The notes under the pieces were generated by a model. It had not been told where the DNA came from, did not search any database, and was given only the letters and a program-made list of their open reading frames with translations. Made by a program: the position numbers and the translations under genes. Positions 1 to 64,000 of a DNA stretch of 64,000 nucleotides are shown here, piece after piece. How positions within the stretch are numbered: position 1 is the stretch's first letter; every line of letters begins with the position of its first letter. The DNA is from Streptomyces turgidiscabies Car8 (lineage in GTDB: Bacteria; Actinomycetota; Actinomycetes; Streptomycetales; Streptomycetaceae), in assembly GCF_000331005.1 (NCBI RefSeq), contig NZ_AEJB01000361.1, positions 124,001 through 188,000 of the forward strand, given 5' to 3'.

Positions 1-445
1 CGACGCCGTTGGTGGTCGCCTCGGAAAGGGTGCCGGTCTTGTCGGTGGTGAAGGTCAGTGCGGCGATGCCCGTCCGGCCGTCGGCCGAGACCGTCCCCGA
101 CGACGCGGAGGGTGCGGTGACCGACCTGACGCCCAGAACATCCGCCGCCTCATCGACCGTTCGCCGTACGATGCGGGCCACGTCGCCGGTCGTGAGGGTC
201 TCACCGCGTGGGGCCCGAAAGACGATCCTTCCGGTGAGGTGGGACTGGTCGCTGGGGAACTCTGCCTGCACGACGTCGAGCGTGCGCTGGGCCTCGGTAC
301 CCGGGATGGTCGTCGAGGTGGTGAACGGCTTCATCAGGCCGAGGGCCGCCAGGACCGCGACGAGCAGCAGTACGGACCAAGCGCCGATGACGGACCATTT
401 CCGCCGGTAGGCGAAACGGCCCAGGCGGTACAGCAGGGTGGACAC
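1..445 (-). CDS. MMPL-family RND transporter, N-terminal part (runs off window)
   Basis: Reading down from a GTG at 445 gives a basic N-terminus (LLYRLGRFAYRRKW), a first membrane helix (IGAWSVLLLVAVLAAL) and an extracytoplasmic start with TSTTIPGTEAQ, the usual opening of actinobacterial MMPL exporters. About 148 codons are visible and the frame is still open at base 1. MMPL proteins are proton-driven exporters of lipids or drugs. The gene diverges from the two-component system at 688, a common arrangement in which the regulator controls the exporter; that link is inference. Confidence 0.8.
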   Translation of the reverse strand, partial: MSTLLYRLGRFAYRRKWSVIGAWSVLLLVAVLAALGLMKPFTTSTTIPGTEAQRTLDVVQAEFPSDQSHLTGRIVFRAPRGETLTTGDVARIVRRTVDEAADVLGVRSVTAPSASSGTVSADGRTGIAALTFTTDKTGTLSEATTNGV

Positions 446-687
446 GCGAAGACTCCCGATGGCCGGGGAATGGGAAATGAGCAGTGCCCCGACCGGTGGA
501 GGACGCCAGTCGCCGAGGCCTGCCTTATCCACCGTAGGAACGCCTCCGGGCCACACTCCGCGAAACGGCCCTTCGGGACCGCTGTTCACACACAACTCCC
601 ATGGAACGCGCCACGCGGGTCGGAGACGATCAATTGAGCACCGAAGGCGGGCAGGGTCCCGCGGCACTGAGGAAAGGGTTGACGCGC

Positions 688-1416
688 ATGCCCGACGAGA
701 ACGCCGCAGCCGTGGCGGAGTCCGAGCCACCGCTCGGGCGATTGCTCGTCGTCGACGACGAGCCGGCGATCCTGGACACCGTCGGCCGTTTCCTGCGGTT
801 CATCGGCTACGAGGTCCGGACGGCCGCCACGGTGAAGGAAGCCCTTGCCGAGGCCCGCGACCACCTTCCCGAGCTCATCCTGCTGGACATCATGCTCCCG
901 GACGGCGACGGCATCGAGGTCATGCGGCGGTTGCGCGCCGACGGCCTCCCGCACGCGGTTGTCTTCCTCACCGCACGTGACACACGTAAGGACCTGGTCA
1001 AGGCACTCGCAGCGGGTGGTGACGACTACGTCACCAAACCGTTCGGTCTCGACGAGGTGGCCGCCCGGATCGGTGCTGTGCTGCGCCGCACCCGCAGACC
1101 CGAGCACGAGAGCTCCGTCCTGCGGGTCGCCGACCTCGAACTCGACCCGGCCACCCACTCCGTACGCCGCGGCGGCACTGCGATCGGTCTCTCCCCGACC
1201 GAGTTCCGGCTGCTGCGCTACCTGATGCTGCACAGCGGTCGGATCGTGCCCCGGGCCCAACTCCTCGAACACGTCTGGTCGTACGACTTCAACGGCGACG
1301 ACACCGTGGTCGCCACGTATATCAGCTACCTGCGCCGCAAACTCGACGCGCTCGGTCCACCCTTGATCCACACCCAGCGGGGCATCGGCTACGCCATCCG
1401 GGAGCCGGGATGCTGA
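688..1416 (+). CDS. OmpR/PhoB-type response regulator
   Basis: A 242-residue two-domain regulator. The receiver domain has the acidic pair DD at 23-24 and the phospho-acceptor Asp67 in ILLDIMLPDGDG, with a conserved Lys near TKPFG. The C-terminal part is a winged-helix DNA-binding domain ending in YISYLRRKLD and RGIGYAIR, typical of the OmpR class. The ATG at 688 is chosen because GAGGAAAGG lies 11-19 bases upstream; the frame is open to 601 without a ribosome site. It overlaps the sensor kinase by 7 bases, so the two are translationally coupled. Confidence 0.93.
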   Translation: MPDENAAAVAESEPPLGRLLVVDDEPAILDTVGRFLRFIGYEVRTAATVKEALAEARDHLPELILLDIMLPDGDGIEVMRRLRADGLPHAVVFLTARDTRKDLVKALAAGGDDYVTKPFGLDEVAARIGAVLRRTRRPEHESSVLRVADLELDPATHSVRRGGTAIGLSPTEFRLLRYLMLHSGRIVPRAQLLEHVWSYDFNGDDTVVATYISYLRRKLDALGPPLIHTQRGIGYAIREPGC

Positions 1417-2513
1417 AGCGGTTGCGCCGGTCGCCGCTTCGCGCGCGCCTGAGCATGGTCGTCACGGTGCTGTGCGCCGGCGCCATGGCAGCCACGGCAC
1501 TCAGCTGGATTCTCAGCGGCGATCCGGCCGTGATCGTGCTCGTGGAACTGGCAGGGCTGACCGGTGTGGCCCTGGTGAGCACTACTGTCGTACGGCGGGA
1601 ACTGCGCCCGCTGGAGCGGGCTGCGGACACGGCCGACACCATCGCCGCCGGCGACTTCGCCCAGCGGTTGACCGTAGCCGCCTCAGCACCCACCACGGAG
1701 GTCGGACGCCTCGCGGACGCCTTGAACGGGATGCTCGACCAGATCCAGGCCGCGCTCACCGCCCGCGAGCAGTCCGAGGAGCGGATGCGTCAGTTCGTGG
1801 CGGACGCCTCGCACGAACTGCGCACGCCGCTCCAATCCCTGCGCGGCTACGCCGAGTTGTACCAGAGCGGGGCGCTGCCGGACCGGGCCGCGGTGAACGA
1901 GGCGGTGGAGCGGATGCTCTCCGAGATCCATCGCATGACACGGCTGGTCGAGTCGCTCCTCGGGCTTGCCCGGTTCGACGAGCAGGACGAGGCAAGTCTT
2001 GAGCCGGTTGACCTGAGCGGGCTCGTACGCGACTGCTGCCGCGACGCCAGGGCAGTGGAGCCGTCACGGCCGACCGGGGCGTACATCGAGCCCGACGTGA
2101 CAGTCAGCGGGGACGAGGCCCAGTTGCGGAGCCTGCTCAGCAATCTGCTCGGCAACGTCCGTATGCACACGGCACCGGATGTTCCCTGTCGGGTCACTCT
2201 GAGCACGTCGGGCGACGAGGTGATGCTACGGGTGGAGGACTTCGGCCCGGGTATCCCCCATGAGTCGCTCACCCACGTCTTCGACCGGTTCTATCGCGCC
2301 GACAAGGGCCGCAGCCGTGTCGACGGAGGCAGCGGGCTGGGACTGGCTATCGTGGCGGCGATCACGGACCTGCACCACGGCAGGATCCGTCTGGACAGCG
2401 TCCCCGGCCGTGGCACGCGGGTGGACGTCCTTCTGCCCGCGTCCCGCACCGGGTCGGTATCGGTCGATCGGGACACACTGCCGCGCTCGTCGGCAGATCG
2501 CGCTGAATGCTGA
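1410..2513 (+). CDS. HAMP-containing sensor histidine kinase
   Basis: A 367-residue membrane kinase, partner of the overlapping response regulator. Two hydrophobic segments (about 16-35 and 41-60) flank a very short external loop, so it probably senses within the membrane. A HAMP linker follows, then the dimerisation H-box ADASHELRTPL with His135, and an ATP-binding domain with N-box (LLSNLLGNV), G1 (VEDFGPGIP), F-box (FDRFYRAD) and G2 (GGSGLGLAIV). Its likely target is the divergent MMPL exporter; that is inferred from context. Confidence 0.93.
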   Translation: MLKRLRRSPLRARLSMVVTVLCAGAMAATALSWILSGDPAVIVLVELAGLTGVALVSTTVVRRELRPLERAADTADTIAAGDFAQRLTVAASAPTTEVGRLADALNGMLDQIQAALTAREQSEERMRQFVADASHELRTPLQSLRGYAELYQSGALPDRAAVNEAVERMLSEIHRMTRLVESLLGLARFDEQDEASLEPVDLSGLVRDCCRDARAVEPSRPTGAYIEPDVTVSGDEAQLRSLLSNLLGNVRMHTAPDVPCRVTLSTSGDEVMLRVEDFGPGIPHESLTHVFDRFYRADKGRSRVDGGSGLGLAIVAAITDLHHGRIRLDSVPGRGTRVDVLLPASRTGSVSVDRDTLPRSSADRAEC

Positions 2514-2559
2514 CTTCGGCGGCCTGTCCCGGGGGCCCGCTCGTGACGAGCGGGCAGAC

Positions 2560-2976
2560 CCGTCTGTCGGACACGGCCGTCCAAGGCCGCGAACTTCTTC
2601 TCCAGGTCAGCGAGGAAGCTGTCGCCACCGGGCAGCATCCCGGCGATGGCCCGGACCGTAGTGCCTGTGGAGCCCCTGAGCCGCCCTCGATGAAGGCGGC
2701 GGCCTCCGGGACGTATGCGGTCATCAGTTCCTTGAAGGCACGGGCCGCCTCTTCGCGGTCCAGCAGGTCGTCCATGCTCATGTCCACCGACAGGGGCGTT
2801 CGTTCGGCGGGGTCGGCGTCGAACGGAACCGTCCAGGTGTGGCGGCCCGAGCCCACCTCGACGCCGTCGCTGTCGCCGGGCAGGACAACCTCGGCGGCGG
2901 TGTTCGACGAGACGAGGGCCGTGACCGTCAGTTCGTGGTTGCCCTTCATCGTGGCAGAGTCCCGCGCCATGGACAC
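2560..2976 (-). pseudogene. C-terminal remnant of a GH78-like alpha-L-rhamnosidase
   Basis: Read on the minus strand, residues such as EVGSGRHTWTVPF followed by an alpha-helical tail match the end of bacterial rhamnosidases. The frame breaks near 2640: the last stretch (GMLPGGDSFLADLEKKFAAL) continues in another frame. No catalytic domain is found upstream on this strand, so this is a 5'-truncated, frameshifted fossil. Family assignment rests on the tail motif only. Confidence 0.5.
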
Positions 2977-3905
2977 GAACTACTGCTGAGCCACCGGCAA
3001 TTCGCCCACGAGCTGTACCAGGTCGAGCACCGGGTGCTCAGGTTACTCGACGGGTTGCGTTGGTGACCCCGCGCTGGGCCGGATCCGAGAGGGCGGCAAC
3101 CGCACTGTCGGCCTGGCCTTTCGTCGTACGCGGAAAGACCGCCCGAGATGTCGTCACTGGCGCCAGTCAGGATGCCATTCACCTCGTACCGCGAGGTGAA
3201 TTCCGTCGACCGGCCCTGCTCGGCCGCCTCCACAGTGCCCCAGGTGTGTCGCCCCCTGAAGCGGGCTTCCAAGACTGCCCCGTTCGCCGCGGGCGCACGG
3301 GCGTCTGTCACGCGCGGCAGTGCCGATCTGGACACAGAAGATGTGAACTCCCCCAACTACCTTGCCATGAGCCGGACGTACATGAGCGTCACTCAAGGGT
3401 CCTCGCGGATCCATGAACTCTCCGAGGTACCAAGAGCTCCAGTTCGGCATTGGTGCCCGCGAGCCGACCGAGACTGCGCTGATATCGGCGCCAAGGAATG
3501 GCAGTTGTGGGGGTGTACCGGATAGCGCGAGAGCACCGGCTGCCGCGCGAGGCGGCGGGGCCTGTGCCACATGGCCCGACCACCGCGCGGCTCCTGGACG
3601 GCCCCTGACACGCCCGGCAGGTCGGTCTCGGCCAGGAACCATCAATCCCGGGCCGGCACGCATCAGCCGTCCCGCCTGAAGACATTTCCGCAGGCCGTGA
3701 TCACGAAAGGCGACCGCCACCAGCAGCGAAGAATCCGCTGGCCAGCCCCCCGCCCCTGGCAGACGACCACCGCCACTCAGTGCCCCGTCAGCGGCTCATC
3801 GGCCCTACTGCTCGCCGCGCCACCCCCAGCCGCAAGGCGAATCAGTACACGACCTCGCACCACCCTGACCAGCGGCAATACGCTCCACAACCGAAAACGG
3901 TGCGG

Positions 3906-3921
3906 ATTCGACCCGGATTCG
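3906..3921 (+). repeat. 16-bp direct repeat, copy 1
   Basis: ATTCGACCCGGATTCG occurs here and again at 4586-4601, with the following CCCC also nearly shared. It could be a recombination scar or attachment-site relic; no integrase lies beside it. Confidence 0.5.
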
Positions 3922-4585
3922 CCCCGAGGGCCCCAGACTCCAAAACGAACAGTAGTTGACCTGCAGTGATGCTGATTCTTGCCGCTGTACCGAGCATCCA
4001 CCGACAGAGGAGTCTCACAATTGAAACTAAGTGGACATTTTTGGGCGATTAGCGCCACGTAGCGAGTAGTCGCACCCGCCGGCGCCACCTCCGGCTCCCC
4101 CGAGCGCGAACCGAACAGCAGCACCACCCGGCGCTCCACTCTGGCGACTAGGGGGCTGACAGAACAGGGCTCTGACCAGCCCCTTTACGGAAGTCCTTCC
4201 GCCTGACAGAAGACGTCTTGCCGAGCCGATGCAAGCCTCACAACCCTGTTTCCAACCACGGCACGCGGGGCGACGGAGCCCCGCCGACAGAGACGGGAAC
4301 TGCCATGCCGCACATCACCGCTTTTGCTGGAAACCAGTGGTTCTTGGCGGGAGCGATCAACGAGACGCTCTCGCAGTGATCACTTCCAGGGCCTGCCGCA
4401 GGGCGCCCCACCGGTGATCGAGTTCAGCCCGAGCTGGTCGACAAGAAGACACCTCGTACATGTACTTGTGAACCTGTCCGGCGCCTGGATGTCCACTACA
4501 GACCGATGCCGGACCACCTTCATCGCCCGGAATGACCGCATCTGCCGCATGTCGGTGGGACGGGAACGACAATACGCGAACCCGA

Positions 4586-4601
4586 ATTCGACCCGGATTC
4601 G
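4586..4601 (+). repeat. 16-bp direct repeat, copy 2
   Basis: Identical 16 bases to 3906-3921, 680 bp downstream in the same orientation. An AT-rich patch follows (about 4606-4632). Confidence 0.5.
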
Positions 4602-4920
4602 ACCCCAAGTGTTTGTTTATCAATTAAACATAGCCTCTGACCTGCGGAAATACGGGGCGGCAGACGAGTCAGGCTATACGCCGGGTACTGGCCGGGGCGT
4701 CCAGCGCCACCAGCAGCCGGGCTCGGGCCCGGCCGACCAGAGCGGTCAGCGCGTCCGGTTGAGGGACGGTCTTTTGTTCGCCCCGCAGGGCGGCGGTGCC
4801 GCGGGCAGGGTAGATCAAGGTCCTGGGCCAGGGGTCTTCCAGGTGGGCGGCGATATTCCCGACGAAGACCGAAGGGATCAGCAGGAGACCGTCGCCGGCG
4901 AGGCGGACAGTTCCGCCCTG

Positions 4921-5781
4921 TCACACCGGTGCGGGTGGCGGGAAGTGCGTGGCGCGGAACTCGGCGAGGGTCTGCTCCACACCGGCGATGGTCAGACGCC
5001 AGAAATCCCAGCCGTCGATCTTGTTGCTGCCGGTCGCGGCCCTGGCGGCGGTGGTCGGGGTGCGCCAGGGGCGGCCCAGGACGTTGATCTGGCCCTCGTG
5101 GTTCAGGACCGCCTGGTGGACCTTCTTCTCGTGCCGGCCCGTGAAGGTGATGCCGGCCTTCAGGTCGTCCGGGTCCAGATGTTCCAGCAGGTCTTGCAGG
5201 TCGACTCGGGAGCGTTCCGGGTCGACGGTGGGTGTGGGCGTCGTTGCGGCCGGCGTGGGCGCGGCAGCGGGCCGGTCGCAGGCGCGCTGCAGGGCCAGGG
5301 CCATGGCGGCTGCTGAGCTGTATGGCGCCTTGGGCCCCACCTTGTCGTCGATCAGCTGCTGGATGGCGGGATCGTCCCCGTAGCGGGCGAGTACGGTGAC
5401 CGCCCGCATGAGGCGGCTGCGGAGCGGGACGAGGTGGGAGTCGTTGAGCGCGAGGATCCGTATGGTTTCGTCGGCGCGGCACAGGCCGCGTTTCGCTTCG
5501 GCCTGCGAGTAGGGGGTGCTGCTGCGCCGGGCGTAGCCGGCGCTGTCGAAGCCGAGCAGGTCGGGGTCGCTGTGGTGGGCTGGGAGCAGCGGCTGTTCGC
5601 GGTCCAGGTCATCGGCTGATGCGCGGGCGCGGGTACCGCCTATGACCGGGAACTGGCTGCCCTTGGCGCGGCCTTCCCGGACACCGTTGTAGCGGGCTCC
5701 GCCGCTGTTGCAGTGTCTGCAGGCGATGCCGTAGTTCGACACGTCGCAGGCCAGCCACCAGTGACCCGGGTGGCCGGGCAC
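4921..5781 (-). pseudogene. HNH nuclease fused to a RAMA domain, 5'-truncated
   Basis: The product would start in the middle of an HNH domain: WWLACDVSNYGIACRHCNS, then KGSQFPV, which resembles the second half of HNH nucleases where CxxC and an N/H supply metal ligands. The usual upstream half (first Cys pair and H-F-R-P motif) is missing; the sequence before the GTG at 5781 shows no match in any frame. The C-terminus (about residues 200-270) has G...FLGRPW-type and GWDFWRL features of RAMA domains, which accompany restriction and modification enzymes. It is probably a broken defence nuclease. It lies downstream of, and in the same direction as, the ATPase-nuclease at 5891-7474. Confidence 0.55.
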
Positions 5782-5890
5782 GTCGCGTACTGGGCACCGA
5801 AGATCTCGGCTCCCGCACCGAACCCGTGCTGCTCCGGGAACACGGCCACGGGAGGAAGATCCGGGGGCGCTCCTGGCTGACTCCCGGCCG

Positions 5891-7474
5891 TCAGGCGCGC
5901 AGCAGGGTGACGGTGCGCCCGGAGGGCGTGGTCTGCTGCGAGAAGGCGGTGCGCTCGTGGACCGTGGCTGCTTGCGGGCGGGTGTCGAAGACGACGAGGG
6001 TGCCCGTGGACAGCTCCATGCGGTCCAGGTAGTCGTCCAACTGTGCCAGCCCCTCGGCGAGTGGGTCGGTGCGGCCCTGGCGCCACACCTTCAGCTCCAG
6101 CGCCTCGCGCTGCACCGCCCGCGAACGGTCGGCAGCGGTGTAGGGCTGGCGGATCAGCAGGTCCACGCGCCGCCGGCCGATCCCGTACTCCCGGTCGATG
6201 AAACCCGCCCCGTTCACGATCCGGTGCAGGTAGGCCATCATCACCAGCTGTGCCGCGGCCTCCGGGTAGGTCGAGGCGGTGGCCAGGATCTCGCCGTTCT
6301 CCCGCCAGAACTCGGCAAAGGAGCACAGCAGCTTGTCCATGTCGATCCGGCCGTCCGGCAGCCGGAAGCTGCTCGGGGCGGCGACGACCTGGCCCTCCGT
6401 GTTGTTCCCCAGGACCCGGACAATGACCTCCTGGTAGATCGGATTGGCCACCCGCACCGGCGCGTCCGGAGCGACCAACCCCAGGTCGCGCACGTACGCC
6501 AGATCGTCGTCGTACGTGTCCGTCGGCAGGAGCAGCTCGCCCGCGATCACCGGCTGGATCACCCGCCGCACCCGGTCCTCGCCCAACCTGGCGGCCAGCG
6601 AGTCCAGATGCGTCGCACGCGCCAGGATCAGCCGCTCCTTCGCCTCCTCCATGTGCTCGGCCGTGATCGGCGTGTCCGACGGCACCCCCATCTCCTCGAC
6701 GACCTCCCGGGCCAGCGCGTTGACCAGCCACGGCTGTCCCTGGGTAAAGCCGAAGGCACACTCCAGCGCATCCACCGTGAAATCCTGGCCCGTCTGCGTG
6801 GTGTGCTGCCCGTACAGCTCGGCGACCTCGGCCTCGGTGAAGTCGCCCAACCGCAGCGACGCCACCTTGATGTTGAACGGACTCGACGTACCAAGGCGCC
6901 CCGGATCCCCGCCCGAGGCCGCCTTGTAGTCACGCACATCCCGCAGCCCGCACAGCACCACCGCATGCGGGAAGCCGCCACGGCTGACAGTGAAGCCATC
7001 GCGCAACTGGCGCAGCACACTGCGCAGGCTCTCCCCCCGCAGCGCGTCGATCTCGTCGAAGAACAGCACCAGCGGACGCGGACAGCTCCGCACCCACTCA
7101 GTCAGCCCCCGCGTGAGCCGGGACCCGGGCACCGCGTCGGGCCAGGAGGCGGGGGGCGCGAGCTCATCAGCAAGCCCAGCGGACTCCGCGGACCGCCGAA
7201 TCGCCTCCAGCACCAGCAGCTCGGCCTGGCCGTAGTCCTCCCCGGCCACCTCCGCGCTCTCGCACGAGAAGTGCAGCGCCGCGTACCGGCCCGAGGCCGT
7301 CAGTTCCCGGGCCATCGCCGCCAGCACCGTCGTCTTCCCGGTCTGCCGTGGCGCGTGCACCACGAAGTACTGGCCCTGCTCGATGTACCCGCGGGCCCTG
7401 GGCAGCCGCTCCTGAGCCGGCACCATGTAGTGACGCGTGGGGACGCACGGCCCGGCCGTATTGAAGTAGCGCAT
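5891..7474 (-). CDS. AAA ATPase with C-terminal PD-(D/E)XK-like nuclease domain
   Basis: A 527-residue protein. Walker A is APRQTGKTT (Lys47), Walker B PLVLFFDEIDAL near residue 140, and a winged-helix-like middle follows. The C-terminus reads RRRVDLLIR (Asp about 437) then ALELKVW (Glu about 460, Lys 462), the D...ExK pattern of PD-(D/E)XK nucleases. This ATPase-plus-nuclease architecture is common in accessory regions and is suspected in defence or mobile-element control, but the specific role here is unknown. The start at MRYFN is preferred over the open frame up to 7591 because MRYFNTAG is a typical start of the family. Confidence 0.75.
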   Translation of the reverse strand: MRYFNTAGPCVPTRHYMVPAQERLPRARGYIEQGQYFVVHAPRQTGKTTVLAAMARELTASGRYAALHFSCESAEVAGEDYGQAELLVLEAIRRSAESAGLADELAPPASWPDAVPGSRLTRGLTEWVRSCPRPLVLFFDEIDALRGESLRSVLRQLRDGFTVSRGGFPHAVVLCGLRDVRDYKAASGGDPGRLGTSSPFNIKVASLRLGDFTEAEVAELYGQHTTQTGQDFTVDALECAFGFTQGQPWLVNALAREVVEEMGVPSDTPITAEHMEEAKERLILARATHLDSLAARLGEDRVRRVIQPVIAGELLLPTDTYDDDLAYVRDLGLVAPDAPVRVANPIYQEVIVRVLGNNTEGQVVAAPSSFRLPDGRIDMDKLLCSFAEFWRENGEILATASTYPEAAAQLVMMAYLHRIVNGAGFIDREYGIGRRRVDLLIRQPYTAADRSRAVQREALELKVWRQGRTDPLAEGLAQLDDYLDRMELSTGTLVVFDTRPQAATVHERTAFSQQTTPSGRTVTLLRA

Positions 7475-8169
7475 ACCGCGCACGCTAGCCGACGGCACCG
7501 ACAACCTGAGGCGACCGTGCACCCGACCACCGGCTACACCGCCCCGTACGGGCACGAGTGCCAGAGCAGCGGTGCCCCGGTACGGGATCACCCGGCGGGC
7601 AGACGCAGAAACGCGGCCAGCGCCCGCTGGGGCGCGGTGACCGCTGGAGCGCCTCCGGCGCCCGCCAGGGCATGCAGGTCACCGCGGCACAGCTCTTCAC
7701 GTGCCCATCAGCTCATCCGGGGCACCGCTGTCGTCCCAGTCGGCCTCATGCATCCTGCCCTTGCCGAAAATCTCATCCGGGCTGGTGAGCGACCGAGGCG
7801 CGCACTGCGGCCAGTGCCTTGTCGGACAGTTTGGCCGCGGGTCAGGGGCCGGTTCCCCGCGACCACGAACGCCGGAAAGCGGCTGTACCTGCTTCGTCAC
7901 GGCGGCAAGGAGTGGCTGGACGAAGATCGACACAGTCGCATCGCCGTGGAGACCCGCATGGGCCGCGAGGTCGCCGGCGTGGAAGGTCTCCACTCGCACG
8001 TTGCCCTGCCATGGAGCAGGAGATTGCCGATTCGCTGCAAAGCAGGTGGCTGCGCCGTTCGTGGTCGGCGAGGGAGGGCACTGGAAAGGCGCCATCTCCC
8101 ACTGCTCTACCATTCGATCTTGAAAAGTGGTGGAAAACAGCAGGTCAAGTCCGCTCGGTCAAAGTCGTC
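7475..8169. other. Intergenic decay region
   Basis: About 700 bp between the ATPase and the uppP fragment. Overlapping frames are present on both strands, but none has a ribosome site, a recognisable domain or consistent protein composition. The upstream region and promoter of the minus-strand ATPase must lie in 7475-7600. Confidence 0.5.
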
Positions 8170-8307
8170 ATAAGTTCGTTCATGAAGTTCATCTCCCACA
8201 AGAGCTTCATGCCGTTCGTCTGGTACCGCATCGCCCTCGGTGTGGTGGTGATTGTGCTGGTCAGCATGGGTGTGCTCAGCCCGCACGCGGGCGAATCCGG
8301 CGGCTGA
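8170..8307 (+). pseudogene. C-terminal fragment of undecaprenyl-diphosphatase (UppP/BacA)
   Basis: The last 45 or so codons read SFMKFISHKSFMPFVWYRIA and a final membrane helix, the highly conserved end of UppP, the membrane phosphatase that recycles the undecaprenyl carrier and gives bacitracin resistance. All catalytic residues lie earlier in the protein and are absent, so this is a 3' relic left by recombination. Confidence 0.65.
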
Positions 8308-8460
8308 ACCAGGGCCGCACAGGCAGCGCTATCTAGCATTTCCTAGCGCCTGATTGCAGCACCACGCCATGATCATCTCCCACTTGTCTCCCACTCATCT
8401 CCCACCGGGGAAGACGGATACGCCCCACTAGGACGTGTGCGTCCGCAACGTTGGGGATGA

Positions 8461-8498
8461 CACGGAAGGGCCCGCACGTCCGTGCGGGCCCTTCCGTG
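8461..8498. terminator. Strong perfect hairpin
   Basis: An 18-bp perfect inverted repeat (CACGGAAGGGCCCGCACG and its complement) with a 2-base loop, just after the uppP relic. It has no T tract, which is usual for Streptomyces terminators. A CTCCCAC-rich stretch lies at 8384-8409 just before it. Confidence 0.6.
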
Positions 8499-8570
8499 CA
8501 GAGGGTGCGGGTCAGCTGAGGTTCATGTCCGGCCAAGGCCGCGACCCTCGCCACGCGGAAACGCCGCCGC

Positions 8571-9045
8571 TCATCCACCGTGTCCCAGGCAGCACCCGGT
8601 GAGGTCGTCCAGCGCCGCGGCCGTGAGGATAAGCCAGCCGAGGCGCGCTTCCATGTCCTCCCACGCGTGCGTCACCTCGACTGCCTCACCGTGCAGACCC
8701 GTGCCCCGTACACCGCGATGGCGACTTCCCCCATGTCCCCATTGATCGCGAGGACCTGGAGGAGCCGGATGCCCCCAGCCGCCGGTGATCCCATCCGGCG
8801 CGCGGCCCTGGAGCTGGTGCTCCACCACCGCCGCGCCGTCCCCGCTCACGGCATCCAGGGCAACCATGGCCGTCACGATGACGTCCGCGAACTCCTTCGG
8901 CACACCCCACGCGTGAGGCGCCCTTCCGCGGGTTGGCGCCGAGCGCGCCGTGAAGGGCCTCCGCGGCCTCGCCCAGCTCCTGACTGATCTTGAGCACGCG
9001 CACCGGCTCCGCCGCACGCCGCCCATCCCCGAAAGGCCCCTCCAC
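8571..9045 (-). pseudogene. MazG-like nucleotide pyrophosphohydrolase remnant, copy 1
   Basis: Fragments of one protein are scattered over three minus frames: VLKISQELGEAAEALHGALG (the MazG EExxE-like helix), then FADVIVTAMVALDAVSGD (the second metal-binding helix), and a tail VEVTHAWEDMEARLGWL. The same order occurs in the relic at 18034-18600. The first helix of the fold and the start are missing, and at least two frameshifts separate the pieces. Intact members hydrolyse nucleoside triphosphates or related alarmones. Confidence 0.6.
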
Positions 9046-9256
9046 CAGACCGACTCACGGACGCTCCTCGCCCGCCGTTCAGCCCACGAGATCTGCACCG
9101 TCCCTCGCTACCGCGCACGACGCCGTGGGCCGAGCCACACCCGATCGTGGCCCGAGGGCCGGCACACCGGGATATGACTGGACGACGAGGACATCGTCTG
9201 CGCTGAGCCCTGGCCGATCCTGCTCGACTCGCGGTGTACAAGGTCACACAACGCCA

Positions 9257-9469
9257 TCAATACTGAGCGGCGGTCTTCGCACAGCTCGCGGCGAGCCAGA
9301 TGTGGTGCCAAAAACGCAGCGGCGTCTCGCCATGGACATCTTCGAGTTCCGGTGGTGTCCCTGAGGAGACAATTTGCTTCCACCGGCCGGACGCGACAAC
9401 GACGCTGATCGCCGAAGCCCCGAGCAAGACACCGATGAGACCCGTCAATGCACCAGCCGGGACACGCAT
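9257..9469 (-). CDS. Small one-TM protein, uncertain
   Basis: A 70-codon frame from an ATG gives an N-terminal hydrophobic helix (LTGLIGVLLGASAISVVVA) followed by a polar tail. It looks like a membrane peptide, but it sits among pseudogenes, has no clear ribosome site, and its C-terminus may be truncated. Function unknown. Confidence 0.3.
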   Translation of the reverse strand: MRVPAGALTGLIGVLLGASAISVVVASGRWKQIVSSGTPPELEDVHGETPLRFWHHIWLAASCAKTAAQY

Positions 9470-9477
9470 CGGCCTCC

Positions 9478-9640
9478 GCCAAGACCCTTGATGGCCTCAC
9501 ACGAGTAGGCCCAGTGCCCGACGCGGAACAGCGGCGCGGGAGCGGTCAGTTCTTTCGCCACCAGTACCTCGATCACCTGGCCGTGCGTCAGGTCCGCCCG
9601 CGAATCCGGCGGCCGCAGCCCGTCAACGATCAGCGCATTT
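9478..9640 (-). pseudogene. N-terminal fragment of an IS1634/DUF4277-type transposase
   Basis: The minus strand encodes SRADLTHGQVIEVLVAKELT and then PLFRVGHWA, closely resembling the DUF4277 N-terminal domain of IS1634-like transposases (LTHGQVIEALVANRLT and VxxWA). About 50 codons remain; the DDE catalytic domain is absent. Confidence 0.55.
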
Positions 9641-9938
9641 GGGCCGCAGCGTGTGGGGGACGAGCCCCTGCGTGATCTTTTCCCTTGCCTGGCCCCTGGG
9701 GGCGCTGTGCTAGGGAAGACGGCGCGAGCACGGGGGACAGCACCATCCTGGTGGTGTGTGAGGTTCGACTGGATGACCGATCAGCAACGACCGAAACAGA
9801 TCCAACCCGCCACACCTCTGATCACTTTGAGTCAAGTAGGCAACTCTGCCCCTTCCGTATCAGATACTGCTCTGACTCTCGGTAGTCGCACGCGTATGCC
9901 GTCCCGGGAGCGGGGTTGGGGACGATGTCGGGAGTGAG

Positions 9939-11942
9939 ATGCAGCTGACGCATGCCGAAGTGATCAACTTTCGCGCCCTGGAGAGGGTGGACGTCCGAGT
10001 TGACCCGAAGGCCACTCTCATCGTTGGGCGCAACAACAGCGGCAAGACGTCGTTCGTCAATCTCTTCGAGAAGTTCTTCGGTGAGGAGGACACGAGGTTC
10101 GTCCTGGAGGACTTCTCCACCTGCCGTATCGCCGACATCGAACAGGCGCGGCAGATCTTCGGCGAGGCTCAGGCGCATGCCGGCCGTGGAGACTCCGAGA
10201 CGAGCGAGGACCTGCTGGCCAAGGCCTACGACCTCGTCCCGGCCATCCGCTTGGTCCTCACCATCGAGTACACGGAAGACGACGACCTCGCGCCGCTCAC
10301 GGGTGTGATCCTCGACCTGGACGACACCTGCTTCGAGGTCAAGATCGAAGCGGCGCTGGAGGTGGCCCGCCCGCACGACTTCCTCAAGGACTTCTGGTCG
10401 GCCAGCCAGCGGGAGCAGTTCGATCGCATCAAGTGGCTGCGCAAGAACTTCTCGGACTACTTCGCCCCGGCTTATCGCGCGGTCAGCGCCTTGAACGAGA
10501 GCGTCCGCAAGGAGATCAAGCGCGGCGCCGCCGAGGCCATCCTGTCGGTCAAGTTCGTCTACGCGCAGACCAAGATGGATGACACGCCGAGCGACAAAGC
10601 CCGCACGCTGTCGAAGACGTTCGAGGCCTACTACAAGGTCAACAGCGGCAACGAAGACCGTCACCAGAGCATCGAGCAGATCGAGACCGCTCTGGCGTCC
10701 GCCTCGCAGCAGCTCGACGACAACTACGCCACGCTGTTCGACCCGATCTTCGAGGACCTGCGCACCTTCGGAGTGGGCACCATCACCCCGGTCCAGAAGC
10801 CCCGCATCGTCTCCCTCATCGAGGCCTCAGGCATCCTGCGCGGCAGTACCCGCATCCAGTACCCGTCCGGGGATGACGACTTCCATCTTCCCGAAGGTCA
10901 CAACGGGCTGGGCTACAGCAAGCTGATCTTTACGATCCTGCAGGTCATCAGCTTTCACCAGACCTACGAGCGCACCACCCCCAAGCCGGCGCTGCAGGTG
11001 CTGTTCATCGAGGAACCCGAAGCCCATCTGCATCCCCAGATGCAGGAGACGTTCATCAAGAACATCCAGGACTTCATCGACCGTAAGACGGGCTGGAAGG
11101 TGCAGGTGGTCATCACCACTCACTCCTCCCACATCGTCGCCAGCAGCGGCTTCCACACGGTGCGCTACTTCGACCGTTCCGAGCCGCAGCTCACGGTCAA
11201 GGATCTCTCGACCTTCGAGGCCAACGTAAAGGCCACTCCGCAGGGTGACGAGACCCTGCGCTTCCTGCGCCAGTACATGGTCTTGCACCGGTGCGACATG
11301 TTCTTCGCCGACAAGGTGATCCTGATCGAGGGCACCGCGGAACGGCTGATCCTGCCGGAAATGGTCCGGCGGTGCGCCAAGGGGCTTCTGCACCAGTACG
11401 TATCGGTCATCGAAGTCGGCGACGCCTACGCCGTCCGCTTCCGGGAACTGCTCGCCTTCCTAAACGTCAAGACCCTCGTCATCACCGACATCGACTCCGT
11501 GTGCCCCAAGCACCGCAAGGCCTGCCCACCCGGCCAGGGGCCGACGGTCACCTCGAATGCGACGCTCAAGAACTGGCTGCCCGCAAAGTCCAGCATCGCC
11601 GAGCTGCTCGCCACCGACCCGGCCGACAAAGAGCAAGGACACGTCCGCGTCGCCTACCAGATCCCGGAGAAGGATTCGGGAGCCTGCGCGCGGAGCTTCG
11701 AGGACGCCTTCATCATCGCCAACGCAGAACCCCTCGTACGTGGCTTCCGCCAGCTCGTCCTGAAGGCGGCCTTCGTCAAGGAGGTCGGGGCCGACCCCAC
11801 CGCCGACGACATCGAAGCCAAGGCCTACGACATCGCACAGCAACTCAGTGACCACAAGACGGACTTCGCCTTCGACGTCATGCTCCTGGAGGACTGGGCC
11901 GTTCCCCGCTACATCGCCGAAGGACTGCAGTGGCTCGCCTAG
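9939..11942 (+). CDS. gajA: GajA-like OLD-family ATPase-TOPRIM nuclease (Gabija-type defence)
   Basis: A 667-residue OLD-family protein. The N-terminal ABC-type ATPase has Walker A GRNNSGKTS (Lys36) and the signature and Walker B region LFIEEPEAHLHPQ (Glu358-359). The C-terminal TOPRIM domain has ILIEGTAE (Glu464) and VITDID (Asp517, Asp519), the metal-binding set for DNA cleavage. The next gene, a UvrD-like helicase, overlaps it by 13 bases. Paired OLD nuclease and UvrD helicase is the Gabija anti-phage arrangement; this copy is longer than the roughly 580-residue prototype. GGGAGTGAG just before the ATG is a fair ribosome site. Confidence 0.82.
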   Translation: MQLTHAEVINFRALERVDVRVDPKATLIVGRNNSGKTSFVNLFEKFFGEEDTRFVLEDFSTCRIADIEQARQIFGEAQAHAGRGDSETSEDLLAKAYDLVPAIRLVLTIEYTEDDDLAPLTGVILDLDDTCFEVKIEAALEVARPHDFLKDFWSASQREQFDRIKWLRKNFSDYFAPAYRAVSALNESVRKEIKRGAAEAILSVKFVYAQTKMDDTPSDKARTLSKTFEAYYKVNSGNEDRHQSIEQIETALASASQQLDDNYATLFDPIFEDLRTFGVGTITPVQKPRIVSLIEASGILRGSTRIQYPSGDDDFHLPEGHNGLGYSKLIFTILQVISFHQTYERTTPKPALQVLFIEEPEAHLHPQMQETFIKNIQDFIDRKTGWKVQVVITTHSSHIVASSGFHTVRYFDRSEPQLTVKDLSTFEANVKATPQGDETLRFLRQYMVLHRCDMFFADKVILIEGTAERLILPEMVRRCAKGLLHQYVSVIEVGDAYAVRFRELLAFLNVKTLVITDIDSVCPKHRKACPPGQGPTVTSNATLKNWLPAKSSIAELLATDPADKEQGHVRVAYQIPEKDSGACARSFEDAFIIANAEPLVRGFRQLVLKAAFVKEVGADPTADDIEAKAYDIAQQLSDHKTDFAFDVMLLEDWAVPRYIAEGLQWLA

Positions 11943-13567
11943 ACACCCTCGAAGCCGTCACCACCGAGCTGGAAGCCCGACGCAGCTTCCTCGTCGAAGC
12001 AGGGGCCGGCGCCGGCAAGACGACCACCCTGGTACGCGCCCTGCAGCACCTCCTGACCCACCACCGCGTAGACCTGGAGGCACACGGCCGGCGGATCGCC
12101 TGCATCACCTACACCAACGTCGCCAAGAAAAAGATCGTCGAACGCATCGCCGCAGACCCGCTCGTCGACGTCGACACCATCCACGAATTCCTGTGGAGTG
12201 TCATCCAGCCCTACCAGTTTGAGCTCTGGCAGCAGATCCTCGACTACAACAAGGACCTGTCCAAACCGGAAGACCTTGATGATGTCACCGATCCTCCCGT
12301 CATCGAGTATTCCGACCGCGGGCGCAGGCTGCACGAGGGGCGCATCTCCCACGACGACGTCATCGCGCTGTCGCTCCGTCTCGTCACGGCCCACCCCAAG
12401 CTCATACGCATCATCACCAGCAAGTACCCGGTCATCTTTGTCGACGAGTACCAGGACACTTCGCCCAAGACGATCCAGCTGTTGCTGGACCACCTGGCCG
12501 GTGCAGGCCGCGAGAAATGCGTGGTCGGTCTCTTCGGCGACTCCATGCAGAAGATCTACGAGTCGGGCGTCGGCGCGGTAAAACGGCCCGGCCTTCTCAC
12601 CGAGATCACCAAGCACGAGAACTACCGGTGCTCGCCTCCGGTCGTCGAGGTGCTCAACCGGATGCGTCCCGAGCTCACCCAGGACGCCGTCGGCAAGCAG
12701 CAGACCGGCGAGGTCCACTTGTTCCTCAACAGCAGCGTCCCGGCCGGCCCTGCGCGACTCACCGCCGCCGAAGCAATACTCGCCCGGAACGGCTGGACAC
12801 GGGAGAACAGCAAATACCTGCTGCTCACCCACCGAGGGATAGCCGGCACCCTGGAGTACGCCAACCTCCTAGAGCAGTACCGAAAGCTGGGCCGCTACGG
12901 TCCCGACGACCTCATGGCACGCAACGAGCCGTACATCCAGTACCTCACCCGCATCGAGGCCATCAGCGCCGCGTTCCGCGACAACGACTTCGCCGGGCTG
13001 ACCGATCTGCTGGACGAGGGGCGGACACGGATCACCCGTCACGCCAACAAACGCGCCATCAGTGACGCGATCCGTGCACTCGACGCCGTACGCAGCACCG
13101 GCACCATCGGTGAGGTGCTCGATCTGATGGCCGACGGCCATCTCCTCGCCCAGCCGGGAAAACTCAAGGATCTGGAACGCCGGAGATCCGCAACGGACCT
13201 GGACGAACGCGACCAGCGACGGGCGGACTTCTCCAACAACCTCCGCACCGTGTCCTACCGTGAAGTCATCAGCGTCACCCACTTCATCGACGAACTCACC
13301 CCGTTCTCAACCCAGCACGGCGTCAAGGGTGACGAATTCGAGAACGTCGTAGTGGTGGTCGACGACCGCGCCTGGAACAGGTACAGCATCAGCAAAATGC
13401 TCGCCGGCACCGACAAGCCCGACCGTACCGAACGGTCACGCAACCTGTTCTACGTCTGCTGCTCGCGAGCCCAGCGTGGCCTGGCCGTGGTGTTCATCGA
13501 CGATCTCCCGGACGGAGCAGAGCCCACACTCCACACCTGGTTCTCTTCAGGCACCATCCACCCGTGA
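11930..13567 (+). CDS. gajB: GajB-like UvrD/Rep-type helicase (Gabija-type defence)
   Basis: A 545-residue superfamily 1A helicase. Motif I is EAGAGAGKTTT (Lys30), motif II VDEYQDT (Asp172-Glu173), a GDSMQKIY motif III region and ENYRC follow, then VKGDEFENVVVV (motif V) and FYVCCSRAQRGLAVVF (motif VI). It starts inside the 3' end of the OLD-family gene (ATG at 11930), so expression is coupled. In Gabija, the helicase-like partner forms a complex with the nuclease and helps sense phage DNA state or nucleotide loss; that role is by family analogy. Confidence 0.82.
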   Translation: MARLDTLEAVTTELEARRSFLVEAGAGAGKTTTLVRALQHLLTHHRVDLEAHGRRIACITYTNVAKKKIVERIAADPLVDVDTIHEFLWSVIQPYQFELWQQILDYNKDLSKPEDLDDVTDPPVIEYSDRGRRLHEGRISHDDVIALSLRLVTAHPKLIRIITSKYPVIFVDEYQDTSPKTIQLLLDHLAGAGREKCVVGLFGDSMQKIYESGVGAVKRPGLLTEITKHENYRCSPPVVEVLNRMRPELTQDAVGKQQTGEVHLFLNSSVPAGPARLTAAEAILARNGWTRENSKYLLLTHRGIAGTLEYANLLEQYRKLGRYGPDDLMARNEPYIQYLTRIEAISAAFRDNDFAGLTDLLDEGRTRITRHANKRAISDAIRALDAVRSTGTIGEVLDLMADGHLLAQPGKLKDLERRRSATDLDERDQRRADFSNNLRTVSYREVISVTHFIDELTPFSTQHGVKGDEFENVVVVVDDRAWNRYSISKMLAGTDKPDRTERSRNLFYVCCSRAQRGLAVVFIDDLPDGAEPTLHTWFSSGTIHP

Positions 13568-13816
13568 AATACGTACCACGCAGAGCAGTTACGCATCCCG
13601 GACTCCGGGACGTGCAGCGCAGACCAGCTACTACCAGTGGGCACATTCGCCCTTATGTCGCAGGTAAGCAGCCGCACGCCAGCTCCGGGTCTGCACACTG
13701 TTGCTGCGCTGTGTGAGGACCGCGTGGGGATGCCGGGCGGCAAGTAACTTCCCGAAAACTTACCGGACTTGACGATCGTGTTCGGGCAGGTCAAGCCGGG
13801 GCTTCTGCTGCTGTGA

Positions 13817-14643
13817 TCATGCTGCCAAGGCGAGGTTGTGCATGTGGGCGACGGCCTGGACCGCATGGTGGAGGCCGTCGCCGCTGCGCTGGCGGCAGTC
13901 ACGCAGGATCTTGCAGTTCTTCATCCGGGCGACGGCATGCTCGACGCGGGCACGGACCCGACGGTGCTCGGCGTTGTCTTCCTCCTCACCCGCGGGGAGT
14001 GGCCGGCCGGGCCGTTTTCGGTGCGGGGCGACCAGGCCTGTGTTGATGTAGGCGCCGTCGCCCAGCACCGTGACGCCGTCGCAGTGCTGGGCAAGACCGG
14101 AGTTCCGCCAGACCTGGGCATCGGCCCGGTTGCCCGGGCCAGGCAAGCGGCGGGCACGACCAGCCTGGTGCCAGCATTGATGATGACCTGCACATTTGCC
14201 GAGAACCGGTAGTTGCGGCTCGAGGCGCCGATCTTCCGGTCGCGGACCGGGATCAAGGTGCCGTCCACGATCCACAGCCGGTCCGTAGTGTCGGCGGGCC
14301 GGGAGATGGGCTCAAGGGCGAGGAGGGGCCGCAGCCGCTGGATGACCCGGCACACCGTCGCCGGCGAGACAGCGAACAGCGGCGCGAGCTGTCGCACGGT
14401 CAGGTTGGTGCGGTAGTAGACCGCCACCAGCAGCACCCGATCTGCCAACGGCAGGCGCCACGGCCGCCCGCCGCCAGGACCGCTGCCGCCCCGTTCCCGC
14501 ACCACCCGTAACAAGCCTTCGAACTGCCGCATCCGCAGGCCCGTGAACGTCTCGACCCACAACGGATCGGATGTCTGGCCTGATGGGCACAGGGGCGGAG
14601 CCGTGTCGTCAGGCGATCTTTGCACCGAGAGCAAAGTGGGCAC
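13817..14643 (-). mobile_element. IS5-family transposase, frameshifted
   Basis: From a GTG at 14643 the minus strand encodes a transposase with an N-terminal helical domain (MRQFEGLLRVVRERGG), then the DDE parts: IVDGTLIPVRDR (first Asp), VLGDGAYINTGL (second Asp) and RARVEHAVARMKN (Glu). The first Asp and the rest lie in different frames; the switch is between about 14130 and 14170. A programmed frameshift is possible in some IS5 groups, but usually before the catalytic domain, so a disabling mutation is more likely. Terminal inverted repeats were not identified. Confidence 0.75.
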
Positions 14644-14738
14644 GTCATGAGCGGAATATTTTGAGGTATGTTTCTGCGTATACTGCGCTGGGTTGTATGG
14701 TGGTGGCACGCTGACGAGCCTGAGCGCGGGAGGTGGGT

Positions 14739-15863
14739 GTGGTCGTGGATGACATTGTCGACTTGGTGGCGCAGCCCGCCATGTTGACGCTGGCCCGTGA
14801 GTCGCGTGGTTGGACGCAGGCTGACGTAGCACGGGAAATGACATGCCGTGCGGCCGACGACACGGTGTCGCAGGGGTATGTCAGCCGAGCCGAAGCCGGT
14901 CGCCTGGCAGTGAGGGGCGAGCGTCTCGCCCTGTTCGCCGCAGCTCTCAGGTACACGCCCCAGATGCTATGCCGCGCCACTGACAGTGGCGGGACGGGCG
15001 TTGGTCTCGTTCACCACCGGAAGCGAGCGTCCATGGGCGCGCTGGCACTGCGGCGTGTGCACGCGACCTTGGCAGTTACCCGTCTCCAGGTGGATGCCCT
15101 GACGGCAGCGGGTCACGAAGACGACAAGCATGCGTTCAGGCACATCGCGGTGAACGACTTTGATACGCCGGCTGATGCCGCGGAGTCGCTGCGGTTGGAG
15201 TGGGGGCTCCCGCAGGGCCCTGTCTCCAATGTGGTAGAGGTGCTCGAAGCCGCCGGCGCTCTGCTCGTGATCCGCGATCTCGAAACTCGTGAGCTGGATG
15301 CCGTGAGCCAGTGGCCGCACAGTGAACGCCCGCTCGTCCTGCTCAACTCGACTGCCCCTGCGGACCGTTATCGTTTCAGCCTGGCGCACGAACTCGGGCA
15401 CATCGTGATGCACACTGAGCCTGGGGACGGACGCTTGCAGGAACAGCAAGCCGATGAATTCGCAGCCGAATTTCTCATGCCGCACGAGAGCATCGTGGCC
15501 GAACTTCGGCCGCGCGTGGACTTGGCGCGGTTGATGGAACTGAAGCGTCGGTGGAGGGTCTCGATGGCAGCGCTCGCCCGCCGAGCCAAATCACTCGGCG
15601 TCCTCACCGAGTGGCAGTACCGCTCGCTCATGGTGGAGATGTCCGCCCTGGGCTACCGAACCACCGAACCCGCTACGTTCGAGCTCGAGACCCCGCGTCG
15701 CCTTGCCGAGGTCGTGACCCGACTGAGGCAACAGCACAACCTCGACCTGTCCCAGGCAGCCCACCTAGCCGGTCTGGAACTCGAGGAGTTCACCGAGATC
15801 TACTCGTGTCCTTCCTCCGCCCCGGTGACCACACGGCCACCGGATTCACCAACAAGTAGGTGA
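14739..15863 (+). CDS. XRE-type HTH and ImmA/IrrE metallopeptidase fusion
   Basis: A roughly 374-residue protein. The N-terminus is an XRE helix-turn-helix (LARESRGWTQADVAREM, then SQGYVSRAEAGR). The C-terminal half is an ImmA/IrrE zinc peptidase with FSLAHELGHIVMH (HExxH near residue 218) and QADEFAAEFLMP carrying the third ligand. Such fusions cleave or sense a partner repressor and control mobile elements, toxins or stress genes. GGGAGG at 14728-14733 favours GTG 14739 (14733 and 14745 are alternatives). Its stop overlaps the next gene, implying a two-gene unit. Confidence 0.82.
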   Translation: MVVDDIVDLVAQPAMLTLARESRGWTQADVAREMTCRAADDTVSQGYVSRAEAGRLAVRGERLALFAAALRYTPQMLCRATDSGGTGVGLVHHRKRASMGALALRRVHATLAVTRLQVDALTAAGHEDDKHAFRHIAVNDFDTPADAAESLRLEWGLPQGPVSNVVEVLEAAGALLVIRDLETRELDAVSQWPHSERPLVLLNSTAPADRYRFSLAHELGHIVMHTEPGDGRLQEQQADEFAAEFLMPHESIVAELRPRVDLARLMELKRRWRVSMAALARRAKSLGVLTEWQYRSLMVEMSALGYRTTEPATFELETPRRLAEVVTRLRQQHNLDLSQAAHLAGLELEEFTEIYSCPSSAPVTTRPPDSPTSR

Positions 15864-17023
15864 CAATGGCAAACTCGCCGTTCCCCGGCCGCACCCCCGC
15901 CCTGCGGGTCCTCGATGCGTCGGTACCGGCCACGCCGCTACTCCAGGGGCGTGTACTGCTGCATGAGAACGCCCGCTTCGTACCGCAGATGCGGACTCCG
16001 CTCGACGATGACCTCGGCGGCGTCGTCATGAGCGGGGAGAAGGCGGGTGAACGCGCCTACCAGCTCCGAACCTCCGGCTACACAGGCGCCCTGCTGATCG
16101 ACACTGCGGCCTACAAGACGCACACCGCGACAGCCGATGAACCCTTTCTGCTGGATGGCAACGAGCTGTTCGACACGGTCGACACCTCGCTTGAGCTGCA
16201 GAAGGCCCGCGGTGCCAGCGCCTCTCTCACACCGACTGGATACATTCCCCCGGGAGCCTCCAGGGCGCTCAAGGCGGTCATGCGCCAGTCCGAACGCCTC
16301 GAGCGGGCAGACACAATCGTCAACCTCCCGATCGACATCGCCTGGCTCACCGATGAATTCCTCAGCCAGCTGATCGCAGTCTGCAAGCGCATCCCGCAAC
16401 CGAAGGCCTTGACCCTGTTCCGGCAGTTCGATCCGATGGAGCAGGCCAAGAGTGTTCCCGCCAACCTGCGCCGCGTCGTAGCCGAGCTACCTGATGTCGC
16501 CCTCCTGCGGACTGATCTGGCCGCACTGGACGTACTCGCCCACGGCGGGCTGTTTGCCGGTATCGGCGCCGACAGCGCCAGTCGGCACAGCATTCCCCCT
16601 GGCGAGCGGGCGTTGTTCAACCCCAACGGTGGTGGACCCCAATATCCGTCAGTGCTGATGCCGAGCCTGATGTGCTTCAAGGGCACTCAGTCACTTGCCC
16701 GCCTGTACGCCAATCACCCGCCAGCAACCTGCAGCTGCGACGTCTGTGACGGTCGAGGCCTGGACCGATTCAACGATCCGGGCGGCGAAGCGCGGCGCGA
16801 GTCGGAAGACCACAACATCAGCACCTGGAGCGCCTGGGTCATCGAGATCACCAGCAGGAAGCCCGGGATAGAGCGCAAAGGGTGGTGGCGCGACAAGTGT
16901 GCCGCAGCCGTCGCGCACTACGCCCTGGAAAACCAGCGTCTGGGACTGTCGGCAAATTCGAAGGCGGGCTTTGCAGTCCCTGACCCGCTGGAGGCCTGGG
17001 CAACGCTGCCGATCACGCCCTGA
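15860..17023 (+). CDS. Unknown protein with possible TGT-like fold, partner of ImmA/IrrE
   Basis: A 387-residue protein starting at GTG 15860 (overlapping the upstream TGA) or ATG 15866. It has no membrane segments. A compact Cys cluster (TCSCDVCDGRGLDRF, about residue 290) and a preceding GIGADSASRH...PPGERA stretch faintly recall tRNA-guanine transglycosylase-like barrels, whose zinc site is CxCxxC. I hold this as a weak suggestion. Tight coupling to the XRE-ImmA/IrrE protein and the convergent 207-residue gene suggests a small regulated module, possibly defence or nucleic-acid modification. Confidence 0.7.
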   Translation: MTMANSPFPGRTPALRVLDASVPATPLLQGRVLLHENARFVPQMRTPLDDDLGGVVMSGEKAGERAYQLRTSGYTGALLIDTAAYKTHTATADEPFLLDGNELFDTVDTSLELQKARGASASLTPTGYIPPGASRALKAVMRQSERLERADTIVNLPIDIAWLTDEFLSQLIAVCKRIPQPKALTLFRQFDPMEQAKSVPANLRRVVAELPDVALLRTDLAALDVLAHGGLFAGIGADSASRHSIPPGERALFNPNGGGPQYPSVLMPSLMCFKGTQSLARLYANHPPATCSCDVCDGRGLDRFNDPGGEARRESEDHNISTWSAWVIEITSRKPGIERKGWWRDKCAAAVAHYALENQRLGLSANSKAGFAVPDPLEAWATLPITP

Positions 17024-17029
17024 GGCGGC

Positions 17030-17653
17030 TCACCGAGCCAAGAGCTGCTTATACGCCTCTTCCACGAACCTCCAGCCGGCCACAGTGTGCCGACGCCGAA
17101 CGAAGGGGCGAGGCGGGACAACGACCTCAACGTCATTGCTGGTCGCGACGAGTAGCCCAATGCCGTAGAACTCTGCCTCCATCACGGCGTCATCTCGACG
17201 CCGCAGAGGCCGGTCGATCAAGACAGCCCGCGCGCAGAAAGGTGTGAACCATTCGGCTTTTTCCTTAGCGGAGGCCCAGCCCTTACCCGGGACGACGGCA
17301 AGATCGACTCGGATGGGGTGGGTTGCTTCGCGGACGACGACGTTGTCATGCCGGGTAACCGTTCCCCTAGGCATCCGCCTCAGCACGCGTCGCTCTGTGT
17401 CGCTCAGCGAAGTGACCGGTACAGGCTCGCCCAGTGGAAGGTTCATCAGCAGGTCCAGCGCCCGAGGATTGGTGAGCTCCAGCGTGCCGACGCGAGCACG
17501 TCGCTCGATCTCGTCCTCGTTTTCGCTGTATGCAACTACGGCATCGATACCAAACATGTTCAACACGCCAATATCTGCACCCTGAGGGAACAGAGTGCCA
17601 GGCGCCGCCGCTCCGGAGATCGCTTCCGCCGGACCTCGCGCCGCCACAGCCAT
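17030..17653 (-). CDS. Conserved-looking hypothetical protein, convergent to the ImmA module
   Basis: A 207-residue soluble protein starting at ATG 17653. It has an acidic, helix-rich middle (SENEDEIERRARVGTLELTN) and a basic C-terminus (FVRRRHTVAGWRFVEEAYKQ). No family was recognised. Only 6 bases separate its stop from that of the previous gene. The palindrome CCTACCGGTAGG at 17711-17722 lies about 60 bases upstream of its start and may be its operator. Confidence 0.65.
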   Translation of the reverse strand: MAVAARGPAEAISGAAAPGTLFPQGADIGVLNMFGIDAVVAYSENEDEIERRARVGTLELTNPRALDLLMNLPLGEPVPVTSLSDTERRVLRRMPRGTVTRHDNVVVREATHPIRVDLAVVPGKGWASAKEKAEWFTPFCARAVLIDRPLRRRDDAVMEAEFYGIGLLVATSNDVEVVVPPRPFVRRRHTVAGWRFVEEAYKQLLAR

Positions 17654-18033
17654 GTTGCTACCTCTGCCCTCGCCTCAAGGAGGCTCGCCCTTCACAGACG
17701 ACCGCCTACTTACCTACCGGTAGGAAACCTTTCACGGAATGGTCTGAACGCGCCAGCACTGCAGGCCGCGGCTGCCACTACCCACGACGACCACGCCGCC
17801 TACCAGGCACAACTGAGACACTGCTGCCCGGGTCACGGGCACGAGCCCCTGTCTTCAGATCAGGCTAGTGCTGCCACACCTGCCCCGTCGCAGGAGCGAC
17901 AGCGATGACCCTAGTGCGAGCCCTCGGCACTCCACAACGGTCGTCTTGCCATGCAATCCAAACGTTTCCCGCTCTTGATCGATCATACGGAATGCTCGCC
18001 CCAAGTCGTTCAAGACCCGCGCACTGATACGAA
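17654..18033. other. Intergenic region with a palindrome
   Basis: No convincing gene in about 380 bp. It holds the upstream region of the minus-strand gene ending at 17030, including the 12-bp palindrome at 17711, and the 3' side of the second MazG-like relic. Confidence 0.5.
17711..17722. promoter_or_regulatory. CCTACCGGTAGG palindrome
   Basis: A perfect 12-bp palindrome about 60 bp upstream of the gene starting at 17653. A related CTACCGGTAG occurs at about 20567, so it may be a binding site for a dimeric regulator or a chance GC-rich palindrome. Confidence 0.3.
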
Positions 18034-18600
18034 GATCCGCTCTAGGCCGCGACCCTCGCCACGAGGGAAACGCAGCCGGTCATCCAACGTGTCCCAGGCA
18101 TCGCCGGTGAGGTCGTCCAGCACGGCGGCGGCCGTGAGGACGAGCCGGCCGAGGCGCGCTTCCACGTCCTCCCACGTGTGTGTCACCTCGGTCGCCTCGC
18201 CCCGCGGGCCATGCCCAGCGCCCCGTACACGGCGGTGGCGACCTGCCTCATGTCCCCGCTGATCGCGAGGACCTGGACGATACCCCCGGCCGCTGCCGGC
18301 TCGTCCACCGTGCGGTCCTGGAGCTGCTGCTTCACCACAGCCGCGGCGTCCCCGCTGACCGTGTCCAGCGCGATCATGGCCGTCACGATGACGTCCGCGC
18401 TCCTTCGCCACGTCCCCCCACCCGTGTGACGCGCCCTTCCTCGGGTTCGCGCCGAGCACGCCGTGCAGGGCCTCCGCCCCCAGCTCCTCGCTGATCTTGA
18501 GCACTCGCAGGAGCCGGGCGTCTTCCAGCGTCGTCGGCGCCGCGTCCGTGTCGAGCCACTTCCGCAGCAGCGTCACGTAGTCCCAGGTGTCAACCTTCAT
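18034..18600 (-). pseudogene. MazG-like nucleotide pyrophosphohydrolase remnant, copy 2
   Basis: A good start (ATG 18600 after GAGGAGG) opens with MKVDTWDYVTLLRKWLD and LRVLKISEELG, the first MazG helices. The frame then slips: the metal-binding helix VTAMIALDTVSGDAA is in a second frame, and the tail EVTHTWEDVEARLGRLVLT is back in the first. Compared with copy 1 (8571-9045), this one keeps its N-terminus. Both have a second helical domain after the MazG part, so they descend from the same two-part gene. Confidence 0.65.
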
Positions 18601-18632
18601 GCCGTCCTCCTCGGGCGGTTCCTGCATCAGGG

Positions 18633-19232
18633 TCAGAACAGCGCCGGCGCCGAGTGCTCCACGGCGGCCGGGTCGGTCACGTCCAGGGGCGCCGTGGCAT
18701 TGAGCGCCAGGGCGACCGTCAGGGCGGAGTGGTCCGTGAGCAGCCGGTCCTCGTCGGTGCGCGGCTCGTGCACGTACCGGGAACCCGTCACGTGGCGCGT
18801 GAAAGGCCCGGAGACGTGGGCGTGGTCGTAGCGGTAGCCGTCGCCGGTACGCCCCACCCAGGAATACTCCAGGGCGTCCGGGGCCAGGAGGCGGAAGGCG
18901 TCCCGGTACCCGGCCGTGGCGAGCCCGGTATAGAACTCGTACCCCCAGGCCTGGAAGGTCCGGTATCGCGGGACGTGGGTGGACTCCAGGATGTTGAAGC
19001 CCCCGAGGACCAGGCGGTGGCCAGCCTTCCCGGTGGGGAGCGCGGCGGCCAGGCCCTCCAGGAACGTGCGCTTCCTGGTGACCTTCGCCTCCGTCTGATC
19101 GCGGGACGGTACGTACACCCCGACGACCTCCAGGGGCCCCGTGTCGGTCTCCACGGTCACGGCGGCCACCCGGTGCGGGAGGTAGTCCACCGGCAGCGGG
19201 AGCGGGCTTGTGGCGAGGCGGGACACGATCAT
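18633..19232 (-). pseudogene. EEP-family nuclease/phosphatase, N-terminally truncated
   Basis: About 199 residues match the second half of endonuclease/exonuclease/phosphatase proteins: VVGVYVPSRD, RLVLGGFNILE (normally GDFN), YRYDHAHVSG and the terminal LTDHSAL with the catalytic Asp-His. The first half, with the metal-binding Glu, is missing; the frame begins at MIVSR where similar proteins are in mid-fold, and Gly replaces Asp in GDFN. It abuts the broken hemC gene. Likely inactive. Confidence 0.6.
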
Positions 19233-19387
19233 CGCGCCCCCTCCCGGGTGCCGTGCGGCGGCCGGGGACGTCCGCGTACGGCTCCGCGACGAGCAGAAAG
19301 TTCCGATCGTCGCCTACTCGACCTACGGGGAGTGGGCCGCGCTCCAGGCCCTCGGCACGGCCGGAATGGTCGAGTACCTGGCGAGTC

Positions 19388-20219
19388 CGCGCCGAGCTGG
19401 CCGCGCTCCACCCGGACGTGCAGACGACGGTGCTTCCCGTGAAGACGACCGGCGAAGGTGGAGGGGAAAGGCGCCTTCACGAAGGAGGTTGACGCCGCGC
19501 TCCTGGCCGGTGACGCCGATCTCGCGGTGCACTGTGTGAAGGACGTCCCCGCGGACCGGCCGCTCCTGGCCGGGGCCGTGTTCGCCGCCTTCCTCAAGCG
19601 CGACGACATCCGGGACGCCCTCATCCACCCCGGCGGCGTCACCCTTGACGAGCTCCCGGCCGGCACGCGGATCGGCACCTCCTCCGTCCGCAAGATCGCC
19701 CAGCTCCCCGTATACCACCCGCACCTGGAGTGCGTCCCGATGCGCGGTAACGCGAACCGCCGCCTGGAGAAGCTGGGCGCCGGCGAAGCAGACGGGCTCA
19801 TCCTGGCCGTCGCTGGCCTGGAGCGGATCGGCCGGCGCGAACGGAGACCCTGGCCACCGACGTGATGATGCCGCCCATCGGCGCCGGAGTCCTCGCGCTC
19901 CAGTGTCGCCAGCACGACACGGAGCTGATCGACCTCGTCAGCGGGCTCGGCGACCGCGACGCCTACCGGGAGACCGAGGCGGAGCGCATGTTCCTCCACG
20001 TCCTCCAGGGGCACTGCGACTCCCCCATCGCCGGGTACGCCCAGGTTGAGCGCGGCGGGGAGCTCTCGCTCCGCGCCACGGTGTTCTCCCCGGACGGGAA
20101 GGTCATGATCTACGCCCACGAGTGGGCGGGCCGCCTGGACCCGGCCACGCTCGGCACCTCCGTGGCCGTCTCCCTTCTTCGTCAGCGCCCGCGAGTTGAT
20201 CGACGGCATCCCGTATTGA
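19388..20219 (+). pseudogene. hemC: Broken hydroxymethylbilane synthase gene (hemC)
   Basis: Three frames together give a porphobilinogen deaminase: [20 protein letters not shown], then [49 protein letters not shown] and [16 protein letters not shown], then [16 protein letters not shown] and the cofactor-cysteine-like [14 protein letters not shown], ending in ELIDGIPY. A small deletion plus frameshift lies near 19460, another near 19850 and a third near 20185. The first residues are absent. It is a decayed extra copy and not the essential chromosomal gene. Confidence 0.75.
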
Positions 20220-20361
20220 GCCCTCCGCGAGGGCGTAGCGGCGAGCCTCGCCTGCCCGTCCGCGCCCTCGCCGGGACCTCCCTGCCGAGGAGTCGGCCGA
20301 GTTACGTCATCGGGGGCGGAGCTCGGCGGCCGTTGTCGGTGCGGGCCCGTACGATTTGTCC

Positions 20362-20535
20362 ATGTCCTCCCCCTCCAGGCCTCACGGTCGGCTGCAGCCT
20401 GCTGCTGCGCGGATCAACACGGCGATCCGACGACTCATGGAGGAGCCCAACACACCCCGGCGCGCGGTGGAGTACCAACGGCTCCTGGTCGAGTGGGAGA
20501 AAGCCACCCGGGCCGATATGGTCAAGGCGGCGTAG
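20362..20535 (+). CDS. Small hypothetical protein (57 aa)
   Basis: ATG 20362 opens a compact basic/helical peptide ([20 protein letters not shown] ... [20 protein letters not shown]). The composition, regular helical heptads and resemblance to small Streptomyces proteins of this length suggest a real gene, although a ribosome site is not obvious. Function unknown. Confidence 0.5.
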
Positions 20536-20667
20536 CGCACGAGCACCCCGCCGACTGGGCGGGTCCTACCGGTAGTTCGTTAACCCCGCCGGTAGCTGTG
20601 GGTTGACGGCTGGGTGGTTCGGCCGCAAAGCGGTGGGTACGAGTCAACTGCCGTGCTGGGGGCTGAA

Positions 20668-21125
20668 GATGACTGCCCGCCGTTCGTGTCCGCCCGCGCC
20701 AGGTCCATTGGAAGAGTACGCGAGCCGGTTCGACGACCTCTTTGCCAGCCTCGCCCAGCGGCGGGGGTTACTTGACCCTAGAGCGGAACAAGACGATCAC
20801 CTGTCTGGCCGGAGCGGAGCCGGTTGTCGGCGCGCGAACAGCTGCGGCGCAGCGATTGCAGTACTTTCTGTCCGAGTCCGTCTGGGACACCGAGCAGGTC
20901 AACGGCCGACGGCTTGACCTGATGCGCGGTCAGACCGCGACCGCTCCGCACGCCGACGGAGTGATCGTGATCGACGACTCCGGGGACCGCAGGGACGGCA
21001 CGGCCACCGCACATGTGGGTCGGCAGTAGCTGGGCCGGTTGGGCAAGACCGACAACGGCGTCGTCACGGTGACCACGGTGTGGACCGACGGCCGTGTGTA
21101 CTCGCTTGACCACCGGTTCACTCCG
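20668..21125 (+). pseudogene. IS701-family transposase fragment
   Basis: The text EEYASRFDDLFASLAQRRG, then ERNKTITCLAGAEPVVGA, RLQYFLSESVWD, VIVIDDSGDRRDGTATAHVG and LGRLGKTDNGVVTVTTVW is the first third of IS701-type transposases. A frameshift near 20765 and a TAG at 21027 (where Trp is expected) interrupt it, and the rest of the DDE domain is missing. Confidence 0.7.
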
Positions 21126-21149
21126 GGGCCCGAAGCCTCTGATCTCCAA

Positions 21150-21850
21150 TGTCCATCAAAGCGGACCGGGCAGTTTCTGTGTGTGCCCTCAGGTCAGCGC
21201 AGGCCGTCTGTGTCGTCGCACTCTTCACCGACTGGGAGTGGCCGATGGTCGCCCCCCAGGCTCTCGCTGTAGATGACCGAGGAGACCGCCCTGTCGTATG
21301 CATCGTTGAGGCCGTTCCCGCTTGTGCCGAGCATGTTCTCCCAGTCAATTCCCATACCTACGAGCCTATCCGCACCGCTCGAGACACTGCGGCCCTGCGG
21401 CTGAACAGCCTGGAGCTGCATCCGATCGAGGGCATCTATGTGCACGTGGGCGAGTCGAAGGCCAACCGGGACAATGTGCTGCCCGACATCGTCGTCCTGC
21501 CTTTCAGGCGGACGTCATCGAGCTGTGCGCTGTGCGGCACCGGATCACCGATGGGTCTGGTGGCGGCCTCTACGACAGAAGACGCCCGTAAGCGTCGGCG
21601 GACGATCATGCGGCAGCTGCACAGGTACCAACTCGACGCGCATGTCTTCGGTGTCGGCGGCCGTGCGAGGCTGATCAGCGGCGCGGACCTCGCCTCGCCC
21701 GCTCCCCTGCTGCGAGCGACGTACCGCAACAGGAGGGACGTACGGATTCAGGAAGCCGGTGTGAGCGGCGACGCGCTGCACGCGATGCTGCACAGGCGCA
21801 TAGAAGAGGCCGGGATGGATCCGTCGGCATCCGGCTTTCACCGTCTGTGA
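21150..21850 (+). pseudogene. Possible tyrosine-recombinase remnant
   Basis: An open frame of 233 codons begins without a clear start signal. Two patches recall phage-type integrases: RDTAALRLNSLELHPIEGIY with a basic SKANRDN region, and near the end GDALHAMLHRRIEEAGMDPS, like the stretch before the catalytic HxxR. The catalytic Arg/His/Tyr set is not complete, and the middle has no family resemblance. I treat it as a decayed or chimeric relic. Confidence 0.35.
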
Positions 21851-21976
21851 GCAGGGCACGTCACTCAGGGAAGACGAAGCGGCGCGAGCACCGGGGGAAT
21901 CATGCGGGCCGGCCGGTGGAGGAAGCCCGAGACGGCGTCTACGACCGGGAATTCAACCCGGCCGCCCGCAACAGCG

Positions 21977-22486
21977 TCATGCGCCTGGGTCGGTGATCTC
22001 TCCGGCCGGCTTGTTGCGGACATCACGCATCCGGGCGTCGAGAGCGGCCTGGGTCTCAGGGTCGAGCTCGTAGTCGCCGGCGGTTTCCGGGTTGACGTCC
22101 AGCGCGTGAGAGCGGAATGCCTCCCGCTCGGCGGACAGATGCTGGATGGTCTGGGTGATCCGGTGGATCTTCTGGCGCAGCCTCTCCCATTCCTGCTCGG
22201 CAAGGGCGAGTTCGGCGAGCTGGTTCTGGATCTCGGCTTCGTTTTCGCGGGCGTAATTGTCGCTGACCAGTGTGACCAGAGGGACCCCGAGAGCCTCGGC
22301 AGCGGTGACCGCCTCGTCGAGCCTGACCGCGCGGGTCTGCTGCTCGATGCGTGTGATGGCGGTGGAGTCAACGTTCGTGCCGAGCAGGGCGGCCATACGG
22401 CGCGCTAGCTCTGCCTGGCTGATGCCGAGGCGTTCGCGTTCTTGACGAAGTCGGCGGGCGAAAAGGTCCCCGGGCAGTGGGTTCAT
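21977..22486 (-). CDS. XRE-family transcriptional regulator with coiled-coil tail
   Basis: A 169-residue protein. Residues 10-65 form a helix-turn-helix (RRLRQERERLGISQAELARR, then TAITRIEQQ), and residues 80-125 form a charged coiled coil likely for dimerisation. It reads away from the conjugation block, with about 240 bp between its start and promoter box A. It is a plausible repressor of that block, by position only. Confidence 0.75.
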   Translation of the reverse strand: MNPLPGDLFARRLRQERERLGISQAELARRMAALLGTNVDSTAITRIEQQTRAVRLDEAVTAAEALGVPLVTLVSDNYARENEAEIQNQLAELALAEQEWERLRQKIHRITQTIQHLSAEREAFRSHALDVNPETAGDYELDPETQAALDARMRDVRNKPAGEITDPGA

Positions 22487-22685
22487 GGCGGCTTGGTACT
22501 TCCTGGTCGAGATCGCGATCGACGGGGTGCGTGAGGGCGACCCGCCTCGAAATCGAGCAGGCCAGCGCCGCAGCAGTGCTGGAGCGGCACATTACACATC
22601 TCACACTGCGGATTCCACAGGCTTCCGCCGCGACCCTGCGGTCGCGCGTCGCGATGCCGATTCGCCTCGTTTCCGAGCCCCTTTT

Positions 22686-22748
22686 GGGTCTTTATCAATA
22701 GACCCTTTCACGGCCTATGTGACTAGCCATTCGAATGAGGTAGATTAG
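22686..22748 (+). promoter_or_regulatory. Promoter/operator box A of the transfer block
   Basis: CCATTCGAATG at 22727-22737 is followed by the -10-like TAGATTAG at 22741. A hairpin GGGTCT-(8)-AGACCC lies at 22686-22705. It precedes the first transfer genes and is the first of the recurrent boxes of this block (see B-H, J, K). Confidence 0.55.
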
Positions 22749-22796
22749 TCACTGCAGATGCGCACGTATACGAGCCAGCGGGGGGGAGCCGACAGC

Positions 22797-22889
22797 ATGT
22801 CTACCGACCACCCCGGCTTCTATCACTGCCCGACCGGGCGGATGAGCTGCGCTTGTTGCCTTGTGACTCACTGTCATGCCACCGAATGA
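22797..22889 (+). CDS. Cys/His-rich 30-residue peptide
   Basis: ATG 22797 follows GGGGGGGAG and encodes a 30-residue peptide with four Cys (one in CACC) and a terminal HCH cluster, suggesting metal binding. It sits between promoter box A and the pilin-like gene, 24 bases before the latter's ATG. An in-frame upstream ATG at 22758 would extend it by 13 residues. It could be a leader peptide. No family recognised. Confidence 0.4.
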   Translation: MSTDHPGFYHCPTGRMSCACCLVTHCHATE

Positions 22890-22913
22890 TTCGAAAGGCG
22901 AGAGGAAAGATCC

Positions 22914-23306
22914 ATGACGAAGATCTACGAGGCAGCCGTCCTCACACAGGCTTCCCTGCCGAGTGCAGCCTGGGACCTGACCAGCTTCCTGCAGAACGCC
23001 AAGTCCCAGATCCAGCTCTGGGGCGGTCTTCTGCTCATGCTGCTCGGTGCTGCCGGCCTGGTCTGGGGCGGTGTGCTCCTGATCAAGAAGCTGATGGCCA
23101 ACCCGCAGTCCGCGGGTCAGCAGCAGGGCTGGGGCACGATCGCGCTCCTCATTCTCGTCGGCGGAGCCCTGGGCACCGGCGGGTGGTCGCTGATCTCGAC
23201 GATCGGTTCCGGCGGCCAGCAGACCATCACGGACCTCGGCGGCGGCACGGTGATCGTCCAGACCACCGATCAGTTCAGCGGGTTCCTGAGCGGCCCTTCC
23301 AAGTAA
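22914..23306 (+). CDS. Small two-TM membrane protein, pilin/VirB2-like candidate
   Basis: A 130-residue protein with two helices (about 36-57 and 74-96) separated by a short polar loop (NPQSAGQQQG). Small two-helix proteins at the head of transfer operons are often VirB2/TrbC-type pilins, but no family motif was seen and there is no clear cleavable signal. A GAGAGGAAAG ribosome site precedes the ATG. It is the first larger gene of the box A transcription unit. Confidence 0.75.
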   Translation: MTKIYEAAVLTQASLPSAAWDLTSFLQNAKSQIQLWGGLLLMLLGAAGLVWGGVLLIKKLMANPQSAGQQQGWGTIALLILVGGALGTGGWSLISTIGSGGQQTITDLGGGTVIVQTTDQFSGFLSGPSK

Positions 23307-23350
23307 GAGGCCGTCACAGACGTGCACACGACCGGGGACAGAGGCGTCGA

Positions 23351-23397
23351 GCGAACCGGGTCGGTTGAGGTGCCAGGCCTCCTCCGGCCCGGTTCGC
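23351..23397 (+). terminator. Hairpin between transfer genes
   Basis: GCGAACCGGG and CCCGGTTCGC form a 10-bp stem around a 27-base GC-rich loop. It lies within the unit starting at box A, so it may attenuate transcription after the abundant pilin-like gene. Confidence 0.45.
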
Positions 23398-23443
23398 CAT
23401 ATCCGGGCCCGCAGCACGGTGCAGGCACGAAAGAGAGCAGAAC

Positions 23444-24748
23444 ATGGGGATCAAGGACAAGGCACTGGCCTTCAGCAGGAAGTTCAAGCTCGACTCGCAC
23501 CACGCGATCGAGCGGTTTGGGGTGTTCTTCGGCATCTTCGCGGTCACGGGCGCGATCGTGATCAGCGCATCGGGTGCCTCGGCGTACCAGGCGGGGCGTG
23601 ACTCGCTGTCGCAGACGGCGCTGTACACCAGCGACTTCAAGACGTCGAAGACGAATCTCGACGGCACCGTCGACGGGGTCTACACCAACGAGAGCGGCAG
23701 CAAGGCGCTCGTGATGATGCACTTCAGTCCGACCGCTCAGATCTCGTACAACGCCGCGGACTACAGGGCGTTCCTGCTCGGGTCGGACACCTCGCTGAAC
23801 AGCGAGCCGGTCAGCACCAGCGGGATCAAGGGCTCCTTCTTCGCCTTCGGTTCGACCGGATACGTCGGGGTCCTCCTCAACGCCGACCGGCCCTTCGACC
23901 GTCAGGTGTTGAACCTGACGGTCCGTGCGAATGCCGAACTCACCACGCCCGGAGCGGAGCAGGCGCACAGCAGCGGCAAGCTGGCCGGCGACGAGACCTT
24001 CTCCAAGTACGACCAGTGGCGGGTCTTCTTCAACCCCGGCGCGTCCGGGGTCCAGAAGATCGCGGCGCTCGACGCTCTGACCTTCGACCCTGCGCAGGCC
24101 TACTACGAGGTCGCGCTCAAGGAGATGGAGGCCGAGGCCAGGGATGCCCTGGACCAGAAGCTCGTCGAGATGCGCACGAATCTGACGCAGATTCAGTCGT
24201 ATACCTCCGACCTGCAGACGACGAAGATCGACGGCCTGTTCCTGCGTCCGCCGACCGTCCCGGTCTCGATTGCCACCGACAAGATCACGGGCGTCTCCGC
24301 GGCCGCGGCCAAGGACGGCGTCTCGACGCTGGCGCTGCAGACCAAGCATGTCGTCCCCGGCGGCTTCGACCTCAACTGGCGTGCAGGCAACGTCTACGAC
24401 GGCTACCTCGACGCCCTGGTGCCGGCCGGTCAGAGCTACGCCCAGTTCTTCACCAAGAAGCGTGACGAGGGCTCGGATCCGACGAGCCAGCAGATCTCGG
24501 ACATGCAGTGGATCCTCTCGGACGGCACCAGCCTCACCAAGGACTACCAGTCCTCTGACGTGACGATGCGCCCGCTCATGAACATCATGAACAACCTTTC
24601 ACAGGCGTATCAGGACTACTCCCGAAACAAGTCGCAGTACGAGTCTGATCTGTCGCTCGATCTGCTCCGACTGGACGTGGGTCTGCGGGACGTGCAGTCC
24701 AACAGCACCATTCGCGACGACAAGGACTTCCTCACCACGCTCCATTGA
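23444..24748 (+). CDS. One-TM exported protein of the transfer block
   Basis: A 434-residue protein with a basic N-terminus, one membrane helix at about 25-46, and a long outside domain. The exterior has beta-rich segments followed by a helical, Ser/Asp-rich C-terminus with coiled-coil potential (LDQKLVEMRTNLTQIQSYTS). No family recognised. Its place between the pilin-like gene and the wall-hydrolase gene suggests a channel or surface component. Confidence 0.75.
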   Translation: MGIKDKALAFSRKFKLDSHHAIERFGVFFGIFAVTGAIVISASGASAYQAGRDSLSQTALYTSDFKTSKTNLDGTVDGVYTNESGSKALVMMHFSPTAQISYNAADYRAFLLGSDTSLNSEPVSTSGIKGSFFAFGSTGYVGVLLNADRPFDRQVLNLTVRANAELTTPGAEQAHSSGKLAGDETFSKYDQWRVFFNPGASGVQKIAALDALTFDPAQAYYEVALKEMEAEARDALDQKLVEMRTNLTQIQSYTSDLQTTKIDGLFLRPPTVPVSIATDKITGVSAAAAKDGVSTLALQTKHVVPGGFDLNWRAGNVYDGYLDALVPAGQSYAQFFTKKRDEGSDPTSQQISDMQWILSDGTSLTKDYQSSDVTMRPLMNIMNNLSQAYQDYSRNKSQYESDLSLDLLRLDVGLRDVQSNSTIRDDKDFLTTLH

Positions 24749-24806
24749 GTGCAGCGATGAAGTGACGCATCCCGCTGCCTGGCATTGACCCGGAAAGGAA
24801 AACGAC

Positions 24807-26996
24807 ATGGCCACCGACAAGCCGAATCGGAGTCCCAAGAAGGGGACGACGAAGGACCAGCCGAGCACGTCGGTGAGTCAGGGGATGCCCCGGCAAGGTC
24901 GCGGGACCAAGAGCCTCGGCCCTGAGGAGGGCATCGAGAAGCCTCCCGAGGGCAAGGCCAGCGTGCCCAAGCAGCTCCCGGCCCCGGGAGCTGCTTCTTC
25001 TGGTCCTTCTGGCGCGGCAAACACTGCGCCGAAGATGCCGGACGCGGCAGACACCGCAGAAACCGCAGGCAAGGCAGCCGGTGCCGCGAATGCTGGGTCG
25101 AAGATCAAGCAGGGCATGAACGGCGTTGCCGGGAACATGGCCGGAGGCGCGGCCCAGAAGGCGATCGAGGGAGACGGCAGCAGCGCGACCCGCCGTAACG
25201 CCGGGCGTTACGCGGGAGCTGCCGTCTCCGGTGCCGTGGCCGGCGCACAGGCTGGCGGGCTTCCGGGAGCTGCCGTTGGCGCAGCGAAGAACGTCGGCGT
25301 CGAAGGGGCCCAGGACGCCGTCAAGGGCGTGTCCAAGGTCACCGGTGGCAGCCCGGACGCCAAGCCGGCCGACCAGCGCATGCTGGGTGCCGGCGGCACG
25401 GGCTACGAGCACGGTGCACCGAAGGACGACGAGGGCCTGGGCTCGAAGGCAGCCAAGGGCGTCGCCGTCGGCGGTGGCGCGGCTGCTGTTCCGCCGGCCA
25501 TGGGTGTGGTCATGGCCATGGCCTTCCTGAACTGGCTCAAGTCCATGTTCTTCGCCGCCATGGCGATGGCCGTCAACGCCGGGAAGCTGCTGTGGACGCT
25601 CATCGTCAGCATTGTCAAGGCGGTTGGTCATGCGATCGCTGCGCCGTTCATGGCGATCGGCAGCTTTATAGCCAAGGGGGCCGGCGCGGTCCTGGGCGTC
25701 ACTGTCACGGCGACGATGGCCCCTGTAGCGGCAGCGATGTCGGGTGCGGTCGCGATGACCGCCACCGTGGCCCTGTTGGGCACGGTCTTGACCGGCCTCC
25801 TCAACTCGACGGCGCTGACCGAAGGCAGCATCAATACGAACGGGACGGCGTGCGTCGTCAACGCGGGTAGCGTCGGCAACGGTTCCGGGGCCACCGTCCC
25901 GGCGGACGTGGAGAAGAACGCCAAGGAGATCTACTCGGTACTCAGCAGCTGGGGGATGCCGAAGGAGAACATCGCGGGCATCCTCGGCAACTGGTCGCAG
26001 GAGTCTGGGATCGACCCGACGAGCGTGCAGAACTTCCCCTCGGGGACGTATGCCATGACCGCCGAGAAGGCCAGCGCCGCACAGAACACGGACAACGGCA
26101 TCGGTCTCGGGCAGTGGACGTTCGGCCGCAACACGTTGCTGCGCCAGTACGCGAAGAGCAAGGGCGTCGACTGGTTCACGATCAAGGCCCAGCTGGCCTT
26201 CATGGTCGATGGTGACAACCCCGGCGATGTCACGGTCTTCAAGGACATGCTCAAGACGTCGCAGGGCTCGCCGCGTACGGCGGCGCTGCACTTCCACGAG
26301 AACTGGGAGCGCTCCACTGACGGCGCGGCCGGGCTCACCGCACGAGGCGACAACGCCGAGATGTGGTTCGGCAAGATGAGCGGCTGGTCGGTCGACAGCT
26401 CGATCGTGGGCGACGTCAAGGACATCGTCGGCGGGATCATCGAGAACATCGTCAACGGCATCAACACGATCCTGGGCAACTGCACCTCCAACGGCGGCAG
26501 TTCCGTCTCGCTGAAGGACGGCGGGATGACCCAGGAAGAGGCTCAGGCCCTCGTCGACCTCTTCAACAAGGAGGGTGACAAGTTCCTCGACGACCGCTAC
26601 GGCGACCAGGGTGGTCCCGGCTCGTGCGGGAGCAATCACGCTGAGAACTGCGTCTCGTTCTCGACCTACTTCGTGAACAAGTACACGACGTTCCAGACCT
26701 ACCCGGCGGGTGACGGCAAGGAGACGGCGTACACGATCGCGGGGGAGACCGGCAAGCAGTTGTCTTCGACTCCGACGGCGTATTCGGTGGGTTCCGGCCC
26801 GGGCTCCGGTCCTGCCGGCCACACCCTCATGGTGCTCGGCGTCCAGGGCGACAAGGTCATCCTCGGCGAGGCCGGCTACTGCGCCTTCATGGGCCGAATC
26901 CGTGTCGACAGCGCGGCGCGGATGGCGGCCGAGGGCTGGAAGTTCGTGGACATGTCGGATTCGATGCTCCCCTCCGGCAAGATCAAGACGGTCTGA
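24807..26996 (+). CDS. Membrane protein with tail-lysozyme-like and CHAP domains
   Basis: A 729-residue protein. An Ala/Gly/Pro-rich first 200 residues is followed by hydrophobic segments (about 230-335). Then comes a phage tail-lysozyme-like domain (about 367-530: ILGNWSQESGIDP, GIGLGQWTFGR) and a C-terminal CHAP-type domain with Cys in NCVSFSTYF and His in GHTLMVLG (about 605-729). Two wall-cutting activities on one membrane-anchored chain match the muralytic component of Gram-positive conjugation machines (CwlT/TcpG type). The multiple hydrophobic segments may also give it a VirB6-like channel role. Confidence 0.82.
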   Translation: MATDKPNRSPKKGTTKDQPSTSVSQGMPRQGRGTKSLGPEEGIEKPPEGKASVPKQLPAPGAASSGPSGAANTAPKMPDAADTAETAGKAAGAANAGSKIKQGMNGVAGNMAGGAAQKAIEGDGSSATRRNAGRYAGAAVSGAVAGAQAGGLPGAAVGAAKNVGVEGAQDAVKGVSKVTGGSPDAKPADQRMLGAGGTGYEHGAPKDDEGLGSKAAKGVAVGGGAAAVPPAMGVVMAMAFLNWLKSMFFAAMAMAVNAGKLLWTLIVSIVKAVGHAIAAPFMAIGSFIAKGAGAVLGVTVTATMAPVAAAMSGAVAMTATVALLGTVLTGLLNSTALTEGSINTNGTACVVNAGSVGNGSGATVPADVEKNAKEIYSVLSSWGMPKENIAGILGNWSQESGIDPTSVQNFPSGTYAMTAEKASAAQNTDNGIGLGQWTFGRNTLLRQYAKSKGVDWFTIKAQLAFMVDGDNPGDVTVFKDMLKTSQGSPRTAALHFHENWERSTDGAAGLTARGDNAEMWFGKMSGWSVDSSIVGDVKDIVGGIIENIVNGINTILGNCTSNGGSSVSLKDGGMTQEEAQALVDLFNKEGDKFLDDRYGDQGGPGSCGSNHAENCVSFSTYFVNKYTTFQTYPAGDGKETAYTIAGETGKQLSSTPTAYSVGSGPGSGPAGHTLMVLGVQGDKVILGEAGYCAFMGRIRVDSAARMAAEGWKFVDMSDSMLPSGKIKTV

Positions 26997-27020
26997 TGCG
27001 CTGCATCTGATCTGGGAGTG

Positions 27021-27056
27021 AGAAGCCGGTGCCGGGCGATCTGGGCACCGGCTTCT
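27021..27056 (+). terminator. Rho-independent-type hairpin
   Basis: AGAAGCCGGTGCC and its complement (13 bp) around a 10-base loop, directly after the wall-hydrolase gene. It ends the box A transcription unit. Confidence 0.75.
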
Positions 27057-27100
27057 TCATGTCCGGTGCAGGCCCTGCGTGCCGGCTTCACTTTTCGGAG

Positions 27101-27153
27101 CCCTTATCGAATGGATTCAGGGTCTATTCCGAATGCCTTTCGAGATAGACTTG
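27101..27153 (+). promoter_or_regulatory. Promoter/operator box B
   Basis: CCCTTATCGAATG at 27101 and TATTCCGAATG at 27125-27135, followed by GATAGACTTG at 27144. It lies 41 bp upstream of the gene starting at 27194. Confidence 0.6.
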
Positions 27154-27193
27154 AGTCGTTTATGAGGGCAACGTGGAGTGAGGAGTGTGTTCC

Positions 27194-28177
27194 GTGACGA
27201 CAGCCCATGACGAGTCCGAGAGCTCGGGCCCCGATCAGGAGACCGGGTCGATACCCGAGGAGAAGCCCGCGGCACCGAAGACGCGCAAGAAGGTCACCGG
27301 AGCCGAGCTCGAGGAGCGCTTCGCGGGCTGGACGATGCGCCAGCGCGAGAAGGTCCAGGTGCGCACCCCTGAGGACAACACACGTTTGATCCGGCGCAGC
27401 GTGACCGCGGTGATGGGCGTGGGGATCCTCGCCCTGGTCGTCGCCACGGGCGTGCTCGGCGAGAGCTTCAAGGCGAGCACGGCGGACAACGACGCCCAGA
27501 TTGTCCAGCTCAAGGGGCAGCTGGACAATGCCCAGTCCACGCCCGTAAAGGCGGACGCCGGCGCGCAGTTGTCCAAGCTCACCGAGGCGGCAGCCGCTGA
27601 TGCGAAGAAGGTCGCGTCCGGGGAGCAGACTTTCGCCACGTTGTACCACCAAGCCGGCATCCAGCCCAGCCCGGACAACGGGTCCCCGAACAAGGCCACG
27701 CTGGAGATCATCAAGCACCGCCGAGACATGGCACCGCTGTTCAGCAAGGACTCCTTCCTGGTCAGTGACAAGGAGGCGTACAGCACCTCGTCGCTGACGC
27801 CGTTCGATGCGACCACCGAGATCGATCCGCGCCACGCCTGGTACATCCGCTACGACGGCCAGAACGCGGCTGCCCCGAGCACGTACGCATGGAAGGTCGA
27901 AACGGTGATGCCCGATCTGAGCGTGAAGGACGGCTCGGGCGCGACGAACCAGGCAAAGGTCGTCTGGCTGTGCCGGGACACGAAGAGCGGTGAGGTGCTC
28001 GCCTGGGCGAGCGCGCGCTACGTGCGCAACGGCTCAACGGGGGCCTTCAGCGACCTGGCGCTCGTGGTGACGGCCACCGGTGCTCAGTACGAGAACCCCG
28101 CGATCAAGCAGCCGACCGGGTCCGGAGTCCCTGAACTCAGCGGCTCGGGCGCACAGAAGAAGGGTGGGAAGCGATGA
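27194..28177 (+). CDS. Bitopic transfer protein 1, VirB8-like candidate
   Basis: A 327-residue protein with a charged cytoplasmic N-terminus, one membrane helix (about 70-92) and an outside domain. GTG 27194 is chosen because AGGAG at 27181-27185 is correctly spaced (8 bases). It shares the pattern AWKVETVMPDL ... VVWLCRDTKSGEVLAWASAR with the protein at 28950, so it belongs to a set of similar tandem proteins. VirB8/TcpC proteins have this topology with an NTF2-like outer domain; the fold assignment is inference. Its stop overlaps the next start (ATGA). Confidence 0.75.
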   Translation: MTTAHDESESSGPDQETGSIPEEKPAAPKTRKKVTGAELEERFAGWTMRQREKVQVRTPEDNTRLIRRSVTAVMGVGILALVVATGVLGESFKASTADNDAQIVQLKGQLDNAQSTPVKADAGAQLSKLTEAAAADAKKVASGEQTFATLYHQAGIQPSPDNGSPNKATLEIIKHRRDMAPLFSKDSFLVSDKEAYSTSSLTPFDATTEIDPRHAWYIRYDGQNAAAPSTYAWKVETVMPDLSVKDGSGATNQAKVVWLCRDTKSGEVLAWASARYVRNGSTGAFSDLALVVTATGAQYENPAIKQPTGSGVPELSGSGAQKKGGKR

Positions 28178-28875
28178 CGGAGCAGACGGCAGTACCCACG
28201 CGGCGGGGGTTCTTCCGGCGCAATCTCTCGGTCCTGGTGACGGCAGCGGTCCTCACGATCGTCGCGACGGCTGCCGGTGTGACCTGGGGCAGCCAGCACG
28301 CGGCCCTGGCTGAGCAGGAAGCCCAGATCAACGACGTCGAGGGACATCTAGCAGGCATCCAGAAGAAGAACGCCGAGCAGGTGAACGCGGACGTTATGGC
28401 GGCCCTGGGGGTCAGTCAGAACCGGCTGAGCACCGACGGCGGGCGCATCAAGTTGCTGCTCTCGATGGCCTTCACGTGGGACTCGGGACAGAGCTACGAG
28501 GCGGCGCGCGAGAGCCTGAAGAGCCGGTTCGGCCTCACCGAGAACGAGACGTTCCTGAAGTCGTTCATGCCTTCGTCGAGGTTCAACGAGGACTCCCAGG
28601 AGCGGCGTTACTACTACATCGACACGGTCGGCCTGAACTCGGCCCTCGGCGCGGATCCGGACATCGAGGTCGTCGACGTCAAGGCAGGCGTCTACACCTA
28701 CGCCGTCCTAGCCGACGTCGAGGTCACCTCCGACGCGGTGTCCCAGAACAAGGCGAGCAAAGCCAGTGTCACGGCGCACCGGCGCGCGCTGCTCTTCGTC
28801 ACGGTCGACGCCCAGGGCAAGGTCTCGAATCTCTCCGGCGTCCCGGCGAGCGGCGAGACTCGCTATTCCGGATAA
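28174..28875 (+). CDS. Bitopic transfer protein 2
   Basis: A 233-residue protein starting at the ATGA overlap with the previous gene. Membrane helix at about 18-39, then a helical stalk and an outer domain ending in a strand pattern (RRALLFVTVDAQGKVSNLSG) like those of VirB8-type domains. No direct family match. Coupled translation with protein 1 suggests they act together in one envelope complex. Confidence 0.72.
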   Translation: MTEQTAVPTRRGFFRRNLSVLVTAAVLTIVATAAGVTWGSQHAALAEQEAQINDVEGHLAGIQKKNAEQVNADVMAALGVSQNRLSTDGGRIKLLLSMAFTWDSGQSYEAARESLKSRFGLTENETFLKSFMPSSRFNEDSQERRYYYIDTVGLNSALGADPDIEVVDVKAGVYTYAVLADVEVTSDAVSQNKASKASVTAHRRALLFVTVDAQGKVSNLSGVPASGETRYSG

Positions 28876-28883
28876 CCAAGACT

Positions 28884-28913
28884 CCCTTTCGACTCGTCTC
28901 ATTGATAGAGTTG
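28884..28913 (+). promoter_or_regulatory. Promoter/operator box C
   Basis: CCCTTTCGACTCG at 28884 and GATAGAGTTG at 28904, placed 37 bp before the ATG at 28950. Confidence 0.6.
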
Positions 28914-28949
28914 TCCTGGTATTCGAGTGAAACGGCGAGTTGAGGACTA

Positions 28950-29738
28950 ATGGCATCGACACAGACCGATGAGTCGGGTGGGGGCGCAGTGCGCAAGACG
29001 CGCTTCGTCGCGACGTCCGCGTTCTCACAGGAGGGCGCGGACACTCCTGCGCAGACGGAGCCCGCGGGCGGCCTGCGCAAGCGCACCCTCGCGGCCGGCG
29101 TGAGCATGGGTGTGGGCGCACTGCTGTGCTTCGTACTCTCCGCGGGGTTCTCCGGCGGTCAGAGCGCGGTGAGCGATACGGCTGCGCCGGAGATCCCCTC
29201 TCTGCAGGAGCAGATCAGGATCACCGAGGCGAAGACGGCGGCGCTGCCGAAGGCCGACGACGCCGAGCGTGGTCTGACCGCGGCCCTGACGGCGGCTGGT
29301 CAGGTCGCGAAGCTGCAGAACGACTACCGCTACCTGACGCCCAGCGTGGCGGCAGACGGCGGCTCGCTCGACACGGCGACGTCTCAGTCGACGCTGCGCA
29401 ACCTCATCCCCTACTTCGCCCCCTCGGTGCACCAGGCGGACCTGGGGCCGTGGTACCTGCTCGCCAGTGACAAGGACGTGGCGGCCGGCGTCGGGATCCC
29501 GATGAGCTTCAGCTCCGGCTTTGAGTGGGTCGCCCAGGTGCCCTACCTGGTCAACGACGACAGCACCATCACGGTGACCTGGCTGGCAATGGAGACCAGG
29601 ACCGGTGCGGGCGAGAGGCCGGCGGTGCTGGCCTGGGCCCGCGCCGATTACGACCAGGTCCGCAAGGCGTTCGTGAACATCCAGACCGGCACGACGGCCA
29701 CCGGCGAGGCCCTGAAGCAGGAGGTGAAGACACCGTGA
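28950..29738 (+). CDS. Bitopic transfer protein 3
   Basis: A 262-residue protein with a 45-residue cytoplasmic N-terminus, a membrane helix (about 47-66) and an outer domain. Its end (FEWVAQVPYLVNDDS ... TVTWLAMETR ... AVLAWARADY) parallels protein 1 at 27194. A GAGTTGAGG sequence precedes the start. Its stop overlaps the GTG of protein 4. Probably an envelope-spanning transfer component; function otherwise unknown. Confidence 0.75.
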   Translation: MASTQTDESGGGAVRKTRFVATSAFSQEGADTPAQTEPAGGLRKRTLAAGVSMGVGALLCFVLSAGFSGGQSAVSDTAAPEIPSLQEQIRITEAKTAALPKADDAERGLTAALTAAGQVAKLQNDYRYLTPSVAADGGSLDTATSQSTLRNLIPYFAPSVHQADLGPWYLLASDKDVAAGVGIPMSFSSGFEWVAQVPYLVNDDSTITVTWLAMETRTGAGERPAVLAWARADYDQVRKAFVNIQTGTTATGEALKQEVKTP

Positions 29739-30445
29739 ACGAGGAGATCAAGGACAAGCTGCGCCAGCACGCCAGGAAGATCCTGCTCGGCGGCACCGGG
29801 GCGCTGCTCGCGCTCTCGGTGGTCACGCTCGGAGCCAGCCTGCTCAGCGACGGCCCGGCCGTGTCGGACACCCAGGCCGATGCGGTTGTTCACAAGCTCG
29901 AAGGCAACCTCGGCGACGCCCGGGCCAAGCTCGCAACACAGCACACGGCGCTGCTGGCTCAGCTGCCGGGCATGGACATCGAGCGGGTGAACCGTGACAG
30001 GGCGACGGGCCGGTCCCTCCTGCTCAGCCTCACCGACAGCTCGGCGTCGGCCCGGACCGTCAAGGAGCAGCAGGTACTCCTCGACGCGCGCTACGCCTTC
30101 CTCGACCACAAGTCGCGGGTGCTCACCGAGTTCGTACCGGAGTGGATGACGGCGACCAGAGCCACGAAGGGCGCTGGGACGACGTACACGCTCGCTGATC
30201 TGGACATCGATGTGAGTCGGGTGCAGGGCCTGAACTACTCCTACACGGGGGTGGCCCGGTTCGATCCGGTCCGCGTCGGACCGGATCAGAACAGCGCTAT
30301 CAAGAGCGAGTTCGTGGTCTTCACCTACGCCACCTCTCAGGACGGCACGGCGACGTCGCTGGACGCCTACCGGGCCTCCAGCAAGACCCGCGACGCCCTC
30401 GCTGCCGCCAGCGAGGAACAGCCCTCCCCCAAGCCGACCGGGTGA
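29735..30445 (+). CDS. Bitopic transfer protein 4
   Basis: A 236-residue protein starting at the GTGA overlap with protein 3. Membrane helix at about 16-38, helical stalk (residues 50-80), and an outer domain with the strand LNYSYTGVARFDPVRVGP. It is the fourth consecutive single-helix protein of similar size, suggesting a hetero-oligomeric ring or platform. Confidence 0.72.
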   Translation: MNEEIKDKLRQHARKILLGGTGALLALSVVTLGASLLSDGPAVSDTQADAVVHKLEGNLGDARAKLATQHTALLAQLPGMDIERVNRDRATGRSLLLSLTDSSASARTVKEQQVLLDARYAFLDHKSRVLTEFVPEWMTATRATKGAGTTYTLADLDIDVSRVQGLNYSYTGVARFDPVRVGPDQNSAIKSEFVVFTYATSQDGTATSLDAYRASSKTRDALAAASEEQPSPKPTG

Positions 30446-30508
30446 GCGAAGCGCCCACCGCTTCAGCACGCACCAAAGAAGACCCCGACGAGACGTAAGG
30501 ACACGAAC

Positions 30509-31033
30509 ATGTCGACCCAGACCCTGGAGAAGACCGAGACGACCGCCCCGACGAGCACGGCCGCGACGGCGAAGAAGACCAGGGCGAAGCCCGCGAAGGA
30601 GCAGAAGGACTCGAAGCTGCGCACCGGATGGCGGCGTCTGGCCCCGAAGAAGGAGACCGGCAGGTTCTCCGTCGTGGTGTGGGCGGGGTTCTTCCGGGTC
30701 ATCGTCCTTCTCGCCGACTGCCTGCTGGCGTTCATCACGGCCATGGTCATCATCCCGCTGCTGGGCGCATGGCTGCACCAGCAGTCGGGCGCATCCAGGG
30801 GTGCGCTCAGTGCGGACGGAACCATCGCCATGTGGCTGATGCCGCTCCTCTTCCTGGTCGCAGTGCTCGCTGCGGGCGAGATCGTCGTGATGCGCGGCAT
30901 GTGGCGCTGGGCAACGCGGATGATCGCGAAGATCCGGGACGCCCGGGGCGAGGCGACCGGGGCCGACGTCACACCGAAGTCCACGACCAGGACCACCAAC
31001 CAGAGCAAGACCAATCGCAAGAGGAGCACGTGA
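30509..31033 (+). CDS. Multi-TM transfer protein with basic N-terminus
   Basis: A 174-residue protein. A Thr/Lys-rich N-terminal tail is followed by two hydrophobic regions (about 55-88 and 108-128) and a basic C-terminus ending in RKRST. No family recognised. Its TGA shares a base with the next ATG at 31033, so both are translated together. Confidence 0.68.
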   Translation: MSTQTLEKTETTAPTSTAATAKKTRAKPAKEQKDSKLRTGWRRLAPKKETGRFSVVVWAGFFRVIVLLADCLLAFITAMVIIPLLGAWLHQQSGASRGALSADGTIAMWLMPLLFLVAVLAAGEIVVMRGMWRWATRMIAKIRDARGEATGADVTPKSTTRTTNQSKTNRKRST

Positions 31034-32082
31034 TGCGCACCGCAGGACTGACGATGAACGACGTGTGGGCCCACCGTGTCCTGCGTGAACGGGGAGTGGA
31101 GACGTACCGACTGGAGGGGGTGACCGCCGAGCTCGGCGTCATGGTCGAATCGCTCGATCTCAAGCACCGGGGCAAGGATGAGAACTACCGCCCGTATCTG
31201 CACATGACGGGCGAGCTGCGCTCGGTCACCCCGGCCAGGGCCCTGCCGTTCGGCATCTCCCAGGTGACCTACTCCCCCGGCCAGGGCGAGAAGGTAGACG
31301 CCTTCTACGAGTTCGACGACCAGCAGCTGGTCGCGCTCGCCAGCAAGGGCTACTTCACGAGCGGCTTCGCCGTGCCCGAGCAGGTCACCGGGATCGAGTG
31401 GGAGCTGCCGGCCACGGCGGACATGCTCGTGCTCGCTCCGTCGGGGGCGCAGACCGAAGGCGATGCGCCCGTGGTCTTCACCCAGATCCACGACATCGGG
31501 GGCCTGGAGATCGATCTCGAGTCCAGCGGCTACGACCTCGCGGGCTACTTCGCCGACCACTCCAAGGACGGCGTCCCGCGGGCTGAGGCTGTGGTCGATG
31601 CGCGCGGGCTGAAGGCACGTTCGGACGCGATCAACTCGCTGTTCACCGAGGACGAGCTGGGCCTGGACACCGAGGTCAAGCAGGTCGTTGGAGCGCCTGT
31701 GCCTGAGGCAGCGCCGGTCGCTGACGGCATGAGCGCGCGTCTGCAGCAGATCGAGGCGGAGATCGCCGCCGAACGGGAGCAGTACCAGACCGAGCGCGCG
31801 AGCACCGAGGGCACCACGGAAAACCTCTACCGGGAGCGCGTGGCGGCAGCGTTGCAGACGGCTGAGGAGCAGGAGGAGCCGTTCGCTCCCCCGGTTCCGG
31901 CCCATGAGGCGCAGCGCGACCTGAACCTGGATCTCGACCTGGAGCTGGAGGAGCAGGAGCAGGAATCCCGACGACGTGAGGTCAAGCCCGCTCCGAGTCT
32001 GGACGAGCGCAAGCGCCAGGTGGCCCAGCATGCGGCCGATCTGGACTTCGGCGAGGACGGCGAGCAGAGCCTGGGGTCCTGA
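31033..32082 (+). CDS. Soluble transfer-block protein with acidic coiled-coil tail
   Basis: A 349-residue protein without membrane segments. Residues 1-190 look globular and beta-rich; residues 235-330 are a charged coiled coil with a Glu-rich stretch (LDLDLELEEQEQESRRRE). Possibly a cytoplasmic adaptor of the transfer channel. It is the last gene before a strong terminator and ends the box C unit. Confidence 0.68.
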   Translation: MRTAGLTMNDVWAHRVLRERGVETYRLEGVTAELGVMVESLDLKHRGKDENYRPYLHMTGELRSVTPARALPFGISQVTYSPGQGEKVDAFYEFDDQQLVALASKGYFTSGFAVPEQVTGIEWELPATADMLVLAPSGAQTEGDAPVVFTQIHDIGGLEIDLESSGYDLAGYFADHSKDGVPRAEAVVDARGLKARSDAINSLFTEDELGLDTEVKQVVGAPVPEAAPVADGMSARLQQIEAEIAAEREQYQTERASTEGTTENLYRERVAAALQTAEEQEEPFAPPVPAHEAQRDLNLDLDLELEEQEQESRRREVKPAPSLDERKRQVAQHAADLDFGEDGEQSLGS

Positions 32083-32105
32083 GGACGGACCAGGCATGAC
32101 GAGCG

Positions 32106-32140
32106 CGGCCCCGGTTGCTGGCGGACAGCAACCGGGGCCG
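32106..32140 (+). terminator. Perfect 15-bp hairpin upstream of the relaxase gene
   Basis: CGGCCCCGGTTGCTG and its complement with a 5-base loop. Most simply this is the terminator of the box C unit. Because it lies just upstream of a relaxase gene it could also be part of an origin of transfer; nothing in the sequence decides this. Confidence 0.75.
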
Positions 32141-32176
32141 TAGTGCATCGGTACCGAGACAGGAGGGAGAGCGACG

Positions 32177-34465
32177 TTGGGCCTGAAGCAGGACATCATC
32201 GTGGTCAACGAGTTCAGTGTGCCGCTGCCTAGCGGCAAGGGATCGCGTGGTGCGACACCGGGTGACTACGTCACCCGGTACATGGCCCGCGAGCAGGCGA
32301 CCGAGTCGCTGGCTCCCATCCAGCGTCTGCGCACCGACGACTTCATCATGCGCTACATGGCGCGGGAGTCGGCCGTCGAGCGCGCCGGTATCTCGCGGGG
32401 CGCGGCGAAGCATGAGATGCGCCAGGCCCAGGGTGACGGCGGCGTGGCCTTCGGCTACGGCTCGGTCTCACTCTCCGACGAGCAGCTGCGCGCGGCTGGC
32501 AAGGACATCCAGCACTACTTCGACGCCGGACACACCGTGCTCAAGACGGTGCTGTCCTTCGACGAGGAGTACCTGCGGAAGCACAAGATCGTCGACGAGG
32601 ACTTCCACTGCGAAGCCCGCGGCAACTACCGCGGCCACATCGACCAGATGAAGCTGCGCATGGCGATTATGCACGGTCTGGAGCGGATGAGCTCGGGCAC
32701 CAGCGGCTTCGACGACCTGCGCTACGTCGGGGTCATCCAGGTCGACACCGAGCACGTCCACTGCCACCTGGCCATGGTCGACGGCGGCCGGGGCCAGGTG
32801 ACGAAGAACGGTACGCAGCGCGGCAAGCTCCTGGACCGGCACAAGTCCAGGCTCCGCCGCGGTGTTGACGCCTGGCTCGATGAGAAGCAGGCGGTGGCGC
32901 ATCTCGCCAGCGCTGTCGGCTACGAGCGGCGCAACGTCACCACCTTCATCAAGCGGTGGGCGCACGAGCGGATCCGTGCCGAGTCCCTGCCGCAGTTCCT
33001 GCTCGCCTGCCTGCCGGCAGACCGAACGTTGTGGCGCGCCGGCTCGAATGACGCCCGTATGCGCAAGGCGAACCAACTGGTGACCGAGCTCGTGAAGGAG
33101 CAACTCGACCGTGCAGGGTCCCCGATGCCGGAGGCCATGGAACGCATCGTCGACTACGCCAACGAGCGCCGCGCGAAGGAGTCTCTGAGCACGGAGGAAT
33201 GGCAGAAGCTGGTCGAGCAGGGACGTACGCAGATCATGGAGCGCGCCGTCAACGGCGTCTACCAGATGCTGCGGGCCATGCCGGAGTCGGAGTTGCGGGT
33301 GCGCACGCCGATGCTCGAAGTCATGGGGATGGACTACCAGCAGATGGCGGTGCTCGCCGCGGACCGGCAGGGCGAAGACCAGAATGCTGAGGCCGACTTG
33401 GTCTCCTTCGGCTTCCGACTGCGCAGCTACGCCTCACGCCTGCAGCATCATCGGGAGAAGGCCGGGGTCTACCGCGACCTCGCGCACCAGTGGGAACAGG
33501 CCGAGAAGGCCGACGTCGCCGCCGAGGACTCGCGCCCGCTCTACGACTTCTACCGCTTCGAGGAGAACTACCACCGGCGGCTGATGAGCAAGTACCAGCA
33601 CTTCCTGCCCTTCCTCGGGGACGCCGGCCAGTGGTACGAGCAGCAGCAGGACGTGGCGACCTACGGCCAGCGGCTGCTCTCGCTCATGGCGCTGCGCGCG
33701 GATGCCTCCCTGCAGCGGATGAAGGACCCCGAGGAAGCCGAGAACCTGGGCCGGACAATCTACGATCAGCCGGGCGGCCGGCTTCTGACTGAGGGCAAGC
33801 GCGGCCGGGCGGTGCTGGACGCGCGCATCCGGACGATGAAGCAGTCCTATGACCAGAAGCTGGACGGCCTGCGGGCTGATCTCGCTTCCTCCGGCCTGGT
33901 GCTGCGCGTGGGGTCGAGCGCCGAGGACCAGGCGAGTACGGAGACCGACGCGGTCAGCACGGACTTCAAGATCGTCGCCGGTGCCGCGTATGACTTCGAC
34001 GAGGTCAAGGCCCTGGACCTGCACCACCTGGGACACGACTTCGTCACCGACGTCGAGATCGGGCCGCACGCGCGCCAGACCTTCGTCGAGATGACCAGGG
34101 ATCGCCGGCGGCTGCTGCTGGCGGCGATGGACTACCTGGACCAGTCCGGCCAGGCCGAGGCAATTCCTGATCTGCCGGTGGACGATGTCGCGGCGATGAC
34201 ACGGGCCTCCCGGGAGCTGACGCTTCAGCAGACGGACGAGGAAACCGGCACGCTCGTGTTGCGTTCCCGGATCGCGGAACTGCGCGCCGAGCGCGGGCAG
34301 GCCGAGCGGATGCGGCGGTCCAAGGCATCGTCGCTGGACGCCGGCCTCGTCGTGCGGGTCCAGGCCCAGGTCGATCAGGCTGTGACCACAGCGGATGCCA
34401 GGATGGCATTCGACTGGCAGTCACCTTCCATCTCGACTGACTTTGGACGTGAACAGAAAGACTAG
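32177..34465 (+). CDS. MobL-like conjugative relaxase
   Basis: A 762-residue protein. An N-terminal region with two copies of a Y-M/Y-x-ARE element (DYVTRYMAREQ, DFIMRYMARES) is followed by the HUH metal motif TEHVHCHLAM (His193, 195, 197). The catalytic Tyr is probably in the N-terminal Y-rich region. MobL-type relaxases of Gram-positive plasmids nick the transfer origin and stay covalently attached to the strand. The last two-thirds is long, helical and unassigned. The start is TTG 32177, because AGGAGGGAG at 32161 is well placed; no ATG or GTG fits better. It has no recurrent promoter box directly upstream. Confidence 0.82.
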   Translation: MGLKQDIIVVNEFSVPLPSGKGSRGATPGDYVTRYMAREQATESLAPIQRLRTDDFIMRYMARESAVERAGISRGAAKHEMRQAQGDGGVAFGYGSVSLSDEQLRAAGKDIQHYFDAGHTVLKTVLSFDEEYLRKHKIVDEDFHCEARGNYRGHIDQMKLRMAIMHGLERMSSGTSGFDDLRYVGVIQVDTEHVHCHLAMVDGGRGQVTKNGTQRGKLLDRHKSRLRRGVDAWLDEKQAVAHLASAVGYERRNVTTFIKRWAHERIRAESLPQFLLACLPADRTLWRAGSNDARMRKANQLVTELVKEQLDRAGSPMPEAMERIVDYANERRAKESLSTEEWQKLVEQGRTQIMERAVNGVYQMLRAMPESELRVRTPMLEVMGMDYQQMAVLAADRQGEDQNAEADLVSFGFRLRSYASRLQHHREKAGVYRDLAHQWEQAEKADVAAEDSRPLYDFYRFEENYHRRLMSKYQHFLPFLGDAGQWYEQQQDVATYGQRLLSLMALRADASLQRMKDPEEAENLGRTIYDQPGGRLLTEGKRGRAVLDARIRTMKQSYDQKLDGLRADLASSGLVLRVGSSAEDQASTETDAVSTDFKIVAGAAYDFDEVKALDLHHLGHDFVTDVEIGPHARQTFVEMTRDRRRLLLAAMDYLDQSGQAEAIPDLPVDDVAAMTRASRELTLQQTDEETGTLVLRSRIAELRAERGQAERMRRSKASSLDAGLVVRVQAQVDQAVTTADARMAFDWQSPSISTDFGREQKD

Positions 34466-34471
34466 TCACAG

Positions 34472-34500
34472 CCTTGTCGAATGCTCTATGAGAGTATTAG
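34472..34500 (+). promoter_or_regulatory. Promoter/operator box D
   Basis: CCTTGTCGAATG at 34472 and GAGAGTATTAG at 34490, about 100 bp before the ATG at 34602. Confidence 0.55.
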
Positions 34501-34601
34501 CGTGAAGAGCGTTCGGCGGGACTCAATACCTTGTCCGGACGATGTGACTGATCGCGGCCGACTTGTCAGAGGGCAGTCGGAACGAACGGAAGGAAGAGAT
34601 C

Positions 34602-35150
34602 ATGGCACTTCTCAAGGGCAAGGGCGCGATGACCGGAGTCAACCTCATCGCGAAGGTCTACAAGAACGGCGTCACCAAGGACGGCAAGTCCCAGTACGCC
34701 GACGTCCAGCTCGACGCTCGAGATCCGCGCGGTCCGGAGCAGACGAACCTGCATCTGAAGTCCGATCGGGTTCAGGGTGAGGACGGCAAGGTCCGCTACA
34801 ACAACGGCGCTCCGTACTCCACCGGTCAGATGGAGGAGATTGCCAAGGCTGCGGGTCCGAACACCGAGCCGATCCTGAACAAGGACGGCACTGAGGTCGG
34901 CACCATCTACGGCTTCAAGGGCAACGTGATGCCCGCGACGCGCGGCACTGGCCTGGTGGTTAACACCAAGTCCGTCGAGGCCTCCGAGTTCAAGGTCGAC
35001 GACAAGACGCTGGACAACCAGTTCGCGTCCATGCGCGCCGCCCGCGAGGCACGGGCGGCGGCCAAGGAGTCGCAGGCTCAGGCCCCGGCTCCCGAGGCCA
35101 AGCAGGAGCAGGCAGCTGAGGTCGAGGTCGACGAGCCGGCGGTCGGCTGA
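34602..35150 (+). CDS. Hypothetical transfer-block protein
   Basis: A 182-residue soluble protein from ATG 34602, preceded by GGAAGGAAG. Residues 1-130 look like a small beta-rich fold (VNLIAKVYKNGVTKDGKSQY ... VGTIYGFKGNVMP); the C-terminal 50 residues are an Ala/Glu/Gln-rich low-complexity helix. It is alone behind box D, so its expression may be set separately. It could be a single-strand DNA or relaxosome accessory protein, but no motif proves it. Confidence 0.65.
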   Translation: MALLKGKGAMTGVNLIAKVYKNGVTKDGKSQYADVQLDARDPRGPEQTNLHLKSDRVQGEDGKVRYNNGAPYSTGQMEEIAKAAGPNTEPILNKDGTEVGTIYGFKGNVMPATRGTGLVVNTKSVEASEFKVDDKTLDNQFASMRAAREARAAAKESQAQAPAPEAKQEQAAEVEVDEPAVG

Positions 35151-35168
35151 GACCGAGGTCGAGTTAAG

Positions 35169-35182
35169 CCCTATTCGAAAAG
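35169..35182 (+). promoter_or_regulatory. Partial copy of the recurrent box
   Basis: CCCTATTCGAAAAG matches the left half of the recurrent box, but no GATAGA element follows. It sits directly before the short frame at 35190. Confidence 0.3.
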
Positions 35183-35189
35183 CCCCTGG

Positions 35190-35315
35190 ATGTCACTTGG
35201 TGAACTCGCCGTCGTCGCAAGCGGAATGCTCGCTGTCGGCCTCGCTGCCGTGGGTGCCTCGACGTACTCACGGCGCCGCTCCCGTCAGGGCGATCAGCCA
35301 GCTTCGCACGGCTGA
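35190..35315 (+). CDS. Possible 41-residue membrane peptide
   Basis: ATG 35190 opens a 41-codon frame with one hydrophobic helix (LAVVASGMLAVGLAAVGAS) followed by YSRRRSRQG. The topology is credible, but the ribosome site is weak, so the call is uncertain. Confidence 0.35.
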   Translation: MSLGELAVVASGMLAVGLAAVGASTYSRRRSRQGDQPASHG

Positions 35316-35412
35316 TCCACAGATCCCCAGCGCGTCCGCCGCGCTGGGCGGGGGCCGCGTCTCCAGCGTCCCCCGCACCTCGACGAACACCTCCAACCGA
35401 AGGTTTCTTCTC

Positions 35413-35751
35413 ATGCGATCCGCCATCCGCAACGCCGTCATGACGACGACGGCCACCGCGGTCCTGCTCGGCGGCCTCGCCGCCGTCGCCACGCCCGCGT
35501 CCGCCGTCGGCTCGTCCGCCTGCACCCGCAACGACCGCAACCACTCCGTGTGGGGCCCCAACCTGGAGTGGCCGAACATCCGCACCGGCCCCGGCGTGGC
35601 CTACAAGTCCAAGGGCCACCTCGACTCCGCCGGCGAGTTCTGGGTGGAGTGCTCCGCCGTCAACAAGTACGGCAACCGCTGGTACTACGGGGAGAGCCTC
35701 TCCTCCAGCTCGTACGGCACGAAGGGCTGGGTCGCCGCCAGCTGGTTCTAG
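35413..35751 (+). CDS. Secreted SH3b-like protein 1
   Basis: A 112-residue protein with a Sec signal peptide (MRSAIRNAVMTTTATAVLLG, cleavage after ATPASA) and a bacterial SH3 domain (NIRTGPGVAYKSKG ... KGWVAASWF) with two Cys that may form a disulfide. SH3b domains bind peptidoglycan or exported proteins. Possible roles are surface or entry exclusion, or a plug of the transfer machine. The ATG at 35413 is the natural signal-peptide start; the frame is open further upstream. Confidence 0.75.
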   Translation: MRSAIRNAVMTTTATAVLLGGLAAVATPASAVGSSACTRNDRNHSVWGPNLEWPNIRTGPGVAYKSKGHLDSAGEFWVECSAVNKYGNRWYYGESLSSSSYGTKGWVAASWF

Positions 35752-35957
35752 CACCACCGCGCGACGCCGACGCGACGCGCCCCCAGACCGCTCCCTCCTG
35801 GAGCGACCGGGCAGAAACGCCCTGACCTGACCACGGCCAGGCCCGCCTTCCGGGCCCCGGCGACGCCGGTGACACGACACCCCGCCAGCGCCTGCCCACC
35901 GACCTCTCGCCGAGGCACACCCCTACCCAACCACACCCCTTTTATGGAGGTTTGCAC

Positions 35958-36317
35958 ATGTCTGCACGTCGCGTAGCCGCACTCGCAGCCACCGCGGCCG
36001 CCGTCGCCCTGCCGCTGCTGTCCGCCCCGGCGGCCACCGCCGCGCCGCAGTCGGTCGCCACCACGGTGCCCGCCTCGTCCTGCACCACCAACCCCTACCT
36101 TCCGTGGGCGGTGCACGGCACCAGCGCGGTGACCATCCGCTCGAAGGCGACCACCAAGTCGACCGCGGTCGGGGTCCTCTACAAGTCGCACAAGTTCACG
36201 GTGCACAAGACCACCAAGGGCGCGACCTGGGTGTACATCACCGACAAGAACACCAAGAAGACGGGCTGGGTCTCCGGCAAGTACGTCTACCGCGACGTGC
36301 GCATGTGCCTGGACTGA
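35958..36317 (+). CDS. Secreted SH3b-like protein 2
   Basis: A 119-residue protein with signal peptide (RRVAALAATAAAVALPLLSA, cleavage near ATAAP) and an SH3b-like domain (SAVTIRSKATTKSTAVGVLY ... KTGWVSGKYVYRD), again with two Cys. ATGGAGG at 35944 places the start at ATG 35958. It is a divergent neighbour of SH3 protein 1; the two probably arose by duplication or are functionally paired. Confidence 0.75.
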   Translation: MSARRVAALAATAAAVALPLLSAPAATAAPQSVATTVPASSCTTNPYLPWAVHGTSAVTIRSKATTKSTAVGVLYKSHKFTVHKTTKGATWVYITDKNTKKTGWVSGKYVYRDVRMCLD

Positions 36318-36478
36318 GGCACCGCCTCACTTCCGTGCCCCGGGCCGCCCGGCCCGGGGCACCTCCGCCTGGCCTGCCCCCTCGGCGCCGCGCTTCCACT
36401 CCAGCCCTCACCCCAGTCCGGCAGGGTTCCGCGAGTCCGAATACGGCGGGTGAGCGACCCGCGACCAGTGCATGGAAC

Positions 36479-36510
36479 GAAAGGCCCCGGAGTCCACTCC
36501 GGGGCCTTTC
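36479..36510 (+). terminator. Perfect 15-bp hairpin
   Basis: GAAAGGCCCCGGAGT and its complement with a 2-base loop. It separates the SH3 genes from the Clp-like gene and promoter box E. Confidence 0.75.
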
Positions 36511-36517
36511 GCATTCT

Positions 36518-36556
36518 CCATTCAATGCCCTATCGAATGCTACCGTGATAGGATTT
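36518..36556 (+). promoter_or_regulatory. Promoter/operator box E
   Basis: CCATTCAATGCCCT (36518-36531) runs into CCCTATCGAATG (36528-36539), followed by GATAGGATTT at 36547. The 14-base first part is repeated exactly, in reverse, in box K at 56048-56061. Confidence 0.65.
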
Positions 36557-36607
36557 CGACTGATTTTTCAGTTAAATCTTCAGTCCAGTCGAGAGGTCTT
36601 GCGCGGC

Positions 36608-39517
36608 ATGTTCCACGAGGCACAGCTCAACGAGCGCTACCCACTCCTGTCCAAGCTCTCGGAGCCACTGAAGAAGGCCGAGCGCGACATCGTCGGCCGT
36701 GAGCACGAGACGATGCAGCTGCTGGCCTCGATGAGCCGCCCTGAGCTGTGCAATGCGCTTCTACTGGCCGAGGCCGGAACGGGAAAGACCGCATTGGTCC
36801 AGGCCACGATGCTCGTGGATCCGGGCCGCCTCTACCTGGAGGTGGACCCGGCGCGCATGATCTCCGAGGCGGGCAACGCCGAGAACATGGCCTCGAAGCT
36901 CAAGGGTTTGTTCGACGAGGCCGAGGACTTCGTCAAGGACGAGAAGCACGAAGTGGTGCTCTTCATCGACGAGTTCCACCAGATCATCCAGCTCTCCGAC
37001 GCCGCTGTCGAGGCCATCAAGCCGGTCCTCGCGGCTTCGGGAACCCGAGGCATCAGGATCATCGCGGCGACGACCTACGAGGAGTTCCACAAGCACATCT
37101 CGCCGAACCAGCCGCTCGTCGAGCGCCTGCAGCGCATCAACCTCAACCCGCCGGACCAGGCGACGACCATCAAGATCCTGCAGGGCATGGCCGAACGGTA
37201 CGGGGTGGCCGGCGAGTTCTACGACGACCACGTCTTCCGGCAGATCTACGAGTACACCCAGCGCTACATGCCGGCCAGCGCCCAGCCGCGCAAGTCGATC
37301 CTCGTGCTCGACTCCATGGTCGGCTGGCATCGCCTGACGCACCGGCCGATGGACCGGGACCTGCTCTCGGACGTGCTCATGGAGTCCCTGAACGTGAACG
37401 TCGCATTCCGGGTCGACGGCGCGAAGATCAAGAAGCAGCTGGACGCCAAGGTGTTCAGCCAGGACTGGGCGACCGGCGCGGTGGCGCGTCGTCTGCAGTT
37501 GTCGGTGGCGGACCTCAACGACAAGGGAAAGCCGATGGCGAGCCTGCTGTTCACGGGATCGACGGGAACGGGGAAATTCTGCACCGACTCGACGCAGGTT
37601 CCTGTCTACTCGAGCGACGGCGAGACCACCTGGAAGCTGCACGGCGACCTGGTCCCGGGCGACAGAGTGTTCGGTCGCCAAGGTCACCCGGTCGAGGTGC
37701 TCGGACACTTCCCGCAGGGCATGCAGGACGTCTACCGGGTCACGCTCTGGGACGGCCGGACTCTCGACGTTGGAGGACCGCACTTGTGGACGGTCTACAC
37801 AGCCAAGCAGCGGTCGAAGAAGCATGCGGGCAAGGACGTCGCGCCGATGGTCCTGAGCACGCAGGAAATGGTCGAGCGTGGCGTCGTGCGGACCTACCCC
37901 GGCGACTCTCGGGAAGATCTGAAGTTCTTCATCCCGGCGAACGGACCGGTGCACTGGCCGGAGCAGGACTTCGACGTCGACCCGTACGTCTTGGGCGTCC
38001 TCATCGGTAACGGGTGCCTCACTGAGAGGCAGCTGACGCTCTCGTCTGACGGGGACGACGCCGACCACACCGTATGGATGGTGGGCGAATGGCTGGGGTC
38101 GGCACCGAAGTCGTACGGACGCAACTACAGCTGGGTTTTCCCTGTCGGTGTTGGCCCGGTGGAGGACCGCCGCGATTCGCTGTACCAGACGAAGGACGTG
38201 CTTGCCTCGGTTCCCGATCTGATCGGTGCGCGCTCGGCGGAGCGCCGTATCCCGGAGAGGTACAAACACGGATCGGTACAGCAGCGGTGGGCGCTGGTGC
38301 GGGGCCTTTTCGACACCGACGGATCGATCGGTGCCTCGAACGACCGCTTCAACGTCTCGTACTCGACGTTCTCCAAGGGGCTCACGGAGGACCTTAGGGA
38401 GGTGCTGTTCTCGCTCGGCGTCTCGAACACGATCAAGTCGTGGACACGCACGAAGGAGGGCGGGCGCGAACTGGTCGAGTACGGCGTGCACGTGAAGGTC
38501 GGCAACGAGGATAAGGCCCGGTTCTTCTCCCTCCCCCGCAAGCACGAGATCGCACGGCGCGCGGCCATCGAGACCTCGGGTCGTAAGCGCGTGAAGAAGT
38601 TCGACATGGTCGGCATCGCGTCGATCGAGAAGCTGCCGGAGCAGCAGAGCTCGTCGTGCATCTACGTCAACGACGAGGAGCACCTCTACCAGGCTGGTCA
38701 GTTCGTGGTCACGCACAACACGGAGCTCACGAAGCAGCTGGCACGATTGCTGTTCGGTGACGACCAGCGCCACCTGATCCGGTTCGACATGACGGAGTAC
38801 GCCGAGGACTCGTCGTTCGCGGCGTTCCGTTCTGAGCTCACCAAGCGCGTGTGGGCCCTCTCCCACGCTGTGCTGCTTTTCGACGAGGTCGAGAAGGCCT
38901 CGGCGATGGTGACACGCGTGCTGCTGCAGGTACTCGACGACGGCCGGCTCAACGACGCCAACAACCGCGAGGTGAGCTTCCTCAACACCTACATCGTGCT
39001 GACGACGAACGCCGGCTCGGAGATCTACAAGGACATCGCGCAGTACGCGGCGGACGACACCGGGTCGGGCAAGCAGCTGCTGGAGTACGAGAAGCTCATC
39101 CGCCGCTCGATCTCCTCGACGACGGGCGACAACCGGTTTCCGCCCGAGCTGCTGGGCCGTATCGACGCGATCGTGCCTTTCCAGCCGCTGTCGCTGCTGA
39201 CGCAGCAAAAGATCGTGCGGAAGAAGCTGCGCCAGATGGTGCAGGAGGTGTTCGTCAAGCACAACGTGCGCATCGACGTCGATGCGAGGGTCCTGCAGTA
39301 CCTCATCGAGGACAAGGGCGATACCGCCTCTGATGTCGGCGGTGCGCGTGCGGCTGTGGCGAAGCTGACCGACGAGGTCACCACCGCGGTGGCGACCTTC
39401 CTCAACGAGCACCCCTCGGAACGGCGTATCCGCATCGACGTCGTCGGCGACCTGGTCAGCGACGACAAGAACCTGCTGAGTTCCGACGCCTACGTCGAGG
39501 TCAGCGCGGTGCGATGA
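36608..39517 (+). CDS. Clp-like two-domain AAA+ ATPase interrupted by an intein
   Basis: A 969-residue precursor; without the 381-residue intein the host protein is 588 residues. Domain 1 has Walker A LLAEAGTGKTAL (Lys60) and Walker B VVLFIDEFHQI. Domain 2 has Walker A split by the intein (GSTGTGK before, TELTKQ after), Walker B VLLFDEVEKAS, sensor YIVLTTNAGS and arginine finger PPELLGRID. This is the ClpA/B/C order without the long N-domain or middle coiled coil. Such unfoldases remodel protein complexes; here a role in relaxosome or channel assembly is plausible. ATG 36608 fits GAGAGG at 36591. Domain 2 ATPase activity requires splicing. Confidence 0.88.
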   Translation: MFHEAQLNERYPLLSKLSEPLKKAERDIVGREHETMQLLASMSRPELCNALLLAEAGTGKTALVQATMLVDPGRLYLEVDPARMISEAGNAENMASKLKGLFDEAEDFVKDEKHEVVLFIDEFHQIIQLSDAAVEAIKPVLAASGTRGIRIIAATTYEEFHKHISPNQPLVERLQRINLNPPDQATTIKILQGMAERYGVAGEFYDDHVFRQIYEYTQRYMPASAQPRKSILVLDSMVGWHRLTHRPMDRDLLSDVLMESLNVNVAFRVDGAKIKKQLDAKVFSQDWATGAVARRLQLSVADLNDKGKPMASLLFTGSTGTGKFCTDSTQVPVYSSDGETTWKLHGDLVPGDRVFGRQGHPVEVLGHFPQGMQDVYRVTLWDGRTLDVGGPHLWTVYTAKQRSKKHAGKDVAPMVLSTQEMVERGVVRTYPGDSREDLKFFIPANGPVHWPEQDFDVDPYVLGVLIGNGCLTERQLTLSSDGDDADHTVWMVGEWLGSAPKSYGRNYSWVFPVGVGPVEDRRDSLYQTKDVLASVPDLIGARSAERRIPERYKHGSVQQRWALVRGLFDTDGSIGASNDRFNVSYSTFSKGLTEDLREVLFSLGVSNTIKSWTRTKEGGRELVEYGVHVKVGNEDKARFFSLPRKHEIARRAAIETSGRKRVKKFDMVGIASIEKLPEQQSSSCIYVNDEEHLYQAGQFVVTHNTELTKQLARLLFGDDQRHLIRFDMTEYAEDSSFAAFRSELTKRVWALSHAVLLFDEVEKASAMVTRVLLQVLDDGRLNDANNREVSFLNTYIVLTTNAGSEIYKDIAQYAADDTGSGKQLLEYEKLIRRSISSTTGDNRFPPELLGRIDAIVPFQPLSLLTQQKIVRKKLRQMVQEVFVKHNVRIDVDARVLQYLIEDKGDTASDVGGARAAVAKLTDEVTTAVATFLNEHPSERRIRIDVVGDLVSDDKNLLSSDAYVEVSAVR
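37577..38719 (+). other. Intein with LAGLIDADG endonuclease (class 3-like)
   Basis: A 381-residue intein between Lys323 and Thr705 of the Clp-like protein. The Hint start is TDSTQVPVYSSDGE with LHGDLVPGDRVFG; the end is VVTHN before Thr. The endonuclease has two LAGLIDADG motifs, VLGVLIGNGC and LVRGLFDTDGS. Position 1 is Phe, not Cys or Ser. The class 3 triad is present: Trp71 in block B (PHLW), Cys361 in block F (SSCIYV) and Thr379 in block G (VTHN). Excision from Phe1 restores GSTGTGKTELTK exactly. A class 1 reading from Cys2 would leave an extra Phe inside the P-loop. Confidence 0.85.
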
Positions 39518-39543
39518 ACCGGTCCGAGGACGGCGAGAACGAG

Positions 39544-39612
39544 TCGACTCATGAGTCGATAGCCCACCCATGCCCCATGATTGCCTATCATGATAGAGAG
39601 GCGATAAGATAC
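39544..39612 (+). promoter_or_regulatory. Promoter/operator box F with two palindromes
   Basis: TCGACTCATGAGTCGA at 39544-39559 is a 16-bp palindrome, and CTATCATGATAG at 39585-39596 is a 12-bp palindrome that overlaps the box (CCCATGATTGCC ... GATAGAGAGG). A second GATAAGAT follows at 39603. It lies about 50-115 bp upstream of the coiled-coil gene at 39661. Confidence 0.55.
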
Positions 39613-39660
39613 TCATAAACCAGGTGAACTGTGCTTTATTAGCGGAGGGATCGCGCATCA

Positions 39661-41727
39661 ATGGGCATTCTGGGTACGGCAACGGGAAGCCGCAGGAAGG
39701 AGCGGAAGAAGAAGCCCGACGAGCTTCTGGCCTCCGTGGTGAGAGAAACGGCGATCCCGGCGGCGGTAGAGCTGCTGCGGTCGAACACGCAGTTCGTCTT
39801 TCCCAGCGGTACGGCCTGGGTGATGCTCGTGCTCGCAGCCGACTCGATCGGTGGCTTGAACAAGCGGCACGGCCGGGACGAGGCGAAGGGCTCGATCATC
39901 GAGCTCATCAGCTCCGACCAGATCCGCACGGTCGCCACGGCGGAGATGCTCGAAGAGGAGGTCTTCGGCATCATCCCCACCGACGAGACTCTCGCGCGCA
40001 TGGAGGAGTACTCGCTGCTCACCGGTGCCACCTACGCCTGGGCCGTCGTGTGGCAGAAGCCCAGCGGCGATCTGCTCGTCGATCTCGTGAACGATGCGAC
40101 CTTCGCGCAGGCACGCTTTGTCGCTGCAGGTACCACGAGCCTCGAAGAAGCCGTGGGCAAGGAGGCATGGGAAGAGCACAGCGGCCTGGTCGCCGAGGCT
40201 GGAGCCACTGCCCCCGCGGTCCTCGGGGAGGACGAGGGGGATGCGATCTTCGACGGAATCCCCGGTGACGAGGGGGCTGCCGAGGGCCTGGACGACGAGC
40301 CGCTCTTCAGCGACGTCGTCGACGCGGATGAAGGGGCGGACGCACCCATGCTCGGCGAGGACGCCGCAGGTATCGACGACGCGGGCGCCGTCCCGGTCGA
40401 GTCGGAGCCGGACTACGACGGCGACGAGGTGGCCGGCTACGAGGGTTTCGACGAGACCGACGCCGGCTACGGCGTCGAGGGCGACTACCAGGAGGCCGGC
40501 GACACTGTGCTGCTGGCCGATCAGGCCCAGGTGCGCGACACCATCGCCCGTCGGTTCCTCTCCGAGGAGCTGGACCTGGACGTCCGGCTCGATGAGTTCA
40601 ACGCAACCTTCGCCATCGGCGCGCCGGTCGTGCAGATCGCTGTGCCCGAGGGCGCGACGGAGTGGCTCGGGGACCAGGTCGCCCAGCTCAACCGGCAGGC
40701 CAACGCAGACCTGATGCAGCTCCGTTCCGCGCATGAGGATGAGCTGCGTGCGCTCTACGTCAACCTCATGTCGGCGCACACCGAGCAGGTCATCCGCGAT
40801 GTGGCCACCGACCGCGCGGGCTCCCGGTACAAGCTGCTGAAGGACGCCGCCGAGGCCGAGCACCAGCAGCGGCAGACGGAGAAGGATGAGAAGATCCGGG
40901 CCCGCCGGGCGGAGATCGCCAAGGACTACGAGTCTCAGGCCTCCAAGGTGGCCCAGCAGGCGGCGCTCTCGGCGGAACTGCAGTACAAGGAGCGCAACCG
41001 CTCGAAGATGGAGCGCGAGCAGACCGACTCCATCGCCGGGATCGAGCGGGACATCGAGGACACCCACGCGCACAACCAGCAGGAGATCCTGCGGGTCCGG
41101 CGTTCGGACGCGACGCTGAAGATGCAGACCGGGCAGACGCGGATCTTCGAGGTGCTGGCCGAGCGGCAGTCAAAATACCTGGCGGCCGAGGAAGAGCGCC
41201 TGAACCAGTGGAAGTCCGAGATCCAGCGGATCGTCGACGACAACCGCAAGGCCGACATCGCCCAGTCCGAGGCGCTGGCCGAGCACCTGCGGACCACGGA
41301 CGAGATCGGCGCCCTGCGCCGGGAGCAGCAGGACCTCCTGGAGTCGGTGCGCTCTGAACACGCCGACCGGATCCGCCGGATGGAGGAAGAGCTCGAACGC
41401 AACCGCAAGGACGCCATCACGCAGATGACGGCTCGGGACGCCGAGTGGCAGCACAACCTCGACCTGGAGAAGGAGAAGACCAACTCCCAGGTGGCACGGG
41501 TCACCGACCTGCTCCAGCAGCTGTCGACGGTCGAGGATTCAGTGGCCAGGCGGTATGAGGTGCGCCTGGCGGAGATGCAGGCCGACAAGGAGTCCTACGC
41601 CAACGAGCTGGCGCGGGCCTCCGAGATGCAAAGCCGCTCGAACAAGATCCTCGTCGTCATGATCGTCACGCTCTCGCTCCTGATGGGCGCGGCCGGCTTC
41701 ATCGTCGGGGTGGTCTTGATCCGTTGA
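39661..41727 (+). CDS. Long coiled-coil protein with C-terminal membrane anchor
   Basis: A 688-residue protein. A basic N-terminus and a globular helical domain (about 20-170) are followed by an acidic low-complexity linker (about 190-280), a second globular part, and a continuous coiled coil of about 270 residues rich in Glu, Arg and Gln. It ends in one membrane helix (ILVVMIVTLSLLMGAAGFIV). This is a tail-anchored rod facing the cytoplasm. It precedes the coupling-protein gene, so it may be a scaffold or docking factor for it. No family recognised. Confidence 0.75.
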   Translation: MGILGTATGSRRKERKKKPDELLASVVRETAIPAAVELLRSNTQFVFPSGTAWVMLVLAADSIGGLNKRHGRDEAKGSIIELISSDQIRTVATAEMLEEEVFGIIPTDETLARMEEYSLLTGATYAWAVVWQKPSGDLLVDLVNDATFAQARFVAAGTTSLEEAVGKEAWEEHSGLVAEAGATAPAVLGEDEGDAIFDGIPGDEGAAEGLDDEPLFSDVVDADEGADAPMLGEDAAGIDDAGAVPVESEPDYDGDEVAGYEGFDETDAGYGVEGDYQEAGDTVLLADQAQVRDTIARRFLSEELDLDVRLDEFNATFAIGAPVVQIAVPEGATEWLGDQVAQLNRQANADLMQLRSAHEDELRALYVNLMSAHTEQVIRDVATDRAGSRYKLLKDAAEAEHQQRQTEKDEKIRARRAEIAKDYESQASKVAQQAALSAELQYKERNRSKMEREQTDSIAGIERDIEDTHAHNQQEILRVRRSDATLKMQTGQTRIFEVLAERQSKYLAAEEERLNQWKSEIQRIVDDNRKADIAQSEALAEHLRTTDEIGALRREQQDLLESVRSEHADRIRRMEEELERNRKDAITQMTARDAEWQHNLDLEKEKTNSQVARVTDLLQQLSTVEDSVARRYEVRLAEMQADKESYANELARASEMQSRSNKILVVMIVTLSLLMGAAGFIVGVVLIR

Positions 41728-41757
41728 GCGGACCGGTCATGACCGACGGGGTGATCT

Positions 41758-41790
41758 GACGGCGCATGGGTGCATTCCCCATGCGCCGTC
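41758..41790 (+). terminator. Hairpin before the coupling-protein gene
   Basis: GACGGCGCATGGG and its complement around a 7-base loop, within the box F unit. Possible attenuator or terminator. Confidence 0.55.
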
Positions 41791-41862
41791 GTCGTCTGCG
41801 CAGGCAGGCGCACTGGACAGCAGGACAGCAGGACGAGCGAGGCTCGAGATTAAGGGATCACG

Positions 41863-44800
41863 ATGGCCACGAACAGGCGGAAGGCAACACGGCCGAAGGC
41901 GAGCAGCTGGGACAAGATCTCGGCGCGGACGCCCGGCGAGACGCTGACGAACCGAGACGTCCACGACAACCAGCAGCTGGACCGCAGCACGTTCCTGACT
42001 CTGAGGTCGACCAGACCGGGCATCGTCGTCGCGGTGATTACCGGCGTGCTGGTGACAATCGTCGCCTGGGTCTTCTACTCGCTCATCGCCACGGCGGTGC
42101 TCTCGGTGGGCGCGTCCGTGGGTTCGGGCGTGCCCGGCAACGGCACCGGCAAGCCGAGCGTGTACTACGTCCAGGACACCACGACGGGTGCGGGCGGCTC
42201 GGCCGTGAAGTGCTACCGGCCCCTGGCCAAGGACGGCAACCCGGACGTGAAGGCGAAGTGCTACCACAGCGCTGAGGCTGTTCCGGTCCCCAGCTGGTAC
42301 ACCGCGGCGAAGGACGGCAAGCCCAGCGCCGAGAAGCCGGCTGAGCCCAAGAAGAGCGCGACGACGGTCGGCGAGCAGCTGGCCGACGTCTCGGGGTTCA
42401 AGCTCTTCATCACGCTCGGGTCGGGTCTGATGGTCGCCCTCATCATCGGTACGTGGTTCTCGCGGAAGGTCGCCGCGGCGAACCTGATGAACACCACGAG
42501 CGACATCAACCAGTACCAGAACGACCAGCACATCTCCCTGCCGGAAGAGATCCAGCAGAACTACGACTGGTTCCCCGACGCCGGTGCTCACTCAAGCGTG
42601 CAGGTCAGCTCGATGCTCAGCCACATGATGCTTAAGAAGAAGGGCCTGGGCACCGTCGAGGTCGCCCAGCGCGCCAAGAAGGACGTCATCGATGAGGAGG
42701 GGAACCTCGTCTACTACGCCGGCGAGGTCATGGACGACGACGAGGGCGATCCGCTGACGCAGACCCTGCCGATCATCGACGAAGACTTCGGCGACGAGCT
42801 GTTCGAGGCATCCGGGCTCCCCGATGACAAGACGCTGCGGCAGAAGTACGACACGACGCGGATCCCGTACAACCCTGACGGCAAGAACCGGGACAAGCTC
42901 GGCTTCGGATCGGACACGTACAAGACCGTCGCTGACCTGATCAAGAAGGACTGGGAGTTCCCGGCGTACGAGGTCCAGCGCCCGGCCGGGGCGTACGTGG
43001 TCGATACCGCGCCGGTGAACACCATGGTGCTGGCCATCACCCGAGCCGGTAAGGGCCAGACGTACATCGAGCCGATCATCGACATGTGGTCGCGGGAGAA
43101 GAAGCCCTCGAACATGGTCATCAACGACCCCAAGGGCGAGTTGTTGGTGAAGAACTACGTGCCCCTGGTCACACGCGGGTTCGAGCCGGTGCAGTTCAAC
43201 CTGATCAACTCCATGAAGACCGACATCTACAACCCCCTGGGACTGGCGGCCGACGCGGCGCGTGAGGGCAACTTCACCAAGTGCGCGCTGTACGTGGAGA
43301 ACATCGCCGGGATCTTCTTTCCGCTCGACGGCGGCGAGGACCCGGTCTGGCCCAACGCCGCCAACAACGCCTTCAAGCGCGCGGCCTACGGACTCATCGA
43401 CTTCTATCTGGAGGAGGAGCGGGAGCTGCGCAGCGCCGCAGCCGTGCTGAATATGGACCCGGCGCTGCTGGAGCAGAAGCTCGATGACCTCTGGGGCAAG
43501 GCCACGCTCTACAACTGCTACCAGCTCTTCGTGCAGATGAGCTCGAAGAAGATCAAGAACCCTGAGGCCGAGCTGGAGAAGCGGGTCAAGGCCGGCGAGT
43601 TCGAGAACAACGAGGACGCCCTGGCCGAGGAGCAGGAGAAGGCTGCGGCCCAGGCCTTCATGTGGGAGGGCAAGGCCGATCAGGACATGCTCAGCCTGTA
43701 CTTCAACGCGAGCGAGGAGCTGCCCCGCAACAACATGCGCACGCTGGTGGGCAACGCCCACAACGCGCTGCGCTCGATGGCCGGGGCGGAGAAGATGCTG
43801 GCCTCGGTGTACGGAATCGCGATCACCGCCATGTCGTTCTTCACCGACCCCACGATCTCGACGCTGACCTCGGGCAAGCCCTCGCAGAACACCGACCTGG
43901 CCGGCCTGAGCTTCCCGCGTCGCCTCGGCGTGCGCTTCGCGCCGAACTACGTCAAGCGCGACCACCTCGTCGGTCAGCAGGCCGTGTGGTCGGCCTACGC
44001 GGACCCGATGTTCACCGAGAACCTGGGTGAGGACTTCGAGCACGAGGAGATCGTCGGCCGCGAGGGTTGGGCCCGGTACAACTTCAAGGGCAAGTTCCCT
44101 GACGACGAGGCCTGGCTCAAGCTGGAGCTGGTCAACCCGCAGACAAAGATGCTGGTGCGCACCTTCTACTTCAGCTTTACGAAGAACTACCAGGTCTCGC
44201 TCAACGGCCGGCACTACGTGGTCGAGCCGGTGACGGGCAATAAGATCGTGAAGAACGGCGTGATGCGTGAGCTGAAGCCGGTGCGTAAGGGCGGCACCCG
44301 GGACGGGAAGATCCTGTCCTTCCAGCCCGGGGACACGCTCTACCCGGACACGCGACTCGACTTCTCCGGCGTCGGCAACCCGGAGAAGGTCTCGTACCAG
44401 GCACGGGCGATCACGCAGACGCTGTCGCGCTACTCGGAGTCCCCCAAGGCGCTGTTCCTGGTGACTCCACCCCACCTGATGAAGTACGCGAAGCTGATCC
44501 TGATCCTGGTCAAGCAGCTGTTCGACGTGAGCGCCGACCAGGCGTACATGACGAAGTCGAACCAGAAGCCGCTCTACCGCACGCGGTTCATGCTCGACGA
44601 GCTCGGCAACCTGCAGTCCGAGGGCAAAGGCATCGACGGCTTCGAGACGATGCTCTCCATCGGCCTGGGCCAGGAGCAGCAGTTCACGCTCATCCTGCAG
44701 ACCCTGCAGCAGCTGCGCGACGTCTACGGCGAGAGCGTCGACAAGATCGTGCAGGGCAACACCTCGAACATCGTCTTCTTGAAGTCCACGGACGATTCGA

Positions 44801-45909
44801 TGATCGAGACGCTGGAGAAGATGAGCGGCAAGACGCACCGGTCGTACCGTGACAGCAAGCAGATCAGCCAGGATCTCGACAAGGTCATCGGCGGCAAGAC
44901 CGAGGGCCGGGTCTCCTACACGATGAACACCAAGGAAGAGCCGCTGATCAGCTACAACGACATGGCATTCCTCTCGCCGCGCAACTCGATCGTCTTCCGG
45001 GCCGGCGACGCGCCGATCTGGAACCGCAACCAGACGATCCTGCCGATGTCGTTCCGGCTGCTGGGCAACACGATCAAGCACCCGGGGCACACGTACTCGC
45101 TGCAGACGATCCCGACGCTGTCCAGTGCCATGGACTTCGACGTGCGGATGAACCAGCCGGACTTCGTGAAGATGCTGGAGAAGCGCATGCGGCAGGCAGT
45201 CAAGGCCGCAGACGCGAAGGCGCAGTACAAGGAGATCTACGGCTACCAGGAGGTCGACATCGAGCGCCTGGATCCCGATGTCTACGCCGACGAGGTCATG
45301 GAGGTCATCACGACGATGACCACGGTCGACGAGGGCCAGGACCCCAACGCTCCGGTGGTCGTCGACCCCGACGCGTACGAGGGGATGAGCATGTTCGACG
45401 AGGACCAGTTCATCGAGAACGTCGAGGTTGGGGTTGCGGTCGCCGAGAGTCAGGCGGTCAGCATCGAGCGGCAGCGTCTGCTCTACGCCGAGGGGACGAT
45501 CAGCAAGGAGATGCTGGTCAACCCCGACGGCTCGGCGAAGGTCAAGAGCCTGGACATCGAGATCGGTGAGGCCTACAAGTCGGCGCAGACCGAGTTGGAA
45601 CAGGATCGCGAGCACTTCTCGGTCGGCGGCGACGGCGAGCTGCGCAGCGCCGACGGGTCTCAGACGTACATCAGCCAGATCCGCTCGGACGCGTACGCCC
45701 ATGCGGCCCGCCGGATCAACGGCCATGTGAACGACGAGGACTCGCGGGTGTTCGCGGAGGGGGACGTCACCGAGGAGGACCTGAAGTCCCTGGCGACGGT
45801 GATGGTCCACTCGGCCTTCTACCAGTACCTGGCCTCACTGCCGAGCTGGGAGGTGCTGGCCGACGGCCGGTTCGACCGGGCCATGGCCATCGAGATGAAC
45901 TCGAAGTAG
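41863..45909 (+). CDS. VirD4/TraG-like coupling protein (T4CP), enlarged
   Basis: A 1348-residue membrane ATPase. Two N-terminal helices (about 53-80 and 180-200) flank an external loop. Walker A is AITRAGKGQT (Lys397, in the TrsGKG style of TraG/VirD4), followed by VINDPKGEL, typical of coupling proteins. Walker B is FMLDELGNL (Asp912-Glu913), then the motif LILQTLQQL. The distance from Walker A to B is about 515 residues, much more than usual, so the all-alpha and extra domains are expanded. Coupling proteins bring the relaxase-DNA complex to the channel. The C-terminal 300 residues are acidic and may bind substrates. Confidence 0.87.
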   Translation: MATNRRKATRPKASSWDKISARTPGETLTNRDVHDNQQLDRSTFLTLRSTRPGIVVAVITGVLVTIVAWVFYSLIATAVLSVGASVGSGVPGNGTGKPSVYYVQDTTTGAGGSAVKCYRPLAKDGNPDVKAKCYHSAEAVPVPSWYTAAKDGKPSAEKPAEPKKSATTVGEQLADVSGFKLFITLGSGLMVALIIGTWFSRKVAAANLMNTTSDINQYQNDQHISLPEEIQQNYDWFPDAGAHSSVQVSSMLSHMMLKKKGLGTVEVAQRAKKDVIDEEGNLVYYAGEVMDDDEGDPLTQTLPIIDEDFGDELFEASGLPDDKTLRQKYDTTRIPYNPDGKNRDKLGFGSDTYKTVADLIKKDWEFPAYEVQRPAGAYVVDTAPVNTMVLAITRAGKGQTYIEPIIDMWSREKKPSNMVINDPKGELLVKNYVPLVTRGFEPVQFNLINSMKTDIYNPLGLAADAAREGNFTKCALYVENIAGIFFPLDGGEDPVWPNAANNAFKRAAYGLIDFYLEEERELRSAAAVLNMDPALLEQKLDDLWGKATLYNCYQLFVQMSSKKIKNPEAELEKRVKAGEFENNEDALAEEQEKAAAQAFMWEGKADQDMLSLYFNASEELPRNNMRTLVGNAHNALRSMAGAEKMLASVYGIAITAMSFFTDPTISTLTSGKPSQNTDLAGLSFPRRLGVRFAPNYVKRDHLVGQQAVWSAYADPMFTENLGEDFEHEEIVGREGWARYNFKGKFPDDEAWLKLELVNPQTKMLVRTFYFSFTKNYQVSLNGRHYVVEPVTGNKIVKNGVMRELKPVRKGGTRDGKILSFQPGDTLYPDTRLDFSGVGNPEKVSYQARAITQTLSRYSESPKALFLVTPPHLMKYAKLILILVKQLFDVSADQAYMTKSNQKPLYRTRFMLDELGNLQSEGKGIDGFETMLSIGLGQEQQFTLILQTLQQLRDVYGESVDKIVQGNTSNIVFLKSTDDSMIETLEKMSGKTHRSYRDSKQISQDLDKVIGGKTEGRVSYTMNTKEEPLISYNDMAFLSPRNSIVFRAGDAPIWNRNQTILPMSFRLLGNTIKHPGHTYSLQTIPTLSSAMDFDVRMNQPDFVKMLEKRMRQAVKAADAKAQYKEIYGYQEVDIERLDPDVYADEVMEVITTMTTVDEGQDPNAPVVVDPDAYEGMSMFDEDQFIENVEVGVAVAESQAVSIERQRLLYAEGTISKEMLVNPDGSAKVKSLDIEIGEAYKSAQTELEQDREHFSVGGDGELRSADGSQTYISQIRSDAYAHAARRINGHVNDEDSRVFAEGDVTEEDLKSLATVMVHSAFYQYLASLPSWEVLADGRFDRAMAIEMNSK

Positions 45910-45942
45910 CCGACGGCCACTTGGGGGCCAGCCAAGGATCAC

Positions 45943-45994
45943 GGCCAGTGCCGAGGTCGTCTCTCGACTAAGGGAGACTGCCTCGGCACTGGCC
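45943..45994 (+). terminator. Long hairpin after the coupling-protein gene
   Basis: GGCCAGTGCCGAGG and its complement (14 bp) around a 24-base loop that contains a further GTCTC/GAGAC pairing. It ends the box F unit. Confidence 0.75.
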
Positions 45995-46015
45995 TTTCTG
46001 GATGACTCCTCACTT

Positions 46016-46048
46016 CCTTTCGATAGGCAGAGTAGGCTCTATACATAC
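46016..46048 (+). promoter_or_regulatory. Promoter/operator box G (before the RNA polymerase-like gene)
   Basis: CCTTTCGATAGGC at 46016, then GAGTAGGCTCTATAC. The spacing differs from the other boxes and GATAG directly joins the left half. It lies about 40-70 bp upstream of ATG 46087. If the gene product uses these boxes, this would be autoregulation. Confidence 0.5.
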
Positions 46049-46086
46049 TTATGTAACCCCGAGCGTCCACAGGAGGCTGATTGACT

Positions 46087-49000
46087 ATGAAGAAGGCACA
46101 CGGACTGCGCAGGTACTTCTATGAGTACGTCTACTACAAGGCAGTCGAGCAGGCCCGGGATCAGACCGGACAGGTCATCCCGATCTCCCAGGCCAAGGCG
46201 ATCCGCGCCCGGGTCGACGAGATCCTCGGACAGCGCGGCACCGCGCTGGCCGACCCGCGGCTGGGCGTCACGGACTGCCTCACCGCCATCGACCAGGCAT
46301 TCGCGGAGAAGGTGTCCGACTACGAGCCGCAGTTCGGTGACCATTCCCCGCAGAACGAGAGCTACCAGCAGTCGCAGCGGGAGTTCATCCGTGCCACCGG
46401 CGTCGGTGCCCAGGCCGACCCGAAGTCGGCCCGGCTGCCGATCAGCCCCTACGACCCCGACTGGTCCGAACGCGCGACCGTGAAGCGCGCCGGGACTGCG
46501 CTGGTGTACCTGCCGGACGAGACGATCGCACGCGTGGCCGGCGGCGAGGTGGAGACCCTGGCCGATCCCCGTCGCGGGAACATGGTGCTCTGGCGCATCG
46601 ACGACGAGGGCAAACCTTTCGAGGCCGGCCGAGCGATGACGAACGATGACGCCGCTGGGCTCACCGCGCTGATGGACAAGATGAGCCAGCAGGAGTACGA
46701 CCAGGTCCGCGAGTGGGTCATCGACGGCGGCCGGGATCCCCAGACGAACCGTGTCGACCACAACCGCTTCATGTCCCGGCGCGCCGTGGCACGCTCGGCA
46801 GCACTGCTCGAAGAGTTGAAGGCCCAGGGCGTGTCCTACGAGGTGATGCGCGACCGCGAGCCCGGTCAGATCAAGGCGAAGATCGCCCAGACCGGCATGG
46901 AGATCCGCCTCACCGACACGCGCCAGGAGGAGTATGCCGGAGCCCGGATCTACGACAACGGCACTGTGCTGCGCTACTCGACGAACTACCGGGTCCCCGG
47001 CGGCATGGCGGTCTACTCCCCCTCGCCGACGGAAGCCGTTCAGCTGCTGCGCTTCGCCCAGGGCCACCGCATCGAGCGCACGGATCTTCCGGGGCACGCC
47101 GCTGGCGAGATGGGCACGACGCACCAGGAGCGCGGCCGTGGCCGCACGCTGGTGGATGTGCCCGACAGCTACCACGTCGACCGGGAGTCGATGTTCGTGG
47201 TCGGCAACTATGTGGCCCCGGGCGAGTCCGGTCCCCGGCCCGGGTCGAAGGTGATGCTGCGCCGGGACGCGAAGAACCGCTCCCTGCCGACCTTCTTCAT
47301 CGACGCCCAGCCCGCTGAGGCCTACGCGAAGGCCGCCGTCGAGAGCGCGCGGGAGAACGTGCAGGCAGCTCTTGGCGTCGAAGACCTGATCGCTCGTGCT
47401 GAGGCCGAGCTGGAGCGAACCGGCGGACAGCTGGATGCGATCGAGCCGCCGGAGTACTCGGCTGACTCTGAGGTCGCTGCGATCCAGCGCTCCTACTGGG
47501 ACGTCCTCACCGGCGCGCACAGCGATCTGCTGCGCCCGGGGGCGACCGAAGAGATGTACCAGGAAAGGCTGGAGGAGATCGGCGAGTTGCAGGCCGAGGA
47601 GGTGCCCGAGATGGGCAACCTCGTCTACGGCGGCACCGCCGTCGAGAAGGTCCGGCAGCACGCCGAGGACGTCCCCTTCGAACTCATCGGGACCTGGGAG
47701 GCGGAGCCCCACGACGTCGACGGCGAGTGGGTCGACCAGCGCTTCAACCCGGACCGGGTGGCGCGGTACATGACCAGCCCCACCGGGCAGTGGTCGAACC
47801 TCGACAACCTCGCCTCGGCGCTTCGTCGTTGCGGAATCTCCCCCGACGAGATGATGGGCTCGACCTTCCAGACGACCCGGTTCAAGGACCGGCTCGTCCG
47901 CTTCGACGCCGAGCGCTCCGTGCCGATCGCCGATCACGAATCTGCGTTCATGCGGCGCATCGGGGCCACCGTGCGCGAGAGCATCGAGCGCAACGCGGCG
48001 ACGGTCTCCGAGATCCTGGTCGACGAGCAGGGCGTCATCCGCTGGAGCGGCGAGAAGCAGCGCCGTGACGGCAAGGGGACTCCGATCGCCGGTGAGATCG
48101 GCCAGGTCTTCGATGTCGGCGAGTACGGCGAGATCACCACCGCCTTCGCCAGCGGGGATAACGCCCTGGTCGTGCCGGGCTACGAGGCCACGATCACGGC
48201 CCAGACTCCGGGCGAGGCTCCGACCTCGGTCGAGGAACGCACGCGCCTGCGCGGCTACGAGCAGCTCATGCACGAGCGCATCCAGTACCAGATCGCCGGC
48301 GACCTCATCGCCGGGCGCAGCGAGACCGGCGAGCCCTCCTCGCTCAACGCGGTCTACTCGCAGCTGTACGGCACGAAGCACCCGATCGACTTCATCGAGC
48401 GCGCCACCACGTACCAGCTCGACGAGTCCACCGGCGAGATCAGGGAGCACCTGGACGAGTGGACGGCCGCGATCCTGCAGACCGAGGCGCGCCGTGTGCG
48501 CTACTCCAACGAAATCAAGGCCGGCTCGACGATCTACGCCGAGTACCGGGCCCAGCGCGACCAAACTGACCCGGCTGACGACAACCGCTTCGACGCCTGG
48601 CGGCTCACCGGCGGGCGGAACATGACGGTACTCACCGGCAAGGACCGGAACAACGTCGCTGCGCCCAGCGGCTACTTCGACCCGGTGATGACCGGAGGCG
48701 CGACCAACCAGGGCATCGTGCGGTACCTGACCACTCAGGCCCAGGTCGACGCCGACGGCCGGATCGTGCCGGGCGACGAGAGCGTGGCCGGACAGCGTGC
48801 GCCGCTCATGGCTCTCCCCGAGCTCGAGACGCTGCGGTACGACCCGTTCGACCGCCAGCAGATGACGGCCTCGACGATCATGCAGTCTTCTGAGGTCACC
48901 GCGCCGGCGAAGACGGCGCTGATGACCTTCGGCGGCTGGACGGCTGATGACCCGATCGTGGTGTCGAAGGAGTTCGCCGAGCGTCACCGCATCCGCGGCG

Positions 49001-51633
49001 CCGGCGGCCAGGAGCGCGATCTCGTCGTGGGCGACAAGATCTCGGATCTGCACGGCAACAAGGGCGTGATCTCGCTGATCGTCGACCGGGACATGCCGCT
49101 GCAGGACGCGCAGGAGCAGGATGTCGTCGAAGAGGTCAACTGGTTCCGGGCCAACCCGGGCCTGGACGTGGTGATGAGCCCGTTCAGCCTGATCTCCCGG
49201 CGCAATGCGGGCTCGGCGCGCGAGCTGATGAGCGGAAACGTCTCCGACCTGCGCTCCCCCAACGGAGAACTGCGGCCGAGTGCCCTGGGCGAGATGCGCT
49301 TCGTGGTCACCCACATGGCCGTCGACGAGAAGACGAAGATCTACGACGACGAGCAGGTGCGTGCTGGCAAGGGCCGCAAAGCCTCCTCGCAGCTGGCCTG
49401 GGCGCTGCAGTCTCAGGACTGCCCGGCGATCATGCGCGAGTTCTACGGCCACAACAGCGGGGCCGAGTCGAACCTGCGCGAGTACCTGCTGGTGACCGGC
49501 ATGGACATGGAGGCTGACGGCACGCTGCGGGTGGTCGGCCAGGCCGAGGGCATCGACGAGCGCCCCGAGCGCCGGTTCATCCCGATGCCCGAGCTGCTGC
49601 GCACTCAGCCGCGCAAGGCGGGCCAGCTCCCGGGACTGAACACCACGGCGATGCGCAAGTCCTTCGGCGATCTCATCGGCGACCGCGGCGGCGACTTGGA
49701 GATCCCGTTCCCGCTCACGTATCCGACCGGTGAGCAGACCGAGACGGTGAGCGCGAGCTCGTGGAAGCTGCCGGTGATGTCCTCGCATCTGCGCAGTGGC
49801 CAGGAGTTCGAGGACGGGTCCTCCGTCACGCACGACTACACCCGCAGCTACCAGGACGTCTTCGTCGAGGCCTGCCGCTACCGCTACATGACCGAGCAGC
49901 TGGACGGCCAGGGTCTGTCCGCGGAGAAGCGCTCCGAGGTGCGCCGCGGCATGAGCGAGTCGGTCTCGCGCGCTCAGCGCGCCTTCGAGGCGATCACGAC
50001 CGACGTGCAGAACCGGGTGCTCACGGGCAAGAACAACATCTTCAAGACCGGGCTGATGGCCTCGCGGCTGACCGACTCGGCGACGATGGTGTGGACTGCG
50101 GACCCGCGGCTGGACGTCGACCAGGTTGCGCTGAGCTCGGTCAAGGCCGAGCAGTTGGGGCTGGCCGAGGGTGACCACGCGCTGGTGTGGCGTGACCCGG
50201 TGCTCCGTGACGCCGGCGTGCGTTACATGCGGGTCGCGATCGACGACCGGCTCACCGGTGCCGCGATCAACCCGGTGATGGACGCCTGCTTCGACGGCGA
50301 CTTCGACGGCGACGCGGTCGCCGTGGTGAAGCTGCACAGCGAGGCCGCCAAGGGGGAAGCCCTGGCGAAGCTCTCGGTGCCGGCCAACCTGCTGGACACC
50401 GGCGTGGTCAAGGGCGACGGCTCGCACCCGCTGGCCATGCAGGTCTCGCTGGACACCCAGGTCGCGCTCTCCAAGGACACTGCTCTGGCTGAGGAGCTGG
50501 AGAGCTCGCGCAGCGAGGCGAACCGGCTCCGGCTGCAAGCGCTCACGGGCGCAGAGTCGCCTGAGGACATCAAGCTCGACCAGCAGGTCGTGACGGAGGA
50601 GCTGAGCGCGCTGTACCGCCAGGCGCAGCGTGGCGAGTTCGGCGCGGCACTGACGTTCTCGGACCGCGAGGCGCACCTGCAGAGCGTGCGCGAGGTCTGC
50701 GTCGAGACCGGTGCCAAGGGCAGCGAGAAGAAACTCACCGACTACGCCCGGAACCTGGGCGATGCGCAGGGCACGCCCGGCATCACGCAGGCCGACCAGG
50801 AAGCCTCGATGTTCGCCACGGCGATCAAGGCTCACGGCACCGGCCTGGGCGGCTCGTTCAGCCAGCGCGCCGTGCGCGCGCTGCGCGGCGAAGACCTCAA
50901 GGCCGTCCTGGAGGTCACCTACCCGGTGACCCAGTCGATCCTGCAGGCCAAGCACGACGCCGCCGAGGCCCGGCACAAGTACGCGATGCTCCAGGGCCCC
51001 GGCCGCGAGCTCTGGAGGGGCCGCAGCATCGAACACGTCGGCCCCGGTCAGTGGCGCACGGCATTCCTCGACGGTGAGCCCGTCCAGGCCACGGCCGAGG
51101 AGTGGGAGAAGAAGTTCATCGAGTTCTACGAGTCCAAGGAGGGCTTCGGCGTCACGGTCAACCCGGACTACGTGGCCCGCGTGGCCAGTTCGCTGGAGGA
51201 CCCGAAAACCGGGCTCATCCGCAACCTCGAAGAGGACCCGTCGCTGCGGGGCACCGTGATGGACCGGATGGCCTACGGCGGTGGCTTCGAGGCGCTCGTG
51301 CAGGCGGCCAAGAACCGCGAGAGCGTCTACGACGGCGAGAAGAACGAGCAGTTCGCGTCCTCGGGGACCCGGAAGGCCCGGGCGGAGATGTCCCGGCAGC
51401 TCGATCAGCTGAGCTCCGCCGAGGCGCAGGGCCTGGACAGCGCTGCGATCGCCGTCGATGACTCGGCGGTCAAGCGCGACGTGATCTCTCAGGACGCGGG
51501 GACCTCCCGCACCCGCGGCTCGCACCGCCGCTCTGCGCATGCCGTGGGCGTGGGCACGTCGCGCCCGGTCTACACGCCGAGCATCGAGATCGATCAGCCG
51601 GAGGGCGACGACGACTACGGGGCGGGCTACTGA
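46087..51633 (+). CDS. Single-chain RNA polymerase-like protein with beta and beta' active-site motifs
   Basis: An 1848-residue soluble protein. Residues 982-993 read GDKISDLHGNKG, the two-lysine motif of the beta-subunit double-psi barrel (Lys984, Lys992). Residues 1403-1409 read DGDFDGD, containing the beta' metal-binding DFDGD (Asp1405, 1407, 1409), followed by AVAVVKLHSEAAKGEA like the AVHVPLT-AQAEA of beta'. A switch-2-like KNNIFKTGLMASR and an RDPVLRD near the RAPTLHR position precede it. Beta then beta' order on one chain resembles the predicted phage and prophage polymerases related to YonO. No sigma-binding or zinc region was seen. AGGAGG at 46071 supports ATG 46087. It is first in a three-gene unit behind box G. 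Confidence 0.85.
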   Translation: MKKAHGLRRYFYEYVYYKAVEQARDQTGQVIPISQAKAIRARVDEILGQRGTALADPRLGVTDCLTAIDQAFAEKVSDYEPQFGDHSPQNESYQQSQREFIRATGVGAQADPKSARLPISPYDPDWSERATVKRAGTALVYLPDETIARVAGGEVETLADPRRGNMVLWRIDDEGKPFEAGRAMTNDDAAGLTALMDKMSQQEYDQVREWVIDGGRDPQTNRVDHNRFMSRRAVARSAALLEELKAQGVSYEVMRDREPGQIKAKIAQTGMEIRLTDTRQEEYAGARIYDNGTVLRYSTNYRVPGGMAVYSPSPTEAVQLLRFAQGHRIERTDLPGHAAGEMGTTHQERGRGRTLVDVPDSYHVDRESMFVVGNYVAPGESGPRPGSKVMLRRDAKNRSLPTFFIDAQPAEAYAKAAVESARENVQAALGVEDLIARAEAELERTGGQLDAIEPPEYSADSEVAAIQRSYWDVLTGAHSDLLRPGATEEMYQERLEEIGELQAEEVPEMGNLVYGGTAVEKVRQHAEDVPFELIGTWEAEPHDVDGEWVDQRFNPDRVARYMTSPTGQWSNLDNLASALRRCGISPDEMMGSTFQTTRFKDRLVRFDAERSVPIADHESAFMRRIGATVRESIERNAATVSEILVDEQGVIRWSGEKQRRDGKGTPIAGEIGQVFDVGEYGEITTAFASGDNALVVPGYEATITAQTPGEAPTSVEERTRLRGYEQLMHERIQYQIAGDLIAGRSETGEPSSLNAVYSQLYGTKHPIDFIERATTYQLDESTGEIREHLDEWTAAILQTEARRVRYSNEIKAGSTIYAEYRAQRDQTDPADDNRFDAWRLTGGRNMTVLTGKDRNNVAAPSGYFDPVMTGGATNQGIVRYLTTQAQVDADGRIVPGDESVAGQRAPLMALPELETLRYDPFDRQQMTASTIMQSSEVTAPAKTALMTFGGWTADDPIVVSKEFAERHRIRGAGGQERDLVVGDKISDLHGNKGVISLIVDRDMPLQDAQEQDVVEEVNWFRANPGLDVVMSPFSLISRRNAGSARELMSGNVSDLRSPNGELRPSALGEMRFVVTHMAVDEKTKIYDDEQVRAGKGRKASSQLAWALQSQDCPAIMREFYGHNSGAESNLREYLLVTGMDMEADGTLRVVGQAEGIDERPERRFIPMPELLRTQPRKAGQLPGLNTTAMRKSFGDLIGDRGGDLEIPFPLTYPTGEQTETVSASSWKLPVMSSHLRSGQEFEDGSSVTHDYTRSYQDVFVEACRYRYMTEQLDGQGLSAEKRSEVRRGMSESVSRAQRAFEAITTDVQNRVLTGKNNIFKTGLMASRLTDSATMVWTADPRLDVDQVALSSVKAEQLGLAEGDHALVWRDPVLRDAGVRYMRVAIDDRLTGAAINPVMDACFDGDFDGDAVAVVKLHSEAAKGEALAKLSVPANLLDTGVVKGDGSHPLAMQVSLDTQVALSKDTALAEELESSRSEANRLRLQALTGAESPEDIKLDQQVVTEELSALYRQAQRGEFGAALTFSDREAHLQSVREVCVETGAKGSEKKLTDYARNLGDAQGTPGITQADQEASMFATAIKAHGTGLGGSFSQRAVRALRGEDLKAVLEVTYPVTQSILQAKHDAAEARHKYAMLQGPGRELWRGRSIEHVGPGQWRTAFLDGEPVQATAEEWEKKFIEFYESKEGFGVTVNPDYVARVASSLEDPKTGLIRNLEEDPSLRGTVMDRMAYGGGFEALVQAAKNRESVYDGEKNEQFASSGTRKARAEMSRQLDQLSSAEAQGLDSAAIAVDDSAVKRDVISQDAGTSRTRGSHRRSAHAVGVGTSRPVYTPSIEIDQPEGDDDYGAGY

Positions 51634-51634
51634 G

Positions 51635-53374
51635 ATGGCACAGCACAAGGAACTGGGAACGGGCCCTGCGGGCCGCCCGCGCGCGGCCAAGAAGCTTCCG
51701 GTGGACGACGATCGGCAGCAGGCCGACGAGCCGCAGAGCAGCGCATACGCCTACTGGGACTCGCGCTCGAACGAGCCGATCGACGCCGAGGTGATCGACG
51801 AGCCCGGACCGGAGGACGCAGACGGTTCGCGCGCCTGGCGCGAGCGGCTCCGGGACCGCGCCCGCGGGTTCTTCGGCGCGAAGACACAGGATCGGATGGC
51901 CGACCGCGAGCGCGTGCACGGGATCGACGTCGACCGGGCAGAGGACGAGACCGAGGGCCTGGACCAGCGCGAGCAGCTGCTCAAGCTCCGGGCGGAGACG
52001 CGGCTGGCCGGCGAGAAGTACATGGCCTCGCTGCGTGACTCGAAGCTGCTGGTGCCCGGCTTCAACGACGAGGAACGGACGCAGGAGCTCGGCGTCATGC
52101 ACCACGTCTACATGCAGATGATGATGCAGTCGTGTCTCAAGCCGCTCTCGCGCGGAGTGAATGCCAACTCGATCATCCAGGCCGTCGGCATGGTGATGAC
52201 GATGCGGATGCTCGCCCCGGACTTCAAGAAGGAGATGGACAGCTACCTTCAGCCCCTCAAGGACAAGATCCAGGAACGCATCGACACCCGGACCCGCGGC
52301 ATGATCGCCTCTGCCGAGAGCGGCATCGCGCACCGGCAGAGGATCTTCAAGGACGTGCCGAGCGACGCCCGGCGCGAGCGCCTCATCGGCAGCACCGATC
52401 CGCGTGACCACCTGACGAAGAAGTGGCGCAAGCGCTTCGACGCCATGCAGCACCGTGAGCGCGGCCACCGGGAGATGTTCACCCCGGACTCGGCAGCCAT
52501 GACCGAGGTCGCGCTCATGGAGAACGCCTTCTGGAAGATGCGTGAGCCGGGCGCGGACGCCGGCCTGATCCGCGACAGCTACCGGGCGATGCGCAAGCGG
52601 CTGCACGAGCAGATGAGCGAAGACGGCCTGGAGCGCCAGGAGGTCGTCCAGCGCGCGCGAATGATCATCGGCGAGCGGATGGAGTACGAGCCCGAGCTGC
52701 GCACGATGTTCAACGGCGTGGCCCACGGCCGGATCGTCAAGGCTCCCGCGCACGAGGAGCGGATCGCAGGCTCCGACCGGGTCCGCACGGTCTGGAGCGG
52801 GGAGTTCGACGACCAGCTGGGTCAGCGTCTGCCCGATGACGGGATGTTCACGCTGCGCCGGCCCATGGACGCGGACGCCCACCAGGTCCAGTTCGCCGAG
52901 ACGATGAAGACCTCGCTGCTCGACGCGCTGGGCCGCGGCGACCAAGAGGGCTACGGGGGCAACATGCTCGGCTACCTGGTCGGCTTCGCGGCACAGAAGC
53001 AGGGCCTGGACACCAGCGGACTGCCCGACACGCTCCAGCACCGCCTGGACCAGTCCGAGGTGATGATCGCGAGCATGGACATCGACGGCCTGCCGCCCGA
53101 GGAGCAGCAGCGGGTCTACTCCAACGCTTACGTCGACGCGATGGAGGCGGTGAACGAGAAGTACCCGGATCTTGAGGCCGAGCTGAAGCGGAGCCTCGGG
53201 GAGAACTGGCAGCAGACGCTGCAGACGGCGGTCGACGACCCGGGTGCCTTCTTCGAGGAGCAGCGGCTCAAGCCGCGGTCGCGCCCTACGGGTCCGTCGT
53301 CCGAGCAGGAGGCCGGCCCGCAGAACGAGAGCCCGAACGCTGAGGCCGATTCCGAGGACTACCAGCCCGCCTGA
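51635..53374 (+). CDS. Unknown protein, operon partner of the RNA polymerase-like protein
   Basis: A 579-residue soluble protein beginning at ATG 51635, one base after the polymerase-like stop. Residues 1-90 are disordered and charged; residues 100-500 are mainly helical, including a Met-rich helical pair (MHHVYMQMMMQS and MVMTMRMLAPDF), and the C-terminal 40 residues are Pro/Glu-rich. No family recognised. The tight linkage makes it a candidate subunit, specificity factor or regulator of the polymerase-like protein; that is inference. Confidence 0.72.
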   Translation: MAQHKELGTGPAGRPRAAKKLPVDDDRQQADEPQSSAYAYWDSRSNEPIDAEVIDEPGPEDADGSRAWRERLRDRARGFFGAKTQDRMADRERVHGIDVDRAEDETEGLDQREQLLKLRAETRLAGEKYMASLRDSKLLVPGFNDEERTQELGVMHHVYMQMMMQSCLKPLSRGVNANSIIQAVGMVMTMRMLAPDFKKEMDSYLQPLKDKIQERIDTRTRGMIASAESGIAHRQRIFKDVPSDARRERLIGSTDPRDHLTKKWRKRFDAMQHRERGHREMFTPDSAAMTEVALMENAFWKMREPGADAGLIRDSYRAMRKRLHEQMSEDGLERQEVVQRARMIIGERMEYEPELRTMFNGVAHGRIVKAPAHEERIAGSDRVRTVWSGEFDDQLGQRLPDDGMFTLRRPMDADAHQVQFAETMKTSLLDALGRGDQEGYGGNMLGYLVGFAAQKQGLDTSGLPDTLQHRLDQSEVMIASMDIDGLPPEEQQRVYSNAYVDAMEAVNEKYPDLEAELKRSLGENWQQTLQTAVDDPGAFFEEQRLKPRSRPTGPSSEQEAGPQNESPNAEADSEDYQPA

Positions 53375-53409
53375 AGGCGATCCGAGAACAAGGAGCAGGA
53401 GGAAGGGCC

Positions 53410-53775
53410 ATGAGCCAGGAACAGAATGAGGGACAGCAGGTCAGGTTCGGCTCACGTTTTGCGCGGATGTTCGGCTACGTCACGCCGGAGGACCGGAGCC
53501 GATGGGAGCAGCAGCGGGCGCAGAACAAGCCGAACGTCAACGCGATCAAGCAGGGCACGAAGTCGGCGCTGGGCTCGATGATGGAGTTCGGGGAGCGCAA
53601 CATCGGCGCGAAGCTCGATGCTGCCCACCGCGTAGCGGCGCAGCAGCGGTTCGAGGAGTCCCACGACAGGGTCGTGAACCAGCGCCGCGATCCGAACACG
53701 CGGAACATCATCGAGTCGGTCGACTACGAGCCCAAGGACGACCGGGAGGAGATCGAGCCGGATCTGGAGCTCTAG
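53410..53775 (+). CDS. Small acidic-tailed protein, third gene of the polymerase unit
   Basis: A 121-residue soluble protein starting at ATG 53410 after AGGAGGAAGGG. It has a basic helical middle (WEQQRAQNKPNVNAIKQGTK) and an acidic tail (DDREEIEPDLEL), like small DNA- or polymerase-binding accessory factors. No family recognised. Confidence 0.7.
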   Translation: MSQEQNEGQQVRFGSRFARMFGYVTPEDRSRWEQQRAQNKPNVNAIKQGTKSALGSMMEFGERNIGAKLDAAHRVAAQQRFEESHDRVVNQRRDPNTRNIIESVDYEPKDDREEIEPDLEL

Positions 53776-53826
53776 CCGAATGGGCCAAGACAAGCGTATC
53801 GAGTGGCACTCTATAAGCCCACCTCT

Positions 53827-53860
53827 CCTTCTCGACTCGTTACTATCTTCGATAGACTGG
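53827..53860 (+). promoter_or_regulatory. Promoter/operator box H
   Basis: CCTTCTCGACTCG at 53827 and GATAGACTGG at 53851, about 50 bp before the HU-like gene. Confidence 0.6.
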
Positions 53861-53908
53861 TTTCTCAGCGAAACCGCGTCATGAAGGACGACAGGACAGG
53901 GTGTGGGT

Positions 53909-54292
53909 ATGGAGACGACGACGAATCCGCGTGTCAGTAAGCGCGAGTTCATCTCTCGGGTCGCGACTCGCAGCGGGTTGCCGATCCGGGTGGTGAACAA
54001 GGTGTACGAGTCACTGCTCGGCGAACTCACGGGCGCGGTCAGCTGCGGAGAGACGGTCGTGCTCACGAGCTTCGGCCGCTTCTACCGACAGGACCACAAG
54101 GGCCACAAGGTGCGCTTCGGCAAGAGCAACGTCGACGACTACGTGGTGCTGAAGTTCTCCGCGTCGAGCAGCTTCAACCGCCGGCTCGGCGGCGATGAGG
54201 ACGAGATCTCACCGGAGACCAACGGGATGATCGAGGATGCCGACGAGTTCGAGAACGTCATTGAGGATCGTGAGCTACGGGCCGCGTCGTAG
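53909..54292 (+). CDS. HU/IHF-family DNA-binding protein
   Basis: A 127-residue protein. Residues 5-90 follow the HU fold: SKREFISRVATRSGLPIRVV, then ETVVLTSFGRFYRQDHKGHK with the conserved GRF. An acidic 35-residue tail is added at the C-terminus, unlike chromosomal HU. HU and IHF bend DNA and help relaxosomes and recombination complexes. ATG 53909 or GTG 53903 are both possible starts; ATG is taken. It has its own recurrent box and terminator. Confidence 0.85.
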   Translation: METTTNPRVSKREFISRVATRSGLPIRVVNKVYESLLGELTGAVSCGETVVLTSFGRFYRQDHKGHKVRFGKSNVDDYVVLKFSASSSFNRRLGGDEDEISPETNGMIEDADEFENVIEDRELRAAS

Positions 54293-54312
54293 GCAACGAG
54301 GAGCCAGCAGAA

Positions 54313-54356
54313 AAAGAGAACCCCCGTGATGCACAGGCATCACGGGGGTTCTCTTT
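54313..54356. terminator. Bidirectional 20-bp hairpin
   Basis: AAAGAGAACCCCCGTGATGC and its exact complement with a 4-base loop. The A-rich left and T-rich right arm ends suit termination in both directions, between the HU gene and the convergent membrane-protein genes. Confidence 0.9.
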
Positions 54357-54383
54357 ATGGCGGAACGAGCCCAGTTGCGACGC

Positions 54384-54638
54384 TCAGCCGTCGGCGATGG
54401 CAAAGATCAGCACGAGCACGATGACCGGGACGATGAGCACGCCAGCCCCGGCGAGGAGGTGCTCCCACCCCAGCGGCGAGTTGATCCAGCCCATGAAGTC
54501 GTTCCGCAGGCCGGCGACGGTGCTCGCGATCGAGGCGAAGAAGCCGGTGACGCATCCGCCGATGACCGCCAGACTGACGCCGCCGATCAGACCGAGAGCG
54601 ATGATGGCACGAGCACTATTGAACATGGTCCTGAACAT
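54384..54638 (-). CDS. Small two-TM membrane protein
   Basis: An 84-residue protein from ATG 54638 with two hydrophobic helices (ALGLIGGVSLAVIGGCVTGF and AGVLIVPVIVLVLIFAI) and a short amphipathic region between. Together with the next minus-strand gene it forms a small membrane unit behind box J. Unknown function; an immunity or entry-exclusion protein is possible. Confidence 0.65.
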   Translation of the reverse strand: MFRTMFNSARAIIALGLIGGVSLAVIGGCVTGFFASIASTVAGLRNDFMGWINSPLGWEHLLAGAGVLIVPVIVLVLIFAIADG

Positions 54639-54649
54639 GACGCCCCGTC

Positions 54650-54991
54650 CTACTTCCGGTCCTCGAAGAGCAGGTAGTACAGCCCGATGTGCGGGATGAC
54701 GAGGGCCGCCAGCGCGATCCAGGCCCGCCCCGGGTCCTCGACCACCCAGCCGATGAAGTCCTTGACGGGTCCGACGTAGGCCAGCACGGGGGCGAACACC
54801 TCAGTGCGGAAGATGACGTGGAAGATGCCGTAGGCCATGCCGAGGGCGATCGCCAGTCCGATGCCGCGCCGTACGAAGAGGGCGCAACGAGGACTGATCC
54901 ACCGGCGGCGACCCGCGGTTGTGCTGGACTAGGGTTCAGCATCCAGAGCTGCCGCCTGGGTCACTGGCTCGTAGTCGTACATCGCCACCAT
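54650..54991 (-). pseudogene. Small membrane protein with in-frame TAG codon
   Basis: From ATG 54991 the frame gives MVAMYDYEPVTQAAALDAEP, then TAG (54931-54929), then continues without further stops as SSTTAGRRRWISPRC, a helix, and FHVIFRTEVFAPVLAYVG up to a normal stop at 54650 (113 codons in all). The part from ATG 54838 (62 residues, two helices) could be made alone, but no ribosome site precedes it. The frame therefore shows nonsense mutation, readthrough, or reinitiation. Confidence 0.55.
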
Positions 54992-54995
54992 CTCG

Positions 54996-55030
54996 CTCTT
55001 ATCAAATAGCCATTACTTCCATTCTATGAG
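54996..55030 (-). promoter_or_regulatory. Promoter/operator box J (minus strand)
   Basis: On the minus strand, GGAAGTAATGGCTATTTG is followed by GATAAGAG, resembling box F (CCATGATTGCC ... GATAGAG). It ends a few bases before ATG 54991, which would give an almost leaderless transcript. Confidence 0.45.
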
Positions 55031-55066
55031 AAACCATCAATGGTCAGAAGAATCGCGAATTACAGG

Positions 55067-55579
55067 TCACTCGAACTGGAGGTCAGGCTCATCCGCGGAT
55101 GGCGTGCCGAAGCTGCTGATCGAGCGCTGTCGGGGTCGTGAGGGACTCGCGATCGGCTCGCGCTGCGCAGCCAGCTCGGCGAGAGTGAAGCCCACGGGGC
55201 GACCGAGGCGCTGGCCGGCCATGTAGTAGGCCTGCCCGTTCGCGCGTTCACCCAGGGCGATGATCTCGCGGGTGACGGGCTCACCCGGGCGCTGGGGCGC
55301 GCGCTCCCGCCAGACGATCCGGTGCGAGGGCTTCGCATTCGGATCCGCGCCGACGTACGTGGTCTCGCAATCAGAGAGGTCGGGATAACTGGGCATGTAC
55401 TCCAGCGGGTGCGTGCTCGGCGCGCCCTGCTGGATCCGGCCCAGCTGGTTGAGAGCCACGCGCAGGAGCCGGTCCTCCGGTCCATGAGGGTGCATCACCG
55501 CGGCGTCGTGAAGCGTCTGGAGGTCCTCCTTGAGACCGGTCGTCGGCAGAAGGCGGACGGGAGACCGACGCTCACTCAT
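55067..55579 (-). CDS. RelE-like toxin candidate
   Basis: A 170-residue protein from ATG 55579. The core resembles RelE-fold toxins: LLRVALNQLGRIQQGA, then SHRIVWRERA and VTREIIALGERANGQAYYMAGQRLG, where the YRIvfr...R...vY..A pattern is typical of some actinobacterial RelE-like proteins. The C-terminal 35 residues are polar. It overlaps the upstream Phd-like gene by 8 bases, as expected for a toxin following its antitoxin. Confidence 0.6.
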   Translation of the reverse strand: MSERRSPVRLLPTTGLKEDLQTLHDAAVMHPHGPEDRLLRVALNQLGRIQQGAPSTHPLEYMPSYPDLSDCETTYVGADPNAKPSHRIVWRERAPQRPGEPVTREIIALGERANGQAYYMAGQRLGRPVGFTLAELAAQREPIASPSRPRQRSISSFGTPSADEPDLQFE

Positions 55580-55979
55580 CACGCTTCTCCTGCTGGGCCG
55601 CACGATGCGCATCCGCCCACTGCTGACCGAGCGGGCCAAGGCTCTCGGCGAGCTCTTCGATGGTCATGCTCGCCTCGCTGGAAGCGTCGGACTCCTGGAT
55701 GCGACGGGAGAGCTCGGCCTGGAAAGCAGCCTCAGCGTGGACGTGGGCCGCGTGGTCGTACTTCATGAGGCGCACGAACGCGGCGAAGGGGATGATCGCG
55801 GCCTCGGGCTTGTTGCCGTCCCCGAAGATCAGCGGCGTGATCTCGCCGCGGCGATAGAGGTTCAGCATCGTGGCGAGGTCCTCGCGCCTGAGCTGGTCGG
55901 TCGGGATGACATTGACGGAGAACTTCGGGAGCTCGGCGTCGGGAGTGCCGTTGTCGTGAGCGTTGCTGTTGTGAGTCAT
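55572..55979 (-). CDS. Phd/YefM-like antitoxin candidate
   Basis: A 135-residue protein from ATG 55979. Residues 20-70 (PTDQLRREDLATMLNLYRRG ... TPLIFGDGNKPEAAIIPFAA) match the DNA-binding fold of Phd/YefM antitoxins, and the C-terminal 65 residues are an Ala/Glu-rich helix suited to wrapping a toxin. It would repress its own operon and stabilise the element by addiction. Box K lies upstream. Confidence 0.65.
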   Translation of the reverse strand: MTHNSNAHDNGTPDAELPKFSVNVIPTDQLRREDLATMLNLYRRGEITPLIFGDGNKPEAAIIPFAAFVRLMKYDHAAHVHAEAAFQAELSRRIQESDASSEASMTIEELAESLGPLGQQWADAHRAAQQEKRDE

Positions 55980-56038
55980 AGCTTCAGCCTAATCAGTCGG
56001 GAATAACTTGTCATCGACTCGCATACGACCGTGTTGCC

Positions 56039-56063
56039 GAGTCAATAAGGGCATTGAATGGCC
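56039..56063 (-). promoter_or_regulatory. Promoter/operator box K (minus strand)
   Basis: On the minus strand, CCATTCAATGCCCT (56061-56048) is identical to 14 bases of box E and runs into TATTGACTCGG. No clear GATAGA element follows at the usual distance; GATGACAAG is further downstream. It lies about 60-85 bp upstream of the antitoxin start. Confidence 0.5.
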
Positions 56064-56261
56064 GATCACTCCGCCGTTGAGAGGTGGTGCGGTTAGGAGA
56101 AAGAAGAGACCCGCGCCCCAGTGCCGCGTGGTGCGGAGCCGGGGCGCGGGCCCTGGTGGATGGACGGTCGTGACTTCAGAAGTTCCCCTCGTCGACTTGC
56201 AGGCAGACGATGCCGGTGAGCGCCACAGGGCCATCGGATGCGGTGATGACGCGTGTGCGGG
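56064..56261. terminator. Intergenic hairpin at the edge of the transfer block
   Basis: CCCGCGCCCC (56111-56120) pairs with GGGGCGCGGG (56142-56151) around a 21-base loop. It marks the boundary between the recurrent-box block and the following minus-strand genes. Nothing else is seen in this gap. Confidence 0.6.
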
Positions 56262-56612
56262 TCAGCGGGTGGTGTGCCGGGTGATCGCGATGCGGATCGC
56301 GGTGATCAGGCGGGCGGTGTCCTCGGCAAGGTCCGGAATCCCGGCGGGATAGAAGGCGTCACCGGGGAGGTCACCGGCGTAGCCGTCGGGGTAGCAGACG
56401 GCGTGCCATCCGGCGTGCTCGGCGGGCGGGTACGCGAGTTCGCTCTCGTGGGCGCCGCTGGCGGTCACCTGGATGACTCCCCCGCCGGTGCCGAAGGGAA
56501 GCTCGACGTAGTCGCTGGCCCTGTCGCCGTCCTCGACGGCGGTCCATCCCGCTGCCTGCAGGGCGTTGAGCAGGTAGGCGCCCGCGGAGGATGCAGGGTC
56601 GGTAACGGTCAC
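56262..56612 (-). CDS. Hypothetical protein (116 aa)
   Basis: A small soluble acidic protein from ATG 56612 with good coding character (AGAYLLNALQAAGWTAVEDG, VIQVTASGAHESELAYPP). Similar short proteins are common on Streptomyces plasmids and phages, with no known function. Alone or first in a unit with the preceding minus genes. Confidence 0.6.
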   Translation of the reverse strand: MTVTDPASSAGAYLLNALQAAGWTAVEDGDRASDYVELPFGTGGGVIQVTASGAHESELAYPPAEHAGWHAVCYPDGYAGDLPGDAFYPAGIPDLAEDTARLITAIRIAITRHTTR

Positions 56613-56740
56613 GATGTCTCCTTCAGGTCCATAGTGGGTTGAGCAGGTGCGACCTTGCGTGTGGGCTGGGCAAGCCCTGCAACACGCAGCACCCGGGGGC
56701 GGGAGCCGAGAGCGGGGGCGAGTGCGGATGAGGCGCGGGC

Positions 56741-57139
56741 TTACGGCGCTGTGCGGGCAGGTTGCGTATCGTTGCCGGTGACGGCGCGGATGGAAGCGGC
56801 GGCCAGCTCGGCGAGCGCTTCCAATCCGTCACCGGCACAGGCCCCTTCGAGGTAGACCCCCGCGTCGCAGTCGAGCACCCGCTTCGGCAGCTCCGTATCC
56901 TCGAAGAAGTCGTCGGTGGAGCCCCAGAACTCGATGACCAGGTCGCCTTCCTCGTCCACGAGGAACGTGAACTTCGCCGCGCGCGGGCCAGAGAGCCTGC
57001 CGGTCGTGCCCCAACTGTCGGACTGGGCGCTCCATCTGCCTCCGAGAAGGTGGGCGGTGGTGCGGGCGATGTCGGACACGCTGAACGGGTACTCCGTGCC
57101 CGGCGCCGGGACGTACGGCTCGCTCCCTGCCGGGAGCAC
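56741..57139 (-). CDS. Hypothetical protein (132 aa)
   Basis: A small acidic protein from a GTG at 57139. It has features of a compact alpha-beta fold (KFTFLVDEEGDLVIEFWGST, LDCDAGVYLEGACAGDGLEA). No family recognised. Good composition and a unique frame support a real gene. Confidence 0.55.
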   Translation of the reverse strand: MLPAGSEPYVPAPGTEYPFSVSDIARTTAHLLGGRWSAQSDSWGTTGRLSGPRAAKFTFLVDEEGDLVIEFWGSTDDFFEDTELPKRVLDCDAGVYLEGACAGDGLEALAELAAASIRAVTGNDTQPARTAP

Positions 57140-57289
57140 GGCACCGACGGCCAGGGAAGCGTCGGTCTGGAAGGGGGTTCAGAAGGGGAAGGTGGTCTCA
57201 CAGAGCGCGGTCGAGGCCCAGTCGGCGTCCGGGTGATTGCTGCGCACGAACCCGAAGACGCGCCGTCCCGGCTCGGCCGGGACGGGCGG

Positions 57290-57643
57290 CTACTGCTGGA
57301 TCGCCGCCCAGTCGATTCGGCGTGCACCACCCGCGAGTTGGCCGAGCGCGGCAAGCACGGTGCTTGCCGCGGTGCAGGAGGCGAAGAGCCGTCCGACGTC
57401 GTTGCCGGTCAGGTGCCGTTCCCCCTTGGCGACGCCCCGGACTGGCAGGGCATGGCTGCCGGGCTTGTGGGCGACGGTGTGGGTGGCGCGGCTGCCGTGG
57501 GAGTCGGACGGACCGTGGACGACTTCGAGGGCGTGGCCGGTTAAGTGGGCGGCGTATCCGGCGACGCACAGGGTCGTCCTGGACAGGGGCCGGTGCTGCC
57601 GAGCGGGGTGTCCGGGCGGAGCAGGCTGGTTCAGCGGAGCCAA
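57290..57643 (-). CDS. Hypothetical protein (117 aa)
   Basis: A small protein from 57643 with a His/Gly-rich middle (HGPSDSHGSRATHTVAHKPG) and a helical C-terminus (LFASCTAASTVLAALGQLAG). The N-terminal 25 residues look unlike protein, so the true start may be further in. Function unknown. Confidence 0.45.
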   Translation of the reverse strand: MAPLNQPAPPGHPARQHRPLSRTTLCVAGYAAHLTGHALEVVHGPSDSHGSRATHTVAHKPGSHALPVRGVAKGERHLTGNDVGRLFASCTAASTVLAALGQLAGGARRIDWAAIQQ

Positions 57644-57804
57644 ACGGCCGTGTCGTAGTGGCGGGGACGAGTGACGATTGCGGTCCGGATACGGGCAGCG
57701 AGTTCAGCGTTGGGCATGCTCGAGTTCCCTCTCACTGGGTGGGGTGCGCCGACACTGCCCCATGGGGGCCAGCCGCGCACCGCCGGCTCACAAGGCGCCT
57801 TCGG

Positions 57805-58440
57805 TCACGACGAGCTGCTCCGGGTGGCGTTGGATGGCTGCACGCCCTTCAGCACGGCAAGTTCCCGCTGTACCGCGGTCAACTTGGCCAGATACTCCGC
57901 GGCCTGCGTCTTCCAGTCCGCTGGCGCGTCCGGCCGCAGGATGACCCGGCCGGTCATGAGGCGGTCCCAGCCATCCAGCGCGTACTCCAGGTCCCGGATA
58001 CGAGCCCGCAGTCCGTCCGGGTCACGGTCCTGCTGTAGTTCGGCCACCTCATCCTTGAGACGGCGTACGTCGCCGGCAGTGCGCAGCTTCTGGCGTTCCT
58101 TGCCCTTGTCGAAGCCGCGGCCAAAGGCGGCACGGCGTTCCTCGCGGGGGCACTCCTGGATCCACGGCGCCAGGTGCGCGGCCGCGTCCCGGTGTTCCTG
58201 GGCGCGTTCGGGGTCTTCCTGCTCGAGCTCGGCCAGGGGCCGGTAGTCGTACTGACGGGCCAGCTGGTCGGCCAGGCGCTCCATTTGGGATGGCAGGGTG
58301 ATGTCGTCCTCGGTGGGATGGCCGGTGACAGAGGCGATCCGGTCTGCCTTCTGCTGGAGGGACTCCGGGGGCCGCTCGGCGTTGACCGGGTCGTCCGGCA
58401 GGCTGTCCAGCAATTCCTGCCTCCTCTGTTCCTCCATCAC
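57805..58440 (-). CDS. Hypothetical coiled-coil protein
   Basis: A 211-residue highly charged helical protein from ATG 58440, with heptads in residues 110-200 (VRRLKDEVAELQQDRDPDGL). GGAGGAG lies just upstream. It has no domain match. Similar helical proteins occur on actinobacterial plasmids. Confidence 0.65.
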   Translation of the reverse strand: MMEEQRRQELLDSLPDDPVNAERPPESLQQKADRIASVTGHPTEDDITLPSQMERLADQLARQYDYRPLAELEQEDPERAQEHRDAAAHLAPWIQECPREERRAAFGRGFDKGKERQKLRTAGDVRRLKDEVAELQQDRDPDGLRARIRDLEYALDGWDRLMTGRVILRPDAPADWKTQAAEYLAKLTAVQRELAVLKGVQPSNATRSSSS

Positions 58441-58639
58441 GGCTCCTCCACGCTGTCATTGATGCGTTCGACGGAGAGACCGGGCAGTTGAGGGATCTCG
58501 GTGAACGTGGTTGATCGGCCGGAGTTGAAGCGGACCCTGCTCCCGCGGTCGGGAAGGGACGAGCCCGGTGCGGCGGGGCGGGGTCTCTGCGCGCAGCTCA
58601 GGCCGTGTACGGCGTCCCGGTGGTCGTGAGTGCGTTCAT
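58437..58639 (-). pseudogene. Possible frameshifted small gene
   Basis: ATG 58639 gives MNALTTTGTPYTA then a stop. In a neighbouring frame protein-like sequence continues (RVRFNSGRSTTFTEIPQLPG, SVERINDSVEEP) to a stop that overlaps the next gene. A single-base indel would join them into one short protein. The evidence is composition and coupling only. Confidence 0.3.
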
Positions 58640-58671
58640 GGCTGGTGTCCCTCCGTATCGAGGCTGGTGCT

Positions 58672-58980
58672 TCAGTCGGCTCCCGGAGCAGAGCCAGGGA
58701 ACTCGCGCACGACGGAGACCAGGAGCGGCACGAGGGTGTCGAACGGGTCAGCTGCCTGCTGTTTCCCGTGTGGAGAGGCACTGTGGAAGAGAGCAACAGG
58801 GTCCTCCGGCAGGGTTCCGGACTCGCCGCACTTGGGGCACGCCCAGGTCCAGCCGACGACGGGAGCGTGGACGATCTGGCCGTCCTGGATGATCCAGTCG
58901 AAGCGGTCGGCCAGCCTGTGCTCGTCGGAGGCGAAGAAATCGGCGTCGAACAGCTCGTCGGGCACGGTGAGTTCAGGCAT
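58672..58980 (-). CDS. Small protein with CxxC motif
   Basis: A 102-residue acidic protein from ATG 58980 after GAGAGGAGC. Residues 40-60 contain WTWACPKCGESGTLPE, one CxxC knuckle that could bind zinc or be a redox pair. No family recognised. The next gene upstream (58994-59683) ends 13 bases before this start, so they form one transcription unit. Confidence 0.65.
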   Translation of the reverse strand: MPELTVPDELFDADFFASDEHRLADRFDWIIQDGQIVHAPVVGWTWACPKCGESGTLPEDPVALFHSASPHGKQQAADPFDTLVPLLVSVVREFPGSAPGAD

Positions 58981-58993
58981 CAGTGGGCTCCTC

Positions 58994-59683
58994 TCAGCCG
59001 GTAGCGGGCCCCGGCAGCGCCGGGGCATCGAAGGACGAGGCTTCGATGGAGGGCTCGGTACCCGTCAGTCGGACGACCTCCAGGACGTGGGCCTCGATAT
59101 CGGCGCGGGCCTGGGCGACGACCTGCTCGCCGGCCTCCACGAGTGAGTCGACGGTGAACTGGGCGTTGCTACCCGCACCGGCGACGGCGTTCTCCAGTGC
59201 GTTGAGTGCTTCCTTGGTGGCCCTCACTCCCTTCTTCTCGTGGATCGCCTCGTGCAATGCCGCCGTGGCGGCCTTGACGCGGGCGTACATCCGGTCGGTG
59301 ACCTCGCGAACCTCTCGCAGGTTCTCGGCGGTGCGGGGCTGATGAGGGATCTCGGGTACGAAGGCGTTGTGCTCGGTACGCCGGATGGTCACCGGGACGC
59401 CGCTGCCGAGCCCCATGGAGGACACGAGCGAGCCCCACTGCGCGAGGCTCATCTCGATCTCCACGAGCTCTCGGCCCGGATGGACCCAGTCGTGGTTAAG
59501 GTCGCGCTTGCGTACGGCCTCGTGGACGGAGAGCGAGACGGTCTCGTTGTGGAGCAGGTCGGACTGGAACAGCGAACGGCCTGATCCATGCCTGCGCGTC
59601 ACGACCGCGACGCCGAAGGCGGGGTGGATCTCACCGCCGTGCTCCGCGTCGATCGCTGGGTCCTGGTTTTGACGGCGGCTCAT
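58994..59683 (-). CDS. Hypothetical plasmid/phage-type protein (229 aa)
   Basis: A 229-residue soluble protein from ATG 59683. The N-terminus has HPAFGVAVVTRRHGSGRSLF, and the second half is helical (MYARVKAATAALHEAIHEKK). Proteins of this type occur on actinobacterial plasmids and phages without assigned function. Start overlaps the stop of the small gene at 59680-59787. Confidence 0.65.
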   Translation of the reverse strand: MSRRQNQDPAIDAEHGGEIHPAFGVAVVTRRHGSGRSLFQSDLLHNETVSLSVHEAVRKRDLNHDWVHPGRELVEIEMSLAQWGSLVSSMGLGSGVPVTIRRTEHNAFVPEIPHQPRTAENLREVREVTDRMYARVKAATAALHEAIHEKKGVRATKEALNALENAVAGAGSNAQFTVDSLVEAGEQVVAQARADIEAHVLEVVRLTGTEPSIEASSFDAPALPGPATG

Positions 59684-59787
59684 GCCGGCACCGTCTCAGA
59701 GGTCTCAGCCTGCTGGGCCTGGTGCTCGGCGGTCTCGCTCAGAAAGTCCGAGTAAGCCTGGGCGTAAGGGTTGGTCGGTTTGGTCAT
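59680..59787 (-). CDS. 35-residue peptide gene
   Basis: ATG 59787 opens a 35-codon frame (KPTNPYAQAYSDFLSETAEH, then Gln/Glu-rich) whose TGA overlaps the ATG of the following gene (ATGA). The coupling argues that it is translated. Function unknown. Confidence 0.5.
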   Translation of the reverse strand: MTKPTNPYAQAYSDFLSETAEHQAQQAETSETVPA

Positions 59788-59860
59788 GGCGGGTGTACTG
59801 CGCTTCCTCTGAGGTGCAGGGGGATGTTGTGGATCTGGCGGCGAGCACGACGGCATGACG

Positions 59861-59895
59861 AAGCCGGGGCCTCCGTTGAACTGAGACCCCGGCTT
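59861..59895 (-). terminator. Hairpin after the LuxR unit
   Basis: AAGCCGGGG and CCCCGGCTT around a 17-base loop, directly downstream of the minus-strand genes ending at 59908. Confidence 0.6.
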
Positions 59896-59907
59896 GCCGT
59901 ACGGGGC

Positions 59908-60256
59908 TCAGCTGACCAGCACGCTCTGCTTCTCCTGGGCCGGGAGCGTGGCGAGGACGACGTCGGCCACTTCCTTCGCGGGGGTGTCGAGCGGCATCTC
60001 GCGCTCGTACCCGTGGCCCCATGAGAAGTCCTGGAACTCCGCGGTGTCGGTGAGCGTGGTCGCCTCGATGGGATACGAGCCGTCCGGGGGCCAGGCGTTC
60101 ACAGTGGCGCTGTGAAACTGGCAGCCGCCGCACCATGCCCGCCGGCGCAGCGGCTGGGTACTCGTCGTCGGGGCGCCGGATTTCGACGAGGTGGACCGGG
60201 CGCTCGGTGCTGTCTGCGGGCGCCAGGTGCGGGAGAGGGGCGTCAACGGTCGTCAT
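59908..60256 (-). pseudogene. Small CxxC protein, apparent frameshift
   Basis: ATG 60256 overlaps the LuxR-type gene by 14 bases and gives a convincing start (APADSTERPVHLVEIRRPDD). Near 60140 the good sequence moves to another frame and continues as WCGGCQFHSATVNAWPPDGS to the stop at 59908. A one-base indel would restore a single roughly 115-residue protein with a CxxC. Either a recent mutation or a sequencing error. Confidence 0.5.
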
Positions 60257-60695
60257 CCAGGGGCTCCAGGACGTCGGCCGCCGTGATGTCGCCCCGGATC
60301 AGCAGGAGGGCGACAGCGTGGGCCCGGTCGTGCGTGCCGGTCTTCTTGTAGATGCGCCGCAGGTGGGTCTTGATCGTGTCCTCGGAGAGGAACAGGTCCA
60401 CGCCGGTCTTCGCGTTGGACATGCCGCGCGCCACGCGGACGATGACCTGCTTCTCGCGGCCGGTGAGCGGGTGCGTCAGCGAGGGCGGGAGCATCCCCAG
60501 GTCGCGCAGGTGGCCGCGCCTGCCCCGGTGGAACGCCGCCTCCAAGTGGGGCATGACGGCCCGCAGGTAGGTGGCGACGACGTTGCGCTGCGACAGCCAG
60601 GCCGCCCGCGTCTTCTCTGTGGCGTCGGCCAGGTCGTGGGTCAGTTCCTCGCGCCAGGTCGGGGGGCGCGTCTCGGTGGGTTGGGCTAAGGACAT
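60243..60695 (-). CDS. LuxR-type transcriptional regulator
   Basis: A 150-residue protein from ATG 60695 (AAGGAGC upstream). The C-terminus is a LuxR helix-turn-helix: LTGREKQVIVRVARGMSNAK, then LFLSEDTIKTHLRRIYKKTG. The N-terminal 75 residues are helical, with no receiver domain. It is probably a constitutive or partner-controlled activator of this small gene set. Confidence 0.82.
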   Translation of the reverse strand: MSLAQPTETRPPTWREELTHDLADATEKTRAAWLSQRNVVATYLRAVMPHLEAAFHRGRRGHLRDLGMLPPSLTHPLTGREKQVIVRVARGMSNAKTGVDLFLSEDTIKTHLRRIYKKTGTHDRAHAVALLLIRGDITAADVLEPLDDDR

Positions 60696-60696
60696 A

Positions 60697-61026
60697 TCAG
60701 CGCTCCTTGCGCTCACGGAACTTCGAGAATTGCTGGCCGCGCGTGGGCATCGAGTCGGCCAGGGCTTGGGCCGCCTCGGGGCGGCAGTTGGGACAAGGGC
60801 GTTTCGTCTGGTGGGTGACGGGCTGGCTGTCCCGGGTACGGTCGGCTGTCGGCGCCGCGCTCGGGCTCCTGCTCGACGGTGTCGATCCAGCCCGCCACAC
60901 ACGGAGGCTCGTGCGTGCACCTGCACTCGGCCCACGGGTACGGTGCCCGGCTAGCCGAAGTGGTGCTCTGCGGGCGGTGGGGCCGCCGGAGGCCGGGAGC
61001 CGGGGACGTAGTCGGGGGTCGCTCAC
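60697..61026 (-). pseudogene. Small Cys-containing gene, apparent frameshift
   Basis: Protein-like text is split between frames: YPWAECRCTHEPPCVAGWID, then TVEQEPERG in one, and QPVTHQTKRPCPNCRPEAAQ, then RGQQFSKFRERKER in another, joined around 60850. Together they suggest a small zinc-knuckle protein (CxC and CxxC). Its stop lies just before the LuxR-type start. No good start codon was found. Confidence 0.4.
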
Positions 61027-61338
61027 GGGTCGTCAGCCGTACGCGGCTACCGCTCGAACGTCGGCGGCCCTTCCAGCCCGCAAGGTGCCGAGCGTCACGG
61101 GCTGGAAGGGCCGCCTCGGCGAGGGCCTTGAGGGCGCGGGTGATGCGCGGTTCGAAGCACGCAACGCCTTCGGCTTCAGGAACCGAGCCAACCAGCGCCT
61201 GCGCTCACGCTGTGCGATCACCTGGCGCAGCCGACGGGAGGCGCACCCCTGCTAGTCGGTATCCGGCGGCGGGGCAGCGGCGCGATAGCTGGTGCGCGTG
61301 CCGGTGCGTGGCCGGAGTCCGGGCGCGCCTCAGCCGGG
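61027..61338. other. Intergenic region with long inverted repeat
   Basis: GGCGGCCCTTCCAGCCCG (61063-61080) pairs perfectly with 61098-61115 (18 bp, 17-base loop). The rest shows no supported gene, although a minus-strand frame around 61100-61220 has weak protein character (CFEPRITRALKALAEAALPA). Confidence 0.5.
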
Positions 61339-62616
61339 CTAGACGGGGGCCGAGGCCGGCTTCACGCTCCCTCGGCGTCCCAGGCCGTACGCGATGCGGA
61401 ACGGATCGGGCATGTCCCAGGACCCATCGGTACTGGGGTGCACGACGCCAGCAGCAGTGAGCTCTTCGAGGAGGTCGTGGTAGCGGGCTAGGTGCCGCAT
61501 GCCGCCGGGGTACGGGTCCGCCGTGCGGGAGCCGAGACGGCGAAGACGGTCTGGCAGGCACGCGTGGTCCCACTGGGCGATGACCTGGTCGGATTCGATC
61601 GGCAGCTGCTGCCCGGCCAGCGGAGCGAGTGCCGCCCGCACCCATGGCATGGCCTGCTCGACTTCTGCGGCGCGGGCACGCGCTCCCTCCGGCACGCCCC
61701 GGCGGATGTCCCGGTGGTGAAGGGCGCGCGGGTGGTCGGGGTGATCGTCCAGGGCGTGGCGCACGGCCTGCCTCAGTGCGATGAGGAACGGGCGCGGGCT
61801 GAGTCCGCCGACACCGTCCTGGAGATACGTGAGCATGAACCGGTACGTGGAGCCCTTGCGGGCGGTCGCGCCCATGTACGGGTCCGCGATCACGGTGAAG
61901 AGGCGATCTTGCGCGGCGGGATCGGAGGTCAGTTGCTCGGGCGCGCTGAAGCGACCGTCGGGGGTGAGCCTCCAGCCCGGGGTCAGAGAACGGAAGGCGG
62001 CGGCACCTTCACTGGGGTGGTTCGCCAGGAGCTGGAAGAACAGCCCGTAGAGGTGCGTTCCGGTCACCTGGCCCCAGTGGTCCGGCGTGCTCCAGTTCAA
62101 GTCGGTCGTACGCAGAGCACGTCGGGCCTCGGACCTGAGCGCCCACAGGGCCGCGTCGAGGGTGTCGGGGCGTAGGAAGACCTTCGCCCTCACGCGCGGC
62201 CCGAGGCGGGCCAGGTCGGCAGCGAGCTGGAGGACTCCGGAGGCGAGGCGGTCCGTAATGCGCTGATCGGGGTGGAGACGGTCCAAGCTGTCGAAGACAA
62301 CCAGATGAGTGTGGCCCTGCGAGTTCAGGTCGGCCACGGCCTGGCGCAGGGCGTCGGGGTTACGCAGCAACCACTGCGCGCGGTCGCGCCAGCTGGGCAG
62401 GTGTGTGAGGTCGCAGACGCCCAGGGCGGTCAGGGCGACAGCGGTCCACACCGTCACGGGGCGGATTCCTTCGCCGATCAGTGCCTCCAGCTCCGGCGCG
62501 GCCGGATAGCCGTCGCTGTCTCCTGCGGCCCCTGGGGCGGAGATCACCCGGGTATCCTCCAGGCGCGGCATCTTCAGGTCATAGGCGGCTGCCGCACGGA
62601 GGTCAGGGTCGGTCAT
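61339..62616 (-). CDS. P-loop-ATPase-like protein lacking a visible Walker A
   Basis: A 425-residue protein from ATG 62616, preceded by GAAGGATTCC. Residues around 100-110 read HLVVFDSLDRLHPDQR, a Walker B-like strand, followed by RAKVFLRPDTLD, a pattern of P-loop ATPases near ParA or KAP/Sll1717-like groups. No GxxxxGK[ST] is seen, so the N-terminal P-loop part may be lost. The remaining domain is helical and ends with a winged-helix-like region (YHDLLEELTAAGVVHPST). Its start overlaps the stop of the HNH gene. Confidence 0.6.
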   Translation of the reverse strand: MTDPDLRAAAAYDLKMPRLEDTRVISAPGAAGDSDGYPAAPELEALIGEGIRPVTVWTAVALTALGVCDLTHLPSWRDRAQWLLRNPDALRQAVADLNSQGHTHLVVFDSLDRLHPDQRITDRLASGVLQLAADLARLGPRVRAKVFLRPDTLDAALWALRSEARRALRTTDLNWSTPDHWGQVTGTHLYGLFFQLLANHPSEGAAAFRSLTPGWRLTPDGRFSAPEQLTSDPAAQDRLFTVIADPYMGATARKGSTYRFMLTYLQDGVGGLSPRPFLIALRQAVRHALDDHPDHPRALHHRDIRRGVPEGARARAAEVEQAMPWVRAALAPLAGQQLPIESDQVIAQWDHACLPDRLRRLGSRTADPYPGGMRHLARYHDLLEELTAAGVVHPSTDGSWDMPDPFRIAYGLGRRGSVKPASAPV

Positions 62617-63172
62617 CAGGAATCCTTCGGAGTGCAGTAGGGGGCGCCGGGGCAGGGGCCGAAGCCGTTGTGCTGCGAGCACTGGAGCTGTGACGGATTC
62701 GGGCCGCCGTCCTCGGCGGGGTCGATCAGTTCCGAGGCCCTGCGCATTCCGACCTCGTACTCCTCGCGCTCGTAACGGCCGAACGAGTCGCGACGGCTCC
62801 AGGAGTCGTCCGCGTATCTCTTGCGCCGGCGCGCGAGACGCCAGCGGTAGAGGGGCTCGGCACACGGTTGGACTTCCGCCGGTTGTGCCGGCGGCAGAGC
62901 ATCTGGCCGTTCCACAGTTCAGTCGCCCCGCCGCGGCTCCAGGGGTGTATGTGATCGGCCTCAGTTCCCGGTGCCGGGCACCGGAACCAGAGGGGCGGCT
63001 TGTGCTCGCACCGGCCGTTGGCCTGGCGGATGAGCTGCTGCTTCTGGGGCCAGCTGAAGAGCCGGGTGGGATCACGCCAACGCCGCTTACGGCCAACGCC
63101 GATGGCGAGACACAGGACACCGAGCGCAGCGACGGCCAGGCAGGCGAGCAGCACAGTCGGATCTGGCTGCAT
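62616..63172 (-). pseudogene. Membrane-anchored HNH endonuclease, frameshifted
   Basis: From ATG 63172 the product has one N-terminal helix (LLACLAVAALGVLCLAIGVG) and an HNH domain: NGRCEHKPPLWFRCPAPGTE, then ADHIHPWSRGG and MLCRRHNRRKS, with the catalytic His and metal ligands in place. After this the frame shifts near 62860; the expected continuation (RWRLARRRKRYADDSW ... HNGFGPCPGAPYC) is in a second frame ending at 62616. The nuclease core is intact, the C-terminus is displaced. Confidence 0.65.
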
Positions 63173-63177
63173 AGCGC

Positions 63178-63348
63178 TCAGTGCAGGTCGTTGCCGAAGG
63201 AGATCAGCTCACGCCTGGTCACCCGGAACAGATCCTCGGAGTCGATGGCCGTGACGAGACTGACCTTGCCGAGGTAAAGGTTGGCCCTTCGGGGCTCACG
63301 ATGCTCTGCGCCGGGGCGGGGCTCGGAGACGATGCGGTACTCGGGCAT
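63178..63348 (-). CDS. Small hypothetical protein (56 aa)
   Basis: ATG 63348 opens a 56-codon basic/acidic peptide (MPEYRIVSEPRPGAEHREPR, ending RRELISFGNDLH). Its stop lies 5 bases before the HNH start, so it is probably the first gene of that unit. Function unknown. Confidence 0.55.
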   Translation of the reverse strand: MPEYRIVSEPRPGAEHREPRRANLYLGKVSLVTAIDSEDLFRVTRRELISFGNDLH

Positions 63349-63392
63349 GGTCGAAGGCTGCTTTCTGTACAGGAACGCGTGAGCCGGACAGC

Positions 63393-63430
63393 GAACCGCC
63401 GAGGAGACTGGAGTGGCGCCTCGGCGGTTC
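63393..63430 (-). terminator. Hairpin after the partial AAA+ gene
   Basis: GAACCGCCGAGG and its complement (12 bp) around a 14-base loop, between the partial AAA+ gene ending at 63445 and the small gene at 63348. Confidence 0.7.
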
Positions 63431-63444
63431 AGATGGGGGCGTCC

Positions 63445-64000
63445 TCAGAAGTCGATGGAGTACTTCGGGGGACGGCGCAGGATCACCGCGGCGGCACGCA
63501 GGTCCTTCTCGTCGTCGGGCGACCTGTCGTCCTCGTCACGGAGGTCGGTGAGCGTGAAGGCACCATCCGGGAGCTGGTAGCCGTCCTCGGACGGGACGGC
63601 GTCGCGCATGCGGAACTGCAGCCCGATGCCGGTGTCCCAGTCGTTGATGGTCTGCAGGCTGTCGCTGTTGAACAGATCGACACGACCGTCGAAGACGTCG
63701 GTGTCGCCGTTCTTCCAGGTGATGTGGGCCTCGATCCGCGAGCCGGTGTGCTCGCTGCGCTTGATATTCAGGTCACCGATCACCTCGGCGAACGACTCTC
63801 CCAGACGCAGCTCGAAGGCGATCGCCCGCAGGTGGTCGAAGTTGATGTCGTACTTCCGGGAGAAGTCGACGATCTCGGCCACTTGCTTCTCGGCTACTCC
63901 GGGCACCTGGTCGCGCAGGTAGGTGGCCACCGTCTCGGGCTCGGGGTAGGCGAAGCGCATGTGGTAGTGGAAGCGGCCGGGGCGGTTGAGCATGTAGTCG
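63445..64000 (-). CDS. AAA+ ATPase, C-terminal part (runs off window)
   Basis: The visible 185 codons start inside an AAA+ domain: LNRPGRFHYHMRFAYPEPE matches the arginine-finger and sensor region of AAA proteins such as the FtsH/Cdc48 group (RPGRFD). An alpha-helical lid domain follows, then a beta-rich tail of about 100 residues (TGSRIEAHITWKNGD ... AAVILRRPPKYSIDF). Walker motifs would lie beyond base 64000. Confidence 0.75.
   Translation of the reverse strand, partial: DYMLNRPGRFHYHMRFAYPEPETVATYLRDQVPGVAEKQVAEIVDFSRKYDINFDHLRAIAFELRLGESFAEVIGDLNIKRSEHTGSRIEAHITWKNGDTDVFDGRVDLFNSDSLQTINDWDTGIGLQFRMRDAVPSEDGYQLPDGAFTLTDLRDEDDRSPDDEKDLRAAAVILRRPPKYSIDF

Follow-up and report, generated by a model that had tools for sequence, protein, structure and literature searches.

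A probable complete Gabija system in a short cassette near conjugative-element genes of Streptomyces turgidiscabies Car8

In Streptomyces turgidiscabies Car8, two overlapping genes very probably form a complete Gabija system, carried in a cassette of about 3.75 kb near conjugative-element genes. They lie in what we call the window, a 64,000-nucleotide stretch of contig NZ_AEJB01000361.1 that was analysed as a whole. A sequence-only reading had called the pair Gabija-type. This is supported by its HMM scores, by the fold predicted for GajA, by the residues of the active site, by the pairing of the genes across phyla and by selection. The pair is an ordinary further case of the known Gabija system, a widespread defence against viruses, and its newness is modest: it adds one more such system, in Streptomyces, for which no Gabija study stood out in the open-access literature.

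Two overlapping genes with complete Gabija motifs

9939..11942, + strand: gajA, predicted class 2 OLD-family nuclease, 667 aa, ATG start (PADLOC, Pfam, residues, model)
11930..13567, + strand: gajB, UvrD/PcrA-like SF1 helicase-fold partner, 545 aa, GTG start (PADLOC, Pfam, motifs)
11930..11942, + strand: gajA/gajB overlap, 13 bases, recurring at Streptomyces loci and in Thermomonospora

PADLOC, the search proposed with the sequence-only reading, called both genes Gabija. GajA matched PDLC00063 with 700 bits over residues 1-667, and GajB matched PDLC00113 with 529 bits over 4-544. Among the 25 listed of 154 models matching GajA, the best non-GajA ones were AriA (153) and Old (100); among the 25 listed of 54 matching GajB, the best other model was RTasHel (88). 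The retron effector model NF038234 (Eco8-type, class 3) gave GajA 47 bits for a cut-off of 250. A PARIS, retron or Septu identity was rejected on lower scores.

Pfam places an ABC ATPase before a TOPRIM domain in GajA (AAA_15 at 1-400, OLD-like_TOPRIM at 455-519) and finds UvrD-helicase in GajB. As already noticed from the letters, the motifs are complete: GajA has the full ATPase and TOPRIM motifs, and GajB the full SF1 set (GAGAGKT at 25, DEYQD at 172, HGVKG at 463 and YVCCSRA at 508). The motif check also found Walker A and EEPE motifs in the pair. GajA carries K36, E358 and H395, the TOPRIM residues E464, G494, D517 and D519, and K640. E464, D517, D519 and K640 are invariant in an alignment of 28 sequences. 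D517 and D519, named by the sequence-only reading, are the DID of the TOPRIM domain. In addition, E464, G494, D517 and D519 match BcGajA E379, G409, D432 and D434 with identical spacing (residues as given in the accessible part of PMC10781630). After D517 come 150 residues, as compared with 146 after D432 of the 578-aa BcGajA and about 98 past the DID in TsOLD (extrapolated from the alignment). According to the available text of PMC10568477, an added helical segment makes the TOPRIM part of class 2 OLD proteins about 50 aa longer than that of class 1; from the length and secondary structure of the model, the window's GajA would have it too.

The 13-base overlap reported by the sequence-only reading was found again. 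Thermomonospora and 16 of 18 Streptomyces loci have exactly this overlap; at the other two loci the pair is broken. This overlap is likely a site of translational coupling. Both genes are under purifying selection: dN/dS was 0.085-0.172 for GajA (nine comparisons, with 9 of the 15 near relatives) and 0.144-0.243 for GajB (seven comparisons, with 7 near relatives). Because the overlap is constant and dN/dS is well below 1, the pairing goes beyond chance.

Predicted folds of GajA and GajB

The predicted fold of GajA is nearest to that of solved GajA. Foldseek ranked B. cereus GajA at positions 1-4 (TM-score by query 0.47-0.50), and GajA occupied ranks 1-5 in VIA, with a best Z of 21.1 over 508 aligned residues (rmsd 6.3). 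The best Z was lower for retron Eco8 (16.9), TsOLD (16.6) and PtuA (16.4). Some GajA entries fall as low as VIA Z 16.2, level with Eco8, TsOLD and SMC-type ATPase heads; these heads reach Z 17.7 on 265 residues, matching the ATPase part alone. By sequence, BcGajA scored about 21 bits against 39.9 for TsOLD, and by profile 73.6 against 82.4; no solved structure close to the window's GajA was found by PDB sequence and profile comparison.

For the GajB model, Foldseek ranks 1-27 were UvrD, PcrA, Rep, AdnAB and RecBCD, and GajB first appeared at 28. In VIA, DrUvrD/UvrD reached Z 27.8 (361 aligned, rmsd 4.2) and solved GajB 8sm3_B reached 19.2 (319 aligned, rmsd 7.4), a fold ranking blurred by domain orientation and by the short GajB chains. 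The profile gave 84.7 for UvrD1, 80.2 for PcrA and 68.0 for solved GajB; the single sequence gave 44.2 for UvrD and 28.1 for solved GajB. On profile and model, the window's GajB appears at least as like UvrD/PcrA as like solved GajB. In a Dali comparison BcGajB itself lies nearest to E. coli UvrD, as stated in the part of PMC10681800 that was available. A Gabija GajB is recognised by its want of the UvrD unwinding elements (GIG motif, gating helix, separation pin); a string check for one of these three, 'GIG', showed it to be absent from the window's GajB (P0002).

Relatives, pairing and lineages

One scan of species genomes from several phyla gave 45 GajA relatives, 44 of them with an adjacent GajB. 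Within Streptomyces, 11 of 295 sampled genomes (the window's own included) held a GajA relative at E<=1e-60; two of these match only distantly, at 35-37% identity, and another is a fragment of 114 residues. In a 66-row GajA tree, the window's clade comprises 46 rows. Of these, 45 have a UvrD-like neighbour and the 46th stops at a contig end. This tree used 30 of the 45 genome loci. Of the 27 PF20469 loci, 11 had no GajA-profile match and were not included, nor was the copy in the window; L195-L197, the same places as L174, L169 and L172, were likewise left out. Its 'no UvrD' labels were judged on flanks of 1.5 kb for most loci, and L192, so labelled, was later seen with a UvrD-like neighbour (L210).

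Members of a second set of OLD-helicase pairs score well with XccOLD and BpOLD: 176 and 162 bits for L222, 89 and 90 bits for L167. The window's long GajA (667 aa) lies in a separate lineage from this set. A 48-row helicase tree, bearing on whether GajB had a single origin in the two lineages, shows long branches and deep forks that are weak, and the 15 rows of the second set do not group there as a single clade. Experimentally studied GajA and GajB proteins were outside the rows of the trees. For the reduced helicase tree, 8 of the 15 second-set rows were dropped, together with both AdnAB-like rows and 6 near copies; 17 rows of the first set, 7 of the second and 5 lone ones, hand-chosen, make up the reduced GajA tree. 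With three clades per reduced tree, finding both sets on one side is therefore uninformative as to which two are sisters.

A cassette with its own upstream region

9779..9938, + strand: upstream region moving along with gajA and gajB, presumably their promoter and leader, conserved in nearer relatives
13568..13711, + strand: downstream cassette tail kept in some relatives (match to 13711 in L008 and to 13690 in L017)

Near relatives of the pair (L005-L019) were compared by blastn with window positions 1-32000. Eleven of the 15 match from about 9776-9823 to about 13527-13711 in surroundings that are otherwise unlike, one of them (L007) having one further 300-base match at 73%. As judged from these alignments, the pair sits in a cassette of about 3.75 kb with its own upstream region. 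Since so little is shared beyond it among these close Streptomyces relatives, gajA and gajB move as a unit. Ungapped identity between -120 and -40 upstream of gajA is 90-100% in L007 and 80-93% in L008, L009, L011 and L013, and it is lost beyond about -160. L010, L014, L015, L016 and L018 are out of register in this count; blastn aligns them from 9778-9823.

The neighbourhood of the pair

13817..14844, - strand: IS5-type transposase, dead, split over the overlapping frames 13921-14844 and 13817-14275 (Pfam HTH_Tnp_4, DDE_Tnp_4)
14733-15863, + strand: RmrA-like antitoxin, HTH and M78 peptidase (PADLOC RmrA 226 bits)
15860-17023, + strand: 387-aa protein of no known family (no Pfam match)
17030-17653, - strand: 207-aa protein of no known family, convergent (no Pfam match)
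24807-26996, downstream of the pair: Phage_lysozyme2 protein gene
32177-34465, downstream of the pair: MobL relaxase gene
41863-45909, downstream of the pair: T4SS coupling protein gene

The sequence-only reading saw decay on both sides of the pair and an IS element directly downstream, and read the locus as a defence island that had kept its useful part. Decay is real in part: a PtuB-like ORF lacks its first ~85 residues, a hemC-like gene is split over two frames, and the transposase is broken. In contrast, the three genes at 14733-17653 are all open and have relatives across Streptomycetaceae. IS5-type sequence does lie about 250 bp 3' of gajB, but as a remnant only. Its transposase scores below the cut-off of the NCBIfam IS5 model, none of the 20 inverted pairs listed makes convincing terminal repeats, and the genome holds no other full copy (two matches only, of 34 and 46 bases). 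The remnant is even more broken in L005, L006 and L019 and, being common to these three relatives, it is old. With this old remnant, the open trio and the cassette in unlike surroundings, the island is not well supported; the unlike surroundings argue that the pair is mobile and not the survivor of a larger ruin.

The 387-aa protein has a CxCxxC...H motif, which suggests a tRNA-guanine transglycosylase. This identity was not supported (hhalign probability 0.5% with a narrow 4-row alignment, no Pfam match, no PDB match beyond chance). A search of viral contigs with two patterns returned no relative of this protein.

Nine sampled Streptomyces that gave no GajA relative at E<=1e-60 contain the stretch from ~21.9 to ~25 kb, and the pair and the conjugative element are therefore not tightly bound. 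Mobile carriage of GajA relatives is usual: 106 plasmid records hold one (59 cover at least 80% of GajA; 68 of the 106 are typed conjugative), as do 22 viral contigs, 12 of them with an adjoining GajB-profile match. The left end of the conjugative element was also considered as a defence hotspot. With 100 predicted ORFs from nine relatives of the element, 34 PADLOC models matched at E<=1e-10; the 25 listed include kinase-type PD-T4-6, mad2 (3 members), mad6, MkoA, C3a189 and PrimPol, and the others have one member each. Because most of these matches are taken for generic domains, they do not demonstrate a hotspot.

Alternative readings

A lone class 1 OLD nuclease beside a chance DNA-repair helicase, hence no Gabija, would agree with the UvrD/PcrA leaning of GajB in profile and fold and with the higher sequence score of GajA for TsOLD than for BcGajA. 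This has next to no probability: pairing in nearly all relatives across several phyla, the constant overlap and the GajA fold matches rule out a chance neighbour, and the length past the DID is near that of BcGajA and above that of TsOLD. Alternatively, the genes could be intact yet silent cargo, heading for decay as their neighbours did. The dead transposase and broken genes nearby point that way, as do the broken Streptomyces pairs L031 and L021, the L017 GajA without its N-terminal part, and a consensus scan that showed no sigma-70-like promoter upstream of gajA (0.6 expected by chance, other promoter types lying outside the scan). Such silence is improbable in view of the low dN/dS, GajA frames open in full in 14 of the 15 near relatives, and the upstream 120-160 bp also kept in the nearer ones.

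A working enzyme could also be aimed mainly at competing plasmids or conjugative elements and not at phages, as a weapon of the neighbouring mobile element. The relaxase, coupling protein and Phage_lysozyme2 genes downstream, the conjugative typing of most plasmid records with a GajA relative, and a PA14 Gabija likewise on a conjugative island (in the accessible part of the preprint PMC12407980) are consistent with this aim. It is nonetheless unlikely, as other Streptomyces have the cassette but not these flanks, the ~21.9-25 kb stretch occurs where no GajA relative was detected, and phages are the targets of studied Gabija systems. We prefer a complete Gabija system.

Proposed mechanism and the sparing of host DNA

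By analogy with studied Gabija systems, GajA would oligomerise and bind GajB. GajB would meet DNA ends or unusual replication intermediates, leading to NTP hydrolysis, and the GajA TOPRIM site (E464, D517, D519, two metal ions) would cut the invading DNA. Restraint could come from nucleotides, as in the B. cereus studies, or from a host end-processing enzyme on self DNA ends, as in those on P. aeruginosa. The chromosomes of Streptomyces are linear and carry protein caps, and RecC had no match in the window's genome; hence the host-sparing question can be put directly here, and the pair is a useful test bed for how Gabija spares its own DNA. In such a host, the role of RecBCD would pass to an AdnAB-like pair. 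For P. aeruginosa Gabija, the available text of a preprint proposes recognition of linear DNA ends free of RecBCD (PMC12407980).

A bolder reading is doubtful: OLD-UvrD pairs would form at least two deep lineages, the window's being one that yielded no solved structure, whose GajB kept or separately recruited a UvrD/PcrA-like body and may unwind or translocate. In an AdnAB-type host whose chromosome is linear, self and foreign ends would then be told apart by an undescribed rule. In this two-lineage reading, the GajB of the window's lineage may differ by unwinding or translocating from that of B. cereus, in which no helicase activity was detected.

Comparison with known systems

Class 1 OLD (TsOLD, 6p74), retron Eco8 OLD, PARIS AriA and Septu PtuA share the ABC ATPase and partly the TOPRIM domain with GajA, but they have no helicase partner or another partner, and their HMM scores are lower. 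Class 1 OLD is a single gene, whereas the window's gajA is overlapped by a helicase gene. The class 2 OLD proteins of Xanthomonas and Burkholderia (XccOLD 6njv and BpOLD 6nk8, both C-terminal fragments) have by definition an OLD TOPRIM beside a UvrD-like helicase; they score only 18 and 20 bits with the window's GajA, unlike the second-set pairs, which score well. In the accessible text of PMC12407980 (preprint), P. aeruginosa PA14 Gabija needs both genes and is likewise an intact gajA-gajB pair on or near a conjugative element; this is a likeness of description, and the PA14 host has RecBCD whereas RecC found no match here. The Gabija of B. cereus VD045 (PDB 8sm3, 8jq9, 8u7i) is alike in gene order, domain order, and TOPRIM residues and their spacing. 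Its GajA is shorter (578 aa), the ~85 extra residues of the window's protein preceding the TOPRIM glutamate, and the window's GajB is, in comparison with its GajB, closer to UvrD/PcrA in fold and profile.

The gajA-gajB pair

The pair consists of two genes overlapping by 13 bases, as the sequence-only reading had it:

9939-11942, + strand: gajA, 667 aa, AAA_15 at residues 1-400 and OLD-like_TOPRIM at 455-519
11930-13567, + strand: gajB, 545 aa, GTG start, UvrD-helicase domain

PADLOC, the check named in that reading, assigns both products to Gabija models (GajA, PDLC00063, 700 bits, residues 1-667; GajB, PDLC00113, 529 bits, residues 4-544). Among the 25 models listed for each, the best differently named ones reach 153 (AriA) and 100 bits (Old) for GajA and 88 bits (RTasHel) for GajB. 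The TOPRIM residues E464, G494, D517, D519 and K640 are present at the places required by the earlier TOPRIM reading, which named D517 and D519. In 28 aligned GajA sequences, reaching down to 29% identity to that of the window, G494 is nearly invariant and the other four are invariant. E464, G494, D517 and D519 have the same spacing as the B. cereus GajA site, given as E379, G409, D432 and D434 in PMC10781630. GajB carries the motifs GAGAGKT (25), DEYQD (172), HGVKG (463) and YVCCSRA (508). The pair is an ordinary, intact Gabija system of a known kind, and no second match to this GajA was found at E<=1e-60 in the 10.8 Mb host genome.

Relatives and selection

One pattern scan of 84,980 species genomes yielded 45 loci with GajA relatives. 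GajB adjoins GajA in 44 of them; the remaining one, L031, has a broken GajA. Sixteen of the 18 Streptomyces loci, and Thermomonospora too, have an overlap of exactly 13 bases; the two Streptomyces loci lacking it (L021 and L031) are both broken pairs. At the genus level, 11 of 295 sampled Streptomyces genomes match GajA at E<=1e-60, the window's own genome included. Counting GajA alone, 106 plasmid records contain a relative, 59 covering at least 80% and 68 typed as conjugative; relatives were also found on 22 viral contigs, with an adjoining GajB-profile match in 12.

Both genes are under maintenance by selection. Between the window and seven Streptomyces relatives (L005-L009, L013, L019), dN/dS ranges from 0.085 to 0.109 in GajA and from 0.144 to 0.243 in GajB. 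GajA values are 0.172 and 0.159 against two further relatives, L014 and L018, left out for GajB because of a 3-base indel.

Surroundings of the pair, a probable mobile cassette

The following features lie left and right of the pair:

4921-5781: PtuB-like ORF (PADLOC 411 bits to one model, profile 86-390 of 391)
beside it: 566-aa AAA protein
14733-17653: open trio (RmrA-like HTH + M78 peptidase; 387-aa protein; convergent 207-aa protein)
24807-26996: Phage_lysozyme2 protein
32177-34465: MobL relaxase (E 1.5e-118)
41863-45909: T4SS coupling protein

The sequence-only reading had described the pair as kept amid wreckage. Decay is real: the PtuB-like ORF is truncated, and to the right a dead IS5-type transposase, further degraded in the relatives L005, L006 and L019, is followed by the RmrA-like trio and a split hemC. 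However, comparison of window positions 1-32000 with 15 close Streptomyces loci makes this description only partly right. Eleven of the 15 align from ~9776-9823 to ~13527-13711, with unlike surrounding DNA (one of them, L007, shows an extra 300-base match at 73%; for L012, only ~200 bases of left flank were compared). Flanks are common to three loci, L005, L006 and L019, from 8178 to 18045 with gaps (L006 from 8944, near its contig end), and in L017 the match begins within gajA. The co-moving stretch takes in 120-160 bp 5' of gajA, which means that the presumed promoter moves along with the two genes. A cassette that is mobile and lies close to a conjugative element is thus the better reading of the pair.

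A stretch from ~21.9 kb is common to nine other Streptomyces at 87-95% and was followed to ~25-26 kb, the end of the pieces compared; no GajA relative was found in these nine (E<=1e-60). The Phage_lysozyme2, MobL and T4SS coupling protein genes within 24807-45909 are those of a conjugative element. In the AAA protein at 36104-39517, a LAGLIDADG_3 domain (residues 730-808) between the first and second AAA regions could be an intein or homing insert.

Several other observations concern the neighbourhood. The PtuB-like ORF has a RAMA domain and is missing ~85 N-terminal residues; PADLOC and Pfam gave no PtuA match in the adjoining AAA protein. A direct repeat (8528-9002 and 18036-18509, 79.6% identity) brackets the Gabija/trio block, and its ORFs have no significant Pfam family. 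The gene hemC (porphobilinogen deaminase, 19458-20575) is split over two overlapping frames and lies mostly inside 18045-20362, absent from L005, L006 and L019 except for a 75-base piece. In the trio, neither the 387-aa nor the 207-aa protein belongs to a known family. The former has a CxCxxC...H motif (C291, C293, C296, H318) invariant in 21 aligned sequences, and its gene occurs in 24 of 297 Streptomycetaceae genomes; 24 of its 27 loci (two overlapping) have the 207-aa gene next to it, and 14 have an RmrA match there. The trio is possibly a variant of RosmerTA (PMC10440598) with an undescribed effector.

Placement among OLD-UvrD pairs

In a quick IQ-TREE of 66 GajA/OLD rows (SH-aLRT), the window falls inside a 46-row clade with support of 92. 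A UvrD-like neighbour was seen in 45 of these rows; the other, L100, stops at a contig end. The rows contain no experimentally studied GajA, so they speak against the refuting condition of the earlier reading, a grouping outside GajA/GajB, only as far as helicase pairing defines the family. In a reduced tree, OLD-UvrD pairs of a second set (L167, L104, L220-L224) group as a clade of their own. More pairs (e.g., L225, L226, L103) are placed elsewhere in the helicase tree with weak support. The XccOLD and BpOLD C-terminal fragments score 176 and 162 bits against one second-set member versus 18 and 20 bits against the window's GajA; B. cereus GajA scores 51-66 bits against two second-set members versus ~21 bits. 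These scores thus revealed no solved class 2 OLD close to the lineage of the window's GajA. Deep branches are long in the helicase and reduced trees and three clades meet in the latter, so that the sister pair is not readable from them.

Comparison with known systems

In a Foldseek search with the AlphaFold2 model of GajA (28-row alignment, mean pLDDT 83.6), the first four places go to B. cereus GajA (TM-score by query 0.47-0.50, best E 6.7e-21) and the fifth to TsOLD, a class 1 OLD. The top five VIA-align matches are also GajA entries (best 8x5i_D, Z 21.1, 508 aligned, rmsd 6.3). Weaker GajA entries (Z down to 16.2) are on par with retron Eco8 (Z 16.9), TsOLD (Z 16.6) and SMC-type ATPase heads (Z 17.7, 265 aligned), the latter matching only the ATPase part.

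By analogy with studied systems, from which every mechanistic step is taken here, GajA would be a nuclease restrained by nucleotides or by proteins bound at DNA ends, GajB would be its ATP-hydrolysing partner and may sense ends or intermediates, and both would be required. For P. aeruginosa, a preprint (PMC12407980) proposes RecBCD as a marker of self DNA and names AdnAB as a widespread analogue. No RecC match was found in the window's genome; its contig C656 encodes two adjoining SF1 helicase proteins of ~1190 residues each, which to us look AdnAB-like, no library model having given them a name.

The modest interest of this Gabija lies in its unstudied lineage, its host and its UvrD-like GajB. 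B. cereus GajB is reported in PMC10681800 to resemble E. coli UvrD most closely, to lack the GIG motif, the gating helix and the separation pin, and to show no detectable unwinding. A motif look-up found no GIG string in the window's GajB either. As modelled (mean pLDDT 86.9), this GajB appears nearer to UvrD, with Z 27.8 over 361 aligned residues, than to the GajB of B. cereus, with Z 19.2 over 319 (rmsd 7.4), and profile scores point in the same direction (UvrD1 84.7, PcrA 80.2, GajB 68.0 bits).
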